DNA of 64,000 nt from Halosimplex aquaticum. GTDB lineage: Archaea > Halobacteriota > Halobacteria > Halobacteriales > Haloarculaceae. The stretch covers positions 558,001-622,000 of the forward strand of contig NZ_CP118158.1 in assembly GCF_028747785.1 (NCBI RefSeq), in the 5' to 3' direction. The translations under genes were made by a program, and so were the position numbers. The notes under the pieces are model-generated. The model worked only from the letters and a program-made list of their open reading frames with translations, was not told the DNA's origin and searched no databases. Position 1 is the first letter of the stretch, and each line of letters opens with the position of its first letter. Shown here in pieces: positions 1-64,000 of the stretch.

Positions 1-279
1 GAGCCCATCGAGAGCCCGCCGCTCCGCGAGATCGACGTGCCGGATCCCGAGGACCCGCCCTCGGGCTGTCGGTTCCACACGCGCTGTCCGGAAGCGCGCG
101 AGGCCTGCACGGAGGAGAGCCCCGAGTTGACGCCGGTGGGCGAGACGCCGCGACACGAGGCGGCCTGTTACTACGCGCGCGACGACCGGGAGTACTGGAA
201 CAGCGACCCGCTCCCGGGCCTCGAAGGCGAGAGCGGGGGCGGGAGCGAGCGCGATCCGCGCTCGGCCGGCGCGGACTGA
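1..279 (+). CDS. Dipeptide/oligopeptide ABC transporter ATPase, C-terminal end (partial)
   Basis: The reading frame is open from the left edge, so only the last 92 residues are present. They carry the C-terminal signature of Opp/Dpp-type ATPases: a GCRFHTRCP segment with several cysteines (CRFHTRC, ACTEE, AACYY), known in this family as the oligopeptide/dipeptide C-terminal region. The Walker motifs lie outside the window. The protein would energise import of peptides or, as often in haloarchaea, oligosaccharides. It sits just upstream of a galacturonide-cleaving GH4 gene on the same strand, which makes sugar-oligomer uptake plausible. That substrate is inference. Confidence 0.85.
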
Positions 280-312
280 CACTCTGCGTCGAGGAATTCC
301 TCTCCGCCAGCC

Positions 313-323
313 AAAAGCTATTA
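313..323 (+). promoter_or_regulatory. TATA-like box of the GH4 gene
   Basis: An A/T-rich AAAAGCTATTA stretch lies about 29 bases upstream of the ATG at 349, the spacing expected for a leaderless haloarchaeal transcript. It supports the ATG at 349 over the in-frame GTG at 388. Confidence 0.5.
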
Positions 324-348
324 GCCGTCGTCTCGCAAGCGCCTGTAG

Positions 349-1794
349 ATGCACCAGTTACGACGCGACGACCAGTCGAGCGTACAGGTGAAGATCGGCT
401 ACGTCGGCGGCGGGAGCCGGTCGTGGGCGACGACGCTGATGAACGACCTCGCGCAGACGACGGACCTCGCGGGCGAAGTCGCCCTCTACGACGTCGACCG
501 GGAGAGCGCCCGGACGAACGCCGAACTAGGCGAGTGGATCCAGCGCCACGACGAGGCGGTCGGCGACTGGAAGTACACGGTCGCCGAGACGCTCTCGGAC
601 GCGCTCGCCGACGCCGACTTCGTCATCCTGTCGACCCAGGACCCGCCGGGCGAGACGATGGTGAACGACCTCGAACTCCCCGCGGAGTACGGCATCTACC
701 AGACCGTGGGCGACACCGTCGGCCCCGGCGGGACGCTCAGGGCGATGCGGTCGGTCCCGCAGTACCGGGAGATCGCCGCCGCGGTCCGCGAGCAGTGTCC
801 CGACGCCTGGGTCATCAACTACACGAACCCGATGACCGTCTGCACGCGGACCCTCTACGAGGAGTACCCAGACATCAACGCCGTCGGGCTCTGCCACGAG
901 GTGTTCAAGGTCCAGGAGCTGTTCGCCGACCTCGCCGAGGAGTACCTCGACGCCGACGACGTGGCCCGCGAGGAGATCAGCGTGAACGTGAAGGGAATCA
1001 ACCACTTCACCTGGGTCGACGACGCCCACTGGGGCGACCGGAACGTGTACGACCTCGTCGACCGGTGGGTGGCCGACCGCGAGTCGGTGCCGCGCTTCGA
1101 CCCCGGCGACCTGGACGACGAGTCGTACTTCGTCAACCATCGCGACGTGACGCAGGACCTCTACGAGCAGTTCGGAATCCTGCCCGCCGCGGGCGACCGC
1201 CACCTCGTCGAGTTCGTCCCCTGGTACCTCGACGTCGAGTCCGGCGAGGAGGTCCAACAGTGGGGGATCCGCCAGACGCCGAGCGAGTACCGGGTCGACC
1301 ACTGGCCCGAGGGCGAGGACGAGCGCCGCGAGCTGCTGGAGGGCGACGAGCCCTTCGAGTTCACCGAGTCGGGCGAGGAGGCGGTCGACTGGATGCGCGC
1401 GCTCCTGGGGATGGAGCCGCTGAAGACCCACGCCAACTACCCCAACCGCGGGCAGTGCCCCGACCTGCCGGACGGCGCGGTCGTCGAGACGAACGTGCTG
1501 GTCGACGGCGACGGCGTCACGCCGCTGACCGCGGGCGAACTCCCTGACCAACTGCACGATATCGTCCTGACGCACGTGAAGAACCAGGAGACGCTCGTCG
1601 CGGCCGGCTTCGACGGCGACCTCGACCGCGCGTACCGCGCGTTCCTGACCGACCCGCTCGTGGACGTCGGCACCGAGGAGGCCCGCGAACTGTTCTCCCG
1701 CCTCGTCGACGCGGAACGCGACTACCTCGACGGCTGGGACCTCTCGTCGTCCGTGCTGGACCACGAGGAATCCGCGATAGCCGCGGACGACTGA
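349..1794 (+). CDS. GH4 family glycosidase with CHEV motif, probable alpha-galacturonidase
   Basis: Family 4 glycoside hydrolases use NAD and a divalent metal to cleave glycosides by a redox-elimination route. The protein (481 aa) has the N-terminal nucleotide-binding segment KIGYVGGGS at about residues 15-23, NYTNP near 163, and the metal-binding cysteine/histidine in GLCHEVF (C182, H183, E184, V185). CHEV is the motif described for GH4 alpha-galacturonidases; glucosidases and galactosidases of the family carry other residues here. The neighbourhood (GH28 polygalacturonase, acid-sugar enzymes) agrees with release of galacturonic acid from oligogalacturonides in the cytoplasm. The family core starts around residue 14, so GTG 388 is an alternative start. 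There is no signal peptide. Confidence 0.85.
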   Translation: MHQLRRDDQSSVQVKIGYVGGGSRSWATTLMNDLAQTTDLAGEVALYDVDRESARTNAELGEWIQRHDEAVGDWKYTVAETLSDALADADFVILSTQDPPGETMVNDLELPAEYGIYQTVGDTVGPGGTLRAMRSVPQYREIAAAVREQCPDAWVINYTNPMTVCTRTLYEEYPDINAVGLCHEVFKVQELFADLAEEYLDADDVAREEISVNVKGINHFTWVDDAHWGDRNVYDLVDRWVADRESVPRFDPGDLDDESYFVNHRDVTQDLYEQFGILPAAGDRHLVEFVPWYLDVESGEEVQQWGIRQTPSEYRVDHWPEGEDERRELLEGDEPFEFTESGEEAVDWMRALLGMEPLKTHANYPNRGQCPDLPDGAVVETNVLVDGDGVTPLTAGELPDQLHDIVLTHVKNQETLVAAGFDGDLDRAYRAFLTDPLVDVGTEEARELFSRLVDAERDYLDGWDLSSSVLDHEESAIAADD

Positions 1795-1899
1795 TCCGGA
1801 ACGCCCGGCGCCCCGTCTCGCCGGGCGACTGGGAGCGCACGGCGGTCGAGCGCGTCGGGACGCACACCGCGGACGTGACTCGACGACCCGGCCGCCGAC

Positions 1900-3636
1900 T
1901 CACCGGCTCCCGGGTTCTTCGCCTCGCTCGGCAGGCCAGATGAGCTTCGTGTCGCGGGTCCGGCCGTGTCCGTCGAAGGTACCGTGGACGTAGCCGTGTC
2001 CGCCCAGATACTCCGGGACCAGACCGGGTTTACCGCGGAGCGCCGCGTCGAGCGCGAGGATCGCCAGCGGCTCGGCGGCGTCGAACCGCGCGTAGGCGCG
2101 GTCCGCGCTCGCGAGGAAGAAGCCGTGGTGGTAGCGCCGTTCGATCATGCGGTCCGCCACGCGGCGAGCGCGGTCCAGGTAGTCCGGGTGGCTCGCGGTC
2201 CGCTGGAGCTCCAGCAGCGCGAATATCTCCATCGGGTTCGCACCCGCCACTTCCGGGTCCAGCGCCACGCCCTCGCCCGGGTTGGCACCGATGTCGCCCA
2301 CGCCGAGTCCGTCTGCGATCCGCCTGGCCGTCTCCCACAGCACGTCCCGTCCGGAGAGGCGGTACGCACGCACGTACGTCCGGAGGAACTGCATGTCGGC
2401 GTCGAGCGGCTCCCACGTCCGCCCCTTCTCGCCGTAATAGCCGGTGCGCGGGAACGACTTCCCGGTCAGATCTGTCCCGTCGGCCCACATCGGCAGGAAC
2501 GCGTTCCGCTCCGGCGCGTACCCGTGCTCGGCGAGCACCGCGAGGCCGTCGACCGTCCACCGGCGTAACTGCTCGCCGTCCCGACCGAGCGACTCCGCGA
2601 GGGCGAGCTGGACGAACCCGCTGCGGGCGTACAGCGTCCGGACCCGACTCCCCCAGACGACCCACCCCTCGCGCGCGACCTCCGCGAACTCGTCGCCGAA
2701 CTGGTTCTCCGCGCGGTCGCCGTAGTCCGAGGTCGTCGGCAACGGGCCGTCGGCCGGCGGTTCGTTGCGTCGCCGCGGCTTCGTGTACTGGTAGGCGCCC
2801 AGCCCCGTCTCGGGGTGGCGCGCCTTCACGTACATCTCCGCGAGGCGCTCTCCCCAGGTCCACGCGTCGCCGTCGCCGGCGAGCGCGGACAGCGCGCCGG
2901 CCGCGAGGATCAGGTCCGTACCGACGTTGACGAACGAGAGCCCGTCGCCCTCGAAAAAGGGGTCCGGGTCGGCGAACTCGTGGTCCCAGAGATCGCCCAG
3001 TTCTCGGCCGTACTCGCCGTGACGGTTCATGTCTAGCGTTTCCCAGTCGAGGACGTGCGCGTCCCAGACCGCCCTGAGGAGGCGAGTCGTCGCCTCGGCG
3101 TCGACGTCCCACAGCAGTTCGTAGAACGGGAAGTGGGTCTTGAACTCGTGGACGTCGGCGTCGAAGTGCCCGACGGGGTCGAGCGTCCGCAGATCGACGA
3201 ACTGGTGGCCGCCCCACCTGAGCAGGCCCCGCTCGTCGACGAGTTCGTCGAAGTGGTAGGCGACCGACTCCCTCGCCGCGTCCACGTACCGGCGATCTCC
3301 CGTAACGCCGCTCAGCCCGGCCAGGACCCGGAACAGGTTCTGCTGGCTGGCCAGGTTGGAGACGACGAACTCCTCGCCGTCGTATCGCCAGGTCACGGGG
3401 TCGTCCGTCTCGACGTGAACGCCGTCGACGAACAGCGGCGTCGACTCGCCGCTCCACCGGTCGCGCCCGGTCTCCAGCACTCGGTCGACGTACGACTCCA
3501 CGGTCGACAGCCGCTCGTCGTCGCGCCGGGGCGTTTCGGCCGCCGTGTTCGCGCTCCGGCTCCCAGCTGTCGAACGACCGTCGTCGGCCGCACTGCTCGC
3601 TCCCAGAAACGGATCGCCGCCGGACTGATAGATCAC
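1900..3636 (-). CDS. Helical (alpha/alpha)-barrel enzyme, possible pectate lyase or glycosidase
   Basis: This large acidic protein is rich in aromatic residues and repeated helix pairs (LFRVLAGLSGVTGDRRYVDAA; RTLYARSGFVQLALAESLG), the pattern of (alpha/alpha) toroid carbohydrate enzymes. I cannot place it firmly; PL2-type pectate lyases have a similar fold and size, and the pectin context favours that. A TATA-like TTATCA (3661-3666, complement strand) lies 27 bases before an in-frame GTG at 3636, suggesting a leaderless start there (578 aa). The longer frame begins with GTG at 3729 (609 aa) but its extra residues look non-conserved. It lies downstream of the ThDP enzyme on the same strand. 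No secretion signal is evident, so it probably acts on imported oligomers. Confidence 0.6.
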   Translation of the reverse strand: MIYQSGGDPFLGASSAADDGRSTAGSRSANTAAETPRRDDERLSTVESYVDRVLETGRDRWSGESTPLFVDGVHVETDDPVTWRYDGEEFVVSNLASQQNLFRVLAGLSGVTGDRRYVDAARESVAYHFDELVDERGLLRWGGHQFVDLRTLDPVGHFDADVHEFKTHFPFYELLWDVDAEATTRLLRAVWDAHVLDWETLDMNRHGEYGRELGDLWDHEFADPDPFFEGDGLSFVNVGTDLILAAGALSALAGDGDAWTWGERLAEMYVKARHPETGLGAYQYTKPRRRNEPPADGPLPTTSDYGDRAENQFGDEFAEVAREGWVVWGSRVRTLYARSGFVQLALAESLGRDGEQLRRWTVDGLAVLAEHGYAPERNAFLPMWADGTDLTGKSFPRTGYYGEKGRTWEPLDADMQFLRTYVRAYRLSGRDVLWETARRIADGLGVGDIGANPGEGVALDPEVAGANPMEIFALLELQRTASHPDYLDRARRVADRMIERRYHHGFFLASADRAYARFDAAEPLAILALDAALRGKPGLVPEYLGGHGYVHGTFDGHGRTRDTKLIWPAERGEEPGSR

Positions 3637-3772
3637 GTTCAGAGGGTTGCAGACGACGAATGATAACGTTTCTCCCGGCGAGTCGTCGCTCGTCGTCACG
3701 CGAGGTGTCGCAGTGAACGGAGGTGTCACCGGGCGGCTGGTGACGGCGCGCGTTCGGATCTGAACCGGGCGG

Positions 3773-5467
3773 TCAGAACTCCAGTTCGGAGTCGTAGTCG
3801 GCGGCCGCCGCCGCGGTCGGTTCGTCCGGGTCGACGCGGACGTCGATCAGTTCCGGCCCGTCGTCCCGTCCCAGCGCGTCCGAGACCGCGGTACTGAGGT
3901 CGCCGAGCGTCCGAACGGTCGTCCCGCGGCAGTCGAACCCCTCCGCGATGGCCCCGAAGTCGGGCGACGCCCAGCCGAACCGGTGTCCGTCCGCGTAGCG
4001 GTCGATGTCCGGCGACTTGCTGATGACGCCGTAGTCGGCGTTGTTCAGGACGACCGTGACGACGTTCAGGTCGTTCGCCGCCGCCGTGTGGAGTTCCTGC
4101 AGGCACATCATGAGGCTCCCGTCGCCGGTCAGCGCGACGACGGGCCGGTCCGGCGTGGCCAGTTTCGCGCCGAGCGCGGCCGGCAGGCCGACGCCCATGC
4201 CGGCCCACGACCCGGCCGTGACGTAGGTCCCCGGTTCGTAGCTCTCGAAGACCTGCTTGGCCCAGAGCCTGAACCCGCCGATGTCAGTGGCGACGACCGC
4301 CTCTCGCGGCAGCGCCTCCCGGAGGGTCCGCAACACGCCCGCCGTCGCGACCGGTGGATCATCGTCGAACAACCTGCGCTCGTCGAGCCGCGCCTCGTAC
4401 TCGGCGCGGACGCGGTCGGCGACGGCCGCCCCGTCCCACGCCGAGTCGGGCCGCGCCGCGTCGCCGAGTTCGTCGCCGATCGCGTCGACCGCCTCGGCGA
4501 CGCTCGCCGCGATCGCGACGTCGGCGTCGTAGGCGACGTCGATCCGGCTCGTGTCCCGGGTCACGTGGATCAGCGTCTCGCCCATAGGGAGTGACCAGTC
4601 GGCGGTCGTGACGCCGTCGAAGCGCGTCCCGAGCGCGAGGACGACGTCGGCGGCCGCGAGCGCCCGCTTCCCGCCGGCCGGGAGGTGGCTCCCGGTGACG
4701 CCGAGCCAGCGGGGGTCGTCCTCGGGGAAGAGGCCCTTCGCCTTGTAGGAGGTGACCACGGGCGCGTCCAGTCGCTCGACGAGCGCCCGGATCGCCGACG
4801 GGCCTCCCGACCGCCTGGCGCCGAGTCCGAGATAAACGACCGGCCGGTCCGCGCCGGCGAGCGCCGCGGCCGCGGTGCGGTACTCGGCGTCGCCGTCGAA
4901 CACGCTCGTCGACGGCGTATCGACGATCCCCGGCGAGCGGAACTCGGCGTCGAGGAGCGGGCGGGCGACGCCGAGCCGGACCGGTCCCCGCGGGGGCGCC
5001 AGCGCCGACTCGATCGCCGAGTGGACCTTCCGGTGAAACTCGGTCGGCCGATCCACCGAGACGTTCTCCTTGACGACGTAGTCGTAGGTGTCCGGTTCGA
5101 TCTCGTGGATCGGCGCCTTGCCGCGGTCGTCGGGATCGGGGGTCGCTGCGACGTGGATCAGCGGCACGCGGTCGTCGAGGGCGTTCTTCAGTCCGTGCAT
5201 CGCGTTCGTGTCGCCCGGGCCGGGGACGGTCAGCGTCGCGGCGACGCCGCCGCCGGCCTCGTAGTGCCCCCACGCGACGTGGGGGATCGCGGTCTCGTGG
5301 CGAGCCATCACGTACCGGATCTCGTCTCGGGCCGCGACGGTGCGGTCGAGCGGGAGCGTCTGCGTCCCGGGCAGGCCGACCAGGAGGTCGACGCCCGCGT
5401 CGACCAGCGCGTCGTAGAGCTGGACGCTGGCGGGACGGGCCGGTGGTCCATCGACTGTCGGAGTCAT
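3773..5467 (-). CDS. Thiamine-diphosphate-dependent enzyme (acetolactate synthase/decarboxylase superfamily)
   Basis: The 564-residue protein has the three-domain ThDP decarboxylase layout. The N-terminal pyrimidine-binding domain carries the catalytic glutamate in ARHETA (E58). A central Rossmann-like domain follows. The C-terminal domain carries the ThDP/metal motif GDGS (about 447) to NN (about 470). Family members decarboxylate 2-oxo acids or cleave acyloins. The substrate is not evident; flanking acid-sugar enzymes suggest a 2-oxo sugar acid or its breakdown product. The ATG at 5467 is preceded by a TATA-like box at 5497-5505 (complement). It is not a housekeeping acetolactate synthase by context: no small subunit or ilvC is adjacent. 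Confidence 0.8.
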   Translation of the reverse strand: MTPTVDGPPARPASVQLYDALVDAGVDLLVGLPGTQTLPLDRTVAARDEIRYVMARHETAIPHVAWGHYEAGGGVAATLTVPGPGDTNAMHGLKNALDDRVPLIHVAATPDPDDRGKAPIHEIEPDTYDYVVKENVSVDRPTEFHRKVHSAIESALAPPRGPVRLGVARPLLDAEFRSPGIVDTPSTSVFDGDAEYRTAAAALAGADRPVVYLGLGARRSGGPSAIRALVERLDAPVVTSYKAKGLFPEDDPRWLGVTGSHLPAGGKRALAAADVVLALGTRFDGVTTADWSLPMGETLIHVTRDTSRIDVAYDADVAIAASVAEAVDAIGDELGDAARPDSAWDGAAVADRVRAEYEARLDERRLFDDDPPVATAGVLRTLREALPREAVVATDIGGFRLWAKQVFESYEPGTYVTAGSWAGMGVGLPAALGAKLATPDRPVVALTGDGSLMMCLQELHTAAANDLNVVTVVLNNADYGVISKSPDIDRYADGHRFGWASPDFGAIAEGFDCRGTTVRTLGDLSTAVSDALGRDDGPELIDVRVDPDEPTAAAAADYDSELEF

Positions 5468-5496
5468 CTATCGGCTCTGGGTTACACCGACACCGG

Positions 5497-5505
5497 CAAA
5501 TAACT
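5497..5505 (-). promoter_or_regulatory. TATA-like box of the ThDP enzyme gene
   Basis: On the minus strand AGTTATTTG lies about 30-34 bases before the ATG at 5467, consistent with a short or absent leader. Confidence 0.45.
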
Positions 5506-5626
5506 ACTCCTCGCCGGCGCCGCCTCGCGACCTCGGCCCCAGAGATCGCCCCTGCCTCACCGGTCCCCCGTCGTCCCGGGGCGCCCCCACCGTGCGACCG
5601 GGGCTGAGATGCGCCGTCGCACCAGC

Positions 5627-5634
5627 GTTTATTG
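5627..5634 (+). promoter_or_regulatory. TATA-like box of the enolase-superfamily gene
   Basis: GTTTATTG is centred 28 bases before the ATG at 5658. This fixes that ATG as the likely leaderless start rather than an upstream in-frame ATG at 5592. Confidence 0.5.
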
Positions 5635-5657
5635 CCCCCGGAGTCAGATCCGGACAC

Positions 5658-6788
5658 ATGGAGATCACGGACATCGAGACGAGAGTCCTCCGTCGCGACC
5701 TCGACGAGCGCTTCGCCAACGCCCAGAAGTGGATCGACAGCCGGGAGTACTGCCTCGTCAGGGTCGAGACGACCGATGGGGTCGTCGGCTGGGGGGAGTG
5801 CTGGGGGCCGGCGGCCGGCAACCGGGAGATGATCGACGAGTACGTCGCGCCGCGGCTGGTCGGTCGGCGCGTCGACGACGTCGAACAGGTCCACGACGAC
5901 CTGGTGTTCGAACTCCGGTCGTCGTACCACTCGTACGTCCCGGCCAGCGTCGTCAGCGGCGTCGACATCGCGCTCTGGGACGCCTACGGGAAGTCGGTCG
6001 GACGGTCGGTCTCCCGGCTGCTGGGAGGCCGGCGGCGCGACGAGGTCCGCGCCTACGCGACGGGACACTTCTTCCGCGACGTCGACGACCTGGCGGAACT
6101 GAAGCGGATCGTCGCCGCGGAGGCACGGGACCACGTCGACGCCGGGTTCACGGCGCTCAAACAGAAGATCGGCCTCGCGCGACACTTCCCGTGGGGGCCC
6201 GACGAGGACCTCGAACTGGTCGCGGCCGTCCGCGAGGCCGTCGGCGACGACGTGGCGCTGATGGTCGACGCCAACCACGCGTACGACCTGGCCGACGCGC
6301 GCCGCGTCGCGCGCGGACTCGACACGTACGACGTTCGCTTCTTCGAGGAACCGGTCCGCCCGGCGGTCGACTACTACGCCGACCTCGCGGAGGGCGTCGA
6401 CGTGGCGCTCGCCGGCGGCGAGTGCTGGGCGTTCCGGCACGAGTTCGAGCGCGTGACCCGCGAGACGGGCGTCGAGTACCTCCAGCCCGACGTGACCAGC
6501 GCCGGCGGGATCACCTCGGCCCGGCGCGTCGCCACGCTGGCCGACAGCGCGAACGTCCAGTGCGTCCCCCACGTGTTCGGGAGCGCGGTCGCGCTCGCGG
6601 CCAGCCTCCAGGTCATCGCCGCGACGCCGGGCGACCCCATGCTGGAGTTCGATCGGACGCCGAACCCGATCCGCGAGGACCTCGCCGCCGACCCGATCAC
6701 CAACGACGGCGACTCGGTACAGATCCGCGACGAACCCGGCCTCGGGATCGAGGTCGACGAGGACGTGCTGGAGCGGTTCGCGGTCTGA
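5658..6788 (+). CDS. Mandelate racemase/muconate lactonizing (enolase superfamily) protein, probable acid-sugar dehydratase
   Basis: The 376-residue protein shows the full enolase-superfamily active site of the mandelate racemase type: KxK (K168, K170), metal ligands D204 (VDANH), E230 (FFEEP) and E255 (GGE), then D278 and H305 (VPHVFGS) at the end of the barrel. Members with this set remove a proton next to a carboxylate, usually dehydrating aldonates or uronates or racemising. With a GH4 galacturonidase and GH28 nearby, dehydration of a galacturonate-derived acid is likely, but specificity cannot be read from sequence. It is followed 48 bases later by an Ldh2-type dehydrogenase with its own TATA-like box. 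Confidence 0.85.
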   Translation: MEITDIETRVLRRDLDERFANAQKWIDSREYCLVRVETTDGVVGWGECWGPAAGNREMIDEYVAPRLVGRRVDDVEQVHDDLVFELRSSYHSYVPASVVSGVDIALWDAYGKSVGRSVSRLLGGRRRDEVRAYATGHFFRDVDDLAELKRIVAAEARDHVDAGFTALKQKIGLARHFPWGPDEDLELVAAVREAVGDDVALMVDANHAYDLADARRVARGLDTYDVRFFEEPVRPAVDYYADLAEGVDVALAGGECWAFRHEFERVTRETGVEYLQPDVTSAGGITSARRVATLADSANVQCVPHVFGSAVALAASLQVIAATPGDPMLEFDRTPNPIREDLAADPITNDGDSVQIRDEPGLGIEVDEDVLERFAV

Positions 6789-6804
6789 GGGGAGCGGACC
6801 CTCA

Positions 6805-6812
6805 CATTTACC
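6805..6812 (+). promoter_or_regulatory. TATA-like box of the Ldh2-type gene
   Basis: CATTTACC is centred about 29 bases before the ATG at 6837, so that ATG is the likely leaderless start. Confidence 0.45.
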
Positions 6813-6836
6813 GTGGGGCCGCGCGTTGGTCGACCC

Positions 6837-7910
6837 ATGCCAGTCGTCGAAGCGGAGCGCCTCGAATCGTTCTCGCGACGCGCCCTCGAATCGTACGGGA
6901 CGCCACCGGGGACGGCCGAGATCGTCGCGTCGTCGCTCGTCGACGCGGAGCTGGTCGGCCACTCCTCCCACGGCGTCGTCCGGATCCCCTACTACGCCGA
7001 CGACTTCGTCTCCGAGACGATCGACCCGACGGCCGAGCCGACCGTCGAGTCGGCCGGGTCGTTCCACCAGGTCGTCGGCGGCGCGGCCATGGGGCAGCTC
7101 ACGGGACAGCGAGCGGTCGACCTGCTCGTCGAGACGGCCGGCGAGCTCGGCGTCGGGGTCGTCGGGATCCGCGACTCGGGACACCTCGGTCGCATCGGCG
7201 AGTGGGCCGAGCGGGTCACCGGGGAGGGCCTGCTGTTCTCGTCGTGGGTCAACCTCCAGGGCGGCTCCCAGCGGATCGCGCCACCGGGGACGGCCGACAG
7301 GCGACTCGGGACGAATCCGACGACGTTCGGCGTCCCGACGTTCGACGCGCTCCCGTTCGACCTGATCTACGACGGCGCGACGAGCCAGGTCGCCCACGGG
7401 AAGATCATCGAACGCGACGGGTCCGGGCAACGGCTCCCCGACGCGTGGACGATCTCCGAGTCCGGCGAGCCGGTCGCGCACGCGGCCGACTTCGAGGACG
7501 GCCAGGGAGCGCTCCTGCCGCTCGGCGGGCGGGCGACCGGATACAAGGGGTTCGGTCTCGCGACCATGGCCGAGCTCTTCGCCTCGATCGTCGGCGACGG
7601 TCCGGTCTCCTCCGAGGAGCGCCAGGACTGGAACGGTAACGGCGCTGCCTTCATCGCCATCGACCCGACCGTGTTCACGACGCGCGACGACCTCATCGAG
7701 CGCGCCGCCCGGCTGGCCGCGCATCTCCGGTCGGCGGAACCCATCGAAGACGACGGGGAGGTGCTCCTCCCCGGCGAACCCGAGTATCGCGCCCGTCAGC
7801 AGCGTCGCGAGGAGGGAATCTCCATCGAGACGGCCGTCGCCGACGAGTTATCCGCGCTCGCCGCCGACCGAGATATCGAAACGCACCTTCCTGACCCGCT
7901 CGCGGGGTAG
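6837..7910 (+). CDS. Malate/L-lactate dehydrogenase family (Ldh2-type) oxidoreductase
   Basis: The 357-residue protein matches the Ldh2/MDG family. It has the N-terminal helical segment with GHSSHGVVR near residue 42, the RDSGHLGRIGEW segment near 115, the LGTNPTTFGVP substrate/NAD region near 157, and GYKGFGLA near 237. These enzymes reduce or oxidise 2-oxo/2-hydroxy acids with NAD(P)H and have a fold unlike ordinary Rossmann dehydrogenases. Close to a sugar-acid dehydratase it may reduce a 2-oxo-acid intermediate. The precise substrate is unknown. Confidence 0.85.
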   Translation: MPVVEAERLESFSRRALESYGTPPGTAEIVASSLVDAELVGHSSHGVVRIPYYADDFVSETIDPTAEPTVESAGSFHQVVGGAAMGQLTGQRAVDLLVETAGELGVGVVGIRDSGHLGRIGEWAERVTGEGLLFSSWVNLQGGSQRIAPPGTADRRLGTNPTTFGVPTFDALPFDLIYDGATSQVAHGKIIERDGSGQRLPDAWTISESGEPVAHAADFEDGQGALLPLGGRATGYKGFGLATMAELFASIVGDGPVSSEERQDWNGNGAAFIAIDPTVFTTRDDLIERAARLAAHLRSAEPIEDDGEVLLPGEPEYRARQQRREEGISIETAVADELSALAADRDIETHLPDPLAG

Positions 7911-9399
7911 TCCGCCGGCCAGCAGGACCCCCTCCGTGGCCGTCGACGGGACACTGCGGCGTCGCTGCAACCGGACCGCTGGTCGCACAGGGCGAAGTCC
8001 GCAGCTACATTTTCGCTATCGGCTCTGATTCCCGTGTGCCGAATCACTGCTTAGAACCGGTCTCAGACCACATACTGGGCCGAAGTGAACTACCGAGAGG
8101 CAGTATCCGGAACGATATGGCCCCTCACGGCAAGAAATAGTCCGATATCAATGGTTTTGTTCCTCTCTGGGGAACTCTTTGCACGCCCGTATCAAAACAG
8201 TCCCCGTCTTGCGAAACTGTCGCCGGACGGTGGCCCGATCCGTCTCGGAGCCCGTGTCGGAGATTACATTAGTAAGTCTGTAATCCGGATTAATTGCGTC
8301 TCTATTGGTAGTTACTAAACCCCGCCGTCGGACGTCTTGAACGCTGCTGGCGGACAGAAGCCGTCAGATAGCGGCTACACGATGATAGTGGCAGGCGCTA
8401 TCGAACATCACAGTTCAGTTCCCCACAAGGGAACGGGAAGTTTCAGCCACAGGAAGTCTAAGTCGAGGAGACCGTAAACCCCGGTGAATTCGGCGATATC
8501 GGGTAATCTACGCCGTATCGACTGGCACACACGGGGACATAGCCGTCTGCAGAAACGCAGCGGTAGTGAGGTGATGAGGGGATCGGGATATCTGTGTGTA
8601 GATATGTCGGTCTGGTTACCCCGCGCGTTCGACGACGGAACCGGGAGATGGCGACCGGATCGTTGAGGGCAGTTCGCTGTCGGGGCGCCGTCGTCAACCG
8701 GCACTGTCTGAGGGCGCGCCGCGGAACTACCGATGGGGCCGTTCGCAGTAGCGGAACTCGTCAAACAATCTACCGGTCCGTACCGGGATTCACGGTCACG
8801 ACGCGGACGCATCGTCGGTACGAACCTGCGACCGTCGAGCCGCTGGAAGCGGAAGTGTAACGGTAGAGTCCCACAGGTATGGCAGATCTCCATTCAGTAC
8901 TAGATCCTGATATCAATTGGAAACCGATGTCTGAGTGGCGAACAATCGATCGACTGCTACGACATCTGACTCCGGAATCCGACGATTTGAATTGTCTCGT
9001 GTGGAAATACAGGACCACACAGATCTCGGCTCAATTTATTTCGAATCCTTGCCACAGCGCCCAAAGTATTTCATAAATGTGGACGTATTTCCAAGTTCAT
9101 CCGAGAATATGCGCCCGACTGTAGAATGATACCCAGGTCCGACACAGACAGAATGGTACTACTCAGGTAGAGGTGAAATGTGGATGCTAATATAATTATA
9201 TGCATAGTTTTCCGAAAACATAAGAAATCATAACCAAACGCTCGGGCGCAACGATCTGTGATCCGGACCGAGGACGGAGTACGCGCAGGCGTCACTGCGG
9301 TCGCTGGTTCTCGCCGTCCACCGGCGATGCGGACGCCGGCGACGCTCGTGCTCGTCGGCCGGCTCGAGAGAGAGAGCGCGGATCCGGCGACCAGCGGTC
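7911..9399. other. Non-coding/decayed stretch, no intact gene seen
   Basis: About 1.5 kb between the Ldh2-type gene and the fragment pair at 9400-9853. GC content drops in patches (for example 8870-9250), and short frames on both strands show no recognisable motifs or consistent haloarchaeal composition. The A/T-rich tract around 9180-9235 could hold promoters or an old insertion end. I see no tRNA and no clear inverted repeats. Confidence 0.5.
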
Positions 9400-9560
9400 C
9401 TAGCCGGGCAGAAAGAGGCTGATCAGCGCGACGACGAGGCCGGCCAGCCCCATCCGGATCGCGGAGACGTACCACTTCTGGCCGGAGATCGAGCCCGTGT
9501 CGGCACCGAAGGCGGCGAGGACGCCGATGCCGAGCCCGACGTCGACGAACCCGAACGCGT
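9400..9560 (-). pseudogene. C-terminal fragment of a membrane protein (VIT/CCC1-like)
   Basis: On the minus strand a 50-residue tail reads as two hydrophobic segments separated by SISGQKWYVSAIRMG and ends in LISLFLPG-stop. This resembles the last two helices of VIT1/CCC1-type metal transporters, where a KxxxSxxRM-like turn is common. No start codon or upstream portion exists: at about 9556 the similarity stops and a different fragment begins on the other strand. The family assignment is tentative; the truncation is clear. Confidence 0.5.
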
Positions 9561-9853
9561 GGTCTGCTCTCACGACGACCGCTTGTACGTGGCGTACTTC
9601 GCCAATCCGGCCACCGACAACCCCGAAACCACTGACGTGCGAGACGACCCTCAGTCGACTACACCCCGACCTCCCCGCAGACGAGTTCGACGTTCGGTGG
9701 TACGATCCAGCGAGCGGAGTGTGGCTCGACCGGGAGCGGGTCGACGGAGGCCGGCGCGAGTTCACGACGCCGACTGGTGGTAACCGGGTGCTCACGCTCG
9801 AACGACTGTCCGTCTCGGTAGGTACGTGGCGGCGTCCGTCTCTGATCGACTAG
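9559..9853 (+). pseudogene. C-terminal remnant of a DUF4038-type glycosidase, frameshifted
   Basis: Frame 1 reads SHDDRLYVAYFANP from about 9562; after a shift near 9655 frame 2 continues HPDLPADEFDVRWYDPASG and ends at 9853. The WYDPxxG pattern is that of the C-terminal beta domain (the so-called collagen-binding domain) found after DUF4038 glycosidase barrels. The catalytic part is absent. An intact relative starts 70 bases downstream, so this may be the relic of a duplicated or replaced glycosidase gene. Confidence 0.6.
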
Positions 9854-9881
9854 CTCCGAAAATTACTAATATATTACAAAG

Positions 9882-9889
9882 TATTTAAG
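9882..9889 (+). promoter_or_regulatory. TATA box of the glycosidase gene at 9922
   Basis: TATTTAAG within an A/T-rich block (9858-9890) lies about 36 bases before the ATG at 9922, placing the transcription start near 9912. An upstream in-frame GTG at 9892 would lie before the transcript start. Confidence 0.55.
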
Positions 9890-9921
9890 TAGTGGGGTCG
9901 GCGCACTTCAGAACAGTCACG

Positions 9922-11364
9922 ATGAGTGCATCCCAAGAGGTGGAGCGCTGGGACATATTCCAGCTCGATCTTACAGGCCCGTCCGATGGAAACCCCTACA
10001 CCGATGTCACACTGAAAGCCGAGTTCAGCGACGGCGACCAGGCGGTTACCGCCCGAGGATTCTACGACGGCGACGGACAGTACGCGGTCCGCTGTATGCC
10101 CGACACGCCCGGGGAGTGGACGTATCGAACCGAGAGTTCGGAGCCCGCCCTCGACGGGATCGAGGGGTCGTTCGTCTGCACCGAGGCCAGCGACGGCAAC
10201 CGCGGGCCTGTCCGCGTCGCGGATACGCACCACTTCGAGCACGCCGACGGCACTCGACACTCCTCGTTCGGGACCACCTGCTACGCGTGGACGCACCAGG
10301 ACCCGGCGGTTCAGGAGCGAACGCTCGAGACGCTCGCCGAGGCACCGTTCAACAAGCTCCGGATGTGCGTCTTCCCGAAGTGGTTTACCTACAACCGCCG
10401 GGAACCGGTCCGCCACCCCTTCGAGGGCGGCGCGTCCGGGGATCCCGACTTCGACCGACCCGACCCGGAGTTCTTCCAGCACCTCGAGGACCAGGTCGCA
10501 CAACTCCGGGACCTGGGTATCCAGGCGGACGTGATCCTCTTCCATCCCTACGACAAGTGGGGCTACTCGGACATGGGAGACGAGGCGGACGACCGGTACC
10601 TCGAGTACGTGATCGCGCGACTAGCCCCCTACCGCAACGTCTGGTGGTCGCTGGCCAACGAGTGGGACCGTTTCGACGACAAGGACGAGAGCGACTTCGA
10701 CCACTACTTCCAGGTGGTTCAGGAAGAGGACCCCTACGACCACCTCCGGTCGGTGCATCACCTCTCGGAGTGGTACGACTTCGAGAAGCCGTGGGTCACC
10801 CACTGCAGCATCCAGGAGCGTGAACACCAGGACATGGCCCAGTGGGTGGACGAGTACGAGAAGCCGGTCGTCAACGAGGAGTGCGGCTACGAGGGCGACA
10901 TCGAGAAGTCGTTCGGCAGTATCTCCGGTCACTACATGATGAACCAGTTCTGGCTCGGGGTGACCGGTGGCGGCTACGTCGGCCACGGCGAGACCTACCG
11001 CCACCCGGAGGACATCCTGTGGTGGTCCCACGGCGGCGATCTACACGGCTCGAGTCCCGACCGGATCAAATTTCTGCGCGACCTGGTCGAGGAGGCGCCG
11101 GGACCGCTCGAACCCATCTCGATGAAGACAGATCGGCCGCCGTGGGGCGCCCACGCGAACGAGGACTACTACCTGTTCTACTTCCGGTTCTACCAGCCCT
11201 CGCTGTGGTCGTTCGACCTGCCCGACGACGGCGAATTCGAACTGGAGGTCGTCGACCCGTGGGAGATGACGATCAGACCACTCGGGGGGACGCACTCGGG
11301 CGGGGACGAGGTCGAACTTCCCGGCGACGACTACATGGCCGTCCGAGCGCGACGCGTCGAGTGA
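9922..11364 (+). CDS. DUF5060/DUF4038-type glycoside hydrolase
   Basis: The 480-residue protein begins with a beta-sandwich resembling DUF5060 (RWDIFQLDLTGP, GEWTYRTES), continues into a TIM-barrel glycosidase (FGTTCYAWTHQ; FNKLRMCVFPKWF), and ends with a beta domain. The likely acid/base is E247 in SLANEWDRF and the likely nucleophile E319 or E320 in VVNEECGYE, as in clan A glycosidases. There is no signal peptide, so it probably acts in the cytoplasm on imported oligosaccharides. The activity is unknown. Position between acid-sugar genes and GH28 suggests a pectin or hemicellulose side-chain. Confidence 0.8.
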   Translation: MSASQEVERWDIFQLDLTGPSDGNPYTDVTLKAEFSDGDQAVTARGFYDGDGQYAVRCMPDTPGEWTYRTESSEPALDGIEGSFVCTEASDGNRGPVRVADTHHFEHADGTRHSSFGTTCYAWTHQDPAVQERTLETLAEAPFNKLRMCVFPKWFTYNRREPVRHPFEGGASGDPDFDRPDPEFFQHLEDQVAQLRDLGIQADVILFHPYDKWGYSDMGDEADDRYLEYVIARLAPYRNVWWSLANEWDRFDDKDESDFDHYFQVVQEEDPYDHLRSVHHLSEWYDFEKPWVTHCSIQEREHQDMAQWVDEYEKPVVNEECGYEGDIEKSFGSISGHYMMNQFWLGVTGGGYVGHGETYRHPEDILWWSHGGDLHGSSPDRIKFLRDLVEEAPGPLEPISMKTDRPPWGAHANEDYYLFYFRFYQPSLWSFDLPDDGEFELEVVDPWEMTIRPLGGTHSGGDEVELPGDDYMAVRARRVE

Positions 11365-11510
11365 CCCTTCCAACTGGATGACTGACATGCGTTCCTCAAA
11401 ACCGACGGCGAGGTCGATACCTCCGGCGCTCGTGTTCGCTCGCGGGACGTAGTAGAACACGACGCCTTCGAAGACGAACAGTTAACTTTCCGCCTTTAGC
11501 GCGATACAGC

Positions 11511-12941
11511 ATGGCTCGACACGACGCAATAGAGTATGGTGCGGTCGGTGACGGGGAGACGGACGACACCGCGGCCATCCAGGCAGCGATCGACGCAGCC
11601 GCCGAGGACGGCGGCGGAACGGTCGTTGTGCCAGCGGGCGAATACGTGACGCGCCCGCTGCTCCTCCGGTCACACGTGGAGATCCGGATCGAGGGAGGGG
11701 CGATCCTACTTGGGAGCGAGGACATCGACGAGTACCCCGCCGTCGAGGGGCGCTGGGAGGGCGTCGAGCGGGACGTGTACGCGTCGCTGTTGACCGGTCA
11801 CGACCTTGAGGACGTCGCCATTACCGGCAGCGGGACGCTCCACGGGCGCGGCGAGGTGTGGTGGGAGGCCTTCCACGATGACCGCGATGCGTACCCGGAC
11901 GCCGTCGGCCGGGATCTCGAGTACCCCGGGCGACTCGACTGCCCTCGTCCACGGATGATCAACATCTACGATAGTCAAAACGTCCTCATACGGGACATCG
12001 AAATCAGGAACTCGCCGTCGTGGACCGTCCACCCGGTCTACTGCGAGAACGTCACCATCGACAACGTCACGATCCGGAATCCCGAACACTCCACGAACAC
12101 GGACGGCATCAACCCCGACTCGTGCCGGAACGTCCGCATCTCGAACTGCGATATCGACGCGGGGGACGACTGCATCACCATCAAGTCGGGATACGACGAA
12201 GACGGCCGCCGGGTGGGTGAACCCTGCGAGAACGTCGTCGTCACCAACTGCACGATGTACCACGGTCACGGCGGGGTCGTCATCGGCTCGGAGATGGCCG
12301 GCGGCGTGCGCAACGTCACCGTCTCGAACTGCGTGTTCGACGGCACGGACAACGGCCTGCGTGTCAAGACCGAGCGCGGTCGGGGGAGCGTCGTCGAGAA
12401 CATTCGGGCGACCAACCTGGTGATGCGCGACCTGAAACGGTCGGCGTTCATCGCCACGATGTTCTACCAGGGTCGCGGTGCGGACGAACCTCGGCCGGTG
12501 ACCGAGGAGACGCCGCGGCTGCGGGAGATGCACTACTCGGACATCACCATCGACGGGACTACCGACGTCACGACGATCAGGGGGTTGCCGGAAATGCCCG
12601 TCGAGGACGTCAGCCTCTCGAACGTGAGGGTCCGCGGCGCGGACCGCGGCGTCCGGGCCGCCAACGTCGACGGGTTCGACCTCCGGGACGTGAGCGTCGA
12701 CGCCGAGGAGACACCGGCGTTCGACGTCGAGCGCGCCAGCGAGGTGGAGTTGACCAACGTCGAAGACCCCGATCCCGATCCCGACCGGCCGGTCGTGCGC
12801 CTTGACGGCGCCGACGCCGTCGTGCGGGGGTGCGTCGCCGACAGATCGGCCGGCGCGTTCCTCGAACACACCGACAGCGACGTCGTGCTCCTCGAGAACC
12901 ATCTCGATGCAGCTGAACGCGACGGAGTAGCTCGCGATTGA
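11511..12941 (+). CDS. GH28 polygalacturonase-family enzyme
   Basis: The 476-residue protein is a right-handed beta-helix with all four GH28 signatures: NTDG (196-199), G-DDC (catalytic D219/D220), GHGG (H253), and RVKT (R284, K286; usual form RIK). The N terminus GAVGDGETDDTAAIQAAID is the pectate-lyase-3-like cap. GH28 enzymes hydrolyse galacturonan or rhamnogalacturonan. No Sec or Tat signal is visible, implying intracellular exo-type trimming of imported oligogalacturonides. A TATA-like GTTAAC at 11481-11486 is 27 bases before the ATG. Confidence 0.93.
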   Translation: MARHDAIEYGAVGDGETDDTAAIQAAIDAAAEDGGGTVVVPAGEYVTRPLLLRSHVEIRIEGGAILLGSEDIDEYPAVEGRWEGVERDVYASLLTGHDLEDVAITGSGTLHGRGEVWWEAFHDDRDAYPDAVGRDLEYPGRLDCPRPRMINIYDSQNVLIRDIEIRNSPSWTVHPVYCENVTIDNVTIRNPEHSTNTDGINPDSCRNVRISNCDIDAGDDCITIKSGYDEDGRRVGEPCENVVVTNCTMYHGHGGVVIGSEMAGGVRNVTVSNCVFDGTDNGLRVKTERGRGSVVENIRATNLVMRDLKRSAFIATMFYQGRGADEPRPVTEETPRLREMHYSDITIDGTTDVTTIRGLPEMPVEDVSLSNVRVRGADRGVRAANVDGFDLRDVSVDAEETPAFDVERASEVELTNVEDPDPDPDRPVVRLDGADAVVRGCVADRSAGAFLEHTDSDVVLLENHLDAAERDGVARD

Positions 12942-13141
12942 CTCGCGGCGTCTGTCCAGCGGCTCATTGGGGTTGCGGCCAGCGGCGAACCGACGCTCGC
13001 CTTCGCATCTCTCGTGGCCGTTCGGTGCCGACGTCATCGACCCCCCGGAGGAATCTGCCCCGTAGGTCGGAACTGATCCGCAGTTCAATAATGTGGAAAA
13101 CATAAAGTGATGCGCCGTGTTGTAACGGACAAGACCGAGGG
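12942..13141 (+). promoter_or_regulatory. Promoter region of the IclR regulator gene
   Basis: A 200-base gap. AAACATAAAG at 13097-13106 is a TATA-like box about 40 bases before the ATG at 13142. No clear IclR palindrome is identifiable by eye. Confidence 0.35.
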
Positions 13142-13924
13142 ATGTCAGACAAGACGATCACCTCCATCGAAAACGGAATGTCGATCATCGAACTGGTGAT
13201 CTCGAACGGCGGCATGACACAGACGGAGGTCAGAGAGGAGCTCGACTGGTCGAAGGCGAAGACCCACTACTACATGAAAACACTCCGGAAGTGTGGACTG
13301 ATCGTCCAGAGAGAGCGCGAGTATTTCGCCGGACTCGGTCTCGCCACGTACGGGAGGGCGGCGATCGAACAGACGGAGCTGGTACATCCCCTGCGCACTG
13401 TCGTCGATGACCTGGCTGCTGAAACGGACAAGCTGGCGCTGCTCGCCGTCGAACAGAACGACGAGATCTATTACGTCTACCAGAGCGAGGCCGGTGATTC
13501 GGCGGGAGAACGGAACCTCGTCGGGAAGGCGAGAGAGCCTCACTGCACCGCGTTCGGGAAGGTGATCCTGGCGAACGTCGACGAGAACCGTCGGGAAGCG
13601 CTCCTGGCGGACGTCGAATTCGATTCGGACTCCCAGTGTTCGAACACGTCCGAAGCGGAGTTGCGGCGAGAGCTCGAACAGATCCGAGAGAACGATTTCG
13701 CGTACGACGAGGCCGAGTTCGAACCGTCGATACGCGGTATCGCGGCTCCTATCTGGGATACCGGGGGCGAAAGGCTGCTCGGGTCACTCGGCGTGATCAG
13801 TTCCGAAGAACCGCTCGAAGACCCGTATTCGGGGACGAAAGCACAGCGATTCGCGAAGACTGACGCGAATATCGTGAAGCGATTCGCGAAGACGGCGCGA
13901 AACAAGCTCGACGGAGGGGAATGA
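13142..13924 (+). CDS. IclR family transcriptional regulator
   Basis: The 260-residue protein has an N-terminal winged helix (about 8-65: MSIIELVISNGGMTQTEVREEL, SKAKTHYYMKTLRKCGLI) and the IclR effector domain with the typical HCTAFGKVILA segment near 136-146 and RGIAAPIWD near 199. IclR proteins sense small organic acids or sugars. It sits after GH28 and before further sugar genes, so it likely controls this island. Its stop TGA is followed at once by the ATG of the ADP-ribosylglycohydrolase gene, implying a shared transcript. Confidence 0.9.
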   Translation: MSDKTITSIENGMSIIELVISNGGMTQTEVREELDWSKAKTHYYMKTLRKCGLIVQREREYFAGLGLATYGRAAIEQTELVHPLRTVVDDLAAETDKLALLAVEQNDEIYYVYQSEAGDSAGERNLVGKAREPHCTAFGKVILANVDENRREALLADVEFDSDSQCSNTSEAELRRELEQIRENDFAYDEAEFEPSIRGIAAPIWDTGGERLLGSLGVISSEEPLEDPYSGTKAQRFAKTDANIVKRFAKTARNKLDGGE

Positions 13925-15007
13925 ATGACTGACGATATCCACGACAGCGTGTACGGTTGCCTGGTCGGTGGTGCGATCGGCGACGCGCTCGGTGCCACGG
14001 TCGAGGGGTGGTCGCACGAAAACATCGCTGCGGAGTACGGGGCGGTCGACGAGTTCGGCGCGTACGATAACCCCCACGCCGAAGGGGAGCCGGGTTCGAT
14101 CACCGACGACACGGTCATGTGTCACTACCTCTGCCTGTCGATCGTCGAGAACGGCGGCCGTATCACTCCCCGGGAGTACGCGGACACGCTCGAGCGGTTT
14201 CTCGACACGGACCGCGTCTGGGTTCCGGAAGAACTGATGGCCAAGAAACTCGCGGCGGGAATGAACCCCTGGCGAACGGGGCGCGGGACTGTCTCGGCGG
14301 GCACAGCGATGATGTCGATCGCACCCATCGGGGTCATCAACGCCGGGAATCCGCGCCAAGCGTACCAAGACGGGTACAACCTCGCGGCGATCAACCAGGA
14401 CGGGATCGAACAGGACGCCGCGGCGACGGTAGCTGCGGGAATCGCTACCGCTATCGAACCGGAGAGTAGCGTCGACGACGTCGTCGAGACGATCGTCGAG
14501 TATTCACCGGACATCCTCCACCGCGCGATCGACCTCTCGCTCGGTCTGGCAGTCGAAAGTAACGACGTCTCGTCGTTCCGGGAGCGATTCTACGACGAAC
14601 TCCTCGACTGGCGATGGCCTGCGGTCAAGTGGGGGCGAGCACAGTACTACGACGGCCAGGTGTTCAGCGCGAGCAGCATCGAATCGCTTCCCGCGGCAGT
14701 GGGTCTGCTGTCGCTGTGCGGGACCACGGCGGATCGCGCGCTCGTCGAGGCGGCCAGCTTCGGTCGAGACAGCGACACGATCGGCGCGCTCGTCGGCTAC
14801 GTCGTCGGGGCTGTTCACGGGGCGAGCGAACTCGACGAGTCCTGGAAAGCGACCTGTACCGACGTGAATCAGGAGTTCTTCGACGATTTCCCGGACGACG
14901 TCGACGTCGGATTCGAGGCGATGTCTGACCGGCTCGTCACGGCGCTGGAACGCGAGCGCGACCGAGCAGCCGAACGACGGCAGCAACTCGACCTGATGCT
15001 TCAATAG
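13925..15007 (+). CDS. ADP-ribosylglycohydrolase family protein
   Basis: The 360-residue protein opens with the family signature DSVYGCLVGGAIGDALGA (about 6-23), has TDDTVM near 58-63 (metal-binding T/D/D), and a C-terminal GRDSDTIGALVGYVVGA near 278 (paired Asp of the di-metal site). Members remove ADP-ribose from proteins or cleave related N- and O-glycosides. It is translationally adjacent to the IclR gene (no spacer) and lies inside a sugar locus, so a nucleoside- or glycoside-type substrate is as likely as a protein. The C-terminal charged tail (RERDRAAERR) may be coil. Confidence 0.9.
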   Translation: MTDDIHDSVYGCLVGGAIGDALGATVEGWSHENIAAEYGAVDEFGAYDNPHAEGEPGSITDDTVMCHYLCLSIVENGGRITPREYADTLERFLDTDRVWVPEELMAKKLAAGMNPWRTGRGTVSAGTAMMSIAPIGVINAGNPRQAYQDGYNLAAINQDGIEQDAAATVAAGIATAIEPESSVDDVVETIVEYSPDILHRAIDLSLGLAVESNDVSSFRERFYDELLDWRWPAVKWGRAQYYDGQVFSASSIESLPAAVGLLSLCGTTADRALVEAASFGRDSDTIGALVGYVVGAVHGASELDESWKATCTDVNQEFFDDFPDDVDVGFEAMSDRLVTALERERDRAAERRQQLDLMLQ

Positions 15008-15113
15008 AATTTGACGGAGATCGCCACTTGACATGGGACGCCCCAGCCGATGTGAAAACCGTTTCAAATTCTCCGACAGAGCGGGACACCGACGTTTCGA
15101 TCGCGGGAATCGA

Positions 15114-16571
15114 TTACTCCTCGCGGAGGACAGCGATCCACCTGTCGTCTGACGGCGGTTCCAGTTCGAGTTCGTCGTCTTCGGCATCGATACTCGACTC
15201 GTCGACCCATTCGGAGTCGTCGACTTTGAGCCATCGTACAGTGAACGATCCGGACGTGTCGGCTGCATCGAACGGCACGCGACCGCCAGACCGGAAGTAC
15301 ACGATGTATTCGCCAGCAGACCTGTTGCCGGCACAGTACGCTTCGTCGTCCTCTCGGGCGAATTCGAAGTGGTGGTCCGTATCTCTCTCACGAAGGAGAC
15401 TGTTTGACGGGGCGGCTTCGACGAAATCGGTTTCGTCGATCACCATCCGCGCAGACTCCAGTTGTCGCTGGACTAACTCTCGAAGCCCGAGTCCCCATCC
15501 GCTTTCGCCCCGGTGGAATCTGGCGCTGGCGCAGCCGCCGAGTAAATTCCGCCAGAAGTGTGAAATCGCCTCGTCTGCCGTTCCCGCGGCCCACGTCTGC
15601 CGGTCCCCCTGCTCACTTTCGACGCAGCCGTAAATTTTCTCGTTACTCAACGGGCGAACCGCGTCGTGTGAGTAGAGTTCTTCTCGCCAAGTCTGTATGT
15701 TGTCCCAGTGGTCTTGTCCAGTCGCTCCTTCGGCGTTCTGATTGTTCTGGGAGATCTCGACGTGCGAATAGAGATCGGGGTTCCCGAGCATCCGTGAAAC
15801 CGTCTCACCGGGATTCAACCGCATCGCCGTGACGTTGACGGGCCAGTCGTGCACCGCTGTCGCTCGGTCGCCTCGGTGCTCGTGGCTTTGGTCTTCTCCC
15901 GAGGCCAGCTGCTCCGCAGCGTACGATTGGACGAACTCTAACCAGTGACGTTCCCACGAGGGAGGTGACTTGGATTCGTTGTTGATGTTGTAAATCACGT
16001 GACCGAACGGGAGCGTGCGATCGAGGATGGCTTCGACAAATTGCTCCTGGTAGCCCAGCAGGAGGTCGTTGCCCTCCGCGACGGAATTGTAGAAGTTCGA
16101 CGCGTCTCCGATGTCGACATCGTCATCTGCGGGGAGACCGAACTCGTCCTCCGAATAGTTCACGTTGTTATCCGGATTCCAGGGAATGTCCGACCACCGA
16201 CCGTGGTCGAACCGATCCCAAAGCGTGATCTGGACGACCATGTCACGCTCCTGTGTCTCCTCCAGGAATGTAACGAGTCGGTCCTCGAATTCCTCGTTCA
16301 GTTCGTCGAGATCGTACGTCCCATCGTCGACTTCCGCGAAGGGAGGGACGTTCCCCTCGTCGCGATAGGTGAGGACGTTCCGAAGAAAGTTCCCGCCGCA
16401 CGATTCCAAGAGGTCGAGTGCGTCGGTCAGTTCGTCGCCGGTCCACTGAAACGGGTTGTCGTCCTCGAACCCACCGATGAGAATTACCGGCTCTCCCTGA
16501 TACTCGAAATACCACGGGTTCTCTCTGGAGACGGTTATCCGGTCGCTGGACGGATCGCTAGTACTGCTCAC
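15114..16571 (-). CDS. DUF4038-like glycoside hydrolase
   Basis: A predicted TIM-barrel enzyme of about 485 residues. It has an N-terminal NPWYFEYQGEPVILIGG segment typical of DUF4038-type glycosidases, GGNFLRNVLTYRDEGN, VVQITLWDRFDHG, an acid/base candidate in NINNESKSPP, and a C-terminal beta domain. It has no lipobox or signal. The start is uncertain: TTG 16589 opens the frame, but a TATA-like ATTTATT on the minus strand (about 16600-16606) puts a leaderless start near the GTG at 16571. It is convergent with the ADP-ribosylglycohydrolase gene. A sugar-side-chain role in this island is inference. Confidence 0.75.
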   Translation of the reverse strand: MSSTSDPSSDRITVSRENPWYFEYQGEPVILIGGFEDDNPFQWTGDELTDALDLLESCGGNFLRNVLTYRDEGNVPPFAEVDDGTYDLDELNEEFEDRLVTFLEETQERDMVVQITLWDRFDHGRWSDIPWNPDNNVNYSEDEFGLPADDDVDIGDASNFYNSVAEGNDLLLGYQEQFVEAILDRTLPFGHVIYNINNESKSPPSWERHWLEFVQSYAAEQLASGEDQSHEHRGDRATAVHDWPVNVTAMRLNPGETVSRMLGNPDLYSHVEISQNNQNAEGATGQDHWDNIQTWREELYSHDAVRPLSNEKIYGCVESEQGDRQTWAAGTADEAISHFWRNLLGGCASARFHRGESGWGLGLRELVQRQLESARMVIDETDFVEAAPSNSLLRERDTDHHFEFAREDDEAYCAGNRSAGEYIVYFRSGGRVPFDAADTSGSFTVRWLKVDDSEWVDESSIDAEDDELELEPPSDDRWIAVLREE

Positions 16572-16773
16572 AGCGAGTGAGAACACCAACCATCACAATA
16601 AATCTATGCTCTCGGGGAGCAAGTTGTTCCTATCGTAGTCCGGGCCTTCCTGTGATCCCCGGACTGCCGTCCACACTACTGAAAGCGCGAATTGGAAGCA
16701 ACGAGTACCATCCCGTCTACTCGGTAAAATCGCGAGCCTGCAACTCGACAACGACGTCCTTGGCAGGAGCGAA

Positions 16774-16783
16774 GATATAAATT
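16774..16783 (+). promoter_or_regulatory. TATA box of the LLM oxidoreductase gene
   Basis: GATATAAATT is centred about 34 bases before the ATG at 16813. Confidence 0.5.
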
Positions 16784-16812
16784 GGCGTTGGACGAATCGA
16801 GACCATCCGAGC

Positions 16813-17787
16813 ATGGAAATCGGCTACTTCACTGCCCACGAGCAGTACGACCCGACGACGCTTCTCAGGCACGCGTCACTGGTCGAGGAGGCGGGCTTCG
16901 ATACGGTCTGGACGAGCGACCACGTCCATCCCTGGTGGCACACGGACGCGCAGTGTGGCGCGGCGTGGCCGTGGCTCGGCGCAGCGCTCGAGTCGACTGA
17001 TTCCGTCCGTATCGGGACGGGCGTCACGCCGCCGATCGCTCGGTATCATCCGGGAACGATCGCACAGGTGTTCGCGACGCTGGGAGCGATGTATCCGGGA
17101 CGGGTCCACGTCGCCCTCGGGACGGGCGAGTCGATGAACGAGGTGCCCCTCGACTACGAGTGGCCGGCGTACCCCGAGCGGCGCAAGCGCCTGATCGACG
17201 CCTGCGAGATCATCACCCGACTCTGGGACGGGGGCTTCACGACGTACGACGGGCACTACTGGAGCGTCGACACGTTCAACCTCTACACGCGACCGGACGA
17301 ACGCGTCCCGCTGTTCGTGTCCGCGAACGGGCCGAAGACGACCCGGGTCGCCGGCCGGTACGCTGACGGACTGTTGACGCTGGTGGACAACGAACGGTAC
17401 GAGGAGGTGCTCGTTCCGGCCCTCGAAGACGGCGCGGCGGAGGTCGGGAGAGACCCGGACGAGATAACGCGGATCAGACAGCTCCTCGTCTCGTACGACG
17501 AGGACTACCAGCAGGCGCTCGAGAGTATCGGCTTCTGGCGCGGGATCCCCGCCGTCGGATTCGACGCCGAGATCCCGGACCCGCGGATCATCGAGGAAGA
17601 GGGCCGCGAGCTACCGCTCGAAGGGATGACAGATACCTGGGTCGTGACGAGCGACCCCGAGGAGATTCGAGCCGAACTGGAAGCAGCACGCGACGCCGGG
17701 TTCGACGAGGTCGAGATCCACTCGGGCAGTCCCGACCAGTCCGCCTTTATCGAGATGATGGAATCTGAAGTTCTCCCTCGCGTCTGA
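16813..17787 (+). CDS. LLM-class F420-dependent oxidoreductase, sugar-phosphate dehydrogenase-like
   Basis: The 324-residue protein is a luciferase-like (beta/alpha)8 enzyme: MEIGYFTAHEQYDP at the N terminus, TVWTSDHVHPW near 36-46, IGTGVTPPIARYHPG near 72, GRVHVALGTGESMNE near 95, and FVSANGPKTTRVAGRYADG near 165. The pattern is closest to F420-dependent glucose-6-phosphate dehydrogenase relatives, which oxidise an aldose C1 to a lactone. Haloarchaea make F420, so that cofactor is likely. Placement among acid-sugar genes suggests it makes a sugar lactone for the metallo-hydrolase encoded at 21995-22849. This link is inference. Confidence 0.85.
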   Translation: MEIGYFTAHEQYDPTTLLRHASLVEEAGFDTVWTSDHVHPWWHTDAQCGAAWPWLGAALESTDSVRIGTGVTPPIARYHPGTIAQVFATLGAMYPGRVHVALGTGESMNEVPLDYEWPAYPERRKRLIDACEIITRLWDGGFTTYDGHYWSVDTFNLYTRPDERVPLFVSANGPKTTRVAGRYADGLLTLVDNERYEEVLVPALEDGAAEVGRDPDEITRIRQLLVSYDEDYQQALESIGFWRGIPAVGFDAEIPDPRIIEEEGRELPLEGMTDTWVVTSDPEEIRAELEAARDAGFDEVEIHSGSPDQSAFIEMMESEVLPRV

Positions 17788-17874
17788 ACTACTATCACGA
17801 CCGGAGGCGGTTCACGTCTGATACCACCCTTGCACGCCGTATTACGCCGCTTCGTTGATTTCGGCTGGATAGGT

Positions 17875-18573
17875 TCAGGGTTTCGAGAATCGCTGGAGAA
17901 CCGCAGCGATCTCCCGCAGTGTCGCTTCTCTCTCTTCGGTATCGACGCGTTTCGAGATCCAGGACGCAGAGCCGGTCGCGTCGGCGAGTTCGAGCGCCCG
18001 TTCGACGTCCGACACGGAGGAGATCCCACCTCCGAGGAATACCCCGGTCTGCGGGCTTCGCTCGGCGACGAGTTCTCGAAACTCCGTGACCGATCGCGGG
18101 TCGGTCTCCGTGAGTGACGTCGTCGTTCCGAGTAGCTCTGGGTGCTCGAAGACGACCCAGTCCGGCTCCCATTCGAGAATGGCTTTGCCGAACTCGACGC
18201 CGTCGACGCAGACGACGGACGCGAGTCCCACTTCGCGACATCGTCCTATCTTCTCGTACAGTTCGTCCGTCTGTTCTCTGAACTCGGGATGGTTCATCAT
18301 GACGCCGTCAGCACCGGCCTCGTGGATCGTCTCCGCCAAGACGTGCCCCAGTCCCGGTCCCGGCGAGTGCGGCGACATCCCCTGGGCGAGGATCGGGAGG
18401 TCGACGGCCTCGGCGACGAGTCTGATGTCCGGCGTCTGCGGGGAGAGAACAAAGGTGACGCCGAACTCGTCGGCGACCCGTTCGGCCGTCTCCGCGAACC
18501 GCAGTCCGTCCTCGCCCCCGGTCTCGGGGTAGAGCTTGTAGTTGATCTGGAAGAACGGCTCGTCGAAACCCAT
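17875..18573 (-). CDS. Triose-phosphate isomerase paralogue without the usual active-site histidine
   Basis: The 232-residue protein aligns with archaeal TIM along its length: NYK (K13, substrate lysine), LSPQTPDIRLVAE, GHVLAETIHEAGADGVMMNHPE, catalytic glutamate E143 in VFEHPELLG, and GGGISS near 176. The histidine that normally follows AQ (AQH) is a glycine here (AQG, residues 63-65), so it is unlikely to be the housekeeping isomerase. TIM relatives such as Brucella EryH isomerise L-erythrulose 1-phosphate, and such a role would fit this locus. Its ATG begins 3 bases after the stop of the aldolase gene, so the two form an operon. Confidence 0.8.
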   Translation of the reverse strand: MGFDEPFFQINYKLYPETGGEDGLRFAETAERVADEFGVTFVLSPQTPDIRLVAEAVDLPILAQGMSPHSPGPGLGHVLAETIHEAGADGVMMNHPEFREQTDELYEKIGRCREVGLASVVCVDGVEFGKAILEWEPDWVVFEHPELLGTTTSLTETDPRSVTEFRELVAERSPQTGVFLGGGISSVSDVERALELADATGSASWISKRVDTEEREATLREIAAVLQRFSKP

Positions 18574-18576
18574 GGT

Positions 18577-19365
18577 CTACTCAAGGCGACCGAGCGCTTC
18601 CTCAGCGGTCGCACCGTCGTGAACGATCGCTTTCAGCGCCGAGACCATGCCGGCAGGATCGTCGTGTTGCCAGACGTTCCGGCCGTAGATAGGGCCGGCC
18701 GATCCGGCCGCCACGGCTCCCTCAGTCATCTCGAGGACGTCGTGGTCGCGCTCGGCCTTCGGGCCGCCGGCGACGTAGACCGGGCACGGGGAATTAGCGA
18801 CGACCGGCTCGAACGCCTCCGAGCTACCGGGGTAGTAGAGCTTCAGCATGTCCGGACCGAGTTCGGAGCCTATCCGACCCGCTTGCTCGATGAACGACGC
18901 GTCGAGGTCGTCCGTGATGCGGGGCCCCCAGAGGGTCGGTTCGAGGACGACCGAGAGGTCGTGGTTCCGCCCCTCGGCCGCGACCCGGGCGGCGAATTCG
19001 AGGTTGTCCCCGAGGACGTCCGGGTTTTCGCGCCCGTAAATAACACACACCTTGACCGCGTCTGCCCCGGCCCGGTCGGCCTGTTCGAGGCTGAACGCCT
19101 GTCGGTGGATCTCGTTCGCGCCCTGATGACCCGGGAGCGTCGAGTCGTGGATGATATCCAGCGTGCCGATCTTGTAGACGTCGGGGTACTCCGCGAACAC
19201 GTCTTCGTACTGCTCGAGGAACGGAACGCTGGCGAGGACTCCGTCCGGTTCGCCTTCGAGGACGCGTTCGAGCGTCGCGCGGCGGTCTTCGAACCCGTCG
19301 AAGACCCCCCAGTGTAGCCCGTGATCCAGTGCGACGACGACAGCATCGCCTAAAGTGCCACTCAT
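18577..19365 (-). CDS. Class I aldolase of the FbaB/DhnA/LsrF (DeoC-like) family
   Basis: The 262-residue protein is a (beta/alpha)8 Schiff-base aldolase: LDHG (13-16), a DAVKVCVIYG strand near 102-111, and the Schiff-base lysine in DMLKLYYPG (K175), followed by VYVAGGPK near 192 and the phosphate-binding GSAGPIYGRN. Relatives include archaeal fructose-bisphosphate aldolase, LsrF thiolase and 2-amino-3,7-dideoxy-heptulosonate synthase. Coupling to a TIM paralogue and proximity to a DUF1537 kinase suggest cleavage or decarboxylation of a phosphorylated oxo-acid sugar. A TATA-like TATTAAATAACT (19395-19406) precedes the ATG. Confidence 0.85.
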   Translation of the reverse strand: MSGTLGDAVVVALDHGLHWGVFDGFEDRRATLERVLEGEPDGVLASVPFLEQYEDVFAEYPDVYKIGTLDIIHDSTLPGHQGANEIHRQAFSLEQADRAGADAVKVCVIYGRENPDVLGDNLEFAARVAAEGRNHDLSVVLEPTLWGPRITDDLDASFIEQAGRIGSELGPDMLKLYYPGSSEAFEPVVANSPCPVYVAGGPKAERDHDVLEMTEGAVAAGSAGPIYGRNVWQHDDPAGMVSALKAIVHDGATAEEALGRLE

Positions 19366-19394
19366 GCTAGCTTCAATGAAGAAAGGCCGCAGAG

Positions 19395-19406
19395 TATTAA
19401 ATAACT
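19395..19406 (-). promoter_or_regulatory. TATA box of the aldolase-isomerase operon
   Basis: On the minus strand AGTTATTTAATA is centred about 35 bases before the ATG at 19365. Confidence 0.5.
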
Positions 19407-19621
19407 ATTTCCATTCCACGATCCGCTGCCGACTAGCAAACGGACGGTCGAATCCGTGAACTCCGGTCAGCGCAGAGCCAGCCGACGGCCTCTCGGTCGT
19501 CCCGTTCCGTGACCGAGTGGCACACTCATGCGGAGCAGGGCGCCGCTACACGGGAGAGATGATCGATCCGCGGCAGTCGACAGGTGACTGGCCACGCCGA
19601 TCGAATCGGAGGAACCGCCGC

Positions 19622-20470
19622 TCAATCGCTGCTCACGATCCGCTCGGTACTCTCCTGGACGTTTTCGACGTCGAAGACCCGGTCTTCCCAGTCGGACCGG
19701 AAGATTTCCGACTTCGCCTCCCTGATCGCCTGCTGCGCCCCGTCGGAGAACGGGAAGTCCGTGAAGCCGAAGATGATTCCGAACTCGATACGCAGGTGGC
19801 CGAACAGCATCTCCCGGGCGGCGTCCTCGGGGACGCCCATCTCGACGACGTGTTCGTAGCCCTCTCGTAGGACGGTGAGGCACGTGCCCAGGAGCGTCTC
19901 GACGAGGGCGGGTTCGAGGATCGCCATCTGTTCGGTCGTCACGCGGTGGGCGTCCCGGACGGGCGCGTAGATGTCCCTGGCGATCGTCTCACCTTTCGCG
20001 TAGTCGTCTTCGGGGCCCTGATGGAGTGCACAGACGATGTCCTGAACGTCACGACCTTGCCCGCCGAACCAATCGGGGGAATCGTCGTCCATGTCTGTAT
20101 CGGCCGTGAAGAAGGACGGATGGCACGGATGCGTCAAGAAATACGTGACGTCTTCGCGGCCGTGGAGGACATCTGCGTACGCGGCCGCCGGGTCCAGCAA
20201 GATTACCACGGCCCCGGAGTCGAGCTTCGGGACTACGTCCTCGGAAATCGCCCCGATCAGCTCGTCGGGGACGGCCATGATCACGACATCCGTTCCCGCA
20301 AGCGCTTCGTCTGGAGAGGAAGCGTCGACGCCCCGTTCGGCCAGACGTTCCTGTCCCTCCTCGCTCGGTTCGACACAACGCACGTCGTAGGCGGGATCGT
20401 CCCGTATCTGGTCGACGATCCGACAGCCCATCTTCCCGCCTGCACCCATGACTGTGACTGACTCAGGCAT
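19622..20470 (-). CDS. NAD-dependent dehydrogenase with phosphogluconate-dehydrogenase-type C terminus, apionate oxidoisomerase-like
   Basis: The 282-residue protein has an N-terminal Rossmann domain (VTVMGAGGKMG, G9-G15), a conserved FLTHPCHPSFF segment (111-121), and an all-helical C-terminal domain (TTEQMAILEPALVETLLGTCLTVLREGYEHVVE split over about 180-210). This architecture is shared by D-apionate oxidoisomerase (ApnO), which converts D-apionate to 3-oxo-isoapionate. The DUF1537 kinase gene immediately upstream on the same strand is the partner expected in that pathway. The substrate is inferred; another acid sugar is possible. It has its own TATA-like box at 20496-20508. Confidence 0.75.
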   Translation of the reverse strand: MPESVTVMGAGGKMGCRIVDQIRDDPAYDVRCVEPSEEGQERLAERGVDASSPDEALAGTDVVIMAVPDELIGAISEDVVPKLDSGAVVILLDPAAAYADVLHGREDVTYFLTHPCHPSFFTADTDMDDDSPDWFGGQGRDVQDIVCALHQGPEDDYAKGETIARDIYAPVRDAHRVTTEQMAILEPALVETLLGTCLTVLREGYEHVVEMGVPEDAAREMLFGHLRIEFGIIFGFTDFPFSDGAQQAIREAKSEIFRSDWEDRVFDVENVQESTERIVSSD

Positions 20471-20495
20471 ACTCTATTTGAGAACGAGAGTTGAC

Positions 20496-20508
20496 CAATA
20501 TAATAATT
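20496..20508 (-). promoter_or_regulatory. TATA box of the oxidoisomerase-like gene
   Basis: On the minus strand AATTATTATATTG is centred about 32 bases before the ATG at 20470, so this gene can be transcribed separately from the kinase gene 97 bases upstream. Confidence 0.5.
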
Positions 20509-20567
20509 GTGTTCGGGCGCATCGCCTCCACTCACTGCTCGCGGCTAGAGGTCGATCCCAGCCGCGG

Positions 20568-21983
20568 TTATTCCGCTCCGGCCAGTTCGCCTCCGTCTCG
20601 AACGAGACCGAAGTAGTCCGCCTGGCCGACCTGTCCGCCTTTGAGCGCGATTTCGAGCCCGTCGAATCGGTCGTCCTCGGAAGACGCTCGACAGAGCGGA
20701 CCGCCGGGAGCCAACGGCGTCAGCAGTTCGAGCGCGTAGACGTCGAGCGCTGGGGCGGCGTACCCGCTCGTGTCCCCGCCGGCGACACACACTCGATCGA
20801 CGGTGGTCCGTTCGAGGACCTCGCGGAGGATCGCCCCCTGTTCGCGGCCGAGGCGTGAACCGATTGCCGTCTCGTCTAGCTGCAACTCCGCGGCTCTCTT
20901 TTCTGTCTCGGCGATACGCTCGTCGTTCGGCCCCCGAGCGGAATAGAGGATCACGCTCCGACCGGCGTCGATACTCTCGATGGCTGCCTGAACGGCCGCC
21001 TGTCTTTCGTCTCCGGCGACAGCGTCATCGATCAGGCGGGTCGAATCGAGTCGGTGCCCGTCGAATCCGTGCTCTAGCGCCCAGTCGATCTGTTCGGCCG
21101 TGACTGGCGAAGCGCTGCCCGACACGATCACTGTCGGGATCTCCTGCGGAAGCGTCTCAGTCGAACGGGTTTCGGCGAGGTCGCCCGTCGCTTGCAGGTA
21201 GTCGGTAATCGCGTACTCGAGGCCGGAGGAGCCGACGGTGAAGACCGTTTCCGGTCGGCTGACGCAGTACTCCCAGACGAGTTCGCCGACGGTCGATTGA
21301 TGTTCCTCGGCCACGGTATCGAAGAACACGACATCGGCGTCGTCCCGTATCGTCGTAAACGCATCCCGAGGAGAACCTGACTCCGCCCCCTCTATGTCCA
21401 GGAGGTCGACGAGCCCGATGTCTTTCGCCGTCTGCTCGGCGAGATGTTCCCGGAGGTCGGCTTCCTCCATGGGCGTTACCGGATGGTCTTTCATCGTCGG
21501 ATGGCGGTCGAGACGATACGTTTCTCCGTCGACTGTCGCGAACAGGTTACCGAACGCGACGTACCGTCCACGTGGATGGAGGTCGGGCGCCGCGACGACG
21601 ATCGGAACCGTCGACGAAGCGAATACGTTCGTGCCCAGATCGATCGCGTGTCCGATGCTTCCCACGTCGGGCGCGGAGTCGAACGTCGAGCACACTTTGT
21701 AGTGGAACAGTTCGGAATCGAACTGTCGCAACTGCTCGAATACGGGGGGGAGCGCCTCGTCCATCTCCGCTGGCGTCATGCTTCGACTCGTTCCGGCGAC
21801 CCCGATCGCGTCCACGTTCTCGAACGCTTCGAGGTCCTCCTCGGTCGGAGGCTCGAAGAATAACACTGTCTGCATCCCGTTCAACGCGAGCGACTCCATC
21901 ACGTCGGTCGATCCGGTGAGATCGTCGCCGTAGAACGTAAGGTGGACGTCGATACTCCTCTCGTCTGTCGTATCGGGTTCCAT
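20568..21983 (-). CDS. DUF1537 four-carbon acid-sugar kinase family protein (OiaK/OtnK-like)
   Basis: The 471-residue protein has both DUF1537 halves. The N-terminal domain has FYGDDLTGSTD (17-27), HYKVCSTFDSAP near 94 and DRHPTMKDHPVTPM near 158. The C-terminal nucleotide-binding domain has VSGSASPVTAEQI near 289, AGGDTSG near 400 and IALKGGQVGQADYFG near 448. Family members phosphorylate oxidised acid sugars (for example 3-oxo-isoapionate or 2-oxo-tetronate). Its ATG lies 11 bases after the stop of the metallo-hydrolase gene, so both are cotranscribed. The pathway assignment is inference from the neighbours. Confidence 0.85.
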   Translation of the reverse strand: MEPDTTDERSIDVHLTFYGDDLTGSTDVMESLALNGMQTVLFFEPPTEEDLEAFENVDAIGVAGTSRSMTPAEMDEALPPVFEQLRQFDSELFHYKVCSTFDSAPDVGSIGHAIDLGTNVFASSTVPIVVAAPDLHPRGRYVAFGNLFATVDGETYRLDRHPTMKDHPVTPMEEADLREHLAEQTAKDIGLVDLLDIEGAESGSPRDAFTTIRDDADVVFFDTVAEEHQSTVGELVWEYCVSRPETVFTVGSSGLEYAITDYLQATGDLAETRSTETLPQEIPTVIVSGSASPVTAEQIDWALEHGFDGHRLDSTRLIDDAVAGDERQAAVQAAIESIDAGRSVILYSARGPNDERIAETEKRAAELQLDETAIGSRLGREQGAILREVLERTTVDRVCVAGGDTSGYAAPALDVYALELLTPLAPGGPLCRASSEDDRFDGLEIALKGGQVGQADYFGLVRDGGELAGAE

Positions 21984-21994
21984 GACTGTATGGG

Positions 21995-22849
21995 TTAGAT
22001 ACTGCGAAGGGGTACGATCCCGCTTTCGCCGACGTTAATTCGGTCTCCGACGCGAATCACGTCCATTGTCCGCGGATACGGATGCGACGCGATGTGATCG
22101 TGCAGTCCTTTCGGATCGGCTTCGACGTTTTTCCACATGTCGTAGTGACACGGGAGCAGCCGATCTAGCTGAAGTTGATTTGCCGACTCGACGACCTGGT
22201 CTTCGTCTTGATACCAGTCGACTCGCCGGGAGCAATCGTCTTCGGGCACGTAGAGGTGCCCTCGGGTGCCAAACGCGAGCGTTCCGTCGTCGATATCGAA
22301 CTCTTCTCCGATCGCTTCGAACTCCTCGCCCGGCCGAGCGTCGCCCGCATTGAAGAAGGTCCCCGATTCGTGTTCGATGACGTACCCGACTGACTCGATC
22401 GCGTCGGGGTCGTTCGTCCGCCGAACGTGTACTGTGAGATCACCGAACTCGATCGAGGAACCGTGTTCGACGACGTGGCGCCGGTCATCAGGTCCGCGTA
22501 TCTCTCCCTCGTAGTCCGGGTCTCGGTATCCCGAACGTGGAGTGTACAAATGCGCACCTGTATTCTCCAGTATCGGACGGTAGGATGGTGGATGCATGTG
22601 ATCCAAGTGCTCGTGGGTGACGAGAACTCCATCACAGATCGTCGCGTCATCGGGGTCCATCGCGACCGGGTTCATCCGGATCGTCCACGGTGGATCGCCG
22701 TTGCCGAAATACGGGTCGATGTAGAGTGTCGTCTCGCTCGATCGGACGACAAAACTGTTACAGCCCATGTACCAGACAGAAAGCGATTCAGGCGTTACTG
22801 CCTCGATCTCTTGGGAGACAAACCAGTCTCCCCAGTTCGATTCGACCAT
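21995..22849 (-). CDS. MBL-fold metallo-hydrolase, UlaG-like, possible sugar lactonase
   Basis: The 284-residue protein carries the metallo-beta-lactamase signature THEHLDHMH (H79, H81, D83, H84), a later GDARP aspartate near 180, and a C-terminal CHYDMWKN histidine near 248. The CHYDMW-type end and WYMGCNSFVV start resemble UlaG (L-ascorbate-6-phosphate lactonase) relatives. Directly ahead of an acid-sugar kinase gene, hydrolysis of a sugar lactone to the free acid is the simplest reading. The promoter is at 22874-22884. Confidence 0.85.
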   Translation of the reverse strand: MVESNWGDWFVSQEIEAVTPESLSVWYMGCNSFVVRSSETTLYIDPYFGNGDPPWTIRMNPVAMDPDDATICDGVLVTHEHLDHMHPPSYRPILENTGAHLYTPRSGYRDPDYEGEIRGPDDRRHVVEHGSSIEFGDLTVHVRRTNDPDAIESVGYVIEHESGTFFNAGDARPGEEFEAIGEEFDIDDGTLAFGTRGHLYVPEDDCSRRVDWYQDEDQVVESANQLQLDRLLPCHYDMWKNVEADPKGLHDHIASHPYPRTMDVIRVGDRINVGESGIVPLRSI

Positions 22850-22873
22850 TGATGTGCACCAAACGGGTGTTAC

Positions 22874-22884
22874 TATTAAACTAT
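22874..22884 (-). promoter_or_regulatory. TATA box of the metallo-hydrolase-kinase operon
   Basis: On the minus strand ATAGTTTAATA is centred about 30 bases before the ATG at 22849, consistent with a leaderless or near-leaderless transcript. Confidence 0.55.
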
Positions 22885-24530
22885 TTTGGGGAAGTGAAGT
22901 ACGAGACGCGTGAATCCTCGAAACTCATGAGTTCAGGTGAAATCAGTTCAAAATAATTTAACCAAGGATTCAGCCGAGCGTTTTCGACTGCAGTCATTTG
23001 CTGGCCAGCGGAAGACTCGCTAGGTAACAGACGAGATAGCATCTGGAGACGGGACCTGCAGACCCTCTGAAAATCTGATCTGTAGGGACGGCACTGTCCC
23101 TCGACAACGGCCGCTTCAGGTCTGGTTCGCCTATTCGAACTGGAGGACTCGACAGAGGATTTCAGTTAACTACTGATGAACCGCCCCTCACATCGGTGAG
23201 ATGAAAATCGATAGTCCGCCGTGAAACAGCTAGAGACAGAGGATTGAGGCTGACAGACACGCCGACCAGGTGTTTGACCCGAAGCGGATCGTCAATACAT
23301 CGCTGTCGGTAGTAGGCAATCCAACCTATTGGTCGGTACGACCACCCGAGGTTCAACAATAGTGAATATTGTGGGCCTGAGAAGTGCGAACACGCGAAGT
23401 AGAAGGTAGACACGTACTCGGCCAGGTAGCCTTCCCCGCGGTTCCAACCCCTGATTACACATATACTAGTGTAATTACGATCAGACCCATACCCAGCTTC
23501 CGGTGATTGACGAGCGCGTTCCTCCGGACCGAACCAAGTTCCACGAGCCCCACAGTCACGAACCCTCGTTCATCACAACGAGCGAGAAGGCGAGAAGTGG
23601 CACGTTGATAGTGAATACATGATGGGACGATGGCAGACGATCGATCTCGGAAATCCGAGGTCTATACAATCACATCATAATTCTAGTATCAATACTGGGG
23701 TTGCCATACGTATCAGGGATCAATCGAGAGGGATTGGATGTACAAACCGAGACCGCCTGCTTCACGGAAACGGATATCGCTCGGTCACAAGCCGTCGTTG
23801 GGCAGCTATCGTCACTCGATCGCAGAAGACGTCCATGGCAACGATTCACCCACCAGCGAGGATTCAAGGATTGTCTCGACCATCGTTACAGAAAGCAGAT
23901 CGATGTCCGCCGGAAGATCCCGAGAACGACGAAAATACTCGGGGATAGAGAAATTCGGCATCATGTTCATCGTCATATTTGCCGAGTTTCCTGAGAAAGG
24001 TTTCTGTGAGTGCCGTGGTAAGTGTCAAGAAGAGCCGAACGTGCGGAAATCGGTTCTTGCCGATCCAATCGCAGTGTACAGCCAATAATTCTGGTCGCCG
24101 ATCCGAATCTCACTCTCGTCAACCGCAACCTGGTTCACGATTCGCTATCGCCGAGGTGTAGATCGCCTTTCTGCACCCAGTTGTGGACGACTCTACGATT
24201 CTAATCGATGCCCGAAATATCAAAATCATATATTGTTATCAGTATTGTTATTATGGTCTGTGCAGCTAACTACCAACCTACATTCTTCCCTCGGGTGTCC
24301 GTTCTCGATCCACGAGATCGAAATTGTCTTGGCTGTCCTGGGGGCCGGGGTGACCAAAGTCACTTACTCACGATCACCAATCGCAGTGGCAATACCTATC
24401 GGGTGGGAGATATCTAATACGCGACTCAACGTGTCGGCAAACCATATGCATTGAGTGGTCCGGACTCAACATCTGTATAGAGCCAGCACATATACGACTG
24501 CATCAATCCGCTCTAAGCGGGTATCGACGC
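22885..24530. other. Decayed accessory stretch without intact genes
   Basis: About 1.6 kb of lower-GC DNA with only short frames on both strands. Around 23830-24090 overlapping frames contain pieces such as HRYRKQIDV and IMFIVIFAEF that could be a shattered transposase end (YR-x-R and hydrophobic tail of DDE enzymes), but stops and shifts prevent any firm call. It separates the sugar island from the accessory zone. Confidence 0.4.
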
Positions 24531-24532
24531 TG

Positions 24533-24792
24533 GTGGTCTGACCGCGACGACACACTGTACGCCAACGGCTCTTACGAACGGGCTCGATACTGGACCAGTG
24601 CCCGGACAGCGACTCGGGATCAGTCGGACTGAAGCTCGGCAAGCAGTTGCGCGCTAGACCGCGGTCCACGAGATCGGCCACGTGCTAAATATCGGCGAGG
24701 CAGCCGACAGGAATCTGGACGCCGACCCGGCACTCGAAGCGGTCTACAGTAGTGGTGTGAACGGCTATACTACTGAGGAGATGTTTGACTGA
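24533..24792 (+). pseudogene. Remnant of a haloarchaeal metalloprotease-like gene
   Basis: One frame reads GGLTATTHC, a stop TAG at 24655-24657, then TAVHEIGHVLNIGEAADRN and ends GYTTEEMFD-stop at 24792. HEIGH is a zinc-protease HExxH motif, and the HxxxNIGEADD context is typical of haloarchaeal secreted or phage-like metallopeptidases. The in-frame stop just before the motif and the lack of a start mark it as dead. Confidence 0.5.
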
Positions 24793-25054
24793 CCTCGTAC
24801 GTTAGTCTGCTAATGAGGTTCGAAGCGGTCTAGAACTCTACCCTGATCTCGACAAGGTCGACGATGCATACCCGCTTGTCACTGAATCCCCCCACATATC
24901 GTCGAGTATTGTTCTATCACAGGAGGGCAAACCGGGTTCTTTCGGTACATAGCGCTATAGCCGTTTCAATATAACTACTAGTGGTGGTTGGTAGCAAGGA
25001 ACAATATTGAGTGTTTACACTCGTTCACCCCACGTCAATCGCCGGGTGAAAACC

Positions 25055-25228
25055 ATGAGTACTGCACACAAACTCGATTGTGAAGCCGCAGAGAACGATT
25101 GCCGGTTTATTATCCAATCGGAGAACGAACAGGAGGCGATCGAATTAGCCAAGAATCACATGAAGGAGGGCCACGGGAAGGACTTCACCGAGGAAGAACT
25201 CCGACGTGAACACCTGCAAGTGGTGTAG
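25055..25228 (+). CDS. DUF1059 family small protein
   Basis: The 57-residue protein has the DUF1059 pattern: CEAAENDCRFIIQSENEQEAIELAKNH spread over residues 9-35, then HMKEGHGKDFTEEELR. The usual two-cysteine start and the H-x-x-E-H-G pair are present. The function of the family is unknown. It ends 8 bases before a methyltransferase gene, so the two are one transcript. The ATG at 25055 is preferred to an upstream in-frame start at 25007 because family members begin just before the first cysteine. Confidence 0.8.
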   Translation: MSTAHKLDCEAAENDCRFIIQSENEQEAIELAKNHMKEGHGKDFTEEELRREHLQVV

Positions 25229-25236
25229 GGAAGACC

Positions 25237-26319
25237 ATGACAACAGAAACCCGAACGGAGGTGGGCGCGATGGACGACCAGAAGCTGTCCGAGCTCGTCG
25301 AAACATCGCTCACCGACCTCGGTGCGACGATCCACGCCGCGCTGGTCGTCATCGGCGACGAACTCGGGCTCTACACGGCACTGGACGAGGACGGGCCGGT
25401 CACGTCCGCCGAGCTGGCCGGAAACACAGCTACCGCAGAACGCTACGTCCGTGAGTGGCTGCGCTCGCAGGCCGCCGGTGGGTACGTGACGTACGACCCC
25501 GAGACCGACCGATACGATCTCTCGCCCGAGCAGGCGTACGTCTTGGCCACGAAGGACAGTCCGGTGTTCATGCCGGGGGCGTTTCAGCTGGTCGCGTCCG
25601 CGGCCAAGATCGAACCCGAACTCCGCGAGGCGTTCCGAACCGGCGACGGAATCGGCTGGCACGAACACGACGAGGACGTGTTTCACGGCACTGAACGGTT
25701 CTTCGGTCCGTCCTACGGGGCCTATCTCCTGGACTGGATCGCTGCGCTCGACGGCGTAGAGGAGACACTGAAGTCTGGCGGCCGGATCGCCGACGTCGGG
25801 TGTGGCCACGGCGCGCCGACGCTCCGCATGGCTGAAGCGTATCCAAACTCGACCGTCGTCGGCATCGACTATCACGAAGCCTCTATCGCGGTGGCACGCG
25901 AACGGGCAGAATCCGCAGGGGTTGCGGACCGCGTCAGCTTCGAAGTAGCGACTGCATCAGAGTACAGTGGACCCGACTACGACCTCGTGACGATGTTCAA
26001 TTGCTTCCACGACATGGGAGATCCCATCGGTGTCGCGGCTCACGTCCGAGAGACGCTCACCGACGACGGAACGTGGATGCTTGTCGAACCCTACGCAGCG
26101 GATCTAGTGGAAGACAATTTCACCCCGTTTGGCCGCCTCGCATACGCTATCTCGACCGTAGCCTGTACGCCGAATTCGCTCAGTCAAGCGGTCGGCTACG
26201 GGCTCGGCGCCCAAGCGGGAGAGGAACGAACCCGGGAAGTCGTCACCGAAGGCGGACTCACACGCTTCCGCCGGGCGGCCGAGACCCCGACCAGTCTGGT
26301 CTTCGAAGCGAAGCCGTGA
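25237..26319 (+). CDS. SAM-dependent methyltransferase with N-terminal winged helix
   Basis: The 360-residue protein starts with a winged-helix dimerisation domain (about 14-95: HAALVVIGDELGLYTAL, TAERYVREWLRSQAAGGYV), as in small-molecule O-methyltransferases and the Rv2258c type. A Rossmann methyltransferase domain follows, with motif I IADVGCGHGAPT (about 185-196), acidic VGIDYHEAS near 208 and MFNCFHDM near 252. The substrate is unknown. ATG 25237 opens the frame; ATG 25270 is also possible. It is paired with the DUF1059 gene, an arrangement that suggests a joint role I cannot name. Confidence 0.85.
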   Translation: MTTETRTEVGAMDDQKLSELVETSLTDLGATIHAALVVIGDELGLYTALDEDGPVTSAELAGNTATAERYVREWLRSQAAGGYVTYDPETDRYDLSPEQAYVLATKDSPVFMPGAFQLVASAAKIEPELREAFRTGDGIGWHEHDEDVFHGTERFFGPSYGAYLLDWIAALDGVEETLKSGGRIADVGCGHGAPTLRMAEAYPNSTVVGIDYHEASIAVARERAESAGVADRVSFEVATASEYSGPDYDLVTMFNCFHDMGDPIGVAAHVRETLTDDGTWMLVEPYAADLVEDNFTPFGRLAYAISTVACTPNSLSQAVGYGLGAQAGEERTREVVTEGGLTRFRRAAETPTSLVFEAKP

Positions 26320-26384
26320 TAACTCTCACGCGACCTTTTTTCGACACTCCCCGAACGGTCGAAGATAGCGGTCTCACTACACCA

Positions 26385-26560
26385 GGTCGGATTTCGTCGG
26401 GACAACGAAAGTCGTCAAGGACGAACTGCTTGAAGGCCACCTCTCGAAAATAGACGGGAAATCAGCCGGTAGCACGGAATTCACGCTGCGCCCCCCGCAA
26501 TCCCGGTTAGATGAACTGTCCGATGACTGCGACGACTACAAATCCGGGCTCGTTGGGTGA
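26385..26560 (+). pseudogene. Acidic protein fragment, unrecognised
   Basis: A frame without a start reads SDFVGTTKVVKDELLEG through EFTLRPPQSRLDELSDD to a TGA at 26558. The composition is haloarchaeal and acidic, unlike random sequence, and it looks like the C-terminal piece of a larger protein. The rest of 26320-26978 shows no gene. Confidence 0.3.
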
Positions 26561-26978
26561 GCGGGTGACGCGCCCGGACGCGAATCATGGATATTGATCT
26601 GGTTCTGCGCGTCTTTGCGCTCTCCGTCGCCAACAAGTGACTGCCCCCACTGAGTAATTTGACTCGCCAATTGATGCTCGAATCCCAATGACCGATACGC
26701 GACCTGTATTCAGCAGACTCGCAGAATCACAGGATATGTCTGAACTCCGAACAGCCAGTCTGGTTCAGGCTAGCGGGTCTAAACACACAGTTACTAGTAG
26801 ATTCTGAGAATGGAACACCGTTTCCTGCAACGTCCCTGTACGGCTATTCGTTTACCACACTGATCTCCTATTAGTAGAATTTCTATCGTACTGGTAGGGT
26901 TTAGTTTGCTCAGTACAGAGAAGGAACCTACCGGCTACCTCAGGAAACGCTTTCCGTCGTCCATCACATATATCGAGT

Positions 26979-27200
26979 ATGTCCACGACCATCGCCACTC
27001 CCGACGCGGAGGAGACGTGCGTGTACTGTGATTCGTTAATTTTCGACCACGACCCCATCTGTGTCCGTGACTGTGAGGATAACTGTGGGTCGCCTGCATA
27101 CTTCTGTAACTATGCTTGTCTCTCGGCCTACATCGACGAAAACGACCTCACGACAGGCAATGCGTGTGAGTGGATGCCCGACCAGGATAGCTGCTGCTAA
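26979..27200 (+). CDS. Small cysteine-rich zinc-binding protein
   Basis: The 73-residue acidic protein has ordered cysteine pairs: CVYC (14-17), CVRDCEDNC (28-36), CNYAC (43-47) and a C-terminal CC. The first pairs form a likely treble-clef or zinc-ribbon site, as in the many small zinc-finger proteins of haloarchaea. No partner gene is adjacent. It could be a regulator or an RNA/protein-binding microprotein. Upstream sequence is A/T-rich, as expected of a promoter. Confidence 0.65.
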   Translation: MSTTIATPDAEETCVYCDSLIFDHDPICVRDCEDNCGSPAYFCNYACLSAYIDENDLTTGNACEWMPDQDSCC

Positions 27201-27484
27201 TCGGATACACTGTTCGATACGCACATCTACTGAGCAGCTATTGCGTTCAACACCTCGGTTAAGAGAACGCGAATCCGGAGATGATAGTCGGCACGCCCAA
27301 TATTAGAATTCTCGGCCCCAACCTGCGATAGTCCGGAAGATTCCGCTGTCTCAGTGCCTACTAGTAGTTCTGGAATGTGGAACACCGTTTTCACAGAAGT
27401 CCCTCTGAACGCGTGCGGTGGCGATAATAGGAGACTGTTAGTAGCACCGAGGAGCTACCCGGCGTTTGGCCACCCCGCCGGACA
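27201..27484. other. Intergenic stretch with no gene seen
   Basis: Short frames only. Sequence from about 27440 onwards begins to resemble the CbiL remnant described next. Confidence 0.4.
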
Positions 27485-27951
27485 CTCGCTGCGCTCAACC
27501 CGGATGTCGAGGTTGAGACGGTGCCGGGTGTATCATCGGGGACCGCAATCACGTCGACGCTCGGCGTCGATATCGTAGCCGGGCGGGGCTCGCGTTACAC
27601 GAGGCCGATGGTGGTGCGGCCCCAACTGGCCTGGACCGGATGATCCTGTTCAAAGTGACCGACGCGCCGACAACCCATGAAGGACTCGTCGAGGCTCGTT
27701 ACGAGGTGATGTACGGTCGCCGGCTGTTCATGGAGGACAGCGAGACGGTTATAACAACTGACCCCACCGAGGTCGCTGACCGGGGGTACTACACGCTCGC
27801 GTATGCAGAACGCGGAGACCATGATGACGACCCGGTGACTGCGGCCTTCATAACTCAACAGGGAAACGACGAAACCGAACAGGTCTACCGTTTTCGTACA
27901 GGATACTGCCGTCTCAATGCTGTCCTCCTTTCGAGTAGAGACGCCAAGTAG
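27485..27951 (+). pseudogene. cbiL: C-terminal remnant of cobalt-factor II C20-methyltransferase (CbiL), frameshifted
   Basis: Frame 2 reads ALNPDVEVETVPGVSSGTAI then TLGVDIVAG; near 27585 it must shift to frame 1, which reads LALHEADGGAAPTG, ILFKVTDAPTTHEGL, YEVMYGRRLF, and YYTLAYAERG. This series is the C-terminal half of tetrapyrrole methylases of the CbiL type (VPGVSS strand, F-K-V then Y-x-V-x-YGRRLF). The N-terminal half and its glycine-rich SAM loop are missing, so the gene is dead. The C-terminal tail is intact to the stop at 27951. Confidence 0.6.
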
Positions 27952-28012
27952 TCTAAGAGGGCAGTACGCCTGAACACGGTGAGACAACGAGCCTGCAGAG
28001 ACAGTAATTGGG

Positions 28013-28127
28013 TTAGAATACTCCGATGATGAACCCAACGCCCATGATAATGAGGACAGCAGCCGAAAACGCCGGGAGGTATGGAGTGTACTCTTCCACT
28101 TTTTCTTCGTGGCGATGATAGCCCGCT
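28013..28127 (-). pseudogene. C-terminal fragment of a membrane protein cut by an insertion sequence
   Basis: On the minus strand the frame ends SGYHRHEEKVEEYTPYLPAF followed by one hydrophobic helix (SAAVLIIMGVGFIIGVF) and a stop. The frame runs into the insertion-sequence end at about 28128. The tail resembles the last helix of a transporter; a NicO-like nickel/cobalt carrier is conceivable given the adjacent CbiL remnant, but that is a guess. Confidence 0.4.
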
Positions 28128-28130
28128 ATC

Positions 28131-29199
28131 GAGGGTGTCATAGAATCCATCTCATACCGTGATGACGGTGCTTCCCGGATTGTCACCTCGTTCGTAGTTG
28201 GTGACGGCGACGACGAGTCGAACGCAGAGCGCAAGGAACACCTGCGCTCGGGCGTGGACGCGGCCTCGGGCGCGTAGCGTCCCGAGGCCGCAGTCCTTGA
28301 CCGCATCGTTCGTTCGCTCGACCTGACTCCGGCGGTTGTACGTCTCGTCTAGGATCGACTGTTTGAGCTGAATCTCGTCACTGTGTTTCTCGATGCGGTC
28401 TTCGACTCTGTACTTGATATTGAGCGGATCGTCGGTGTTTCGCGGGTTGTACGGGGCGATTGGCACGACTCCTGCGGTCAGCAGGAGGTCGTGCCAGTCG
28501 AGCGTGTCGTAGGCGCTGTCACCGAGCATCCAGATCGGCTGGGCGACGGCGAGCGCGTCACGGGTGACGCGCATCGCCGTCTCTTCTGCGGCTTGTTTGC
28601 TCTCGGTGAACTCGGCTGCAATCGGGATCTTTGCGCCGGTTGAGACGATCGTACAGCCGTAGCCGTAATAGTACTCCTCAGCGGTTGGGTCGTAGTTCTT
28701 CGACGCATCTGGGTCGGATGGCATCGCTCGCACGTCCGTCGAATCGATTCGGTAGGTCATGTCGAGCAGGCCGCGGGCGGCGGCCTGCTCGACGAGGTGG
28801 TCGAAGACTTCGTCGACGACGTGTTCGAGGTCGGTGAGGAAGCGATCGACCGCGTCTCTTGAGGGCGGTCGATCGAAGCCACAGCTGAGCCAGACGACCG
28901 TGTTCTGGAGTTCTCGTGTGACCGGGCGAATGCCGTAGATGTCCTTGTAGTAGCAGTGGAGGAACGCTCGGAAGAGTTCTGGTGGGTGGTGGTCTCGTGT
29001 TCGCCCCCGGCGAGCGGGGGCGAACACGTCGAACTCGCTGAAAAAGTCGAACTCAAGATGCTCGAACAACGCGAGCGTCTCGGTAGCCACGACATTGAAG
29101 AACTCGTCGATAGAACCCTCTTCTTGCAGGGTGCTGGCGCTCGTAGACACAGTTCCAACACCCTGCGTCCTCGTGTGTGAGGCTTTCTATGACACCCTC
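28131..29199. mobile_element. Insertion sequence with 15-bp terminal inverted repeats
   Basis: GAGGGTGTCATAGAA at 28131-28145 is repeated inverted at 29185-29199, and a single DDE transposase gene fills the interior. CCGCTATC occurs immediately left of the element (28123-28130) and again at 29204-29211, four bases beyond the right repeat, so a target duplication is likely but its exact edge is unclear. The element is about 1.07 kb. Confidence 0.8.
28152..29150 (-). CDS. DDE transposase of the IS4/IS5 superfamily
   Basis: The 332-residue protein has the DDE triad: D in TYRIDSTDVR (about 136), D in MLGDSAYD (about 216), and E in RRSQVERTNDAVK (about 287), the last in a YxxRSxxER-like context. 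The N-terminal half is helical with HHPPELFRAFLHCYYKDIYG. It appears full length, and is bounded by matching inverted repeats, so the element could still be mobile. Confidence 0.85.
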   Translation of the reverse strand: MSTSASTLQEEGSIDEFFNVVATETLALFEHLEFDFFSEFDVFAPARRGRTRDHHPPELFRAFLHCYYKDIYGIRPVTRELQNTVVWLSCGFDRPPSRDAVDRFLTDLEHVVDEVFDHLVEQAAARGLLDMTYRIDSTDVRAMPSDPDASKNYDPTAEEYYYGYGCTIVSTGAKIPIAAEFTESKQAAEETAMRVTRDALAVAQPIWMLGDSAYDTLDWHDLLLTAGVVPIAPYNPRNTDDPLNIKYRVEDRIEKHSDEIQLKQSILDETYNRRSQVERTNDAVKDCGLGTLRARGRVHARAQVFLALCVRLVVAVTNYERGDNPGSTVITV

Positions 29200-29990
29200 A
29201 GATCCGCTATCACTTGGCGATGAGTCTCGTCTTGCTGTGCGATCTGCACTTGCACAGTGTCGCTACTATCCGGCCAGGTCGTGCTTCCTTCAGCGATGAA
29301 CCAGCCGAGGAACTCGACGAAGTCGTCGCCGTCGAATCGGTACGGGCGACGGTGGTGGTTCAGTCCGGCGTGGATGGACACGTCGGCTGGGAGTGACTCG
29401 ATCGCGTCCTGGTGAGTTTTGAACGTCTCGGGGTCGAAGCAGTACCCGACTGTCCCGTTCCGTCGGACTGGGTCACACCCATCCGGGAGCCGCCGTCGGA
29501 AGGTGTGCCCATGGACGTCGGCCTCGACGCACATCTCGTAGTCGTCCAGAAGGTCGGTGATGTCGACTTCCGCAAGTCGGTCACCGGAAATCGTTCGCCA
29601 CTCGTTGGCGAGCTTGTAGTGTTCGTAATCGTCAATCGTCTCGGCCGTCCGTATCGCCAGTTCGTCTTGACCGATCGTCCGGCAGACCATTCGGTGGTCG
29701 GGATGGACGTGTATATTACAACGGTTCGTCTCGACTGCGACGAGGTCGCCGTCGTAGGTGACTCGCTGGACGCCCGTGACTGGTTTCAGCCTGGCCAGTC
29801 GCGTCACCGGATCGAGGGTGTAGACGTAGTCGCCAGCGGAGAGCTCCGAGACTCGCGTTGGTCCGGTCGCGGTGATGACTTCCGTGTCCGGCGTGAAGCC
29901 GCCGGCTGACAGTTCGATCGTCCTCGTACTGTCCGTCGTGGACGCGTTGATTCTGTCGCGTTCCGTGTCGTCTCTCGTCATCGGGGGCAC
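29187..29990 (-). pseudogene. Free-standing Hint-domain/LAGLIDADG protein, truncated by the insertion sequence
   Basis: The N-terminal part (about residues 30-110) is a Hint fold as in inteins: GFTPDTEVITATGPTRVSEL, GDYVYTLDPVTRLARLKPV, and a block-B-like NIHVHPDHRMV with a TxxH-type histidine. A LAGLIDADG-type segment FLGWFIAEGSTTW follows near 234. The residue that should be the splicing cysteine is glycine (AGGFTPD), so autoprocessing is unlikely. Real sequence ends near 29204 where the transposon begins; the last few residues and stop come from the element. The second LAGLIDADG motif is lost. No host protein is joined at the N terminus, so this is not an intein in a host gene. Confidence 0.7.
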
Positions 29991-29999
29991 CCCTTCGTG

Positions 30000-30471
30000 C
30001 CCCGAGAAAAACCACCGGGCAAGCGAGCGATGGGCAAGAGAGAGTGACCGCCCTGGGGACTACTCCAGTGGGGTTGCCAGACGACATCGGTGTGTGGTTG
30101 CGGCGCTGTGGCGTTTGTTTGATTGGCGGCCCATCGTGTATCCACTTCGCATGTGGCGCGCGGCTAATCCAGCACCTAGGATTGAATTCGTCGCTCGATT
30201 CCAACACGTGTGGAATCTGATTCGATTGACCGACGCAGTCGAATCAGCGCCTCGCTGATGCAGGCGATTCCTCCTACTCGGCCACCGGAACAGGGTCACT
30301 CAGAATAGTAGCGTATCGTATAATTCTAGCAGTCGGTAACCGATCTGGAATCGCGTCCGGAAAACTCTCACCGATTAGTCAGAACACATATACTCAGCAA
30401 AGGAAATGCATCAGGTCGTAGGGTACGGTATAGTTCGGATTGTGAGAGCCAGGATCCAGGTTTCGTTACCC
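30000..30471. other. Intergenic stretch with palindromes
   Basis: No supportable gene. It contains GATTCCAACACGTGTGGAATC (30198-30218) and an adjacent stem CTGATTCGA/TCGAATCAG (30217-30225 and 30239-30247). These could be regulator sites or recombination ends. The IS6 element begins at the right edge. Confidence 0.35.
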
Positions 30472-31216
30472 GGCACTGTCTAGTTCTGAAGCTCCTCAAT
30501 CGGCGTCTTTCCATCGAGAGCTTGATGCGGTCTGTGGCGGTTGTAGTAATGCATAAACTGTTCAAGCCACTCGCGGACGCTCGACCGACTGCCCACCCAC
30601 GAGTTATGGAAGCGGCCGACCCGCATTTTGAGCGTATGAAACCACTTCTCGATGCGGTTTCGGTCGGTATAGTTGACCCGACCGCTTAATCCTAATCGAG
30701 CAAGGGCAGTCCGGTACCCGAATTGATCGACGAGAAACTCAGCCTCCGAGAGATCATGTTTCTCTTGGAGTTTCTGCAGAAACGCAGCCGCTGGATCGGT
30801 GCCATGCCGCCCAAACAACGCGACATCAAGGATCAACTTTGTTTCGATGTCTATTGCAGCATACAGCCAAGACCACTCACCGTTAATTTTGACAGCGGTC
30901 TCGTCGACGGCGACCCTTGACGGCTGCGCCGTCGGCGGGTCGCAGCCGCTGTCAGCTAGCCGATGTACCCAATTCCAGACCGCGCCATGCGAGCGTTGAA
31001 CGCCTAATTCAGCTAAAATCGTTGTTGTTTCTCTGAGCGAACAACCGGTTTGGTGGAGGCGGACGGCGAACGCCCTGACGGGCGTCGCCGTCCGCTCATT
31101 CTCCCAAGTTTCTTCTAAATCCGGTTCATAGCTCTCGCTGAGCAGGTCTGCGAGCATCTTGACCAACTAACTCAACGACCTGCTCACTTCTCAAACTGAC
31201 TCAACTAGACAGTGCC
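30472..31216. mobile_element. IS6-family insertion sequence
   Basis: GGCACTGTCTAGTT at 30472-30485 is repeated inverted at 31203-31216, enclosing one IS6-type transposase gene on the minus strand. The bases beyond the ends differ (CGTTACCC and CATCTGGC), so there is no target duplication, which suggests the flanks were rearranged after insertion. Confidence 0.85.
30480..31166 (-). CDS. IS6 family transposase
   Basis: The 228-residue protein has an N-terminal helix-turn-helix (GCSLRETTTILAELGV near 41) and the IS6 catalytic core: D in VAVDETAVKING (about 88), D in FLVDQFGYRTA (about 147), and E in RNRIEKWFHTLKMR (about 174). The C-terminal FMHYYNRHRPHQALDGKTP is typical. It is full length for haloarchaeal IS6 elements. 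Confidence 0.9.
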   Translation of the reverse strand: MVKMLADLLSESYEPDLEETWENERTATPVRAFAVRLHQTGCSLRETTTILAELGVQRSHGAVWNWVHRLADSGCDPPTAQPSRVAVDETAVKINGEWSWLYAAIDIETKLILDVALFGRHGTDPAAAFLQKLQEKHDLSEAEFLVDQFGYRTALARLGLSGRVNYTDRNRIEKWFHTLKMRVGRFHNSWVGSRSSVREWLEQFMHYYNRHRPHQALDGKTPIEELQN

Positions 31217-31580
31217 CATCTGGCTATTGCTTCCGCTCTTCGAGGTAGACGAGTATTCAGCGATATCTCATTCCAGAGATTCTATCTTCCCAAAATCTCT
31301 GTTGTATCATTTTGGTATAGTTCTCTATAACGTGGCCCTCCTTACAGTTTGGAACCGACTCTACGGTGTTCTGGACGGTATCTACGGTTTCTCTGCCCTG
31401 AATAGTTTCGCAAATGTATTCTCTCTCATGTTATCTCATCCAGAACTAATACTTCTTGAGTTGATTATGATGGGCCTTTTCGGAGTTGGAAATTTAATCC
31501 CGATTCTATTCTTAGAACAACTCTATAAGGAATTAAAGCAACCAGTGAATTCTCAGTCCAAGTTAAAAGACTTCGAATAA
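31212..31580 (+). pseudogene. Membrane-protein fragment truncated by the IS6 element
   Basis: The frame opens inside the IS6 inverted repeat (GTG 31212) and reads a low-GC, hydrophobic protein with about three membrane helices (FGIVLYNVALLTVW; LILLELIMMGLFGVGNLIPIL) ending at 31580. The native N terminus is missing, so it is probably an inactivated integral membrane protein. The family is not recognised. Its low GC suggests foreign origin. Confidence 0.55.
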
Positions 31581-31651
31581 GCCCACTACCTCACTTTTAC
31601 TGAACCCCACGAGCTTGTCGAGTAGTCGTCATAGAGACGGCTAGATGATTC

Positions 31652-32080
31652 ATGTTCGGACAAATCGACATGGAAGATGCGATTGCAGGCACCGTTTTCG
31701 CGCTGTCGGCCGCAGTGACGGCTGGCATCGCGACTATCAGTATCATGGGACACGCGCTCTCGGCGAGCGTCTGGACGCTCGACGGCACCGAGATCACCAT
31801 CGCGTTCGTGCTCTCGTTGCTGTCGCTGCTCGGCGCCTACGGGACGAACCGGATGGACAGCCAGAGCAAGAACTTCGACGTGGACACCGACATCGTGGCG
31901 CTCGCGAAGGGCCAGGCGACCGTTGAGAGCTACGTCATGATCGGGACCATCATCCTCGTCGTCGGGACCGGCCTGGACATCCTCGGATTGCGCGCGGCCA
32001 TCCAGGCCGAACCCATCATCGGTCTCGTCTCCCTGGCGGTCCAGGCGGCCGGCTACTACGTCATCAGCTACCTGGGGTGA
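31652..32080 (+). CDS. Pleolipovirus VP3-like membrane protein
   Basis: The 142-residue protein is almost entirely membrane-embedded: four hydrophobic segments (about 8-32, 42-60, 90-110, 118-140) with a short acidic loop [15 protein letters not shown] between. Its place directly before two tiny genes and the spike gene matches the internal membrane protein of betapleolipoviruses. Either ATG 31652 or 31670 could start it. Its stop TGA overlaps the GTG of the next gene. Confidence 0.65.
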
Positions 32081-32316
32081 TCAGGATGGATCGACTCATG
32101 GGCTATGGGCTCACCGGCACGATCGGCATCTCCGGGAGTACCATCGCCTCCGCCATCGTCGGCGACCCCTTCCCCGTGGTCGTGCCGGCCATCGCCGCCG
32201 GCGCGGTCATCGCCGGCCACCACCTCCGCGAGCGTCGCGCCGACCGCGACGCAGCTGGCGTCGAGGACGACCAGGACGACGACCCGCTCGGGATGCGGGA
32301 GGAGATGGACGCATGA
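32077..32316 (+). CDS. Small viral membrane protein
   Basis: The 79-residue protein has a hydrophobic glycine/alanine-rich region (about 9-45) and an acidic tail (DDQDDDPLG). GTG 32077 overlaps the previous stop (GTGA); ATG 32086 is an alternative. It ends overlapping the next ATG. It is likely a minor virion or assembly protein by position only. Confidence 0.6.
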
Positions 32317-32432
32317 GCTACCCGTCGCCCGCTGAGAAGCGAGAGACGCGCGCGGTGAACCGAGTCCTCCTGGCGTCGGCGCTGCTGACCGTCGCGGCGA
32401 CCGTCGCGTTCGTCTGGGTGACCACGCCATGA
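32313..32432 (+). CDS. Tiny single-helix viral membrane protein
   Basis: The 39-residue frame starts at ATG 32313, overlapping the previous stop by ATGA, and its own stop overlaps the spike ATG at 32429 (ATGA). It encodes a basic N terminus (EKRETRAVNR) and one hydrophobic helix (VLLASALLTVAATVAFVWV). Coupled overlaps on both sides make it a real gene despite its size. Confidence 0.65.
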   Translation: MSYPSPAEKRETRAVNRVLLASALLTVAATVAFVWVTTP

Positions 32433-34294
32433 ACCTCGACAGGTTCAAAATGTCCAAGAAACAACTCCAGGCCCTCAGTTTGGCCGTCCTCATCGTCTTC
32501 AGTAGTACAATCGGACTCGCCGTGCTTCCGGGACTCGCCGCCGCAGGGAACGTCTCGAAGACGGTCGACGCGTCGAGCGCGGAGTACGTCGCGATGGACC
32601 TGAGCAACGTGACTGGCGAGTTCACCGTCCGGATTAGGGTGGACCCCGGCCCCGGTGGAGGACAGCGGTTGGTCTACGAGGACACCCACACCGCCGCAGG
32701 CCTGGGGACAGACCTTCCGGCCTACCGCAACTCGAAGGCGTACAACAACGTGACGATCGAAATCGAGGGAACTGGCGTCCCCTCGGACGTGACAATCGGC
32801 ACGGGCGAAGCGTTCCAGCGCGTCGACTGGCGGAACAAAGACGTGTTCACGTCGTCAAGCGGGGACCGAGATTTTAACTGTGACACCGTTGAGCGGATGG
32901 CACAGACGGTGAACCCGGCGATTGTGATCACGGACTGCAACGCGCTCCCCGAATCGACCTCGGTCAATACGACCAATCTCGACGCCAACGAGACGAAACT
33001 GGAAATCTACCAGTCAGCGGCTGCACAGGCCGATGCTGGAGAGAACCACCTGACGATGATGGAGAACCGTCTTCAGGACACGAAGACGGTCGCGCTCATC
33101 AAGGGGAAAGCGGCGTACATCCGCTCGCTGAACGCTCTCGGGTCGCAAACCACTGCGGAGGCCGAAGCGAAGCAGAACATCTCGGAGTACTACTCGAAGA
33201 TTGAGCGCAACCACATCGCCGAGTGGAACGCTAAGGTGTCTCATCTGTGGCATCTGAAGCAACTCGCAAACTCGACCACGGGCGTCACGGCGGACGATGT
33301 GATCGGGTTCAACTACTCGTTCGAGTACGGCTACACGACCACGCTGGAAATCACGGGGTTCGGTTCTACCTCGTACCAGCTTCAGAACGGCTCTAGCGTC
33401 GAAGTCTCCACGGTTGACATCAGGTACCACGTAGAAAACTCAGACAATTCGTGGTCAGCGTCGAAGACGCACACGTTCAGCGCCTCTACCGGCTCGTACA
33501 CCTACGACCCCGACTCTAGCGGGACTGGCGATAAACTCACTATGCACGGCATCGAGTTCCTGCCGCCGACGAAGAATCACGATTATCTCCCCTACGCGAA
33601 TTTCGACCGCTACGCAGACCAACTGACCGAAATCGACACGCAGACGACCAGCACCCTCGGTCAGATGGAGACGGTCGTGAATCAGACCTACGACCAGTAT
33701 CAGGCGGGCGAAATCAACAATTCCGACCTCGTTGACCCCTTCACTCTGCAAAACGAGTTCTCCCCCGGTTCGAACTATCAGGGGTGGGCGGCCTCGACCC
33801 TGGCGATGCTCGGGACGAACCAGCCGACCGACCTGGACCAGACTGGCTACATGAACGTCACCCTGGAGGACGGCACGAATCTCCAGGGCATCATCCAGTC
33901 GGCGGAGAACCCACCGAGCGGGGAGTTCGCCGTCAACACGACCTACAACCCGGCGAACATCAACGGGACCCAGTGGATCACGACGGATTCGGAGGTGCGG
34001 GAGTTGAAACAGAACTTCACGCTCCACGGAATCCAGACGGTTCACGGCAAGACGCGGACGAACTTCACAATCGTCGAGAAGTCGTATGAAACCACGTCTG
34101 CCGACGATATCAAGAAATTGAACGAACAGTTGACGCTCCTCCGTGAGGAAATCGAAGCCCGCGAGGACAACATGAACGGCGGGACCGGCGGCGGCGGCCT
34201 CCTCGGCGGCGGTAGCGGGGGCCTCGCCCTCGTCGCAGTCGCTGGCGTGGCCGTCGTCATCATCGTCGCGAGCAACAACGGCGGCCGGAGGTAG
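32429..34294 (+). CDS. Pleolipovirus spike protein (VP4-like)
   Basis: The 621-residue protein has an N-terminal Sec-type signal (LSLAVLIVFSSTIGLAVLPGLAAA, about 16-39), a large exported Thr/Asn-rich domain with many N-glycosylation sequons, a coiled coil near 558-592 (DDIKKLNEQLTLLREEIEARE), a Gly-rich linker (GGTGGGG), and a C-terminal membrane anchor ending in NNGGRR. This is the layout of pleolipovirus spikes, the only surface proteins of these membrane virions, which mediate attachment and fusion. It would be the main specificity determinant of the virus. Confidence 0.8.
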   Translation: MNLDRFKMSKKQLQALSLAVLIVFSSTIGLAVLPGLAAAGNVSKTVDASSAEYVAMDLSNVTGEFTVRIRVDPGPGGGQRLVYEDTHTAAGLGTDLPAYRNSKAYNNVTIEIEGTGVPSDVTIGTGEAFQRVDWRNKDVFTSSSGDRDFNCDTVERMAQTVNPAIVITDCNALPESTSVNTTNLDANETKLEIYQSAAAQADAGENHLTMMENRLQDTKTVALIKGKAAYIRSLNALGSQTTAEAEAKQNISEYYSKIERNHIAEWNAKVSHLWHLKQLANSTTGVTADDVIGFNYSFEYGYTTTLEITGFGSTSYQLQNGSSVEVSTVDIRYHVENSDNSWSASKTHTFSASTGSYTYDPDSSGTGDKLTMHGIEFLPPTKNHDYLPYANFDRYADQLTEIDTQTTSTLGQMETVVNQTYDQYQAGEINNSDLVDPFTLQNEFSPGSNYQGWAASTLAMLGTNQPTDLDQTGYMNVTLEDGTNLQGIIQSAENPPSGEFAVNTTYNPANINGTQWITTDSEVRELKQNFTLHGIQTVHGKTRTNFTIVEKSYETTSADDIKKLNEQLTLLREEIEAREDNMNGGTGGGGLLGGGSGGLALVAVAGVAVVIIVASNNGGRR

Positions 34295-34301
34295 CCGACG
34301 A

Positions 34302-35216
34302 ATGCGTTTTTCCGTACTCACAGCGCTGACAGTGCTCGCTCTCGCGACCGTCGCGACCGGCGGCGTCGCGGCGAGCCCACAGCCCACGGTGAACAGTACC
34401 GAGACGACGAACGCCACCGCCACCGCGACGACGACGACGTCGGCGGCCTCGACGACGACCGCGACGCCGGCGCCGGCGACGAGCTCGTCGACGGCGACGC
34501 CGACGCCGACCGCGGCGCCGACACCGACCGGGACGCCCCGGCCGAGCGCCGACGACGTCCTCGACGACGTCGACCCGGAGAACGCGACCGTCGACGACGT
34601 CCGGACGGTCGCCGAGTGGGTCCGCTCGGAGGGCAGCGAGCGCGGCGGCGAGCAGGCCGACCGGGCCCGCCGGTGGCTCGCGAACGCGACCGGCGGCGGG
34701 AACATCTCGCTCCCGAACATCTCTCTCGGCGGGAACGGCACCGCGACCGCGACGCCCATGCCCACAGAACCGCCGGCGCCGGAGTCAGATGGCAACGCGA
34801 CGCGGATCGACTCGGCGACGGCGATCGTCGCCAGCGAGTACGTCCCGAAGAAGGGCGTCGCCCGCGTCACCATCCGCTCGGAGATCGTGCAGAACATCGT
34901 GTTCTCCGACGGCGGGTTCCTCTCGACTGGCGGCGGCAAAGGCGAGACTCGCACCGAGTCGTTCGGCGCCGGCGAGACCTCTACCGTCCAGATACCGGTG
35001 ACTGAGGTGAACGGCCGCGCGGCCGTCGTCATCGGGACGGAGAACACGCCGCTGTACGGCGTCATCGTCAAGGAAGGCGGCGGCGGCCTCGATATCATCC
35101 GAGAGCTTGAACCGCTCCAGGCGCTTCTCATCGGCGTCATCGTCGCGTTCGTGTGGGTAGTCATCGCCGGGTGGAACGAACTGCGCGGCGAGCGCGGTCG
35201 TCCGGAGGTGGCCTGA
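34302..35216 (+). CDS. Secreted Thr-rich viral protein with C-terminal anchor
   Basis: The 304-residue protein has a signal peptide (SVLTALTVLALATVATGGVAA), a long Thr/Ala/Pro linker (about 30-80), a folded domain (about 165-265), and a membrane helix (ALLIGVIVAFVWVVIAGW) near the C terminus. In betapleolipoviruses a protein of this type follows the spike gene. The linker is probably O-glycosylated. It overlaps the next ATG at 35216. Confidence 0.65.
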   Translation: MRFSVLTALTVLALATVATGGVAASPQPTVNSTETTNATATATTTTSAASTTTATPAPATSSSTATPTPTAAPTPTGTPRPSADDVLDDVDPENATVDDVRTVAEWVRSEGSERGGEQADRARRWLANATGGGNISLPNISLGGNGTATATPMPTEPPAPESDGNATRIDSATAIVASEYVPKKGVARVTIRSEIVQNIVFSDGGFLSTGGGKGETRTESFGAGETSTVQIPVTEVNGRAAVVIGTENTPLYGVIVKEGGGGLDIIRELEPLQALLIGVIVAFVWVVIAGWNELRGERGRPEVA

Positions 35217-36031
35217 TGGCCGACGGACCCGCGCCGACGTTCAACTCGCGATGGGACCACATCGTCTACCTCGTCGCCGAGTTCAAATACCTCGTGACGG
35301 GGTTGATACTCGGCAGTATCGCGCTGTTCCTCTACTACCAGCCCTCGATTCCGACGCCGCCGGTGTGGGTGGGCGCGACGATCGTCGCCTGGCTCGTGCT
35401 CGGCATCCCGTGCTACCTCGGCGGCGTCGCGATCGCCCGCTGGTTGCGCCGGCGCAACTGGGAGGAGGTGCATCACGTCGACGCCCGCGGGACCGACGGC
35501 GACGATATCCAGAAGCACTACGTCCCGCCGCAGACCTGGCGCGAGAAGACCGTCGACGGGCCGGACCCGTACCCCATCAACGGGGGAACCGCTTGGGCGG
35601 TTCAAGAGTACGAATACATGGAGGATATCGACGAACTGCGGGTAAAGGGCGTCTGGCTGTCGGGATTAGAGGACACCCAACTGTACACCTCGAAATCCAT
35701 GATGGTGGATATGCACGGGTGGATGCTCGACCAGATTGAAAAGCTCGCAGACACCCGCGCGAAGTGGTCTCGCGGCGTCGTGCAGTACGAAAAGAAAACC
35801 GTGAACGACTTCGCCGAGGCGCGCGAGCGCGGCGTCACTCTCGACCGGACGAGCGGCCGCGACGTCTTCGAGGAGGTGTCCGGCGACGACGAAGATATCC
35901 CGAGTCTCGATGCCGACGAGATGCCGAGCATCGACGACTACACCGGCGCCGGCGCCCGGACCGAGGAGGGGCTGGACGAGAAGGTAGAGAAAGCGAAACG
36001 CGACAGAGAGAGGGTGAACGCCGATGACTGA
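35216..36031 (+). CDS. Pleolipovirus membrane-associated protein
   Basis: The 271-residue protein has two membrane helices near the N terminus (YLVTGLILGSIALFLYY; VGATIVAWLVLGIPCYLGG) and a long cytoplasmic acidic region with DIPSLDADEMPSIDDY. A conserved gene of this kind lies between the spike block and the ATPase in betapleolipoviruses. The role is unknown, possibly assembly. Its end overlaps the start of the ATPase gene by eight bases. Confidence 0.65.
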   Translation: MADGPAPTFNSRWDHIVYLVAEFKYLVTGLILGSIALFLYYQPSIPTPPVWVGATIVAWLVLGIPCYLGGVAIARWLRRRNWEEVHHVDARGTDGDDIQKHYVPPQTWREKTVDGPDPYPINGGTAWAVQEYEYMEDIDELRVKGVWLSGLEDTQLYTSKSMMVDMHGWMLDQIEKLADTRAKWSRGVVQYEKKTVNDFAEARERGVTLDRTSGRDVFEEVSGDDEDIPSLDADEMPSIDDYTGAGARTEEGLDEKVEKAKRDRERVNADD

Positions 36032-37190
36032 TGACAACGACGTTTACACGCCAGCACAGTACAGCGAGCACCTGCATGGGCATGGGCACAGAGACCCGGT
36101 GGCCGACCCGCACACTGGACTCGTCCGCGATCCGAAGCTCTCGCGGTACCTGTCGGTTACGCGGATGCACTACGACCCCCAGGAGGCCGAGCGGCCCGGC
36201 GAGATGCCCGGCCAGGCGCGCGACCTCCAGGAGTGGCGCGATATCACCGGCGTCGAGGCCACCGACGCCGGTCGCAAAGCGCTCCAGAACGGCGACATGC
36301 AGACGCTCAAGCACCAGACCGGCGACCAGGGCCAGCAGGCCGATATCTCCGGCCTGAAGGCGATGGGGAAGATTGACGACCTCGTCACCGGCGACGCGCC
36401 CGTCATCATCGTGCTCGGTGAGATGGGCGCGGGGAAGACGAACTTCGCCAACCTGCTCGCGCAGCGCCGCGACGATCTCGTCGACGGGAACCATCTCGTC
36501 GGGACGAACATCCGCAGTCTCCAAGAAAAGGACCCGTGGATCGACGAGTATGGAGAGGCACGAGACGGCTATATTCCCAACTATCCGACGCTGAAAGAGT
36601 GGGTCACGCACGAGGGCGACCCACTCCAGAATGAACAGAGCCCGAAGACGTTTCTCGGTGACGAGTTTTCCGTCTCCGCCGGCGGCCAGGGCGAACAGGG
36701 CTTCGAGGTACAGCAGAAAATGGCGCCGTTAGTCTATCTCATCCGCAAATACGGCGGGGCGCTCATCTACATCGCGCACGGCGAGAAGTCGATTCACCCG
36801 CTTCTCTGGCGCGTCGGGACCATCATCAAGAAGGTCTCGAAGAAAAAGGCAGTCGTCGCGGATAGTATCAAGGGCGGGCAACTCGCCGATATTCAGTACG
36901 AGATTGAGGGCGTCCCGCCGACGGACTGGCGATACAACGACAAGGAAGCGAGCGAATGGTCGTGGAACCGCCCGAGCGGCGACGGTGGCGCCGAGATGGA
37001 CGAAGACCGGGTAAAGCAAATCTCGATGTGGACCATCCGCGAGTGCATGGAAAACCGAGATATGAGTCCGCGCGAAACCGCCAAATTCGTACCGTACAGC
37101 CATACTACCTGTAAAAACTGGTTCGAAGACTACCAGAAAGGCGGCGAGAAGGCAGATTGGGTTTCGCAGGTGGAGGCTGTAATCGCATGA
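36024..37190 (+). CDS. Pleolipovirus VP8-like ATPase
   Basis: The 388-residue protein has Walker A GEMGAGKT (132-139), a hydrophobic strand ending in an acidic pair FLGDEF (about 210-215) as Walker B, and a C-terminal helix-turn-helix-like region (MSPRETAKFVPYSHTTCKNWFEDY). Pleolipoviruses encode one such NTPase, thought to act in genome handling or virion assembly. The C-terminal HTH could contact DNA. Confidence 0.75.
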   Translation: MTDDNDVYTPAQYSEHLHGHGHRDPVADPHTGLVRDPKLSRYLSVTRMHYDPQEAERPGEMPGQARDLQEWRDITGVEATDAGRKALQNGDMQTLKHQTGDQGQQADISGLKAMGKIDDLVTGDAPVIIVLGEMGAGKTNFANLLAQRRDDLVDGNHLVGTNIRSLQEKDPWIDEYGEARDGYIPNYPTLKEWVTHEGDPLQNEQSPKTFLGDEFSVSAGGQGEQGFEVQQKMAPLVYLIRKYGGALIYIAHGEKSIHPLLWRVGTIIKKVSKKKAVVADSIKGGQLADIQYEIEGVPPTDWRYNDKEASEWSWNRPSGDGGAEMDEDRVKQISMWTIRECMENRDMSPRETAKFVPYSHTTCKNWFEDYQKGGEKADWVSQVEAVIA

Positions 37191-37314
37191 CTGCGCCGGG
37201 ATGTGAACGTGTAAAGCGCAACCGTCCCCCCTATAGTATTGGCCCACAGCAGGCTCTCGTCCCTTCAGGAGCGAGAGCGACCGATGGGCCGGACGCAGGA
37301 TGGGGGCGGGCCGG

Positions 37315-37326
37315 TTTATATATAAG
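37315..37326 (+). promoter_or_regulatory. TATA box of the split nuclease gene
   Basis: TTTATATATAAG lies about 38 bases before the ATG at 37358. It is a strong archaeal TATA box at the end of the 170-base gap after the ATPase gene. Confidence 0.6.
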
Positions 37327-37357
37327 ATGCGCGACGAGCGCGCAGAGCGCGTGAGAG

Positions 37358-37494
37358 ATGCCGTCTCACCGCGCGAACCACTACGGGACGCTCGTCGAGA
37401 GACAGGCCGTCGAACGGTACCGTCTAGAGCTCGAACGGAGTAGTTGGCACGATGCACTCCGGCCGGACGGAACGCCTGTCGAAATCAAAGCAGC
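37358..37494 (+). pseudogene. PD-(D/E)XK nuclease-like gene, 5' part (interrupted by IS66)
   Basis: The first 46 codons encode HYGTLVERQAVERYRLELE and end with VEIKAA. D37, E42 and K44 form a D-x(n)-ExK pattern (RPDGTPVEIK) of the PD-(D/E)XK nuclease fold, as in Holliday-junction resolvase and restriction-type nucleases. The last eight bases AAAGCAGC are duplicated beyond the IS66 element. Reading across that junction continues the protein perfectly into 39087-39327. Confidence 0.8.
37487..37494. repeat. 8-bp target-site duplication, left copy (IS66)
   Basis: AAAGCAGC lies immediately outside the left IS66 inverted repeat. The same eight bases lie just outside the right end at 39079-39086. 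Confidence 0.9.
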
Positions 37495-39078
37495 GTACGT
37501 GTTTACCCCGAGGACTCAACGGCCGGCACAGCCTGATCTCGTGAAATCATCTCGTTGTTCCGGGAGACTCGCTTGAGCTCGTCGTATGGATTGCGTCCCT
37601 GCTGGCGCCATGTCGCCAGCAGGGACAGCACCGTCTCATGAACGAACATCCCGCGGTCATTGCGGAGCGTTCCGATCAGTTTCCGGAGAACCACCGGCTC
37701 ACGAAGCGCGTTTTCGGCGGCATTGTTCGTCGGAGAGACCGCTGGCTCACCGACGAAGGTGAGCCAGTGGTCGAGGCCACCTTCGATCTTTCCGAGTAGT
37801 GTTGCCACTGGTCCGTCGGGAACTGACCGTTCAATCAGTGATTCAAGCTCTCTCCGCGCCACACGCTGGAGCTCTGCTCGCTCACGAATGGTCAAGTCGC
37901 TCTCCAGCCGGGTCTGGAGAGCGACGTACAACTGTTTGAGAGAGTCGTAGATCGGTTCGCCTTCCGGTTGCTTCTCAGCGGCATCTTCAGCCTCTCGCAA
38001 AATATGAGCCCAACACCGCTGGAGATTGTCGCTGAAGGCTGGATAGGCTGTCCACCCATCACAAATGACCGTTCCCGCGAAGTCCTCGCCGAGGACTTCC
38101 GCGGGAACATCGCTTCCACGACTCTCTCTAACCGCGTAGAGCGTGTGGTTCTCGGTGGTGAACGTCCAGATCCATGCTTGCTCACCATCTCGCTTGATGC
38201 CTGTTTCATCGATGTGGACAACGTCGGCTTGCTGGATCTGGCGACGGATCTGTTCGTATTCACAGCGACCGGCGCGCGCAGCGCGCTCGGTCGCGTGCCA
38301 CGCAGTCGCACCTGACAACTCCAGTCCGTGTAGCTGCTCGAAACGGTCTGCAATCTTCCGATAGGGAAGGCGGTAATCGTACCGCGATAGTGCTGATTGG
38401 GCGATAACGTTCACCCCGAACTGCCCCTCATCGGGGCAGTCGGGGTGTGTAGCGACTGTCTCGGTTCCACAGGAGTCGCATCGGTAGCAGTGGCGGTTGT
38501 ACTGCGTGAGTTCTGGTGGTTGTGGATCTGGTATCTTCTCGACGAGTCGGGGGCTGACGCCCACCGACTCGTCGAAGTGTTGGCCACACTCTGGACAGCA
38601 GTCACGGGTGACCTCAACTTCTTCGTCCAGATCAGCGGTAGAGCGCCACTCTGGCTCGTGACCGTCTTTTCGTCCGGGAGTGCCGCCGTCAGTTCTGACA
38701 TCGTCGTCTTCGTCATCTTGCGAGGTCGGGGACTCGTCAGTCCCCGACCGTCGCTTACTCGGTGGTGTATGTGGATTCTCGTATTTGCGAAGCCGTGTTT
38801 CGAGTTCTTCGATCCGTTCGTCTTTCTCCTGAAGCTTCTCCTCAAGATCGTTGATTCGTTCTTCCATCTGGAGAAACCGCGAGAGAAGTTCGTCTTTGCT
38901 GAGGTCATCTCGATCCACTATGACCACCTCAGCGGTCCCTCAGCAGGGTCACCGGGATGGTCTCCGAGCGGAGACCATCCCTGGAGAAGTTCAATTAGCC
39001 CTTGCTGAGGGTTCATATACCCCCGGTTGGTCGCCTGCTACGAGACAGTGGCGAAATTCATTGGGGCTAAACACGTAC
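37495..39078. mobile_element. IS66-family insertion sequence
   Basis: GTACGTGTTTACCCC at 37495-37509 is repeated inverted at 39064-39078 with one mismatch (GTACGTGTTTAGCCC). The element is 1584 bp, has one large transposase gene, and is flanked by an 8-bp duplication, the size expected for IS66. The last 150 bases are non-coding. No accessory tnpA/tnpB genes are present, as in some archaeal members of the family. Confidence 0.92.
37503..38927 (-). CDS. IS66 family transposase
   Basis: The 474-residue protein has an N-terminal leucine-zipper-like coil (about 8-50: RFLQMEERINDLEEKLQEKDER), a zinc-binding region with CPECGQHF and CDSCGTET, and a DDE core: D in VVHIDETGIKRDG (about 236), D in ICDGWTAYPAF (about 290), and E in NNAAENALREPV (about 410). 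The gene is complete. Its TAA stop overlaps the element's left inverted repeat. Confidence 0.92.
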   Translation of the reverse strand: MVIVDRDDLSKDELLSRFLQMEERINDLEEKLQEKDERIEELETRLRKYENPHTPPSKRRSGTDESPTSQDDEDDDVRTDGGTPGRKDGHEPEWRSTADLDEEVEVTRDCCPECGQHFDESVGVSPRLVEKIPDPQPPELTQYNRHCYRCDSCGTETVATHPDCPDEGQFGVNVIAQSALSRYDYRLPYRKIADRFEQLHGLELSGATAWHATERAARAGRCEYEQIRRQIQQADVVHIDETGIKRDGEQAWIWTFTTENHTLYAVRESRGSDVPAEVLGEDFAGTVICDGWTAYPAFSDNLQRCWAHILREAEDAAEKQPEGEPIYDSLKQLYVALQTRLESDLTIRERAELQRVARRELESLIERSVPDGPVATLLGKIEGGLDHWLTFVGEPAVSPTNNAAENALREPVVLRKLIGTLRNDRGMFVHETVLSLLATWRQQGRNPYDELKRVSRNNEMISRDQAVPAVESSG

Positions 39079-39086
39079 AAAGCAGC
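39079..39086. repeat. 8-bp target-site duplication, right copy (IS66)
   Basis: AAAGCAGC adjoins the right inverted repeat and repeats 37487-37494. Confidence 0.9.
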
Positions 39087-39327
39087 AAAGCGGCGGCACG
39101 CAGATGGCCAGCCAGGGAACTTCAAGATCTACGAGGAGTATCACGAGCAATTACGAGAGGCGAATGGGTGGTACGTCTTTGCGCCGTATCGAGTCCGTGG
39201 TCGGGGGGTAGAAGTGTTGAAGTGGAAGATGCGTCACTCTTCTCGACTCCCACAACTACATTGGCACGGCGGCGGAAAACATCGCGATAGCAGACAGGCG
39301 AAAGTCAAGATTAGTAATATTTTTTGA
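39087..39327 (+). pseudogene. PD-(D/E)XK nuclease-like gene, 3' part
   Basis: With one copy of the target duplication kept, the reading continues after VEIKAA as KRRHADGQPGNFKIYEEY, then GWYVFAPYRVRGRGVEVL, LPQLHWHGGGKHR and QAKVKISNIF before the stop at 39327. The region after the ExK motif forms the rest of the alpha/beta core. The combined protein would have 125 residues. The split makes it inactive unless the element excises. Confidence 0.75.
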
Positions 39328-39347
39328 CGCTTATGCCCCTTTGAAGA

Positions 39348-39365
39348 AGAGCGCTTTGGCGCTCT
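39348..39365 (+). terminator. Hairpin after the nuclease gene
   Basis: AGAGCGCTTTGGCGCTCT forms a 7-bp stem. A run of T (39318-39325) lies just before it at the nuclease stop. Either could terminate transcription ahead of the defence gene. Confidence 0.4.
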
Positions 39366-39418
39366 ATAAACGGAGATTCTGTGCCCATTCTGTAAAGAGT
39401 CCTACCAACTGTCCCCAC

Positions 39419-39434
39419 AAAGTATAATTTATTA
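39419..39434 (+). promoter_or_regulatory. TATA box of the HEPN defence gene
   Basis: AAGTATAATTTATTAC lies about 25-30 bases before the ATG at 39452, giving an independent promoter with an almost leaderless start. Confidence 0.55.
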
Positions 39435-39451
39435 CAAAATAAGAGAGATTC

Positions 39452-40813
39452 ATGGAGCAATTCTCTGACCTTGGTGACTGGTGGCTTCCTGATGATCCTA
39501 GTGAGACAGTGAGTGGTGAAATTGAGTATTCGCCTACGGAAGGCGTTGAACTATCACTAAATGGCCGCCTCGCATCTGATGAACCAGAAGTTACGCATCC
39601 ATTTGAGGAAGAAGTTGAGAATCGAGTACCGGTTCTTCATGGATATCTCGCAGACGGTGATAAAGTTACCATTTTGAACGGTTTACAGGTTTCTGCTCAA
39701 TTCGGACAAGGGCCTGTAGCAGAAGGATATATTGCTGCTGGTGTATTTGTCGGTGAACACTTCGGAGAGGACAAAGAATTCAGTCGAATGTGGTTGGGTA
39801 TCGAAGATCTACACAAATGGATTGGCGAGTCAACGGTTCGACCAGTTATTGATACGGAGTTTTTGGAGGATTCTGATGAGGTTCACGAAGAGGTTGACAC
39901 TGCATATTTTGTGACTCCGAAAAAATCGTATACAGCAGACCTGCCCGGGGCGGAGATTGAGTTATCAACTGGAACCTCAATTTCTGGAACCCCATATTCT
40001 GTAGAACTAGAATCGGTTGGCGGTATTAATATACACCCCAGTAGAGATGAAGGCTTTCATGATCTCTACGACATGGCAATGGATGTCCTAAGATATGTGT
40101 CATTTGGGGTTGGGAGAGGTGTATATCCCGAAAAAATTTCTCTTTATGACGATGAGGAGAGAGCAAATCCAATCAGGGCTTACTGGACAATTCCAAACTA
40201 TGGGAGCAGTCCTGAGCTGTCTCGCTTCAATATCTTCAGTCCTAGTGAAATTGGTTTTGACGAAAGCCTAAATGAATGGTTGGATCACCGGGCTGATGCT
40301 CCTGTGTTTCATGAACAACATGATCTCTTACTGCATGGGCCAGAACTCACCCCTCGGTTGAAGTTCATGACTATCGTAATCGCGCTTGAATCCTACTATG
40401 ACGCCCACTTTGAGGATGCATCTTTTGTTTCTGATGAAGAGTTTAGTGAATTAAAATCAGATATTCTTGATTTAGTTCCGGATGGTTCTCCCTTGCAAAA
40501 TCAAATGTATGGATTATTAGAGAATGTTGTCAACGAACCTTCTCTAAAGGGGAAGTTAGAAGCGCTAATTGAGTCTGAAGAAGACATATTTAACCTGTTT
40601 TTCGAAACTGAAGCCACGGTCTCTAAGGCAAGGAACCATCGGAACAAGATCGCTCATGGGATAGAATCAGTGGATAACTCAGAAGTATCTATACTAATGA
40701 GACGACTCAGACTGGTGATGGAAACAATTCTCCTTAGAGACATAGGGGCATCTGAAGACCTCATAATGCAGTCAATGGCAAATCGATATAGCGGACTATA
40801 CGATCAGGGTTGA
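39452..40813 (+). CDS. ApeA-like HEPN-domain anti-virus protein
   Basis: The 453-residue protein has an N-terminal beta-rich sensor-type domain (about 1-250) with repeated VELSLNG and VSAQFG strands resembling ApeA N-terminal domain 1, and a helical C-terminal HEPN domain (about 290-450). The HEPN nuclease motif RxxxxH is present as RNKIAH (R397, H402) within ARNHRNKIAHG. ApeA proteins are single-gene abortive-infection systems whose HEPN RNase acts when infection is sensed. The gene has markedly lower GC than its neighbours, showing recent transfer. Within a provirus it would exclude competing viruses. Confidence 0.75.
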   Translation: MEQFSDLGDWWLPDDPSETVSGEIEYSPTEGVELSLNGRLASDEPEVTHPFEEEVENRVPVLHGYLADGDKVTILNGLQVSAQFGQGPVAEGYIAAGVFVGEHFGEDKEFSRMWLGIEDLHKWIGESTVRPVIDTEFLEDSDEVHEEVDTAYFVTPKKSYTADLPGAEIELSTGTSISGTPYSVELESVGGINIHPSRDEGFHDLYDMAMDVLRYVSFGVGRGVYPEKISLYDDEERANPIRAYWTIPNYGSSPELSRFNIFSPSEIGFDESLNEWLDHRADAPVFHEQHDLLLHGPELTPRLKFMTIVIALESYYDAHFEDASFVSDEEFSELKSDILDLVPDGSPLQNQMYGLLENVVNEPSLKGKLEALIESEEDIFNLFFETEATVSKARNHRNKIAHGIESVDNSEVSILMRRLRLVMETILLRDIGASEDLIMQSMANRYSGLYDQG

Positions 40814-41051
40814 AGAATAGCCGTCAGAATTAACGCGGTGTATTTTGATGATGTGGCCTTAGCCACACCCCTAAGACGGAACCAAACCCCCCGGGTTGGA
40901 TTCCGTCGCGGCGGCGACGCCCAGTTGGCGCTTGCCGGCCTCGACGAGGACAATCGAGGTTGCGGAATCACCGCTGTGGGACACAAGTTCAGTTGGATAG
41001 TACCCGGAAAACAGGGACGAACGACAGTGATGCCTCTACTCAGGCGGGCTG
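40814..41051. terminator. Convergent intergenic region with hairpins
   Basis: Between the HEPN gene and the oppositely oriented DUF7845-like gene lie two inverted repeats: TGTGGCCTTAGCCACA (40851-40866, 6-bp stem) and a longer one with arms ACGGAA/TTCCGT and CCAAACCC/GGGTTGG (about 40875-40906). They are suited to terminating both transcripts. Short frames here look spurious. Confidence 0.4.
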
Positions 41052-42686
41052 CTACCCGGTGTTCAGGAACCGCCAGGCGTCGCTGATCGAGCCGTCACCG
41101 AACCGAACTTGCGCCTCGCGGTATCGCTGCTCGGGCATCCCCGCGTCCTTCCAGACGCGGAACCCCTCTCGAATCGACTCGCCCACGTTGCTCGCGACCG
41201 TCCCCTTGAACCGGAGCGTCATCCTGGCCTCGCGAGCGTCGTCTACGTCGACACCGTGGCGAGCAGCCCACGCGATGAACGCGCTCATCGTCTCGTTCAG
41301 CCCACGCTCAGCGGCTTCCATCGCCTTCGCCGTCGCGTCCACCGCGCGTTCTAGACTGTCGCGCGCCTCGTCGACAGCGGCGTGAACCATCTCGGCGACG
41401 TATTCCGAACGCAACGATACCGACGCATACTCTCGCTCTACGAGATCGTCCATCTCCCGGAGCGCCCGCCGGACAGATTCAACGTGCCGGCCGTGAGTGT
41501 CCGCGATATCCACCGGAGCTATCTGCCCGCCGTCTGTCACCAGCGTCTCCATCGCTTCCCATTGCACGGGCGAGAGGCCGTCTGCGAGGTGGCGCACGAC
41601 CACGCTCTCCTGGGACTGTTCGACCCGCGTTAGGTCAAGTCCGATGGGGTCGGGCCCGCTCTGGTCGACAGCCGGTTCGAAGTAGGCATCGGCGACGAAC
41701 GGCCCATGCCCATCGCTCGGCGCGATGTCGAGGCCGGCGTCGGCCAGCACCGACAGCACGGTCTGGTCTAACTCTCGCCGGAGCCTATCGAGGTCGCGCC
41801 AGCGGACGCTTTCGTCGCGGTCGAGTAGCGACACCTGGAGGGACGCGCCGATCTTCGGATGCGCGAGCGGGTGGTCGTCTGGGACGGATACCGCCTCGCG
41901 GGCGTAGTAGTGTTTCACCTCTTTCGGCAGGGCGTGGTCGGGAAACGCCTCTCGCACGCGGCCGGCATCGAGCGTCGCGGTGTGATAGTATCCGGGTAGG
42001 TTCCGGCCATGTTCGTCGTCGTCGTTCTGGACGACCTTGCGGTAGCCTGAACGGTCGCTCTCCAAGAGGTGACCCATCGCCGCCAGCGGGCCGTCGCGGG
42101 CGTGCACGGGACCGCTGGCGTCGCTGTGGACGCGCGCATATCGCTCGGCGTCCTGAATATTCGAGTAGGGGTGTGGGTCCTCGAAGTACCGCGTTGCGAT
42201 ACCGAGCACGCCGGCCGCTCGCCGGAGTAGCTTCGGGTAGCGCTCGAACGCGATGTTCGACCCTTTCACCCGGACGTTGATCCCCTCGCCGAATCCGTCG
42301 GGGACGGGAATCTCGACGCGCGTTCCGTCGCCCTTCTCGCCTTTCATCCCCGGCCAGCGGGGTGCGACGTGGGCCGTGAAATCCTGCTCGCCGACTGAAT
42401 CTTCGGACGGATGGCGCATCACCTTGATACGGTACTCGCGGATCGTCTCGATGCGGAAGCCCGTCCCCTGTGGGGTCTGACTGCCGGGGTGAACGATGTT
42501 GCTCTCTTGGTAGGACAGCCGGGCGACCCACTGTTCACCGTCGGCGTGGAACTCCTCTCGACGGGAGCCACCGGCCTGTTTGACGACGCTATCGAGCCCG
42601 AAGAACGGCGCGAGGCCGTTATCATTAAACAACAGGTTTGCGTTGAACTCGTGTGGGGCGAGTCGGATTGTTTGCACTTCCCTCAC
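41052..42686 (-). CDS. DUF7845-like haloarchaeal element protein with winged helix
   Basis: The 544-residue protein has an N-terminal TIRLAPHEFNANLLFNDNGLAPFF split at about 5-28, a central YFEDPHPYSNIQDAERYARVH near 166, KEVKHYYAREAVSVPDDHPLAHPKIG split near 250, and a winged helix (about 372-440: LSPVQWEAMETLVTDGGQ). This type of protein recurs in haloarchaeal integrated elements; I associate it with DUF7845. The function is unknown, with replication or regulation suggested by the DNA-binding domain. GTG 42686 overlaps the stop of the small upstream gene. Confidence 0.6.
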   Translation of the reverse strand: MREVQTIRLAPHEFNANLLFNDNGLAPFFGLDSVVKQAGGSRREEFHADGEQWVARLSYQESNIVHPGSQTPQGTGFRIETIREYRIKVMRHPSEDSVGEQDFTAHVAPRWPGMKGEKGDGTRVEIPVPDGFGEGINVRVKGSNIAFERYPKLLRRAAGVLGIATRYFEDPHPYSNIQDAERYARVHSDASGPVHARDGPLAAMGHLLESDRSGYRKVVQNDDDEHGRNLPGYYHTATLDAGRVREAFPDHALPKEVKHYYAREAVSVPDDHPLAHPKIGASLQVSLLDRDESVRWRDLDRLRRELDQTVLSVLADAGLDIAPSDGHGPFVADAYFEPAVDQSGPDPIGLDLTRVEQSQESVVVRHLADGLSPVQWEAMETLVTDGGQIAPVDIADTHGRHVESVRRALREMDDLVEREYASVSLRSEYVAEMVHAAVDEARDSLERAVDATAKAMEAAERGLNETMSAFIAWAARHGVDVDDAREARMTLRFKGTVASNVGESIREGFRVWKDAGMPEQRYREAQVRFGDGSISDAWRFLNTG

Positions 42687-42826
42687 CCCTCGTAGTGGGA
42701 CTCAGCGACGGCGCGCTGGACCCGCGCCTCGCTTTCTGCGACCGGTTGCTGACCGCTCCAGTCCCAGCGGACGCGCTCGCCCGCCTCCACGTCGTACAGT
42801 CGCGAGGCGCGGACGAACTCGGTCAC
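42683..42826 (-). CDS. Small protein in the element operon
   Basis: A 47-residue frame starting at GTG 42826 overlaps the stop of the TGT-like gene (GTGA), and its TGA overlaps the GTG of the DUF7845-like gene. It reads TEFVRASRLYDVEAGERVRW then a charged helix ending ESHYEG. The coupled overlaps on both sides are the evidence. The function is unknown. Confidence 0.55.
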   Translation of the reverse strand: MTEFVRASRLYDVEAGERVRWDWSGQQPVAESEARVQRAVAESHYEG

Positions 42827-43692
42827 GCGAACCCCTCCAGCGAGGACTGACTGCGATCACGATTCTCCCGCGACCGGAACTCCGCACCACCAACCGCGTC
42901 GTCCCAGGCGGCGCGGTGGTCCAGGTAGAGCTTGAAGATGTACTCCCAGCGGGACCACCCCGCAGGGCGCTGGTAGCGGTAACAGTACGCCAGCGAGTCC
43001 GTCGAAGCTATCTCCTCGATGATGAACTCGCTGTCGTAACACCGCTTGTCCAGCCCGAATGCGTGCAGTTCTACGTCGGGGAGAACCTCGCGGACGGCAG
43101 CGACGATCTCCTCACAGGCTTCTGTATCGTCGCGCCCGCACATCGTCCCGATACCGAGTCTCTCCGTCGCCAGCCCGTGGTCGCGGAGTTGCTGGGCGTG
43201 TCGCCGGTAGTCTGCCGGCTCCCAGCCCTGAACGACGGCGACCGGCTCGGCGGTGATTCCCAGGTCGTCGTGGAGGTTCGCACACTCGATATGACGCTCC
43301 AGCGTTCGCTGTTGCTGGTCTTCGACGCTCCAGTCATGGAACTCTCGTACGTCATCCTCGCAGACGTAATCACGCCACGCGTAGCGCGCAGGCTGTATCT
43401 GCCCGATGTCGTACAGGTATGACTCGGTTGATTCGGGGTACTCCGCCAGCCCCTGGCCGCCGTTCTCGGGCGGAGCGAACATCGAGTAGGCGCCGGGGTC
43501 GATGAACAGGTCGTAGTCGCGCCACCGCGAGTCCCGCCCGTTCAGCATGGTCTGATAGTTAACCATGATCCGCGACGGCCGCGGGCCCTCCAGCCATCGC
43601 TGGGCGCGGGCCAGCATCTTCCGCGACGACCCGCTGGCCGCTCCAGCCCAGAACTCATGCGAGGTACGCGCCCGATCTCGACCGTCGGTCAC
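42823..43692 (-). CDS. TGT-superfamily protein, DpdA-like
   Basis: The 289-residue protein looks like a tRNA-guanine transglycosylase-type barrel as found in viral DpdA proteins: FIDPGAYSMF near 62, YAWRDYVCEDDVREF near 102, VAVVQGWEPADYRRHAQ near 154, RLGIGTMCGRDD near 178, and LHAFGLDKR near 212. DpdA enzymes insert 7-deazaguanine precursors into DNA, and haloviruses use such modification against host restriction. It overlaps its neighbours by ATGA/GTGA. Whether it modifies DNA or tRNA is not shown, but its place in a provirus favours DNA. Confidence 0.65.
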   Translation of the reverse strand: MTDGRDRARTSHEFWAGAASGSSRKMLARAQRWLEGPRPSRIMVNYQTMLNGRDSRWRDYDLFIDPGAYSMFAPPENGGQGLAEYPESTESYLYDIGQIQPARYAWRDYVCEDDVREFHDWSVEDQQQRTLERHIECANLHDDLGITAEPVAVVQGWEPADYRRHAQQLRDHGLATERLGIGTMCGRDDTEACEEIVAAVREVLPDVELHAFGLDKRCYDSEFIIEEIASTDSLAYCYRYQRPAGWSRWEYIFKLYLDHRAAWDDAVGGAEFRSRENRDRSQSSLEGFA

Positions 43693-43895
43693 GCGCTCTC
43701 ACCTCCGTCGAGACGGCGGCGAGCCCGGCGGAGTAGATTGCCCACGGTACCTGCCGACCGGCCGGTCTTGCGGGCGTACTCCCGCATCCCGTAGCCGTCC
43801 TGTTCGACCGCTTCGTACACTTCCCGCTGAGCGTCCGACAGCGCCGACAGGTCCTCCTCGTACTCGAAGAGGGACGACTGGTACCTCACCACCAC
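43689..43895 (-). CDS. Small helix-turn-helix protein (sigma-70 region 4-like)
   Basis: The 68-residue protein has a YQSSLFEY start and a helix-turn-helix LSDAQREVYEAVEQDG then MREYARKTGRSAGTVGNLLRRARRRL, like sigma region 4 and RNA-polymerase-like element regulators. It overlaps the TGT-like gene by ATGA and the upstream gene by ten bases. It probably regulates this operon. Confidence 0.65.
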   Translation of the reverse strand: MVVRYQSSLFEYEEDLSALSDAQREVYEAVEQDGYGMREYARKTGRSAGTVGNLLRRARRRLDGGESA

Positions 43896-44119
43896 TCACT
43901 CCCGAAACACTCCGGATTCCCGCACAGGCTGTAGTGGGGGTACGCCGCGACGGGAACGTCCGTGAACTCGGCGTCGTCTCGGTACTCCGCTTCGACGCAC
44001 GCCGGCTGGGGCTCGCCCGTCTCCGGGTCAGGCCGATGCAGGGTGTCGGCGTACTGCGACCGGTTCCGCACGGCCGTCTCGATATCGGCACGCCGGTCCG
44101 CGCTTGCCGGCTGGCTCAC
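43886..44119 (-). CDS. Small protein with CGNPEC motif
   Basis: The 77-residue acidic protein starts with GTG 44119 and ends YSLCGNPECFGSEWW; one C-x(4)-C pair could bind metal. It is the first gene of the minus-strand operon next to tRNA-Ala and overlaps the HTH gene. The function is unknown. Confidence 0.5.
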   Translation of the reverse strand: MSQPASADRRADIETAVRNRSQYADTLHRPDPETGEPQPACVEAEYRDDAEFTDVPVAAYPHYSLCGNPECFGSEWW

Positions 44120-44296
44120 GCGCGACCACCTCGCGCTTCCTTCGCGAAAATCGCAGGACGTGACCGGGTGGATTCCTCCGCCGAATCAATTCGATTTGAG
44201 ACGGCGAAATTTTCGCTACCCGTGCGCGAGAAAGTTCCCGAGAGAACCGCAATACCGGCGACTAACCGGATAGTTCGCGGGAAAGAAACGGTGTAG
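44120..44296 (-). promoter_or_regulatory. Control region between tRNA-Ala and the element operon
   Basis: A 177-base gap containing A/T-rich patches (TCAATTCGATTTGAGA; GAAATTTTCGC) that may carry the operon promoter. The junction with chromosomal DNA should lie at its right edge. No integrase gene is present. Confidence 0.35.
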
Positions 44297-44368
44297 TGGA
44301 CTCGCGGGGATTTGAACCCCGGGCCTCTTCCTTGCGAAGGAAGCGATCTACCGCTGATCTACGAGCCC
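44297..44368 (-). tRNA. tRNA-Ala (CGC)
   Basis: On the minus strand a 72-base cloverleaf: acceptor GGGCTCG/CGAGTCC with the G3:U70 wobble that identifies alanine, D arm around AGATCAGCGGTAGATC, anticodon stem CTTCC/GGAAG with loop TTCGCAA (anticodon CGC), and T arm GGGGTTCAAATCCCC. The CCA end is not encoded. Its 3' end faces the provirus, the usual geometry for integration into a tRNA. Confidence 0.95.
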
Positions 44369-44492
44369 GCGTATATCACTCGCAGCGCAGAGGGGATAAG
44401 TCCTGCGCGTGAGAGCGGCTTTGGGAATCAGTCACACGCTGTCGCCGTCGGGCGACCGAGCGACTGTGGCGACGCGCGTCGCCGACCCCTCT

Positions 44493-44801
44493 CTAGTCCT
44501 CGAGGACGATCTCGATGGAGACGTCGTTCGGGACCTGGATGCGCATCAGCTGGCGCAGCGCGCGTTCGTCGGCGTCGATGTCGATGAGACGCTTGTGGAC
44601 GCGCATCTCCCAGTGCTCCCACGTCGCGGTCCCCTCACCGTCGGGGGACTTGCGAGTGGGGACCTCGAGCGTCTTGGTCGGGAGCGGGATGGGCCCCGAC
44701 AGCTCGACGCCGGTCTTGTTGGCGATGTCGTTGACCTCGCCGCAGATCGAGTCGAGGTCTTCGGGACTGGTGCCGGCCAGCCTGACGCGTGCTTGCTGCA
44801 T
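44493..44801 (-). CDS. rpsJ: Ribosomal protein uS10
   Basis: The 102-residue protein is the archaeal small-subunit protein uS10, with [22 protein letters not shown] split at the N terminus, [22 protein letters not shown] near 36 (the conserved loop), and [18 protein letters not shown] near 70. It lies 3 bases after the EF-1A gene, the usual archaeal pair. Expression is expected from the EF-1A promoter. Confidence 0.97.
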
Positions 44802-44804
44802 GAG

Positions 44805-46076
44805 TTAGTCGCGCTCGTTGACGGACATGACCTGACCCGCTGCGATGGTCTGGCCCATGTCGCGGATGGCGAAGCTCCCCAGCTCGGGGATCTCGTTAGC
44901 GGACTCGATGCTGAGCGGCTTCTGCGGGCGGATGGTGACGACCGCTGCGTCGCCGTTCTGGATGAAGTCCGGGTTCTCCTCTTCGGCCTCGCCCGTGGCG
45001 GGGTCGATCTTCTGGTCGATGGACTCGATGGTACACGCGACCTGCGCCGTGTGGGCGTGGAAGACCGGCGTGTAACCAGCCGTGATGACCGACGGGTGCT
45101 GCATCACGACGATGCGGGCCTGGAAGGTCTCGGCGACCGACGGCGGGTCGTCGGCGGGGCCACAGACGTCACCGCGGCGGATGTCGTCCTGACCGATGCC
45201 GCGGACGTTGAACCCGACGTTGTCACCGGGGCCGGCCTGGGGCACCTCTTCGTGGTGCATCTCGATGGTCTTGACCTCGCCACCGACGTCAGACGGCTGG
45301 AAGCTCACGTTGTCGCCCGTGTTGAGCATCCCGGTCTCGACGCGTCCGACGGGGACGGTACCGATGCCGGAGATGGTGTAGACGTCCTGGATCGGGAGTC
45401 GGAGCGGCGCGTCCGTCGGCGGCTCCGGCTCGGGCAGCGCGTTGAGCGCTTCGAGCAGGATCTCGCCGTCGTACCAGCCCGTGTTCTCGGACTCCTCGGC
45501 GATGTTGTCGCCCTCGAAGGCCGAGACGGGGATGAACTTCGCGTTCTCCGTGTCGAAGCGGACCTGGTTGAGCAGGTCGGTGACTTCCTCGACGGCTTCC
45601 TGGTAGCGGCCTTCCTCGTAGTCGACGAGGTCCATCTTGTTGATGGCGACGATCATCTCGCCGATGCCCAGCGTGCGGGCCAGGAAGACGTGCTCCTGGG
45701 TCTGCGGCTGGACGCCGTCGTCGGCGGCGACCACGAGCACGGCGTTGTCCGCCTGGGACGCGCCCGTGATCATGTTCTTGACGAAGTCGCGGTGGCCCGG
45801 ACAGTCGACGATGGTGAAGAAGTACTCGTCGGTGTCGAACTCCTGGTGGGCGATGTCGATGGTGACACCGCGTTCGCGCTCCTCGGCGAGGTTGTCCATG
45901 ACGTAGGCGAACTCGAAGCCGCCCTTGCCCTTCTCCTCGGCCTCTTCTTTGTGCTGTTCGATCACGTGTTCGGGGACGCTGCCCGTCTCGTAGAGCAGTC
46001 GCCCGACGAGTGTGCTCTTCCCGTGGTCAACGTGGCCGATGATGGCCAAGTTCTGGTGCGGTTTGTCTTCGCTCAT
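44805..46076 (-). CDS. tuf: Translation elongation factor EF-1 alpha
   Basis: The 423-residue GTPase delivers aminoacyl-tRNA to the ribosome. G1 GHVDHGKST (14-22), G2 RGVTIDIAH near 69, G3 DCPGHRDF near 91, G4 NKMD near 146 and G5 SAFEGDN are all present, followed by beta-barrel domains 2 and 3 ([30 protein letters not shown]). It is full length and starts at ATG 46076. A promoter-like GGTTTTAAC lies on the minus strand near 46130. Confidence 0.98.
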
Positions 46077-46337
46077 TGTTGTATCTCACGCGCAGAGGCG
46101 CTATGTGGGAATCTTTTGGCGGTTGGTGTTAAAACCATTTCGATAGCGACTCCACGCCATCCCGCCGCCGTCTTGCGATTTGCCAACCGCTCTCACGGAT
46201 CGCCGGGCGGTCGGCCGGCGGCCGGTGGGTGGCGACCGGGACCGACTCACTGCAACCGATCACAGGCTGGTGAACTGGAAACGAGCGACTGGGAAGCGAG
46301 CGGCGGGAAGCGGAAGATCACTCCGCAGAAACGCAGT
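46077..46337 (-). promoter_or_regulatory. Upstream region of EF-1A
   Basis: A 261-base gap between the EF-1A start and the homoserine dehydrogenase stop. TATA-like GGTTTTAACACC sits about 55 bases before the EF-1A ATG, so its transcript has a short leader. The rest shows no gene. Confidence 0.4.
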
Positions 46338-47294
46338 TCAGTCGCCGTCGAGCCGGCCGACGTCGGCCAGCACCGCGGACGCGGTCTCGGGTCCGCCCGC
46401 ACCGCGGCCAGAGACGTTGAGGCGGCCGGCGTGTTCGGTCTCGAACTGGACGATGTTGTTCGTACCCGTGACGGCGAGGGTGCCGTTCGCAGGGACGAGG
46501 CGCGGGCCGACGCGTACCTCGCCCGTCGCCGTGACTTCACCGATCAGGCGCACCGTCCGGCCGTCCTCGGTCGCGAGGTCGAGCGCGCTGCCGGGGATGT
46601 CCTCGATCCCCTCGACGTCGGCGTCGTCCAGCGTGTACTCGCGGCCGTTCCCGTGGAGGACGTTCGCCAGGATGACGAACTTCAGCGCGGCGTCGGTGCC
46701 GTCGACGTCGAAGGTCGGGTCCGCTTCGGCGACGCCCAGGTCCTGGGCCTCCGCGAGGACGTGCTCGTAGTCGAGTCCCTCGGCGGCCATCCGCGTGAGG
46801 ATGAAGTTGGCCGTCCCGTTGAGGACGCCTCGGACGGTGGTGATGTGGCTCGCGTCGAAGTCGGCGATCGTCGAGAGGACCGGTATCGCCCCGCCGACGG
46901 TCGCCTCGAAGAGGACGCGCCCGTCGCTCTCGCGTTCGAGTTCGCGCACGTCGCCGTAGCGCTCGGCGACCGGTCCCTTGTTCGCCAGCACGACGTGGCG
47001 GTCGCGTTCGAGCGCGGTCCGGACGTGGCCGAAGCCGGGCTGGGCGTCGCCCAGCGTGGTCGGGGTCGCCTCGACGAGGACGTCGTACTCCCCGTCGAGG
47101 GCGTCACCGGGCGACGCGCTTCCGACGACGCCATCGGTCCGCTTCGACTCCAGCGCGCCCGCGACGTCGATGCCCCCGGCGTCGACGGCGGCCGAGGAGG
47201 AGTCGGCGAGCGCGGTCACGGTGTGACCGTAGTCCGCGGCGAGTTCAGCGACCGAGGTGCCCACGGCGCCGGCGCCAAGGATCGCGAGTCTCAC
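46338..47294 (-). CDS. hom: Homoserine dehydrogenase
   Basis: The 318-residue enzyme reduces aspartate semialdehyde to homoserine for threonine and methionine synthesis. The NAD(P)-binding LGAGAVGTS is at 6-14, VLANKGPVAE near 103 contains the key lysine of the family, and GGAIPVLSTIADF near 133 with GVLNGTANFILTRM near 155 are typical. The C-terminal ACT domain of bacterial forms is absent; the ACT domain is supplied by the gene directly upstream, which overlaps by 4 bases. Confidence 0.92.
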   Translation of the reverse strand: MRLAILGAGAVGTSVAELAADYGHTVTALADSSSAAVDAGGIDVAGALESKRTDGVVGSASPGDALDGEYDVLVEATPTTLGDAQPGFGHVRTALERDRHVVLANKGPVAERYGDVRELERESDGRVLFEATVGGAIPVLSTIADFDASHITTVRGVLNGTANFILTRMAAEGLDYEHVLAEAQDLGVAEADPTFDVDGTDAALKFVILANVLHGNGREYTLDDADVEGIEDIPGSALDLATEDGRTVRLIGEVTATGEVRVGPRLVPANGTLAVTGTNNIVQFETEHAGRLNVSGRGAGGPETASAVLADVGRLDGD

Positions 47295-47824
47295 GCGGCA
47301 TCACCTGCCGTGAGCGGTTCGATCAGGCGAAGCCCCTTCCGGTCGGCGATGTCCCGCAGCGTCGCGAGCGTCGAGTCGGTCTCGCCCTCCTCGGTGGCCA
47401 GCCGCAGTCGCGCGCTCGACACGTCGTCCGTGCCTTCCGGCGCCGACAGCGAGAGGTCGGTGACGGTCGCATCGGTCGACTGCTGGATGCGCGAGAGGGT
47501 GTCCGAGAGGTCGGTGTCGACGATGTGGCCCGAGACGACGATCGTCAGCGACTCGCTGTAATGTTGAGTCCCGGCCTGGATGACGTTGATGCCGGCGTCG
47601 CGCAGCGCGTCGACGATCTCTTCGAAGCGCTCGGGGGTCGCTTCGAGGTCGACCTCGACGGGGATGTGTCCGCGCGGTGTGAGGTTCCCCCGCTCGTGGA
47701 AGATAGACAGCAGATTGCCGCCGTTGTCGGCGATCGGGTGGAGCGCCCGGAGGAGTTCGCCCGGTTCGTCGACGAGTTCGAGTCTGACTGTGTACGCGCG
47801 TACCTCGTCGGTCGAGTCACTCAT
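47291..47824 (-). CDS. ACT-domain amino-acid-binding protein
   Basis: The 177-residue protein has two ACT-like domains (about 8-85: YTVRLELVDEPGELLRAL, HPIADNGGNLLSI; and about 93-170). It overlaps hom by the ATGA and is likely the regulatory subunit that senses threonine or another product. ATG 47824 is the start. Confidence 0.85.
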   Translation of the reverse strand: MSDSTDEVRAYTVRLELVDEPGELLRALHPIADNGGNLLSIFHERGNLTPRGHIPVEVDLEATPERFEEIVDALRDAGINVIQAGTQHYSESLTIVVSGHIVDTDLSDTLSRIQQSTDATVTDLSLSAPEGTDDVSSARLRLATEEGETDSTLATLRDIADRKGLRLIEPLTAGDAA

Positions 47825-47996
47825 CGCCCGATCACCTCCCTGGTGCGCTCGCGTGCGCTCATTACGGATGACTCACAGGGGGCGGCTATATCAATCCGGC
47901 CATTCCGAGCGTCGACCCTGCCCGAACCCGCCGACGCTACTCCCATGGCGAGAAACCGATACCTATTACTGACATGTTTCTGTAGCTGTAGACGGA

Positions 47997-49244
47997 ATGC
48001 CCTCCATATCGACAGGAGTCTTGGGTAGTACAGCGGCCAAGGTGGCCGTCGCCGTCGCGTTTCTCGCGATCGGCGGCGTCGCCGCGGCACAGATGGGCGT
48101 CCTCAACGGCGTCGTCGGTCAGGACGACACCGCCGCGATCGACCAGGTTCCCGACGGTGTCGACAGCGTGGCCACGCTCGACGCGAGCGTCCTCGAAGAC
48201 GACGTGAGCGCGCGGCTCTACGCGACGGCGTACAACGCGACCGTCGGTGCGACCGTCGGCGGGAGCGCGTCCGAGACGACCGAGACGACCCCGACGACCG
48301 AGACTGCGACGCCCTCGGAAGACGAGGACGAGACCGACGGGTTCGACGAGGAGCCGCGGACGGCGACCTCGCCGGCCGAGATGATTCCGGCCAACCTGTC
48401 GGCCGCTCTCGACAAGACCGAGAACGAGACGGGCCTCGACCCGCGCGCGGCCGAAGAGGTTGCCTTCTTCAACAAGCAGCGTGAGAACTACACGCAACCC
48501 CGCTACGCGGGCGCCATCGTCCACGCCGACTGGACGGAGAGCGCCGTCGTGGCGGCCGCGTCCAACAGCAGCGACACGGAGTACGTGAACACGACCATCG
48601 ACGGCGTGACGGTCTACAAGCCCGTCCAGAACCAGACCGAAGAGGACGAGGTCAGCTTCGGGCCGCCCGAGCCCGAGGAGTGGATCGCCGTGCTCGACGA
48701 CGGCCAGTACGCCTTCGGGACCCAGCAGGCCGTCAACGACACCATCGAGGTCTACGCCGGCGACGCTAACCCGGTGGACGGCGACCTCCGGACCGCCTAC
48801 GACGAGACGCGCAACGGCTACATCCGGTACGCCCAGCGCTCCCAGAACGTCAACGTCACGCGGATCAACCAGACGATGGGTCAGCAGACCGGGCTGAACG
48901 TCACCGCGTACGCGCAGGCGTACAACGACCTGCACGTCACCGCCGGTTCGTACTACATCTCCGAGGACAAGCTCGGCTTCGAGTCGCGAATTCTGACGAA
49001 CTCGACCGAGACCGCCCGCGACGTCGCGGACATCACGCAGGGATTCATCTCGATCCAGGCCGGAGCCATCCAGAACGAGACGCTGGAGACGCAGCTGCGG
49101 TCGACGAACGTGACCCAGGACGGGACGACCGTGACGGTGTCGCGCGAGACGCCCGTCGACACGGCGGCCAAGCTCATCCGCTGGTACGGGTCGATCCTCA
49201 CCGGCGGCCAGACCGGTAGCGCGGCCGCACAACCCACCGTATAA
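47997..49244 (+). CDS. Secreted haloarchaeal protein of unknown function
   Basis: The 415-residue protein has an N-terminal hydrophobic signal (AKVAVAVAFLAIGGVAAAQ, about 14-32), a Thr/Glu/Asp-rich linker near 82-115, and a folded domain with many N-glycosylation sequons (NETGL, NYTQP, NTTID). No anchor or lipobox is seen. It is a family I recognise only as conserved and uncharacterised in haloarchaea. The gene reads away from hom/ACT and is followed by the ABC exporter genes. Confidence 0.75.
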   Translation: MPSISTGVLGSTAAKVAVAVAFLAIGGVAAAQMGVLNGVVGQDDTAAIDQVPDGVDSVATLDASVLEDDVSARLYATAYNATVGATVGGSASETTETTPTTETATPSEDEDETDGFDEEPRTATSPAEMIPANLSAALDKTENETGLDPRAAEEVAFFNKQRENYTQPRYAGAIVHADWTESAVVAAASNSSDTEYVNTTIDGVTVYKPVQNQTEEDEVSFGPPEPEEWIAVLDDGQYAFGTQQAVNDTIEVYAGDANPVDGDLRTAYDETRNGYIRYAQRSQNVNVTRINQTMGQQTGLNVTAYAQAYNDLHVTAGSYYISEDKLGFESRILTNSTETARDVADITQGFISIQAGAIQNETLETQLRSTNVTQDGTTVTVSRETPVDTAAKLIRWYGSILTGGQTGSAAAQPTV

Positions 49245-49269
49245 GGACTCCCGTCTCACGTCCTTTTGT

Positions 49270-50343
49270 ATGGCAGTCGGACCGCTCGCCGAGAAGGAAC
49301 TGCACTGGGTGCGACGGAACTGGCGAGCGGTCGCGCTGGTCTTTCTACTCGTCCCCGCTTCGTTCGGACTCGCGACCGCCTCGTTCGACCGCACGGTCCC
49401 CCGCGACGTGCCGGTCGCCGTCGCCCCGGCGAGCGACGCAGTCACCGGCGACGAGCTCCAGGCGGTCGCCGGCCTCACGCGGTCGGTGGCCGCCCCGCGT
49501 CAGTTCGACTCGCCGGCCGCGGCGCGGACGGCGCTCCGTCGAGAAGCGGTCTACGGCGTCGTCACGGTCGGTCACGGCCTCTACGAACCCGGTGCGAACG
49601 TGACGCTCTCGTTCGCGATCGACGGCGGGATGGTAACGTACGTTCAGCCGTCCCGCGCGGTCGCGGCCACGCTGGACGACAGGGCGTCGGTGTTCCCGTC
49701 GACCGTGACCGTCGAGCGGCGATTCGTCGGTCCCGAGCGCACGCTCCCGGAGTTCCTCTTCGCCACCGGGCTGGTCTACCTGCTCGCGATCTACGCGTTC
49801 ACCTACGTCCCGTACCACCTCGCCCGCGAACGGCGGGTGTTCGACCGCGTCCGCGTCGAATCGTCGCTGTGGGCCATGCTCGCCGCGAAGGCCGCGCTGT
49901 TCGGCGTTCTCGGCGCGGTCGCTATCGGGTGCATGGGTCTGGTCGGCGCGGCGCTCGGCTACCGGGTGGCCGTCACCGACCCCGCGGCGCTCGGCGTCCT
50001 CGCAGTCACCGGCGCCTCGCTCGTGGCGGTGAGCCTCGGGGTCTCCTTTCTCACCCGGTTCTCGGTGGCCGGTCGGTTCGTCAACGTCGCGCTCCTGGGC
50101 GGCCTCGTCGCCTTCGCCAACCCGGTGTATCCGACCGGCTTCTTCTCGGCGACGAGGCGCGCGCTCGCGGGCTGGGTGCCCGTCTACCACGCGACCGTCG
50201 CGGTCCGCGCGTTCGCGCTGAAGGACCTCTCGCCGGGGCTGTTCACCGACCGGTTGCTCCTGGTCGGCGGCGTCGCCGCGGCGTCGCTGTGCTGGCTCGC
50301 GGCCAGCGTCGTCGTCTTCGAGCGGAGGGGTCGAAATGGGTGA
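49270..50343 (+). CDS. ABC-2 type transporter permease
   Basis: The 357-residue protein starts ELHWVRRNWRAVALVFLLVPASFG and has six to seven membrane helices with a large extracellular loop after the first (about 40-160), the ABC-2 permease layout. It overlaps the ATPase gene by 8 bases (50336-50343). Substrate unknown; export of a lipid, drug or polymer is typical for the family. Confidence 0.8.
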   Translation: MAVGPLAEKELHWVRRNWRAVALVFLLVPASFGLATASFDRTVPRDVPVAVAPASDAVTGDELQAVAGLTRSVAAPRQFDSPAAARTALRREAVYGVVTVGHGLYEPGANVTLSFAIDGGMVTYVQPSRAVAATLDDRASVFPSTVTVERRFVGPERTLPEFLFATGLVYLLAIYAFTYVPYHLARERRVFDRVRVESSLWAMLAAKAALFGVLGAVAIGCMGLVGAALGYRVAVTDPAALGVLAVTGASLVAVSLGVSFLTRFSVAGRFVNVALLGGLVAFANPVYPTGFFSATRRALAGWVPVYHATVAVRAFALKDLSPGLFTDRLLLVGGVAAASLCWLAASVVVFERRGRNG

Positions 50344-51004
50344 TTCCGGCCCGGAGATACGCCTCGACGGCGTGACCAGACGCTACGACGGCGTCACGGC
50401 GCTAGACGGAATCAACATCCGGATCCGCGCCGGCGACCTCCACGCGCTCGCCGGCCCCAACGGGTCCGGCAAGTCGACGCTGTTCGCGCTCGTGCTCGGG
50501 CTCGACCGGCCGACCGCGGGACGTATCCACCGTCCGGACGGGCGGATCGGCTGCGGCTTCCAGACGCCGAGCGTCTATCCCGGCCTGAGCGTCGACGAGA
50601 ACCTCGGGATATTCGCCGCGATGGGCGACGCCGGCGACGAGTGGCTCGCGACGGTCCGCTCGGCCCTCGGGCTCGACCCCGTCCGCGACCGCGTCGCCGG
50701 CGACCTCTCCGGCGGCTACCAGCGACTGCTCGACGTCGCGCTGGCGTTCGTCCGGCGCCCGCGGTTCGTGCTGCTCGACGAGCCGCTCGACGAACTCGAC
50801 GACGCGGCCCGCGAGCGAGTGATCGGCTTCGTCGCTGACTACTGCGAGGGCGACCGCACGGTGCTGGTCTCGACGCACCACCTCGACGCGTTCGGCCCGT
50901 CGCTCGACCGACTCACCGTCCTCGCCGATGGCCAGGTCGCGTTCGACGAGCGCGTCGACGAGCGGGACGACCACCGGGAGCTGTATCGAGAACTGGTGGC
51001 GTGA
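50336..51004 (+). CDS. ABC transporter ATPase
   Basis: The 222-residue ATPase has Walker A GPNGSGKST (about 39-47), a Q-loop in CGFQTPSVYPGLSV, the signature LSGGYQ near 124, and Walker B RFVLLDEPLDEL near 142, then an H-loop in STHHLD. It pairs with the permease gene it overlaps to form one exporter. Confidence 0.92.
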   Translation: MGDSGPEIRLDGVTRRYDGVTALDGINIRIRAGDLHALAGPNGSGKSTLFALVLGLDRPTAGRIHRPDGRIGCGFQTPSVYPGLSVDENLGIFAAMGDAGDEWLATVRSALGLDPVRDRVAGDLSGGYQRLLDVALAFVRRPRFVLLDEPLDELDDAARERVIGFVADYCEGDRTVLVSTHHLDAFGPSLDRLTVLADGQVAFDERVDERDDHRELYRELVA

Positions 51005-51070
51005 CGGCTCCGGGGCACTAATACGCCCGCACAACCCTTATTCGTCAGAATCCCCGTTTCCGAGACAGGG

Positions 51071-51225
51071 GGACGCTCTCGAAACTCAAGCGACTGCTCG
51101 GTCTCGCGCAGAAACACGACGACCGGATCGCCGAGGAGGTCAGCAAGCGAACGAACAAAGTCGACGAGAGCGACGTGAAGAAGGGGATCGACGCCGCGTC
51201 GTCGAAAGTGGACGAGAAGAAGTAA
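51071..51225 (+). CDS. Possible small charged helical protein, start unclear
   Basis: A frame reads TLSKLKRLLGLAQKHDDRIA, then KVDESDVKKGIDAASSKVDEKK and a TAA at 51223. The composition is haloarchaeal and helical, and a TATA-like CCCTTATT lies near 51036. No ATG, GTG or TTG is in frame at the expected position, so it may start at a rare codon or be a remnant. Confidence 0.35.
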
Positions 51226-51435
51226 CGCCGGCCAGCCGTCGCCGCGGCGTCGATTCTGGAGCGGCTGGCGGACTGCTTCTCGGGAGAGACCGTCGCCCCT
51301 TCGCCGTTCGCCGCCAGCACGCACCCCGCGGAATACGACGATCGATATCCGTCCGATGATCCGGAACCACTCGCGCTCACGGTCGATCCCGGTGGTATCG
51401 CGACGAAATCGTCTCGCGGCCCTCGGTCCGCCCGA

Positions 51436-52524
51436 GTGGGCCCGTTGGGGCGGACGAACGGGCCGTGTTCGCCAGAACAGGCCGCGGAAATCGGCCACCG
51501 CTCACAGCGACTGGTGGGCGCCGTGAACGTCGCGTACCTCGGACTCGGGGTCGTTCTCCTGACACTCGCCGTGACCGACCTCCTCTGGACGACGCTGTGG
51601 GTCGACGGCGGCGCGGGACCGCTGACGTCGTCGCTGATGGCGGCGACGTGGTCGGCGCTCAAGAGCGTCGGGAAGCAACACTCGCGTCTCCTCAGTCTCT
51701 CCGGGCCGCTGGTGCTCTCGCTGACGCTGCTGACGTGGGTCGGCTTGCTCTGGAGCGGGTGGGTCCTCGTCTTCAGTGCTGGTGCGAACGCACTCGACTA
51801 CACCCTCGGTCCAGAGCCGGTCAACTGGGTCGGACGGATGTACTTCGTCGCCTACACCATGTTCACGATGGGGAACGGCGACTTCTCGCCGACCGGCGGC
51901 GTCTGGCGCATCGCGACGTCGCTGACGACTGGGAGCGGGATGGTGTTGGTGACACTCAGCGTCACGTACCTCATCAACGTCCTCCGGGCCGTCGTCCAGA
52001 AGCGGTCGTTCGCGAGCAGCGTCCACGGCGTCGGGACCCGGAGCGAATCGTTCGTCGTCACCGGCTGGAACGGGGACGACTTCGACGAACACAATCTCTC
52101 GCTGGAGACCCTGGCGTCGCAACTGAGCAGGATCGCCTCGCAGCACAACGCCTATCCGATCCTCCACTACTACCGGAGCGCCGAGCGGCGATACGCCCTA
52201 CCGATAGCGGTCGCTGTCTTCGACGACGCGATGAGCCTCTTCCGGTTCGGCGTCACGCCGGAGGACCGCCCGAGCGAACCCCTCGTCGAGAGGGGCCGTT
52301 CGAGCGTCGAAGACTACCTGAAGTCAGTGTACACGCTCCCGATCGAGCCCGCCGACCAGCCGCCGCCGGCGCCGGATCTGACCCGGCTCCGCGAGGCGGG
52401 GGTGCCGACGGTCCCCGACGAGGAGTTCGCGGACGCGCTCGGAGACGAGTCGGACCGCCGCCGGAGGACGCTCGGCGTCGTCGACTCGCAAGCGTGGCAG
52501 TGGTCGTCGAACAGGGACTCGTAG
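51436..52524 (+). CDS. Potassium channel-like membrane protein
   Basis: The 362-residue protein has three to four helices in the first 185 residues and a pore with TMGNGDF (144-150), a variant of the potassium selectivity filter T-x-G-Y/F-G-D. The helix after it (GSGMVLVTLSVTYLINVL) is the inner helix, followed by a cytoplasmic domain of about 170 residues. The asparagine in place of tyrosine or phenylalanine is unusual. GTG 51436 opens the frame; a start closer to the first helix (about 51520) is possible. Confidence 0.75.
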   Translation: MGPLGRTNGPCSPEQAAEIGHRSQRLVGAVNVAYLGLGVVLLTLAVTDLLWTTLWVDGGAGPLTSSLMAATWSALKSVGKQHSRLLSLSGPLVLSLTLLTWVGLLWSGWVLVFSAGANALDYTLGPEPVNWVGRMYFVAYTMFTMGNGDFSPTGGVWRIATSLTTGSGMVLVTLSVTYLINVLRAVVQKRSFASSVHGVGTRSESFVVTGWNGDDFDEHNLSLETLASQLSRIASQHNAYPILHYYRSAERRYALPIAVAVFDDAMSLFRFGVTPEDRPSEPLVERGRSSVEDYLKSVYTLPIEPADQPPPAPDLTRLREAGVPTVPDEEFADALGDESDRRRRTLGVVDSQAWQWSSNRDS

Positions 52525-52679
52525 GACAGGCGTTCCTTCCGCTGACGGACCGTTATCAGCGGCCCTCACGGTGATCGCGGCACGTCGACAGCGGCGGGAA
52601 TACTCCGGCTCGACCGCGCGGTCCGAACCGTCCGCAGGCGGACGAGGTCTCCCCGCGAAAAAGACGGAAAACCGGGCGG

Positions 52680-54869
52680 TTAGAAGTAGTCGATCGCTTC
52701 GTGCAGCTCCTGCTTCATGCCCTTGCGCTCGCGGATCTCCATGATGGTCTCGCGCTGGAGGTTGTCGGCCATGACCTGGAAGCCGGCGTTCTCGGTGTTC
52801 CAGGAGGCGCGGCCCTCGGTGGCGCTACGGATGTCCGAGGAGAAGCCGATCATCTCGTCGACGGGCGCGACGCCCTCGACGACCATGAGGTCGCCTTCCT
52901 GGTACATGTCGTCGACGCGGCCGCGGCGACCCTGGATCTCGCCGGACGCGGCGCCCATGTGGTCGTTCGGCACGTCGATGCGGACTTCCTGAATCGGCTC
53001 CAGCAGACGGACCTCGGCGTCGATGAGGGCGTTGTGGATGGCCTGGCGGGTGGCCGGGATGACCTGCGCCGGGCCGCGGTGGATGGCGTCCTCGTGGAGG
53101 CGCGCGTCGTGGAGACGGATGAGCGAACCCTGGACGGGTTCCGCGGCGAGCGGGCCGTCGTTGAGGGCCTCCTCCATCCCTTCGAGGACGAGCTCCATCG
53201 TCTCGTTGAGGTGCTGGATACCCTTCGTGTCGTCGATGATGATGTTCGTGTTGTGGATGTGCTCGACGTTCTGGGAGGTGTCCTTGTCCATGCCGGCTTC
53301 CTGGAGCGCCTCGCGGCGTTCCAGCTCGGGCATGTCCATGGAGGCCTCGCCGTGCTGGATGGCGTCGACGATCTCCTCGTCGAGCGGCGTCACGGTGATG
53401 TAGAAGCGGTTGTGACGGTTCGGGGAGATACCCTCGACCTCCCGGGAGTCGGTCTGGGGCGCCTCGCGGAAGACGACGATCGGTTCGCCGGTGTTGATCG
53501 GGATGCCCTGGTTGCGCTCGATGCGCTGGCCGATGACCTCCAAGTGGAGCTCACCCTGGCCGGAGATGAGGTGCTCGCCGGTGTCCTCGTTGATCTCGAT
53601 CTGGATGGTCGGGTCCTCCTTGGCGACCTGCTGGAGCGTCTCGATCAGCTTCGGCAGGTCGTCCATGTTCTGGGCCTCGACGGACTTCGTGATGACCGGC
53701 TCGGAGATGTGCTCGATGGACTCGAACGGCGTCATCTCGACGCTGGAGACGGTCGAACCGGCGATGGCGTCCTTGAGGCCGGTGACGGCCGCGATGTTCC
53801 CGGCGGGGACGCGCTCGACCTCCTCGCGCTCGCCGCCCATGTAGATGCCGACCGACTGGACGCGGTTCTTCCCGGCGGTCCCAGAGACGTACAGCTCCTG
53901 GCCCTTCTCGATGGTCCCCGAGAAGACGCGGCCCGCGGCGATCTCGCCGGCGTGGGGGTCGATCCCGATGTCGGTGACCATCAGGACGACTTCGCCATCT
54001 TCGTCGACGAGCTGCATCGTCTCGGCGACGTCGGACTCGGAGTCGCCGCGCCAGATGCGCGGGATACGACGGGGCTGGGCGTCGATGGGGTTCGGGAAGT
54101 GCTCACAGACCATGTCGAGGACGACGTCCGACAGGGGCGTCCGCTCGTGGAGCTCCTGTCGCTTGTCGGCTCGCTCGAGGTCGATGATCTCGCCGAAGTC
54201 CATGCCGGTGCGCTGCATCGAGGGCATCGAGACGCCCCACTTGTACAGCGCGGAACCGAAGCCGACGGTGCCTTCCTCGACGGAGACCGTCCAGTCCTCG
54301 TCGATGTCGTCCATCTCCTCGGTCATCGCGCGGATGAGCTCGTTCACGTCGCGGATGACGGCGAGGAGTCGCTCCTGCATCTCCTCGGGGCCCTCCTGGA
54401 GCTCGGAGATGAGGCGGTCGACCTTGTTGATGAACAGGGTCGGCTTGACGCCCTCGCGGAGCGCCTGGCGCAGGACGGTCTCGGTCTGGGGCATCGCGCC
54501 CTCGACGGCGTCGACGACCACGAGCGCGCCGTCGACGGCGCGCATCGCGCGGGTCACGTCCCCACCGAAGTCGACGTGGCCCGGCGTGTCGATGAGGTTG
54601 ATGAGGTGGTTCTGCCCCTCGTACTCGTGGGTCATCGAGACGTTCGCGGCGTCGATGGTGATACCGCGTTCCTGCTCGTCCTCCTCGGTGTCCATCGCGA
54701 GCTGTTCGCCCGCGGTCTCGTCGGAGATCATGCCCGCACCGGCGAGCAGGTTGTCAGTCAGCGTGGTCTTGCCGTGGTCGACGTGAGCCGCGATGGCGAT
54801 GTTCCGGATGTGCTCCGGCTCGTCCATCAGTGTCTCACATTCCTGTACGATCTTTTTGCGTCGGCCCAT
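52680..54869 (-). CDS. fusA: Translation elongation factor EF-2
   Basis: The 729-residue GTPase drives ribosomal translocation. G1 AHVDHGKTT (about 26-34), G2 RGITIDAA, G3 DTPGHVDF near 93, and NKVD near 147 are followed by domains II-V. The haloarchaeal N terminus [12 protein letters not shown] fixes the start at ATG 54869 rather than the longer frame at 54899. The loop with the diphthamide histidine (near the C-terminal quarter, [11 protein letters not shown]) is present. Confidence 0.98.
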
Positions 54870-55114
54870 TATACGGCCTCCTATCAATGGGGGCGTCAAA
54901 AGGGTGCTGTTTCCAGCCGGGTACGACAGGGCGGAGCATGCAATCCGAAGGTTGTCGCAAGCGAACGAAATGACGGTGTTTTCACCGGAACGCGACGGAG
55001 TGGGCTACCCCGGTGGCGCTCCGTCGATACGGTCGACGCCGGGCCCGGCTCACTCCGTTCGTGGTAGCTACCCCCGCAAGAGTAATACTCCCGTATCCCT
55101 TGCAAAATAAGCGT

Positions 55115-55915
55115 ATGGACGTGCGAGTGCGCGGTCCCGGCCCGGAAGAACCGATTCTCGGGGCGCGCGATCTCTTCGAGACCGAACGAACGCTGAAGCG
55201 ACCGGTCACGGTCGAGATCCGGGAGGACCCGGACGAGCGGACGCGTGTGAGCCACGACGACGAGAGCCACCTCTTTATCATCTCGCGGCAGGCGGCGACG
55301 AGCGCGATGGCGCGCGAACTCGCGCTCCACGAGTTCGCTCACATGCACCACTACGAGCGCGACCACCCCTCTCACACGCAGTCGATGGAGGAAGTCATCT
55401 TCCTCGCGCTGGCCGGGCGCTCCGTCGAGCGCCGCAAACTCACCCACTGCTACCAGATCGCGAATCACATGAAGGACATCTACGCGGACGACGTCTGGCT
55501 GGAGGTCGCGCCGGCGGACAAGCTCGTTGCCTTCCTCGAATCCAGCCTCGCGGCCGCGGTGGCCGACAGGCCGCGGGCGCCGCCGGTCTGGGGCAGTACC
55601 GCTGCGGCGTCGCCGCGCTACGGCGGGCCGAAGGATCCCGCCGCGCGGCTCACGCCGGCCGCCGACCCCGAGATCACGGCCGTCAACGCCGCGTTCGCGC
55701 TCGGACTCGTCGAGCGCCACGACCTCGTCGACGACGGCCACCGGATATACGACCTCGCACACGCGGCCGCACACGACGCGCCCGAGGTGGAGATGGCGGA
55801 GTTCACCCGGCGCTTCCGGACGCTCGCGCGGGACCCGGACGACAGCGAGTACCGGAAGGCGCTCGTGGACGTGACCAGGGCCTACGCGACCGGCGGCGAG
55901 CAGGCCGCGGACTGA
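55115..55915 (+). CDS. DUF5781-like protein with HExxH motif
   Basis: The 266-residue acidic protein has a zinc-protease-like HEFAHMHHYE (about 72-81), preceded by AARELALHEF-type helix, and a distal glutamate in MEEVIFLALAG. This is a conserved haloarchaeal family of unknown substrate. It is placed divergently from EF-2. ATG 55115 follows a TATA-like box near 55080. Confidence 0.7.
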   Translation: MDVRVRGPGPEEPILGARDLFETERTLKRPVTVEIREDPDERTRVSHDDESHLFIISRQAATSAMARELALHEFAHMHHYERDHPSHTQSMEEVIFLALAGRSVERRKLTHCYQIANHMKDIYADDVWLEVAPADKLVAFLESSLAAAVADRPRAPPVWGSTAAASPRYGGPKDPAARLTPAADPEITAVNAAFALGLVERHDLVDDGHRIYDLAHAAAHDAPEVEMAEFTRRFRTLARDPDDSEYRKALVDVTRAYATGGEQAAD

Positions 55916-55936
55916 CCGGGGAGAACGAACGGCGCG

Positions 55937-57391
55937 CTATTTCTGCGTGAGGCGGACGAGTACGTCGTCGCGCTCGGTCGGGAACTTGCCGCTCGCGCGG
56001 CCGTCCCGGTTTGAGGTGATGACGTAGACGTCTCCGTCGGGCGACTGCTCGACGTGGCGGATGCGACCGAGTTCGTCCTGCATCGTCGTGTGGACCGTCG
56101 CGACGTAGGCGTCGTCCGACCAGTCGGCCGTCGCCTGCGCGACGGCGTCGTCGGCCGGCGGGAGTTCGCCCCCCTGTGGCGTCAGCGTCGTGATGACGAG
56201 TTGCTGACTGATGAGCCCGCCCGTGATCATCCGGTTCTGGAGCGCCGGAACCTTCTCGCCGGTGTAGAACAGCGACCCCGTCGGGGCGAAGCTGTTGGCG
56301 CCCGTGTTGAAAAGCGGCTTGTGGACGTCGCTGTCGAGGTACTGCTCGCGGTTGCGGACGCGCTCGCCCTTCTCGGCCCAGCCGTAGTTCGCGCCGGCTT
56401 CCAGCCTGTTGATCTCGTCGCGGCCGGTCGGGCCGTGCTCAGAGGCGACCGGCGTGCCGTCGGGGAGCCAGACGATCCCCTGGGGATTCCGATGGCCGTA
56501 GGTGAACACCCGCGGGTCGGCCCCGTCGCCGAGGTCGGGGTTGTCCGGCGCGGGCTCTCCCCGCGGAGTCACGCGGAGGATCTTGCCCGCGAGGGTGCCG
56601 GTGTCCTGGACGATGCCGGGCTGGCCGCCGTCGCCGCAGGTGATCCAGAGGTAGTTGCGCGGGCCGAAGGTGATCCGGCCCCCGTTGTGGTAGTTGTCGG
56701 CCGGGATCTCGTCGACGATGGTGTCGACGGGCGTCCCCGGCTCCTCGGAGTCCACGTCGAAGACGCTCACCTTGTTGTACTTCTCGTCGTCGTCGTTCGT
56801 GTAGGTGTAGTAGACGTAGATCCGCGGGGGGTCGGGGTACGTCGGGTGGACCGCGATCCCGAGGGTCCCGCCCTCGCCGCCCTTGACCCACCAGGGTCGT
56901 TCGTCCGACCCGGGCTCGATCGAGCCGGCGTCGATGGCGTCGGTCGGTTCGGCGACGGTCCGGACCTCGTCGCCGTCGAGGCGGAGGACGCGACCGACCC
57001 GCTCGGTGAGGAACATGTCGCCGTCGGGGCTGAAAGCGATGTCCCAGGGGACTTCGAGGTTCTCGACGAGGACCTCGGCCCCGAGCGAGGCGTCGAGCGG
57101 CGAACTCGTCGGCGCCTCCCACTCGGGGTCGTAGTCCGACCACTCCTTGATGGGACGGCCGACGACCGATGCAGCCGTCGCCGTTCCGTCGCTCGTCGTT
57201 CCGTCGCCCGTCGGCCCGTCGCTCGTTCCGCCGTCACCGGCCGTCCCGTCACCGTTGCCGCCGGGCGTCGCGGTCTCGGTCGAACAGCCGGCCAGACCGG
57301 CGACGCCGGCGGCGGTCGCCGCGAGGAACCGGCGACGTGACCGGAGGGGAGCGGTCGCGTCGCGGTCCGTCGAGTCCTGTTGCATATCCAA
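55937..57391 (-). CDS. PQQ-type glucose/sorbosone dehydrogenase, Tat-exported lipoprotein
   Basis: The 484-residue protein has a Tat signal with lipobox (SRRRFLAATAAGVAGLAGC, cysteine near 36), a low-complexity Gly/Thr linker (about 40-70), and a six-bladed propeller of the aldose sugar dehydrogenase (YliI/Asd) family: VPWDIAFSPDGDMFLTERVGRV split near 115-140, NYHNGGRITFGP near 233, YGHRNPQGIVW near 300, and SEHGPTGRDEINRL near 318. Such enzymes oxidise aldoses at C1 outside the cell using PQQ. It could supply sugar acids to the catabolic island, though far from it. Confidence 0.9.
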   Translation of the reverse strand: MDMQQDSTDRDATAPLRSRRRFLAATAAGVAGLAGCSTETATPGGNGDGTAGDGGTSDGPTGDGTTSDGTATAASVVGRPIKEWSDYDPEWEAPTSSPLDASLGAEVLVENLEVPWDIAFSPDGDMFLTERVGRVLRLDGDEVRTVAEPTDAIDAGSIEPGSDERPWWVKGGEGGTLGIAVHPTYPDPPRIYVYYTYTNDDDEKYNKVSVFDVDSEEPGTPVDTIVDEIPADNYHNGGRITFGPRNYLWITCGDGGQPGIVQDTGTLAGKILRVTPRGEPAPDNPDLGDGADPRVFTYGHRNPQGIVWLPDGTPVASEHGPTGRDEINRLEAGANYGWAEKGERVRNREQYLDSDVHKPLFNTGANSFAPTGSLFYTGEKVPALQNRMITGGLISQQLVITTLTPQGGELPPADDAVAQATADWSDDAYVATVHTTMQDELGRIRHVEQSPDGDVYVITSNRDGRASGKFPTERDDVLVRLTQK

Positions 57392-57397
57392 TTCCTA

Positions 57398-58135
57398 CTA
57401 CCCGATCGGAATGAATCTTCCGGGAACGAGAGTGAAAAGCGGAGCACAGGCCAGAGCGAGTCCGAGCGCCGCAACCAGGTAATCGCGCGTCCGGAACCGC
57501 AGCGCCGGGAGCGTCGGGTTCCAGGCGAAACAGCGAGCCCGGAGCGCCAGAGTCAACCGGTCGGCTCGCAACTGCGACCGCTGGAGACCGCGCGCGAGGA
57601 CGCGACTGACTCGGTCTCTGAGCGGCCGCCGTTCGCCCGCACGGGCTCGCACCGCTGCCCGGACGGTCCGCAGGTCGCCGAGTACGACCGGAAAAAACCG
57701 GAAGACGAGCCCGACGCCGACGCCGAAGAGCCGGCCGATCCGACCGGGGAGGAGTCGCTGGATCGCCGCCCGCGTCTCCCGGACCGGCGTGGTCCGCACG
57801 TAGACGGCGCTGACGAAGACGACCGGGACGACGCGGGCGACGGCCCGAGCCGACTCCAGCGCCGGACCGACGCGGAACCACGGATCACCGAGTGCCAGCC
57901 CGCCCAGTACCGGCCCGACCGCGAGGAAGAGAAACACCACCCGGTACGCCCGGAGCACCCGGACCGGCGAGAGCCGCCCCGCCGCGAGCGCGGCGAGCGC
58001 GACGGCCCCGCCGACGGCGAACCCGCGCGCCGTCGGGTGGGAGAACACCGCTATCGCGATCCCGAACTGGACCGCTAGCTTCGCCCGCGGATCGAGCCCG
58101 TGGGCGAGCGAGTCGCCCGGTTCGTACGTCAGCAT
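57398..58135 (-). CDS. bioN: ECF transporter transmembrane component (EcfT/BioN)
   Basis: The 245-residue protein has the CbiQ/EcfT layout: four to five helices, a C-terminal cytoplasmic part with an A-R-G-like coupling motif (ARAGERRPLRDR region and ALRARCFAWNP). It overlaps the ATPase gene (58129-58135) and is downstream of bioY, so it is the biotin-specific T component. Confidence 0.85.
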   Translation of the reverse strand: MLTYEPGDSLAHGLDPRAKLAVQFGIAIAVFSHPTARGFAVGGAVALAALAAGRLSPVRVLRAYRVVFLFLAVGPVLGGLALGDPWFRVGPALESARAVARVVPVVFVSAVYVRTTPVRETRAAIQRLLPGRIGRLFGVGVGLVFRFFPVVLGDLRTVRAAVRARAGERRPLRDRVSRVLARGLQRSQLRADRLTLALRARCFAWNPTLPALRFRTRDYLVAALGLALACAPLFTLVPGRFIPIG

Positions 58136-58833
58136 CGCGGATCGCGGACGCCGACGCTGTCGAGTCGGTCGAGCGCGCTCGCGGGGTCGTCGTCCAGGAC
58201 GACGCGGCCGTCGGCGAGGCCGACGATCCTGTCGACGCGTTCGGCCAGGTCTCGCAGGTCGTGCGTCACGACGACGAGTCCGGTGCCGTCCGTCGCGAGC
58301 GAGTCGAGTTGCGCCAGCACCGACTCGCGGGCGGCGCTGTCGAGGCCGACGAGCGGTTCGTCCATGACGAGGTGGTCCGGGTCCATCGCGAGGACGCCGG
58401 CGATCGCGACTCTGGCTTGCTCCCCGCCGGAGAGGCGGTCGATCCGTTCGTCGCCGCGGCCGGCCATGTCGACTGCGGCGAGCGCGTCCGCGACGCGCCG
58501 GTCGATCGCCTCGCGGTCGAGGCCGAGATTCTCCGGACCGAAGGCCACGTCAGCGCCGACGGTCGCCGAGACGAACTGGTCGCGGGGGTGCTGGAAGACC
58601 ATCCCGACGCTCGTCCGGGCGTACACCGTGTGCTCGGTCACGTCGCGGCCGTCGACCGCCACGCTCCCCTCGTCGGGTTCGAGCAGGGCGTTGAAGTGCC
58701 TGACCAGGGTGGTCTTGCCGCTCCCGTTCGCGCCGACGACCGCGACCGCCTCGCCGTCGTCGATAGTCAGTGACACCCCGTCGACCGCCGCGGCCTCGCC
58801 GTAGCGGTGGACGAGCGACTCGGTCTCGATCAT
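58129..58833 (-). CDS. bioM: ECF transporter ATPase (BioM)
   Basis: The 234-residue ATPase has Walker A VGANGSGKTT (about 32-41), Q-loop VFQHPRDQFVS, signature RLSGGEQARVAI, and Walker B DHLVMDEPLVGLD. Its ATG 58833 overlaps the bioY stop (ATGA), which fixes the start over a longer frame at 58965. Confidence 0.92.
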   Translation of the reverse strand: MIETESLVHRYGEAAAVDGVSLTIDDGEAVAVVGANGSGKTTLVRHFNALLEPDEGSVAVDGRDVTEHTVYARTSVGMVFQHPRDQFVSATVGADVAFGPENLGLDREAIDRRVADALAAVDMAGRGDERIDRLSGGEQARVAIAGVLAMDPDHLVMDEPLVGLDSAARESVLAQLDSLATDGTGLVVVTHDLRDLAERVDRIVGLADGRVVLDDDPASALDRLDSVGVRDPRC

Positions 58834-59411
58834 TCCCGGATCGCGAGGTGGCCGCCCTCGACGACGCCGACGGCGATCAGCGCCTTCAGGATATCCGGCG
58901 GGAGGTACGGCGCCATCGCGACGGCGGCGGTCCGGACCGAGACGCCCAGCACTTCGGCCATCCACGGGACGCCGACCGCGTAGACGACGACCAGCCCGGC
59001 GAACACTCCCAGTAGCTGGACGGGGACGGAGATCGCCGACACCGGGCGCGGCCTCACCCGGCGGTGCGTTATCGCGCCGGTGACGACCGCGCCGAGGACG
59101 AACCCCACGAGGAAGCCCCCCGAGTTCCCGCCGAAGTGACCGATACCCGCCGCGCCGTTCGCGAACACGGGCGCGCCCGCGGCGCCGGCGGCGAGGTACA
59201 GCGCCATCGCGAACCCGCCCCAGAGCGGCCCGAGCAGCAGACCCGCGAAAAAGGACCCGAACGGCTGCAACGAGAACGGGATGCTCGTGCTCGGGATCGG
59301 GATCGACAGCTGGGCGAGCGCGGCCGTCAACGCCGCCAGGACCGCGGCGCCCGCGAGATTTCGCACGGTGTCGTCCGCGACGAGGTCGACCGACTCGTAC
59401 TCCTGTGCCAT
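58830..59411 (-). CDS. bioY: Biotin transporter substrate-binding component BioY
   Basis: The 193-residue membrane protein has six helices and the BioY signatures IPIPSTSIPFSLQPFGSFFAG-type region (split, near 40-60), GPLWGGFAMALYLAAGAAGAPVFA near 70, and HFGGNSGGFLVGF near 100. ATG 59411 fits the TATA box at 59436-59445 (complement). It heads the bioY-bioM-bioN operon for biotin uptake. Confidence 0.92.
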   Translation of the reverse strand: MAQEYESVDLVADDTVRNLAGAAVLAALTAALAQLSIPIPSTSIPFSLQPFGSFFAGLLLGPLWGGFAMALYLAAGAAGAPVFANGAAGIGHFGGNSGGFLVGFVLGAVVTGAITHRRVRPRPVSAISVPVQLLGVFAGLVVVYAVGVPWMAEVLGVSVRTAAVAMAPYLPPDILKALIAVGVVEGGHLAIRE

Positions 59412-59435
59412 ACCCGCCAGTCTTCCGTCAACCGC

Positions 59436-59445
59436 CATATAAACT
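59436..59445 (-). promoter_or_regulatory. TATA box of the bioYMN operon
   Basis: On the minus strand AGTTTATATG is centred about 29 bases before the bioY ATG at 59411. Confidence 0.6.
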
Positions 59446-59448
59446 CTG

Positions 59449-59506
59449 GTTTACCACACCCGGCGGGACGACCCTCGCGAGCCCGGACACGTGGATTTAC
59501 CACCCG
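59449..59506. repeat. Repeated TTTACCAC motif in the bioY/aldo-keto reductase divergent promoter
   Basis: GGTTTACCACACCCG (from about 59449) and GGATTTACCACCCG (from about 59493) are near copies 44 bases apart. The second overlaps the TATA position of the + strand gene (27 bases before ATG 59525); the first adjoins the bioY TATA box. They could be a shared operator. Confidence 0.4.
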
Positions 59507-59524
59507 GGCGTCCGCAGGCGGTCT

Positions 59525-60343
59525 ATGGAGTACGTCTCCGTCCAGGACGCCGAGGTCCCCGCCCTCGGGCTCGGGACGTGGCAACTCACCGGCGAGGAGT
59601 GTTACGAAGCTGTCTCGACGGCGCTCGAACTGGGATACCGGCACGTCGACACCGCACAGTTGTACGAGAACGAGACGGAGGTCGGTCGAGCTATCGCCGA
59701 CTCCGACGTCGACCGCGACGACGTCTGGATCACCACGAAGGTCACGCCGGGCAACGCCCGCGCCGACGACGTGGTCCAGAGCACTCGGGAGAGTCTCGAC
59801 CGCCTCGGCACGGGCTACGTCGACCTCCTCTTGCTCCACTGGCCGAACCCGCTGGTCTCCTTCCGGGACACCGCCCGCGGCATGGCCGAACTGCGCGACG
59901 ACGGCCTGATCCGCCACGCCGGCGTCAGCAACTTCCGCCGGTGGCGCCTCCGGCGCGCCCGCGAGAAATCGCCCATCCCGCTGCTCGCCGACCAGGTTCG
60001 CCTCCACCCCTTCTACACACAGCAGGCACTCCGCGAGGACGCCGTCGAGTCGGACAGCATGGTGACCGCCTACAGCCCGCTGGCCCACGGCGGGATCATG
60101 GACGACAGAGTGCTCACCGAAATCGGCCGCCGCTACGACAAGACGGCCGCGCAGGTCGCCCTCCGGTGGGTGACCGGCCTCGAAAACGTCTCGACGGTCC
60201 CCAAGTCGACGAGCCGCGACCACCTCCGCCAGAACCTCGAAGCGCTCGAGTTCGAACTCACCGCGGCCGAGCGCGAGGCCATCGCCCGCCCCTCCTACGC
60301 GAAATCCGCGAAGCTGTTCCTCCGCAACGAGATGGGGATCTGA
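59525..60343 (+). CDS. Aldo/keto reductase
   Basis: The 272-residue barrel enzyme has the catalytic tetrad: D43-Y48 region in YRHVDTAQLYENE, K in TTKVTP near 77, and H in LLLLHWPN near 105. NADPH binding is seen in GVSNF and the C-terminal VPKSTSRDHLRQN. It reduces carbonyl compounds; substrate unknown. ATG 59525 is preferred because a TATA-like GATTTACC lies 27 bases before it. Confidence 0.93.
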   Translation: MEYVSVQDAEVPALGLGTWQLTGEECYEAVSTALELGYRHVDTAQLYENETEVGRAIADSDVDRDDVWITTKVTPGNARADDVVQSTRESLDRLGTGYVDLLLLHWPNPLVSFRDTARGMAELRDDGLIRHAGVSNFRRWRLRRAREKSPIPLLADQVRLHPFYTQQALREDAVESDSMVTAYSPLAHGGIMDDRVLTEIGRRYDKTAAQVALRWVTGLENVSTVPKSTSRDHLRQNLEALEFELTAAEREAIARPSYAKSAKLFLRNEMGI

Positions 60344-60481
60344 GCGACTAATATGCTGACCGAGCAATCGAACGGGAGACGCGCTATCGCGGGGGGGAAC
60401 TCGCGAGCGAAGACCCGTCACCGCTCTCGCTGACGGTGAAGGAGCGACCGTAGAGTTACCTGGCCGCCGACAGAGAGCCGA

Positions 60482-60802
60482 TCACGACACTGCGACACCG
60501 ACCGGGTACGTCTCGTTCTCGTACCTGACTGCCCGTGCATCGATCCAGACGGTCTCGTTCACGGCTTTCGGAATCGAAGTGTACCCCCGATCCGACCGGA
60601 CCGCTCGCTCGAACACGCGTCGCTGGTCGGGAGAAAGCGACTGGAAGGTGATCGTCTCGTTTGCAGGAACGTCGTCCACTGGCTCGTCCACGTGGAGCCA
60701 GCTGCCGTTCGGGCTCTCGTGAAAGTCGACGATTGCGAGGCCGACGAGCGGCGCGGCAACCAGTAACACAGCCCCCAGAACGATCCAGTGGCGCCTCGCC
60801 AT
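60482..60802 (-). CDS. Membrane-anchored small protein, unknown function
   Basis: The 106-residue protein has one N-terminal helix (WIVLGAVLLVAAPLVGLAIV) and an exported acidic domain with TITFQSLSPDQRRVFERAVR and two N-glycosylation sequons. Haloarchaea have many such proteins of the DUF7979 type; the assignment is tentative. Confidence 0.6.
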   Translation of the reverse strand: MARRHWIVLGAVLLVAAPLVGLAIVDFHESPNGSWLHVDEPVDDVPANETITFQSLSPDQRRVFERAVRSDRGYTSIPKAVNETVWIDARAVRYENETYPVGVAVS

Positions 60803-60900
60803 ACGAATCCCACCTCCGAGACCGACAAGTGTCTTCTGGGTGGGATTTTTCAGCGAGCTCCGCGAGCGAAGGACTCCGACATCGTCACACTACCACCGAA

Positions 60901-61086
60901 TCAGTCGCGCTCGGACTCCAGTTCGTCGACGCGCTCGCGCAACTCTTCCAGTTCGTCGGCTCGGTCGCGACCCCTGACGCGATTCGCGAACGCGATCGCA
61001 CCGATGACGAGGGGAACTGTGAGGACTGTCCAGAAAAACAGGATGACCAGCAGTTCCGGAGTACCGCCGGCCTGCAGGGGGACCAT
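60901..61086 (-). CDS. Small membrane protein with coiled-coil tail
   Basis: The 61-residue protein has one helix (LLVILFFWTVLTVPLVIGAIAF) and a charged coil (DELEELRERVDELESERD). No family recognised; plausible because codon use fits the host. GTG/ATG start at 61086. Confidence 0.5.
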   Translation of the reverse strand: MVPLQAGGTPELLVILFFWTVLTVPLVIGAIAFANRVRGRDRADELEELRERVDELESERD

Positions 61087-61202
61087 ACCGGTCCCTTCAC
61101 GAGCCAGTCAGTTGTCCTTTTCCACGAGCGGATACGCCCAAAACGCGCGGCTCCCGAGTCGACTGCGAGAACGAAAGTGGAGAGAAGGGGAGAAGAAACC
61201 GC

Positions 61203-61820
61203 TTAGCGAGCGGCGGCGGCGACGCGCTCTTTCTCTTCTTTCTGGTTGACGGCGTAGGCGGAGACGTCGTCGTTGGCGGCCGAGACCAGCTGGTTGGCCA
61301 GCGCGTCCTCGGCGTCGGTCGGCGTCTTGAACGAGTCGGCGTAGACGCCGTCGGCGATGAACTTCAGGGCCTGGTCGACGCGGCGCTGGGGCGCGACGTC
61401 GACGGCCTTCGGGACGGAGATGCCACCGTACTTCAGGCGAACGGTCTCCTCGCGCGGCGCGGAGTTCTCGACTGCAGTGACGAGGACCTGTACCGGGTTC
61501 TCGTCGGTGCGCTCGTGGACGATCTCGAAGGCGTCCCGGGTGATGCGCATGACCTTCTGCTTGTCGCCGGTGTTCTCCTCGGTCTGCATGAGGCGGTTGA
61601 TCAGTCGCTCGACGATGCTGATCTCCGACTTCTGGAACTGCTTGCCAGCGTGGCGGCCCATCGTGTGGGCGATGGGCGTGACCGTGATGTAGCGCTCGGT
61701 CGAGGGGTCGGCGTAGTCGATGTTGGTGACCTCCCACTCGCCGAAGAGCTTCGCGGGCGCGCTCTCTTCCTCGGACGGGGCCGGCTCGTCTGTCTCGGGG
61801 GATTCGTCGTCTGCACTCAT
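61203..61820 (-). CDS. rpsG: Ribosomal protein uS7
   Basis: The 205-residue archaeal uS7 has an acidic haloarchaeal N-terminal extension (about 1-25), KLFGEWEV, and the 16S-binding core with RLINRLMQTEEN, ENPVQVLVTAVENSAPREE and PQRRVDQALKFIADG. It lies 2 bases after the uS12 gene. Confidence 0.97.
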   Translation of the reverse strand: MSADDESPETDEPAPSEEESAPAKLFGEWEVTNIDYADPSTERYITVTPIAHTMGRHAGKQFQKSEISIVERLINRLMQTEENTGDKQKVMRITRDAFEIVHERTDENPVQVLVTAVENSAPREETVRLKYGGISVPKAVDVAPQRRVDQALKFIADGVYADSFKTPTDAEDALANQLVSAANDDVSAYAVNQKEEKERVAAAAR

Positions 61821-61822
61821 TG

Positions 61823-62251
61823 TTATCGGACCGGTTTCTCCGCGTTGCCGCGGACGAGCTCGATCATGGAGACGCCGTTGACCTTCTCGACCTTGTAGTT
61901 CACGCCCGAGAGGTCACCCATCGCGCGACCCTTCGCGCCGCCGATGCCGGCGATGGTGACCTCGTCGTGCTCGTCGATGAACGAGATGGCGCCGTCGCCG
62001 GGGCAGAACGCGGTGACCTGCTTCCCGTTCTTGATGAGCTGGACCCGGACGCACTTCCGGATCGCGGAGTTGGGCTGTTTCGCTTCGATACCGACCTTTT
62101 CCAGGACGATGCCTCGTCCCTGGGGCGCACCCTCCAGCGGGTCGGACTTCTGGCCGAGTCCCCGCTCGCGGCGCGCGTAGTCGGAGTCGGACCATCGGTG
62201 CTGCTGACGGTCCTTCTTCAGTTTGCGTGCGGCGTATTTGCCGTTCGCCAT
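61823..62251 (-). CDS. rpsL: Ribosomal protein uS12
   Basis: The 142-residue protein has the decoding-centre loops [20 protein letters not shown] split near 58-77 and [18 protein letters not shown] near 112. It follows nusA on the same strand after a 235-base gap that shows no other gene and may carry a promoter. Confidence 0.97.
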
Positions 62252-62486
62252 AGTAGCCGTGCGTACCCGACGGAGTCACTTAAGCCCACCCTTTTCACCC
62301 GCCGAGGCGACCGCCGCATCCGCCGAAATCCCGACGCAAACCGTCTGTGACGGGTTCGCACACCACGGCGCGAAACGCCGGCTACTCCGGACTCCCGACG
62401 CTCGCCGAACAGTCCGAGCTAGCGGACGGAACACAGTGGAAAAACGGACCTCGTCGGAGCGGAAGTCGGCGACGACCCCCGCCCGC

Positions 62487-62912
62487 TCAGGTGAGTTCGA
62501 TCTCGTCGACGTCGAAGTGACGCGCGGCGAGGTCGCGGGCGGCGTCGATGTTGCGGCCGTCGGTGCCGATGGCGGCGCCGCGGTCTTCCTCGGCGACCTC
62601 GGCGTAGGCGACGCGGTCGTCGTTCTCGCTGATCGTCACGTTGTAGACGGCGGCGGGCGCGAGCGCGCTGGCGACGAAGTCCTCCGCCGTCGGCGCGTCC
62701 TCGACGAGCTTGATCTCGCGGTCGAGCTGCTCCTCGACGCGCTGGACGTGCTGGCCGCCCGGACCGATCGCCTCGCCCATCTCCCCCGCGGTGACGAGGA
62801 AGATCAGGCGGTCGTACTCGTCGTCGACGACGCAGTCCCTGGCCGTGGCGCCGGTCTCGTCCTCGAACAGCGCGATGTACTGGCGCGCCTCGTCCGAGAG
62901 CGTGACCGTCAT
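62487..62912 (-). CDS. nusA: NusA-like KH-domain transcription factor
   Basis: The 141-residue archaeal NusA has two KH domains: GEMGEAIGPGGQHVQRVEEQL (split near 37-58) with the GPGG loop, and GAAIGTDGRNIDAARDLA near 111 with GTDG. It binds RNA and acts in transcription elongation. The start at 62912 directly follows the rpoA2 stop. Confidence 0.93.
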   Translation of the reverse strand: MTVTLSDEARQYIALFEDETGATARDCVVDDEYDRLIFLVTAGEMGEAIGPGGQHVQRVEEQLDREIKLVEDAPTAEDFVASALAPAAVYNVTISENDDRVAYAEVAEEDRGAAIGTDGRNIDAARDLAARHFDVDEIELT

Positions 62913-64000
62913 CTAGTCGGCCTCTTCAGCGCCGCCCTCGCCGCGGGCGGTCATCCGCAGGTCCACGTCGCCGGTACCGAGCTTGATCGGCTTGCCGACG
63001 ATGACGTTCTCCGTCACGCCGTTGAGGTCGTCGACCTCGCCGTGGATGGCGGCGTCGAGCAGGTGGTTGACCGTCACCTCGAACGCCGCGCGGGCGAGCA
63101 CGGAGTCCTTGTTGCCGGAGATGCCGTGGCGGCCGATGGACTCGATGGTGCCGCGGTTGGTCATGATGTCTGCGACGAGCATCAGGTGGCGGATGTTCAC
63201 TTCGTCGAGCCCCTGCTCGGCGAGCGTGTCCATCGTCTCGTTGATGATCGCCTCGCGGGCGGCCTCGATGCCCAGCTGGCGGTGGATCTCGTGGATGTTG
63301 TTACACGTCGTCCGCGACGCGTCCACGCCTTCGAGGCCGAGTACGTCGCCGAGGGCCGACCCCTCGGTGTAGAGGACGAACTCCTCGCCGCGCTCGGTCT
63401 CCTCTTTCCGGATGACGACGCGGGTAATCTCCTCGATGCCCTTGAAGACGATGTCGCGCAGCTCCTCGACGAGCTGCAGCAGGTCGCGATAACTGGGCTC
63501 CTCGGGGCCGAACTGGACGACGGTCGGCGCCGGCGTCTGGACTTCGACGCCGAGCTTGTCCTGGATCGTCCCTGCGATGTCCTGGACGACCGATTCGAGG
63601 CTGTCGGCGGTCGGCCACCGCTCCTCGAGAGTGTCCTCGTTGAGGTCGACCTGCACCAGCATGTCGGCGACGTTCGTCGACACGTCCCCGAGCTGGAGGA
63701 TCTTCGTCGACTCGATCTGCCAGACGACCTCGTGGGCGCGTTCGCGCTCCTCGGCGTACTCGTCCTCGAGGTGGATGGTCATCATCGGGGTGTCCGGCTC
63801 CTTCCGGGCGTCCACCAGCTCGATGAGCCGGGGCAGCCCCTGGGTCACGTCGATCTCCGCGACCCCCGCGTAGTGGAAGGTGTTCATCGTCATCTGCGTC
63901 CCCGGCTCCCCGATGGACTGGGCGCTGACGGTCCCGACCGGGTCGAGCGGATCGACCCGCGTGTCGACGTACTTGCTCTCGACCGCGCGGGCGATCTCGT
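62913..64000 (-). CDS. rpoA2: DNA-directed RNA polymerase subunit A'' (partial, N terminus beyond window)
   Basis: The frame is open to the right edge. It contains the conserved [20 protein letters not shown] region (split over 63890-63935) and [19 protein letters not shown] of the trigger-loop region, continuing to the C-terminal [18 protein letters not shown] segment near 63090. The stop TAG is at 62913. Archaea split the largest subunit into A' and A''; A' would lie beyond the edge. Confidence 0.97.

Follow-up and report, generated by a model that had tools for sequence, protein, structure and literature searches.

Which enzyme takes the place of the RuBisCO-like protein (RLP) when an archaeon carries an ApnO/OiaK-type gene set and no RLP? 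The question is raised by the interval 16813-22849 of the window (the whole stretch of 64,000 nucleotides that was analysed). Bacterial D-apiose and D-apionate pathways with ApnO, OiaK and RLPs were reportedly described by Carter et al. in 2018 (cited in PMC6302742). The window has in common with the bacterial RLP-type pathways adjacent ApnO-type and OiaK-type genes, a possible dehydrogenase and lactonase, and a plant cell-wall setting, but differs from them in a genome without RLP, in a DeoC/LacD aldolase and an archaeal-type triose-phosphate isomerase (TIM) paralogue, and in the lack of an RpiB-type DerI. The answer we propose, that this is an archaeal D-apionate cluster in which a Schiff-base aldolase (ALD) and its own triose-phosphate isomerase (TIM2) would do the RuBisCO-like step of the ApnO/OiaK route, is one to which we give an even chance of being right.

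Gene content and setting of the locus

Open reading frames and Pfam and NCBIfam searches define six convincing genes in the interval. The preliminary description counted seven, though it named six itself; its family assignments for the six are backed by both libraries. The genes and their surroundings are as follows.

349-1794: GH4, pectin-type hydrolase next door
1900..3729, minus strand: pectate lyase family 2, pectin context (PF06917, 625.8 bits)
9892..11364, plus strand: apiosidase-like glycoside hydrolase, DUF5060 + PF13204 + DUF5605 (Pfam)
11511..12941, plus strand: GH28 polygalacturonase-type hydrolase (Pfam)
13142..13924, plus strand: IclR-type regulator (Pfam; partial homologue adjoins OiaK in locus L031)
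13925..15007, plus strand: ADP-ribosylglycohydrolase-family protein (Pfam; partial homologue adjoins OiaK in L031)
15114..16589, minus strand: DUF6298 protein, glycosidase-like by eye (Pfam; 42% homologue in OiaK-RLP locus L170)
16813..17787, plus strand: F420-dependent LLM-class oxidoreductase, candidate aldose dehydrogenase (TIGR03557)
17875..18573, minus strand: TIM2, triose-phosphate isomerase paralogue (Pfam/NCBIfam; catalytic residues intact)
18577..19365, minus strand: ALD, class I (Schiff-base) DeoC/LacD-family aldolase (Pfam/NCBIfam, fold, motifs)
19622..20470, minus strand: ApnO-type oxidoisomerase (PGDH_C, solved relatives, tree)
20568..21983, minus strand: OiaK-type 3-oxo-isoapionate kinase, DUF1537-type (NCBIfam OiaK)
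21995..22849, minus strand: UlaG-like metallo-hydrolase, candidate lactonase (Lactamase_B_2)

The minus-strand genes are separated by gaps of 11 bp (hydrolase/kinase), 97 bp (kinase/ApnO), 256 bp (ApnO/aldolase) and 3 bp (aldolase/TIM). GC content is uneven, with transposases 5-15 kb downstream. The pectin hydrolases said to adjoin the locus are present: pectate lyase family 2, GH28, GH4 and the apiosidase-like PF13204 protein. In the last of these, PF13204 scores above the gathering score (56.2 bits vs a cut-off of 26.5), and its sole solved match is 4n0r, a putative, uncharacterised glycoside hydrolase (E 6e-112); this hydrolase is a possible source of apiose. Together with the nearby GH28 and pectate lyase, it agrees with a pectin source. 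The IclR-type regulator likely controls the cluster. The search of the DUF6298 protein against solved structures gave chance-level matches only, and that of the viral fold library no useful match.

The 19622-20470 protein has PGDH_C (PF16896) behind a Rossmann domain (167.5 bits vs a cut-off of 25). None of its 19 solved matches is named 6PGDH, its solved relatives include 5t57 and 3c24, which we take to be ApnO-family structures, and in the tree it is nested inside the ApnO set. It groups with ApnO-type (PGDH_C) proteins and not with 6-phosphogluconate dehydrogenases, so that the preliminary description survives the first of its two checks, and by family it is predicted to act as a D-apionate oxidoisomerase. 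For the kinase, OiaK is the best NCBIfam model, with 496.7 bits against 187.5 and 74.1 for the next two, though the score is under the curated equivalog cut-off of 700 bits; an Ancylobacter kinase that adjoins ApnO and an RLP (L065) is also under it (584.8 bits). The ApnO-type and OiaK-type assignments support the archaeal apionate-type route that had been suggested.

Since OiaK and the haloarchaeal RLPs score below their NCBIfam equivalog cut-offs, their substrates may differ. The substrate could then be another acid sugar, branched or of four carbons, with the specificity of the ApnO- and OiaK-type enzymes shifted and the logic unchanged. The kinase score would fit this, as would OiaK-type kinases that accompany class II aldolases and lack ApnO, the presence of PF13204 in only one of 18 genomes tested and the uncharacterised nearest solved relative of the window copy. 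However, of 80 named ApnO loci 54 combine ApnO with OiaK and RLP, the setting of the window is pectin-related and includes an apiosidase-like protein, and in strain LCG007 a cluster with same-named enzymes accompanies growth on D-apiose (PMC11747546). We consider another substrate unlikely.

The two flanking genes have candidate roles. The 16813-17787 protein passes TIGR03557 (221.3 bits vs 210.4) and falls short of TIGR03554, the F420-dependent glucose-6-phosphate dehydrogenase model (235 vs 420 bits), and the 21995-22849 protein falls short of the UlaG lactonase model (64.4 vs 306 bits). The UlaG-like hydrolase has a 53% homologue in RLP-type locus L033; none of the 80 named ApnO loci gave a UlaG match, and sister locus L031 has neither the F420 oxidoreductase nor the UlaG-like gene. 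The dehydrogenase and lactonase steps are guesses.

Exchange of the lyase beside ApnO and OiaK

Of 391 haloarchaeal genomes surveyed, 80 matched the ApnO search; with 72 left out because their best match was 33.8 bits or less, true ApnO is present in eight, all of which have OiaK. In six of the eight, RuBisCO_large precedes OiaK at a distance of no more than about 60 bp upstream. Whole-genome searches of the window's genome (G000) and of G122 gave no RuBisCO_large match anywhere, while five of 14 control genomes matched, so that the earlier remark that no RLP is present holds for the entire genome G000. Among the eight, ALD at E <= 1e-60 is found in G000 and G122 only, i.e., exactly the two without RLP, a coincidence to which simple counting assigns a probability of 1 in 28. 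In G122, which belongs to another family, locus L031 has the same order OiaK-ApnO-aldolase-TIM as the window (identities of 56, 69, 70 and 76%, respectively), and this shared four-gene order is more than chance.

The haloarchaeal RLP-OiaK-ApnO loci, those of Haloterrigena sp. KLK7, Haloarcula sp. JP-L23, Halalkalicoccus sp. FCH27 and Halegenticoccus tardaugens, resemble the window in ApnO (64-82% identity) and OiaK (48-56%) and have an RLP where the window has ALD-TIM2. The closest ApnO (82%), encoded on a Halalkalicoccus plasmid, shares its locus with OiaK and RLP. Judged by gene order, ALD and TIM2 sit where the RLP would be. In both the ApnO and the OiaK tree, the two ALD-linked loci stand apart, among RLP-linked loci; the starred branches in each tree imply that the lyase partner changed at least twice, although trees with two ALD rows can show only that these are not sisters. 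Taken together, conserved gene order, tree nesting and whole-genome RLP absence make the case for an exchange, and they strengthen the earlier proposal that the class I aldolase replaces the missing RLP. We regard the pathway family and the RLP/aldolase exchange as well supported; they suggest that a key metabolic step was swapped, an aldolase for a RuBisCO-like enzyme.

The aldolase version is known from two loci only. In the 80 named ApnO loci, OiaK is found in the fetched flank of 59, and an ALD of 45% or more in none. Sixteen genomes have ALD without true ApnO, and OiaK was found in none of the ten tested. Conversely, OiaK occurs without ApnO in at least five genomes (G056, G100, G264, G278 and G233); OiaK is not tied to ApnO.

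One can ask whether ALD-TIM2, as a ketose-phosphate module with no part in the pathway, came by chance to adjoin ApnO and OiaK, with their RLP lost and the apionate route broken. The independence of ALD-TIM2 from OiaK in other haloarchaea would agree with this, as would the uneven GC and the transposases. Against it stand the shared four-gene order in two families, where the reading frames are open and identities are 56-76%, and the absence of RLP from both genomes. We consider a broken route highly unlikely.

Exclusion between ALD and RLP applies to the neighbourhood only, since the two gene families coexist in some genomes. A family-level RuBisCO_large match is present in four genomes that have ALD but no true ApnO (G284, G309, G244 and G119), and in G394 an RLP adjoins OiaK and a 50% ALD is on another contig. 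The idea of one lyase type per OiaK genome was rejected, being true for the close neighbourhood only: a class II aldolase adjoins OiaK with an RLP about 8 kb away in L167 (G264), whereas in L170 (G345) it is the RLP that adjoins OiaK, the class II aldolase lying about 7 kb off. The view that class II aldolases beside OiaK are 3-oxo-tetronate 4-phosphate decarboxylases was weakened by the one member scanned against NCBIfam (L163), which scored 97.5 bits with that model and 218 with that of the haloarchaeal ribulose-1-phosphate aldolase, neither score reaching its cut-off.

The aldolase, TIM2 and the proposed route

The Schiff-base lysine (K175) and the AGG and GR phosphate motifs of ALD are invariant in 12 of 12 clade members, and a fold search placed ALD nearest to MJ0400 with bound DHAP (TM 0.82). 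ALD has in common with archaeal class I FBP aldolase, ADH synthase and LsrF (the DhnA/DeoC/LacD group) the fold, the Schiff-base lysine and the glycine-rich and GR phosphate motifs. It differs from this group in identity (24-32% in the fold search), in an extra invariant Lys105 and in falling short of the NCBIfam models for archaeal class I FBP aldolase (107.6 vs 430 bits) and ADH synthase (141.2 vs 299.45 bits). In addition, Thr144 of ALD occupies the position of the catalytic tyrosine of archaeal FBP aldolase, Tyr146, presumably its acid/base. The absence of the tyrosine argues against efficient retro-aldol cleavage unless another residue substitutes. Across the clade this position is Thr in ten of 12 members, Val in L137 and Met in L144; tyrosine loss as a mark of apionate-specific decarboxylases was rejected because kinase-linked clade members lack it too.

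Outside apionate loci ALD adjoins kinases, once in the order GlpK-ALD-DhaK, and it recurs, often with TIM2 or a sugar/glycerol kinase, in haloarchaea without ApnO or OiaK. This recurrence points to a DHAP-forming ketose-1-phosphate aldolase. One plasmid record annotates a closely related ALD as "hypothetical protein".

TIM2 scores above the cut-off of the archaeal subfamily model NF003302 (205.4 vs 132 bits) and below that of the TIGR00419 equivalog (103.9 vs 130.6 bits). Its N11, K13, H95 and E143, which we take to be the triosephosphate isomerase catalytic residues, are invariant in seven of seven sequences, and G000 has a canonical TIM elsewhere. TIM2 is present in nine of 12 ALD genomes tested and in none of six RLP-type ApnO genomes. 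Since seven genomes that lack both OiaK and true ApnO also have a TIM2-type TIM along with ALD, DHAP fits better as the TIM2 substrate. Genome searches found the RpiB family in none of six genomes and Transketolase_N as fragments only, with no full-length transketolase, so that the bacterial exit via erythrose 4-phosphate looks closed. These results render doubtful the earlier suggestion that the TIM paralogue is an L-erythrulose 1-phosphate isomerase.

The route that we propose would run as follows. The F420 enzyme may oxidise pectin-derived apiose to a lactone, which the UlaG-like hydrolase would perhaps open. By family, ApnO would convert apionate to 3-oxo-isoapionate and OiaK would phosphorylate the latter to its 4-phosphate. 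The ALD lysine would form an imine at C3, and the neighbouring carboxyl would leave as CO2 to give L-erythrulose 1-phosphate, as the RLP exchange and beta-keto acid chemistry suggest. The same lysine chemistry might then free formaldehyde and leave DHAP, the step of which we are least sure, and TIM2 would convert DHAP to glyceraldehyde 3-phosphate (by family, with DHAP as its presumed substrate). Substrate, products, formaldehyde and bonds cut are what we infer from these relationships.

That ALD is a natural two-step Schiff-base lyase, taking CO2 and then formaldehyde off the same carbon of a branched acid-sugar phosphate to leave DHAP, is a tentative idea that we hold to be possible but more probably wrong. 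DHAP aldolases can make erythrulose 1-phosphate from DHAP and formaldehyde (EC 4.1.2.2; PMC10733421). The cluster has no recognisable gene for handling formaldehyde. A formaldehyde dehydrogenase model was uninformative as evidence of a sink: it matched all 16 genomes searched, always below cut-off, and all 14 controls as well.

Alternatively, ALD could decarboxylate without DHAP release, and TIM2 could act on L-erythrulose 1-phosphate. Decarboxylation needs no base on the hydroxyl, which fits the missing tyrosine, the TIM2 catalytic residues are intact, and bacterial LerI is a TIM homologue that may share activities with TIM (PMC10733421). Yet the tetrose phosphate would have no evident outlet, given the RpiB and Transketolase_N results, TIM2-type TIMs occur with ALD in the seven genomes without OiaK, and the tyrosine is missing throughout the ALD clade, not specifically in apionate loci. 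This alternative strikes us as fairly unlikely.

Known systems and implications

An aldolase in Rubisco's place has a parallel in halophilic archaea: at the point where Thermococcales rely on Rubisco, haloarchaea employ an aldolase that forms DHAP (PMC9700705). That non-carboxylating pentose bisphosphate pathway differs from the window in its FucA-type zinc-dependent aldolase, in ribulose 1-phosphate and in serving nucleoside breakdown (same source). The Haloterrigena sp. KLK7 locus also contains enolase and pyruvate kinase, a hint of a 3-phosphoglycerate product. Among the matches listed, no paper dealt with how archaea break down apionate or apiose, in a search that left most subscription journals uncovered.

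If the two-step reading is true, ALD would be a physiological erythrulose 1-phosphate formaldehyde-lyase, an activity hitherto described as a side activity, and three unrelated carbon-carbon lyases (RLP, class II aldolase and ALD), one of them RuBisCO-fold, would replace one another in haloarchaea behind a single kinase family. Should the formaldehyde step prove real, ALD would be a natural counterpart of a synthetic C1-pathway enzyme. The data point to apionate-type catabolism in haloarchaea, with a class I aldolase predicted to do the job of the RuBisCO-like protein, and provide function leads for the aldolase clade and for the TIM paralogue. The swap would account for how a branched C5 acid could serve archaea that have no evident outlet for erythrose 4-phosphate.

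Gene content and setting of the window cluster

The preliminary description had proposed seven genes at 16813-22849. The coherence of this gene set was borne out and the number was not: the interval holds six good genes, six being also what that description names, and the family of each is backed by both Pfam and NCBIfam.

F420 oxidoreductase, plus strand
17875-18573, minus strand, triose-phosphate isomerase paralogue (TIM2)
18577-19365, minus strand, class I Schiff-base DeoC/LacD aldolase (ALD)
19622-20470, minus strand, D-apionate oxidoisomerase-type enzyme (ApnO)
20568-21983, minus strand, 3-oxo-isoapionate kinase-type (DUF1537) protein (OiaK)
UlaG-like hydrolase, minus strand

The five minus-strand genes are transcribed in the order hydrolase, OiaK, ApnO, ALD and TIM2, opposite to the F420 oxidoreductase, and are separated by gaps of 11, 97, 256 and 3 bp, respectively. 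AT-rich stretches in the 97-bp and 256-bp gaps, judged by eye, could be candidate promoters. Contig C1 of genome G000 (5.16 Mb, completeness 99.97% and contamination 9.25% as listed) carries the window, and judging by its relatives the genome belongs to the haloarchaeal class.

In Pfam, the 19622 protein scored 167.5 bits with the PGDH_C domain (cut-off 25) and 20.8 bits, slightly below the cut-off of 21, with the 6PGDH NAD-binding domain. Its closest solved structures were 5t57 (E 2e-66) and 3c24 (E 8e-59), which we take to be members of the ApnO family; the remaining 17 of 19 solved matches were 16 ketol-acid reductoisomerases and one prephenate-dehydrogenase-type protein. With NCBIfam models, the window kinase scored 496.7 bits as OiaK (below the cut-off of 700), 187.5 bits as 3-oxo-tetronate kinase and 74.1 bits as D-threonate kinase. 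Other haloarchaeal OiaKs reached 505 (locus L158), 499 (L031) and 479 bits (L163) on the OiaK model, and that of Ancylobacter 585 bits.

Since a protein matching PF13204 "Apiosidase" (9892-11364), a GH28, a GH4 and a pectate lyase are found nearby, the cluster sits in a pectin locus. Pectin-type genes at 349-7910 encode GH4, pectate lyase family 2, a ThDP enzyme, an enolase-superfamily dehydratase and an Ldh_2 dehydrogenase. Out of 18 genomes tested, PF13204 was confined to G000, where it occurs in two copies (the second at G000:C1:1918093-1918917), and other loci may therefore import free apionate. A GntP permease adjoins the cluster in L031, the locus of G122 (a genome of another family), and in a Halalkalicoccus plasmid, the two permeases being 73% identical. 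L031 lacks both the F420 enzyme and the UlaG-like hydrolase. Passages of a report on strain LCG007 describe growth on D-apiose accompanying a cluster of D-apiose dehydrogenase, D-apionolactonase, ApnO, kinase and decarboxylase (PMC11747546). Apionate is the likely substrate.

Genes for an IclR regulator and an ADP-ribosylglycohydrolase can be linked to the pathway because they lie beside OiaK in L031 and are present at full length in the window (13142-15007); in L031 the matches adjoining OiaK (6979-7899) are partial. Purely speculatively, the ADP-ribosylglycohydrolase-family protein might act as an apiofuranosidase. DUF6298-type proteins, 42% identical and glycosidase-like by eye, are encoded near OiaK in two haloarchaea (window 15114-16589 and L170 18237-19694); a search of solved structures returned no relative of the DUF6298 protein. 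Further along the window, GC content is uneven (0.53-0.67) at 27600-41000, with three transposase genes at 28152, 30480 and 37503 and a sub-threshold Hint match at 29187; a protein at 39452-40813 that has an ApeA-type HEPN domain (PADLOC PDC-S58) is a candidate for a role in defence.

Distribution of ApnO and OiaK and their partners

A search of 391 haloarchaeal genomes (class sample) with the ApnO query P0004 at E <= 0.001 matched 80 genomes. True ApnO, at 59-100% identity, was present in eight only (G000, G122, G197, G192, G106, G312, G026 and G345); the best score in the others was at most 33.8 bits. OiaK is present in all eight, and was found in none of the ten genomes tested out of 16 that have ALD (E <= 1e-60) without true ApnO. 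An order sample of 392 genomes, overlapping the class sample, has OiaK in 15. OiaK is not tied to ApnO, since five of these 15 (G056, G100, G264, G278 and G233) belong to the class sample as well and have no ApnO match there. In two of the eight true-ApnO genomes the two genes are distant from each other (ca. 11 kb in G026 and ca. 45 kb in G345).

In six of the eight true-ApnO genomes, OiaK has a RuBisCO_large match at most ca. 60 bp upstream; the genomes G000 and G122 have no such match anywhere. Exactly these two share the order OiaK-ApnO-ALD-TIM2, with identities of 56, 69, 70 and 76%.

A named collection searched with the ApnO profile yielded at least 80 loci, and flank counts refer to these 80. 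Among those listed, the fetched flank holds OiaK in 59, a RuBisCO-like protein (RLP) in 56 and both in 54. Neither a UlaG homologue nor an ALD of at least 45% identity was found in the 80 loci listed (the sole ALD match, in L082, was 24%); a 53% UlaG homologue is present in the RLP-type locus L033. OiaK without RLP was seen in five of the loci listed (L063, L077, L091, L100 and L112), and in L063, L091 and L100 the locus edge cuts OiaK. The flank has neither OiaK nor RLP in 19 of the 80, a number of which lie on short contigs; ApnO thus also has other partners or gene arrangements. In an Anaerolineae MAG (L043, 9093-15429), whose flank has neither OiaK nor RLP, ApnO is adjoined by an SDR and an AP_endonuc_2 protein, with a GHMP kinase and a metallo-beta-lactamase-fold hydrolase also present. 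A 53% ApnO homologue (L042, 2230-3072) lies on a short contig labelled Bathyarchaeota, possibly mis-binned, on which OiaK, RLP and ALD were not found.

By partner, 18 haloarchaeal OiaK loci comprise two ALD clusters, 11 with adjacent RLP and five with an adjacent class II aldolase (two called by Pfam, the others by similarity). The latter are L163-L166 (G056, G419, G430 and G100), with no RLP or ApnO match within 20 kb, and L167 (G264), with an RLP ca. 8 kb off. The L163 aldolase, the one scanned against NCBIfam, scored 218 bits as haloarchaeal ribulose-1-phosphate aldolase (cut-off 300) and 97.5 bits as 3-oxo-tetronate 4-phosphate decarboxylase (cut-off 250). An Asp/Glu-racemase-like protein is found in L163-L166 and turns up again with RLP, adjoining it in L170 and L171 and at a short distance in L168.

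Proposed chemistry and the exit of carbon

In 3-oxo-isoapionate 4-phosphate, the carbon adjoining the ketone bears both a carboxyl and a CH2OH group. An imine at this ketone could expel CO2 to give L-erythrulose 1-phosphate, whose imine could further expel formaldehyde, leaving DHAP as the end product. Formation of erythrulose 1-phosphate from DHAP and formaldehyde (EC 4.1.2.2) appears, in passages of PMC10733421, as a side activity of class I FBP and other DHAP aldolases. The exit to erythrose 4-phosphate via the bacterial isomerases LerI/DerI seems closed, as judged from domain searches, because LacAB_rpiB matched in none of six genomes searched and Transketolase_N matches, in four of the six, span at most 137 of 334 positions. 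The chances that ALD is the lyase that took over, and that it ends at DHAP, we put at about even.

ALD occurs in 18 of the 391 class genomes at E <= 1e-60, and the sixteen genomes other than G000 and G122 supplied ten more loci for comparison. A sugar or glycerol kinase lies near ALD in six of the ten: GlpK in L136 and L137, an FGGY_N kinase in L140 and L142, and a rhamnulokinase-like kinase, below cut-off, in L144 and its cluster mate L145. L139 has PdxA and a protein that is kinase-like by eye, and no kinase was recognised near ALD in L138, L141 and L143. A Halapricum desulfuricans plasmid (L161) has the gene order GlpK-ALD-DhaK. We infer that these neighbours are the company of an enzyme forming DHAP from ketose 1-phosphates. 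TIM2-type isomerases were present in nine of 12 ALD genomes tested versus none of six RLP-type ApnO genomes. ALD and TIM2 also lie close together in seven OiaK-less haloarchaeal loci (L138 and L140-L145), four of them (L140, L142, L144 and L145) with an FGGY-type kinase.

The AlphaFold model of ALD (pLDDT 85, built on 12 sequences) is closest in fold to DHAP-bound M. jannaschii ADH synthase (MJ0400), followed by archaeal FBP aldolase and LsrF. Its K175, invariant in 12 of 12 sequences, aligns with the Schiff-base lysine of archaeal FBP aldolase, presumably Lys177. The position of the catalytic tyrosine of that enzyme, which we take to be Tyr146, is Thr in ten of 12 members of the ALD clade, the exceptions being L137 (Val) and L144 (Met). 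All members of the clade share Lys105, which is replaced by Ser in MJ0400 and Gly in FBP aldolase.

RLP-type haloarchaea may solve the problem of the erythrose 4-phosphate exit via a different product. Transcarboxylation/hydrolysis by an RLP yields 3-phosphoglycerate and glycolate. On a plasmid of Haloterrigena sp. KLK7 (L160, 14989-18038), genes for enolase and pyruvate kinase stand between ApnO and OiaK-RLP, which hints at 3-phosphoglycerate as the product of the archaeal RLP; the remaining haloarchaeal RLP loci examined did not show these two genes. The G026 locus (L171) encodes an FAD-linked oxidase, presumably GlcD-like, with an iron-sulfur part. The 12 haloarchaeal RLPs make up a single clade, which falls on the Xanthobacteraceae side and away from rhizobial RLPs. 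On the OiaX model (cut-off 700), the RLP of Mesorhizobium L072 scored 777, two haloarchaeal RLPs 508 and 514, and that of Ancylobacter 455. Both decarboxylation and transcarboxylation/hydrolysis are attributed to Agrobacterium and Xanthobacter RLPs in passages of PMC6302742. The helpers would match the product, glycolytic enzymes going with RLP and TIM2 with ALD, which is suggestive only.

Proposed exchange of the lyase

The closest ApnO among the matches listed (82%) is on a plasmid of Halalkalicoccus sp. FCH27, where its neighbours are OiaK and a protein whose annotation reads ribulose-bisphosphate carboxylase family. The ApnO tree (55 rows) joins the window to this RLP-linked row (100/98) and puts L031 elsewhere; the OiaK tree (46 rows) likewise keeps the two ALD rows apart. 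The starred branches force two ALD changes in each tree, which, with only two ALD rows per tree, means that these rows are not sisters and nothing beyond. Two observations are caveats on an exchange: four ALD genomes without true ApnO carry a match to the RuBisCO_large family, and in G394 an RLP adjoins OiaK and ApnO (L162) and a 50% ALD lies on a separate contig. The simplest reading of the sequence comparisons is non-orthologous replacement, in which ApnO and OiaK were kept and the lyase changed on at least two occasions. The cluster probably encodes an archaeal form of the ApnO/OiaK route in which the RuBisCO-like step has been replaced.
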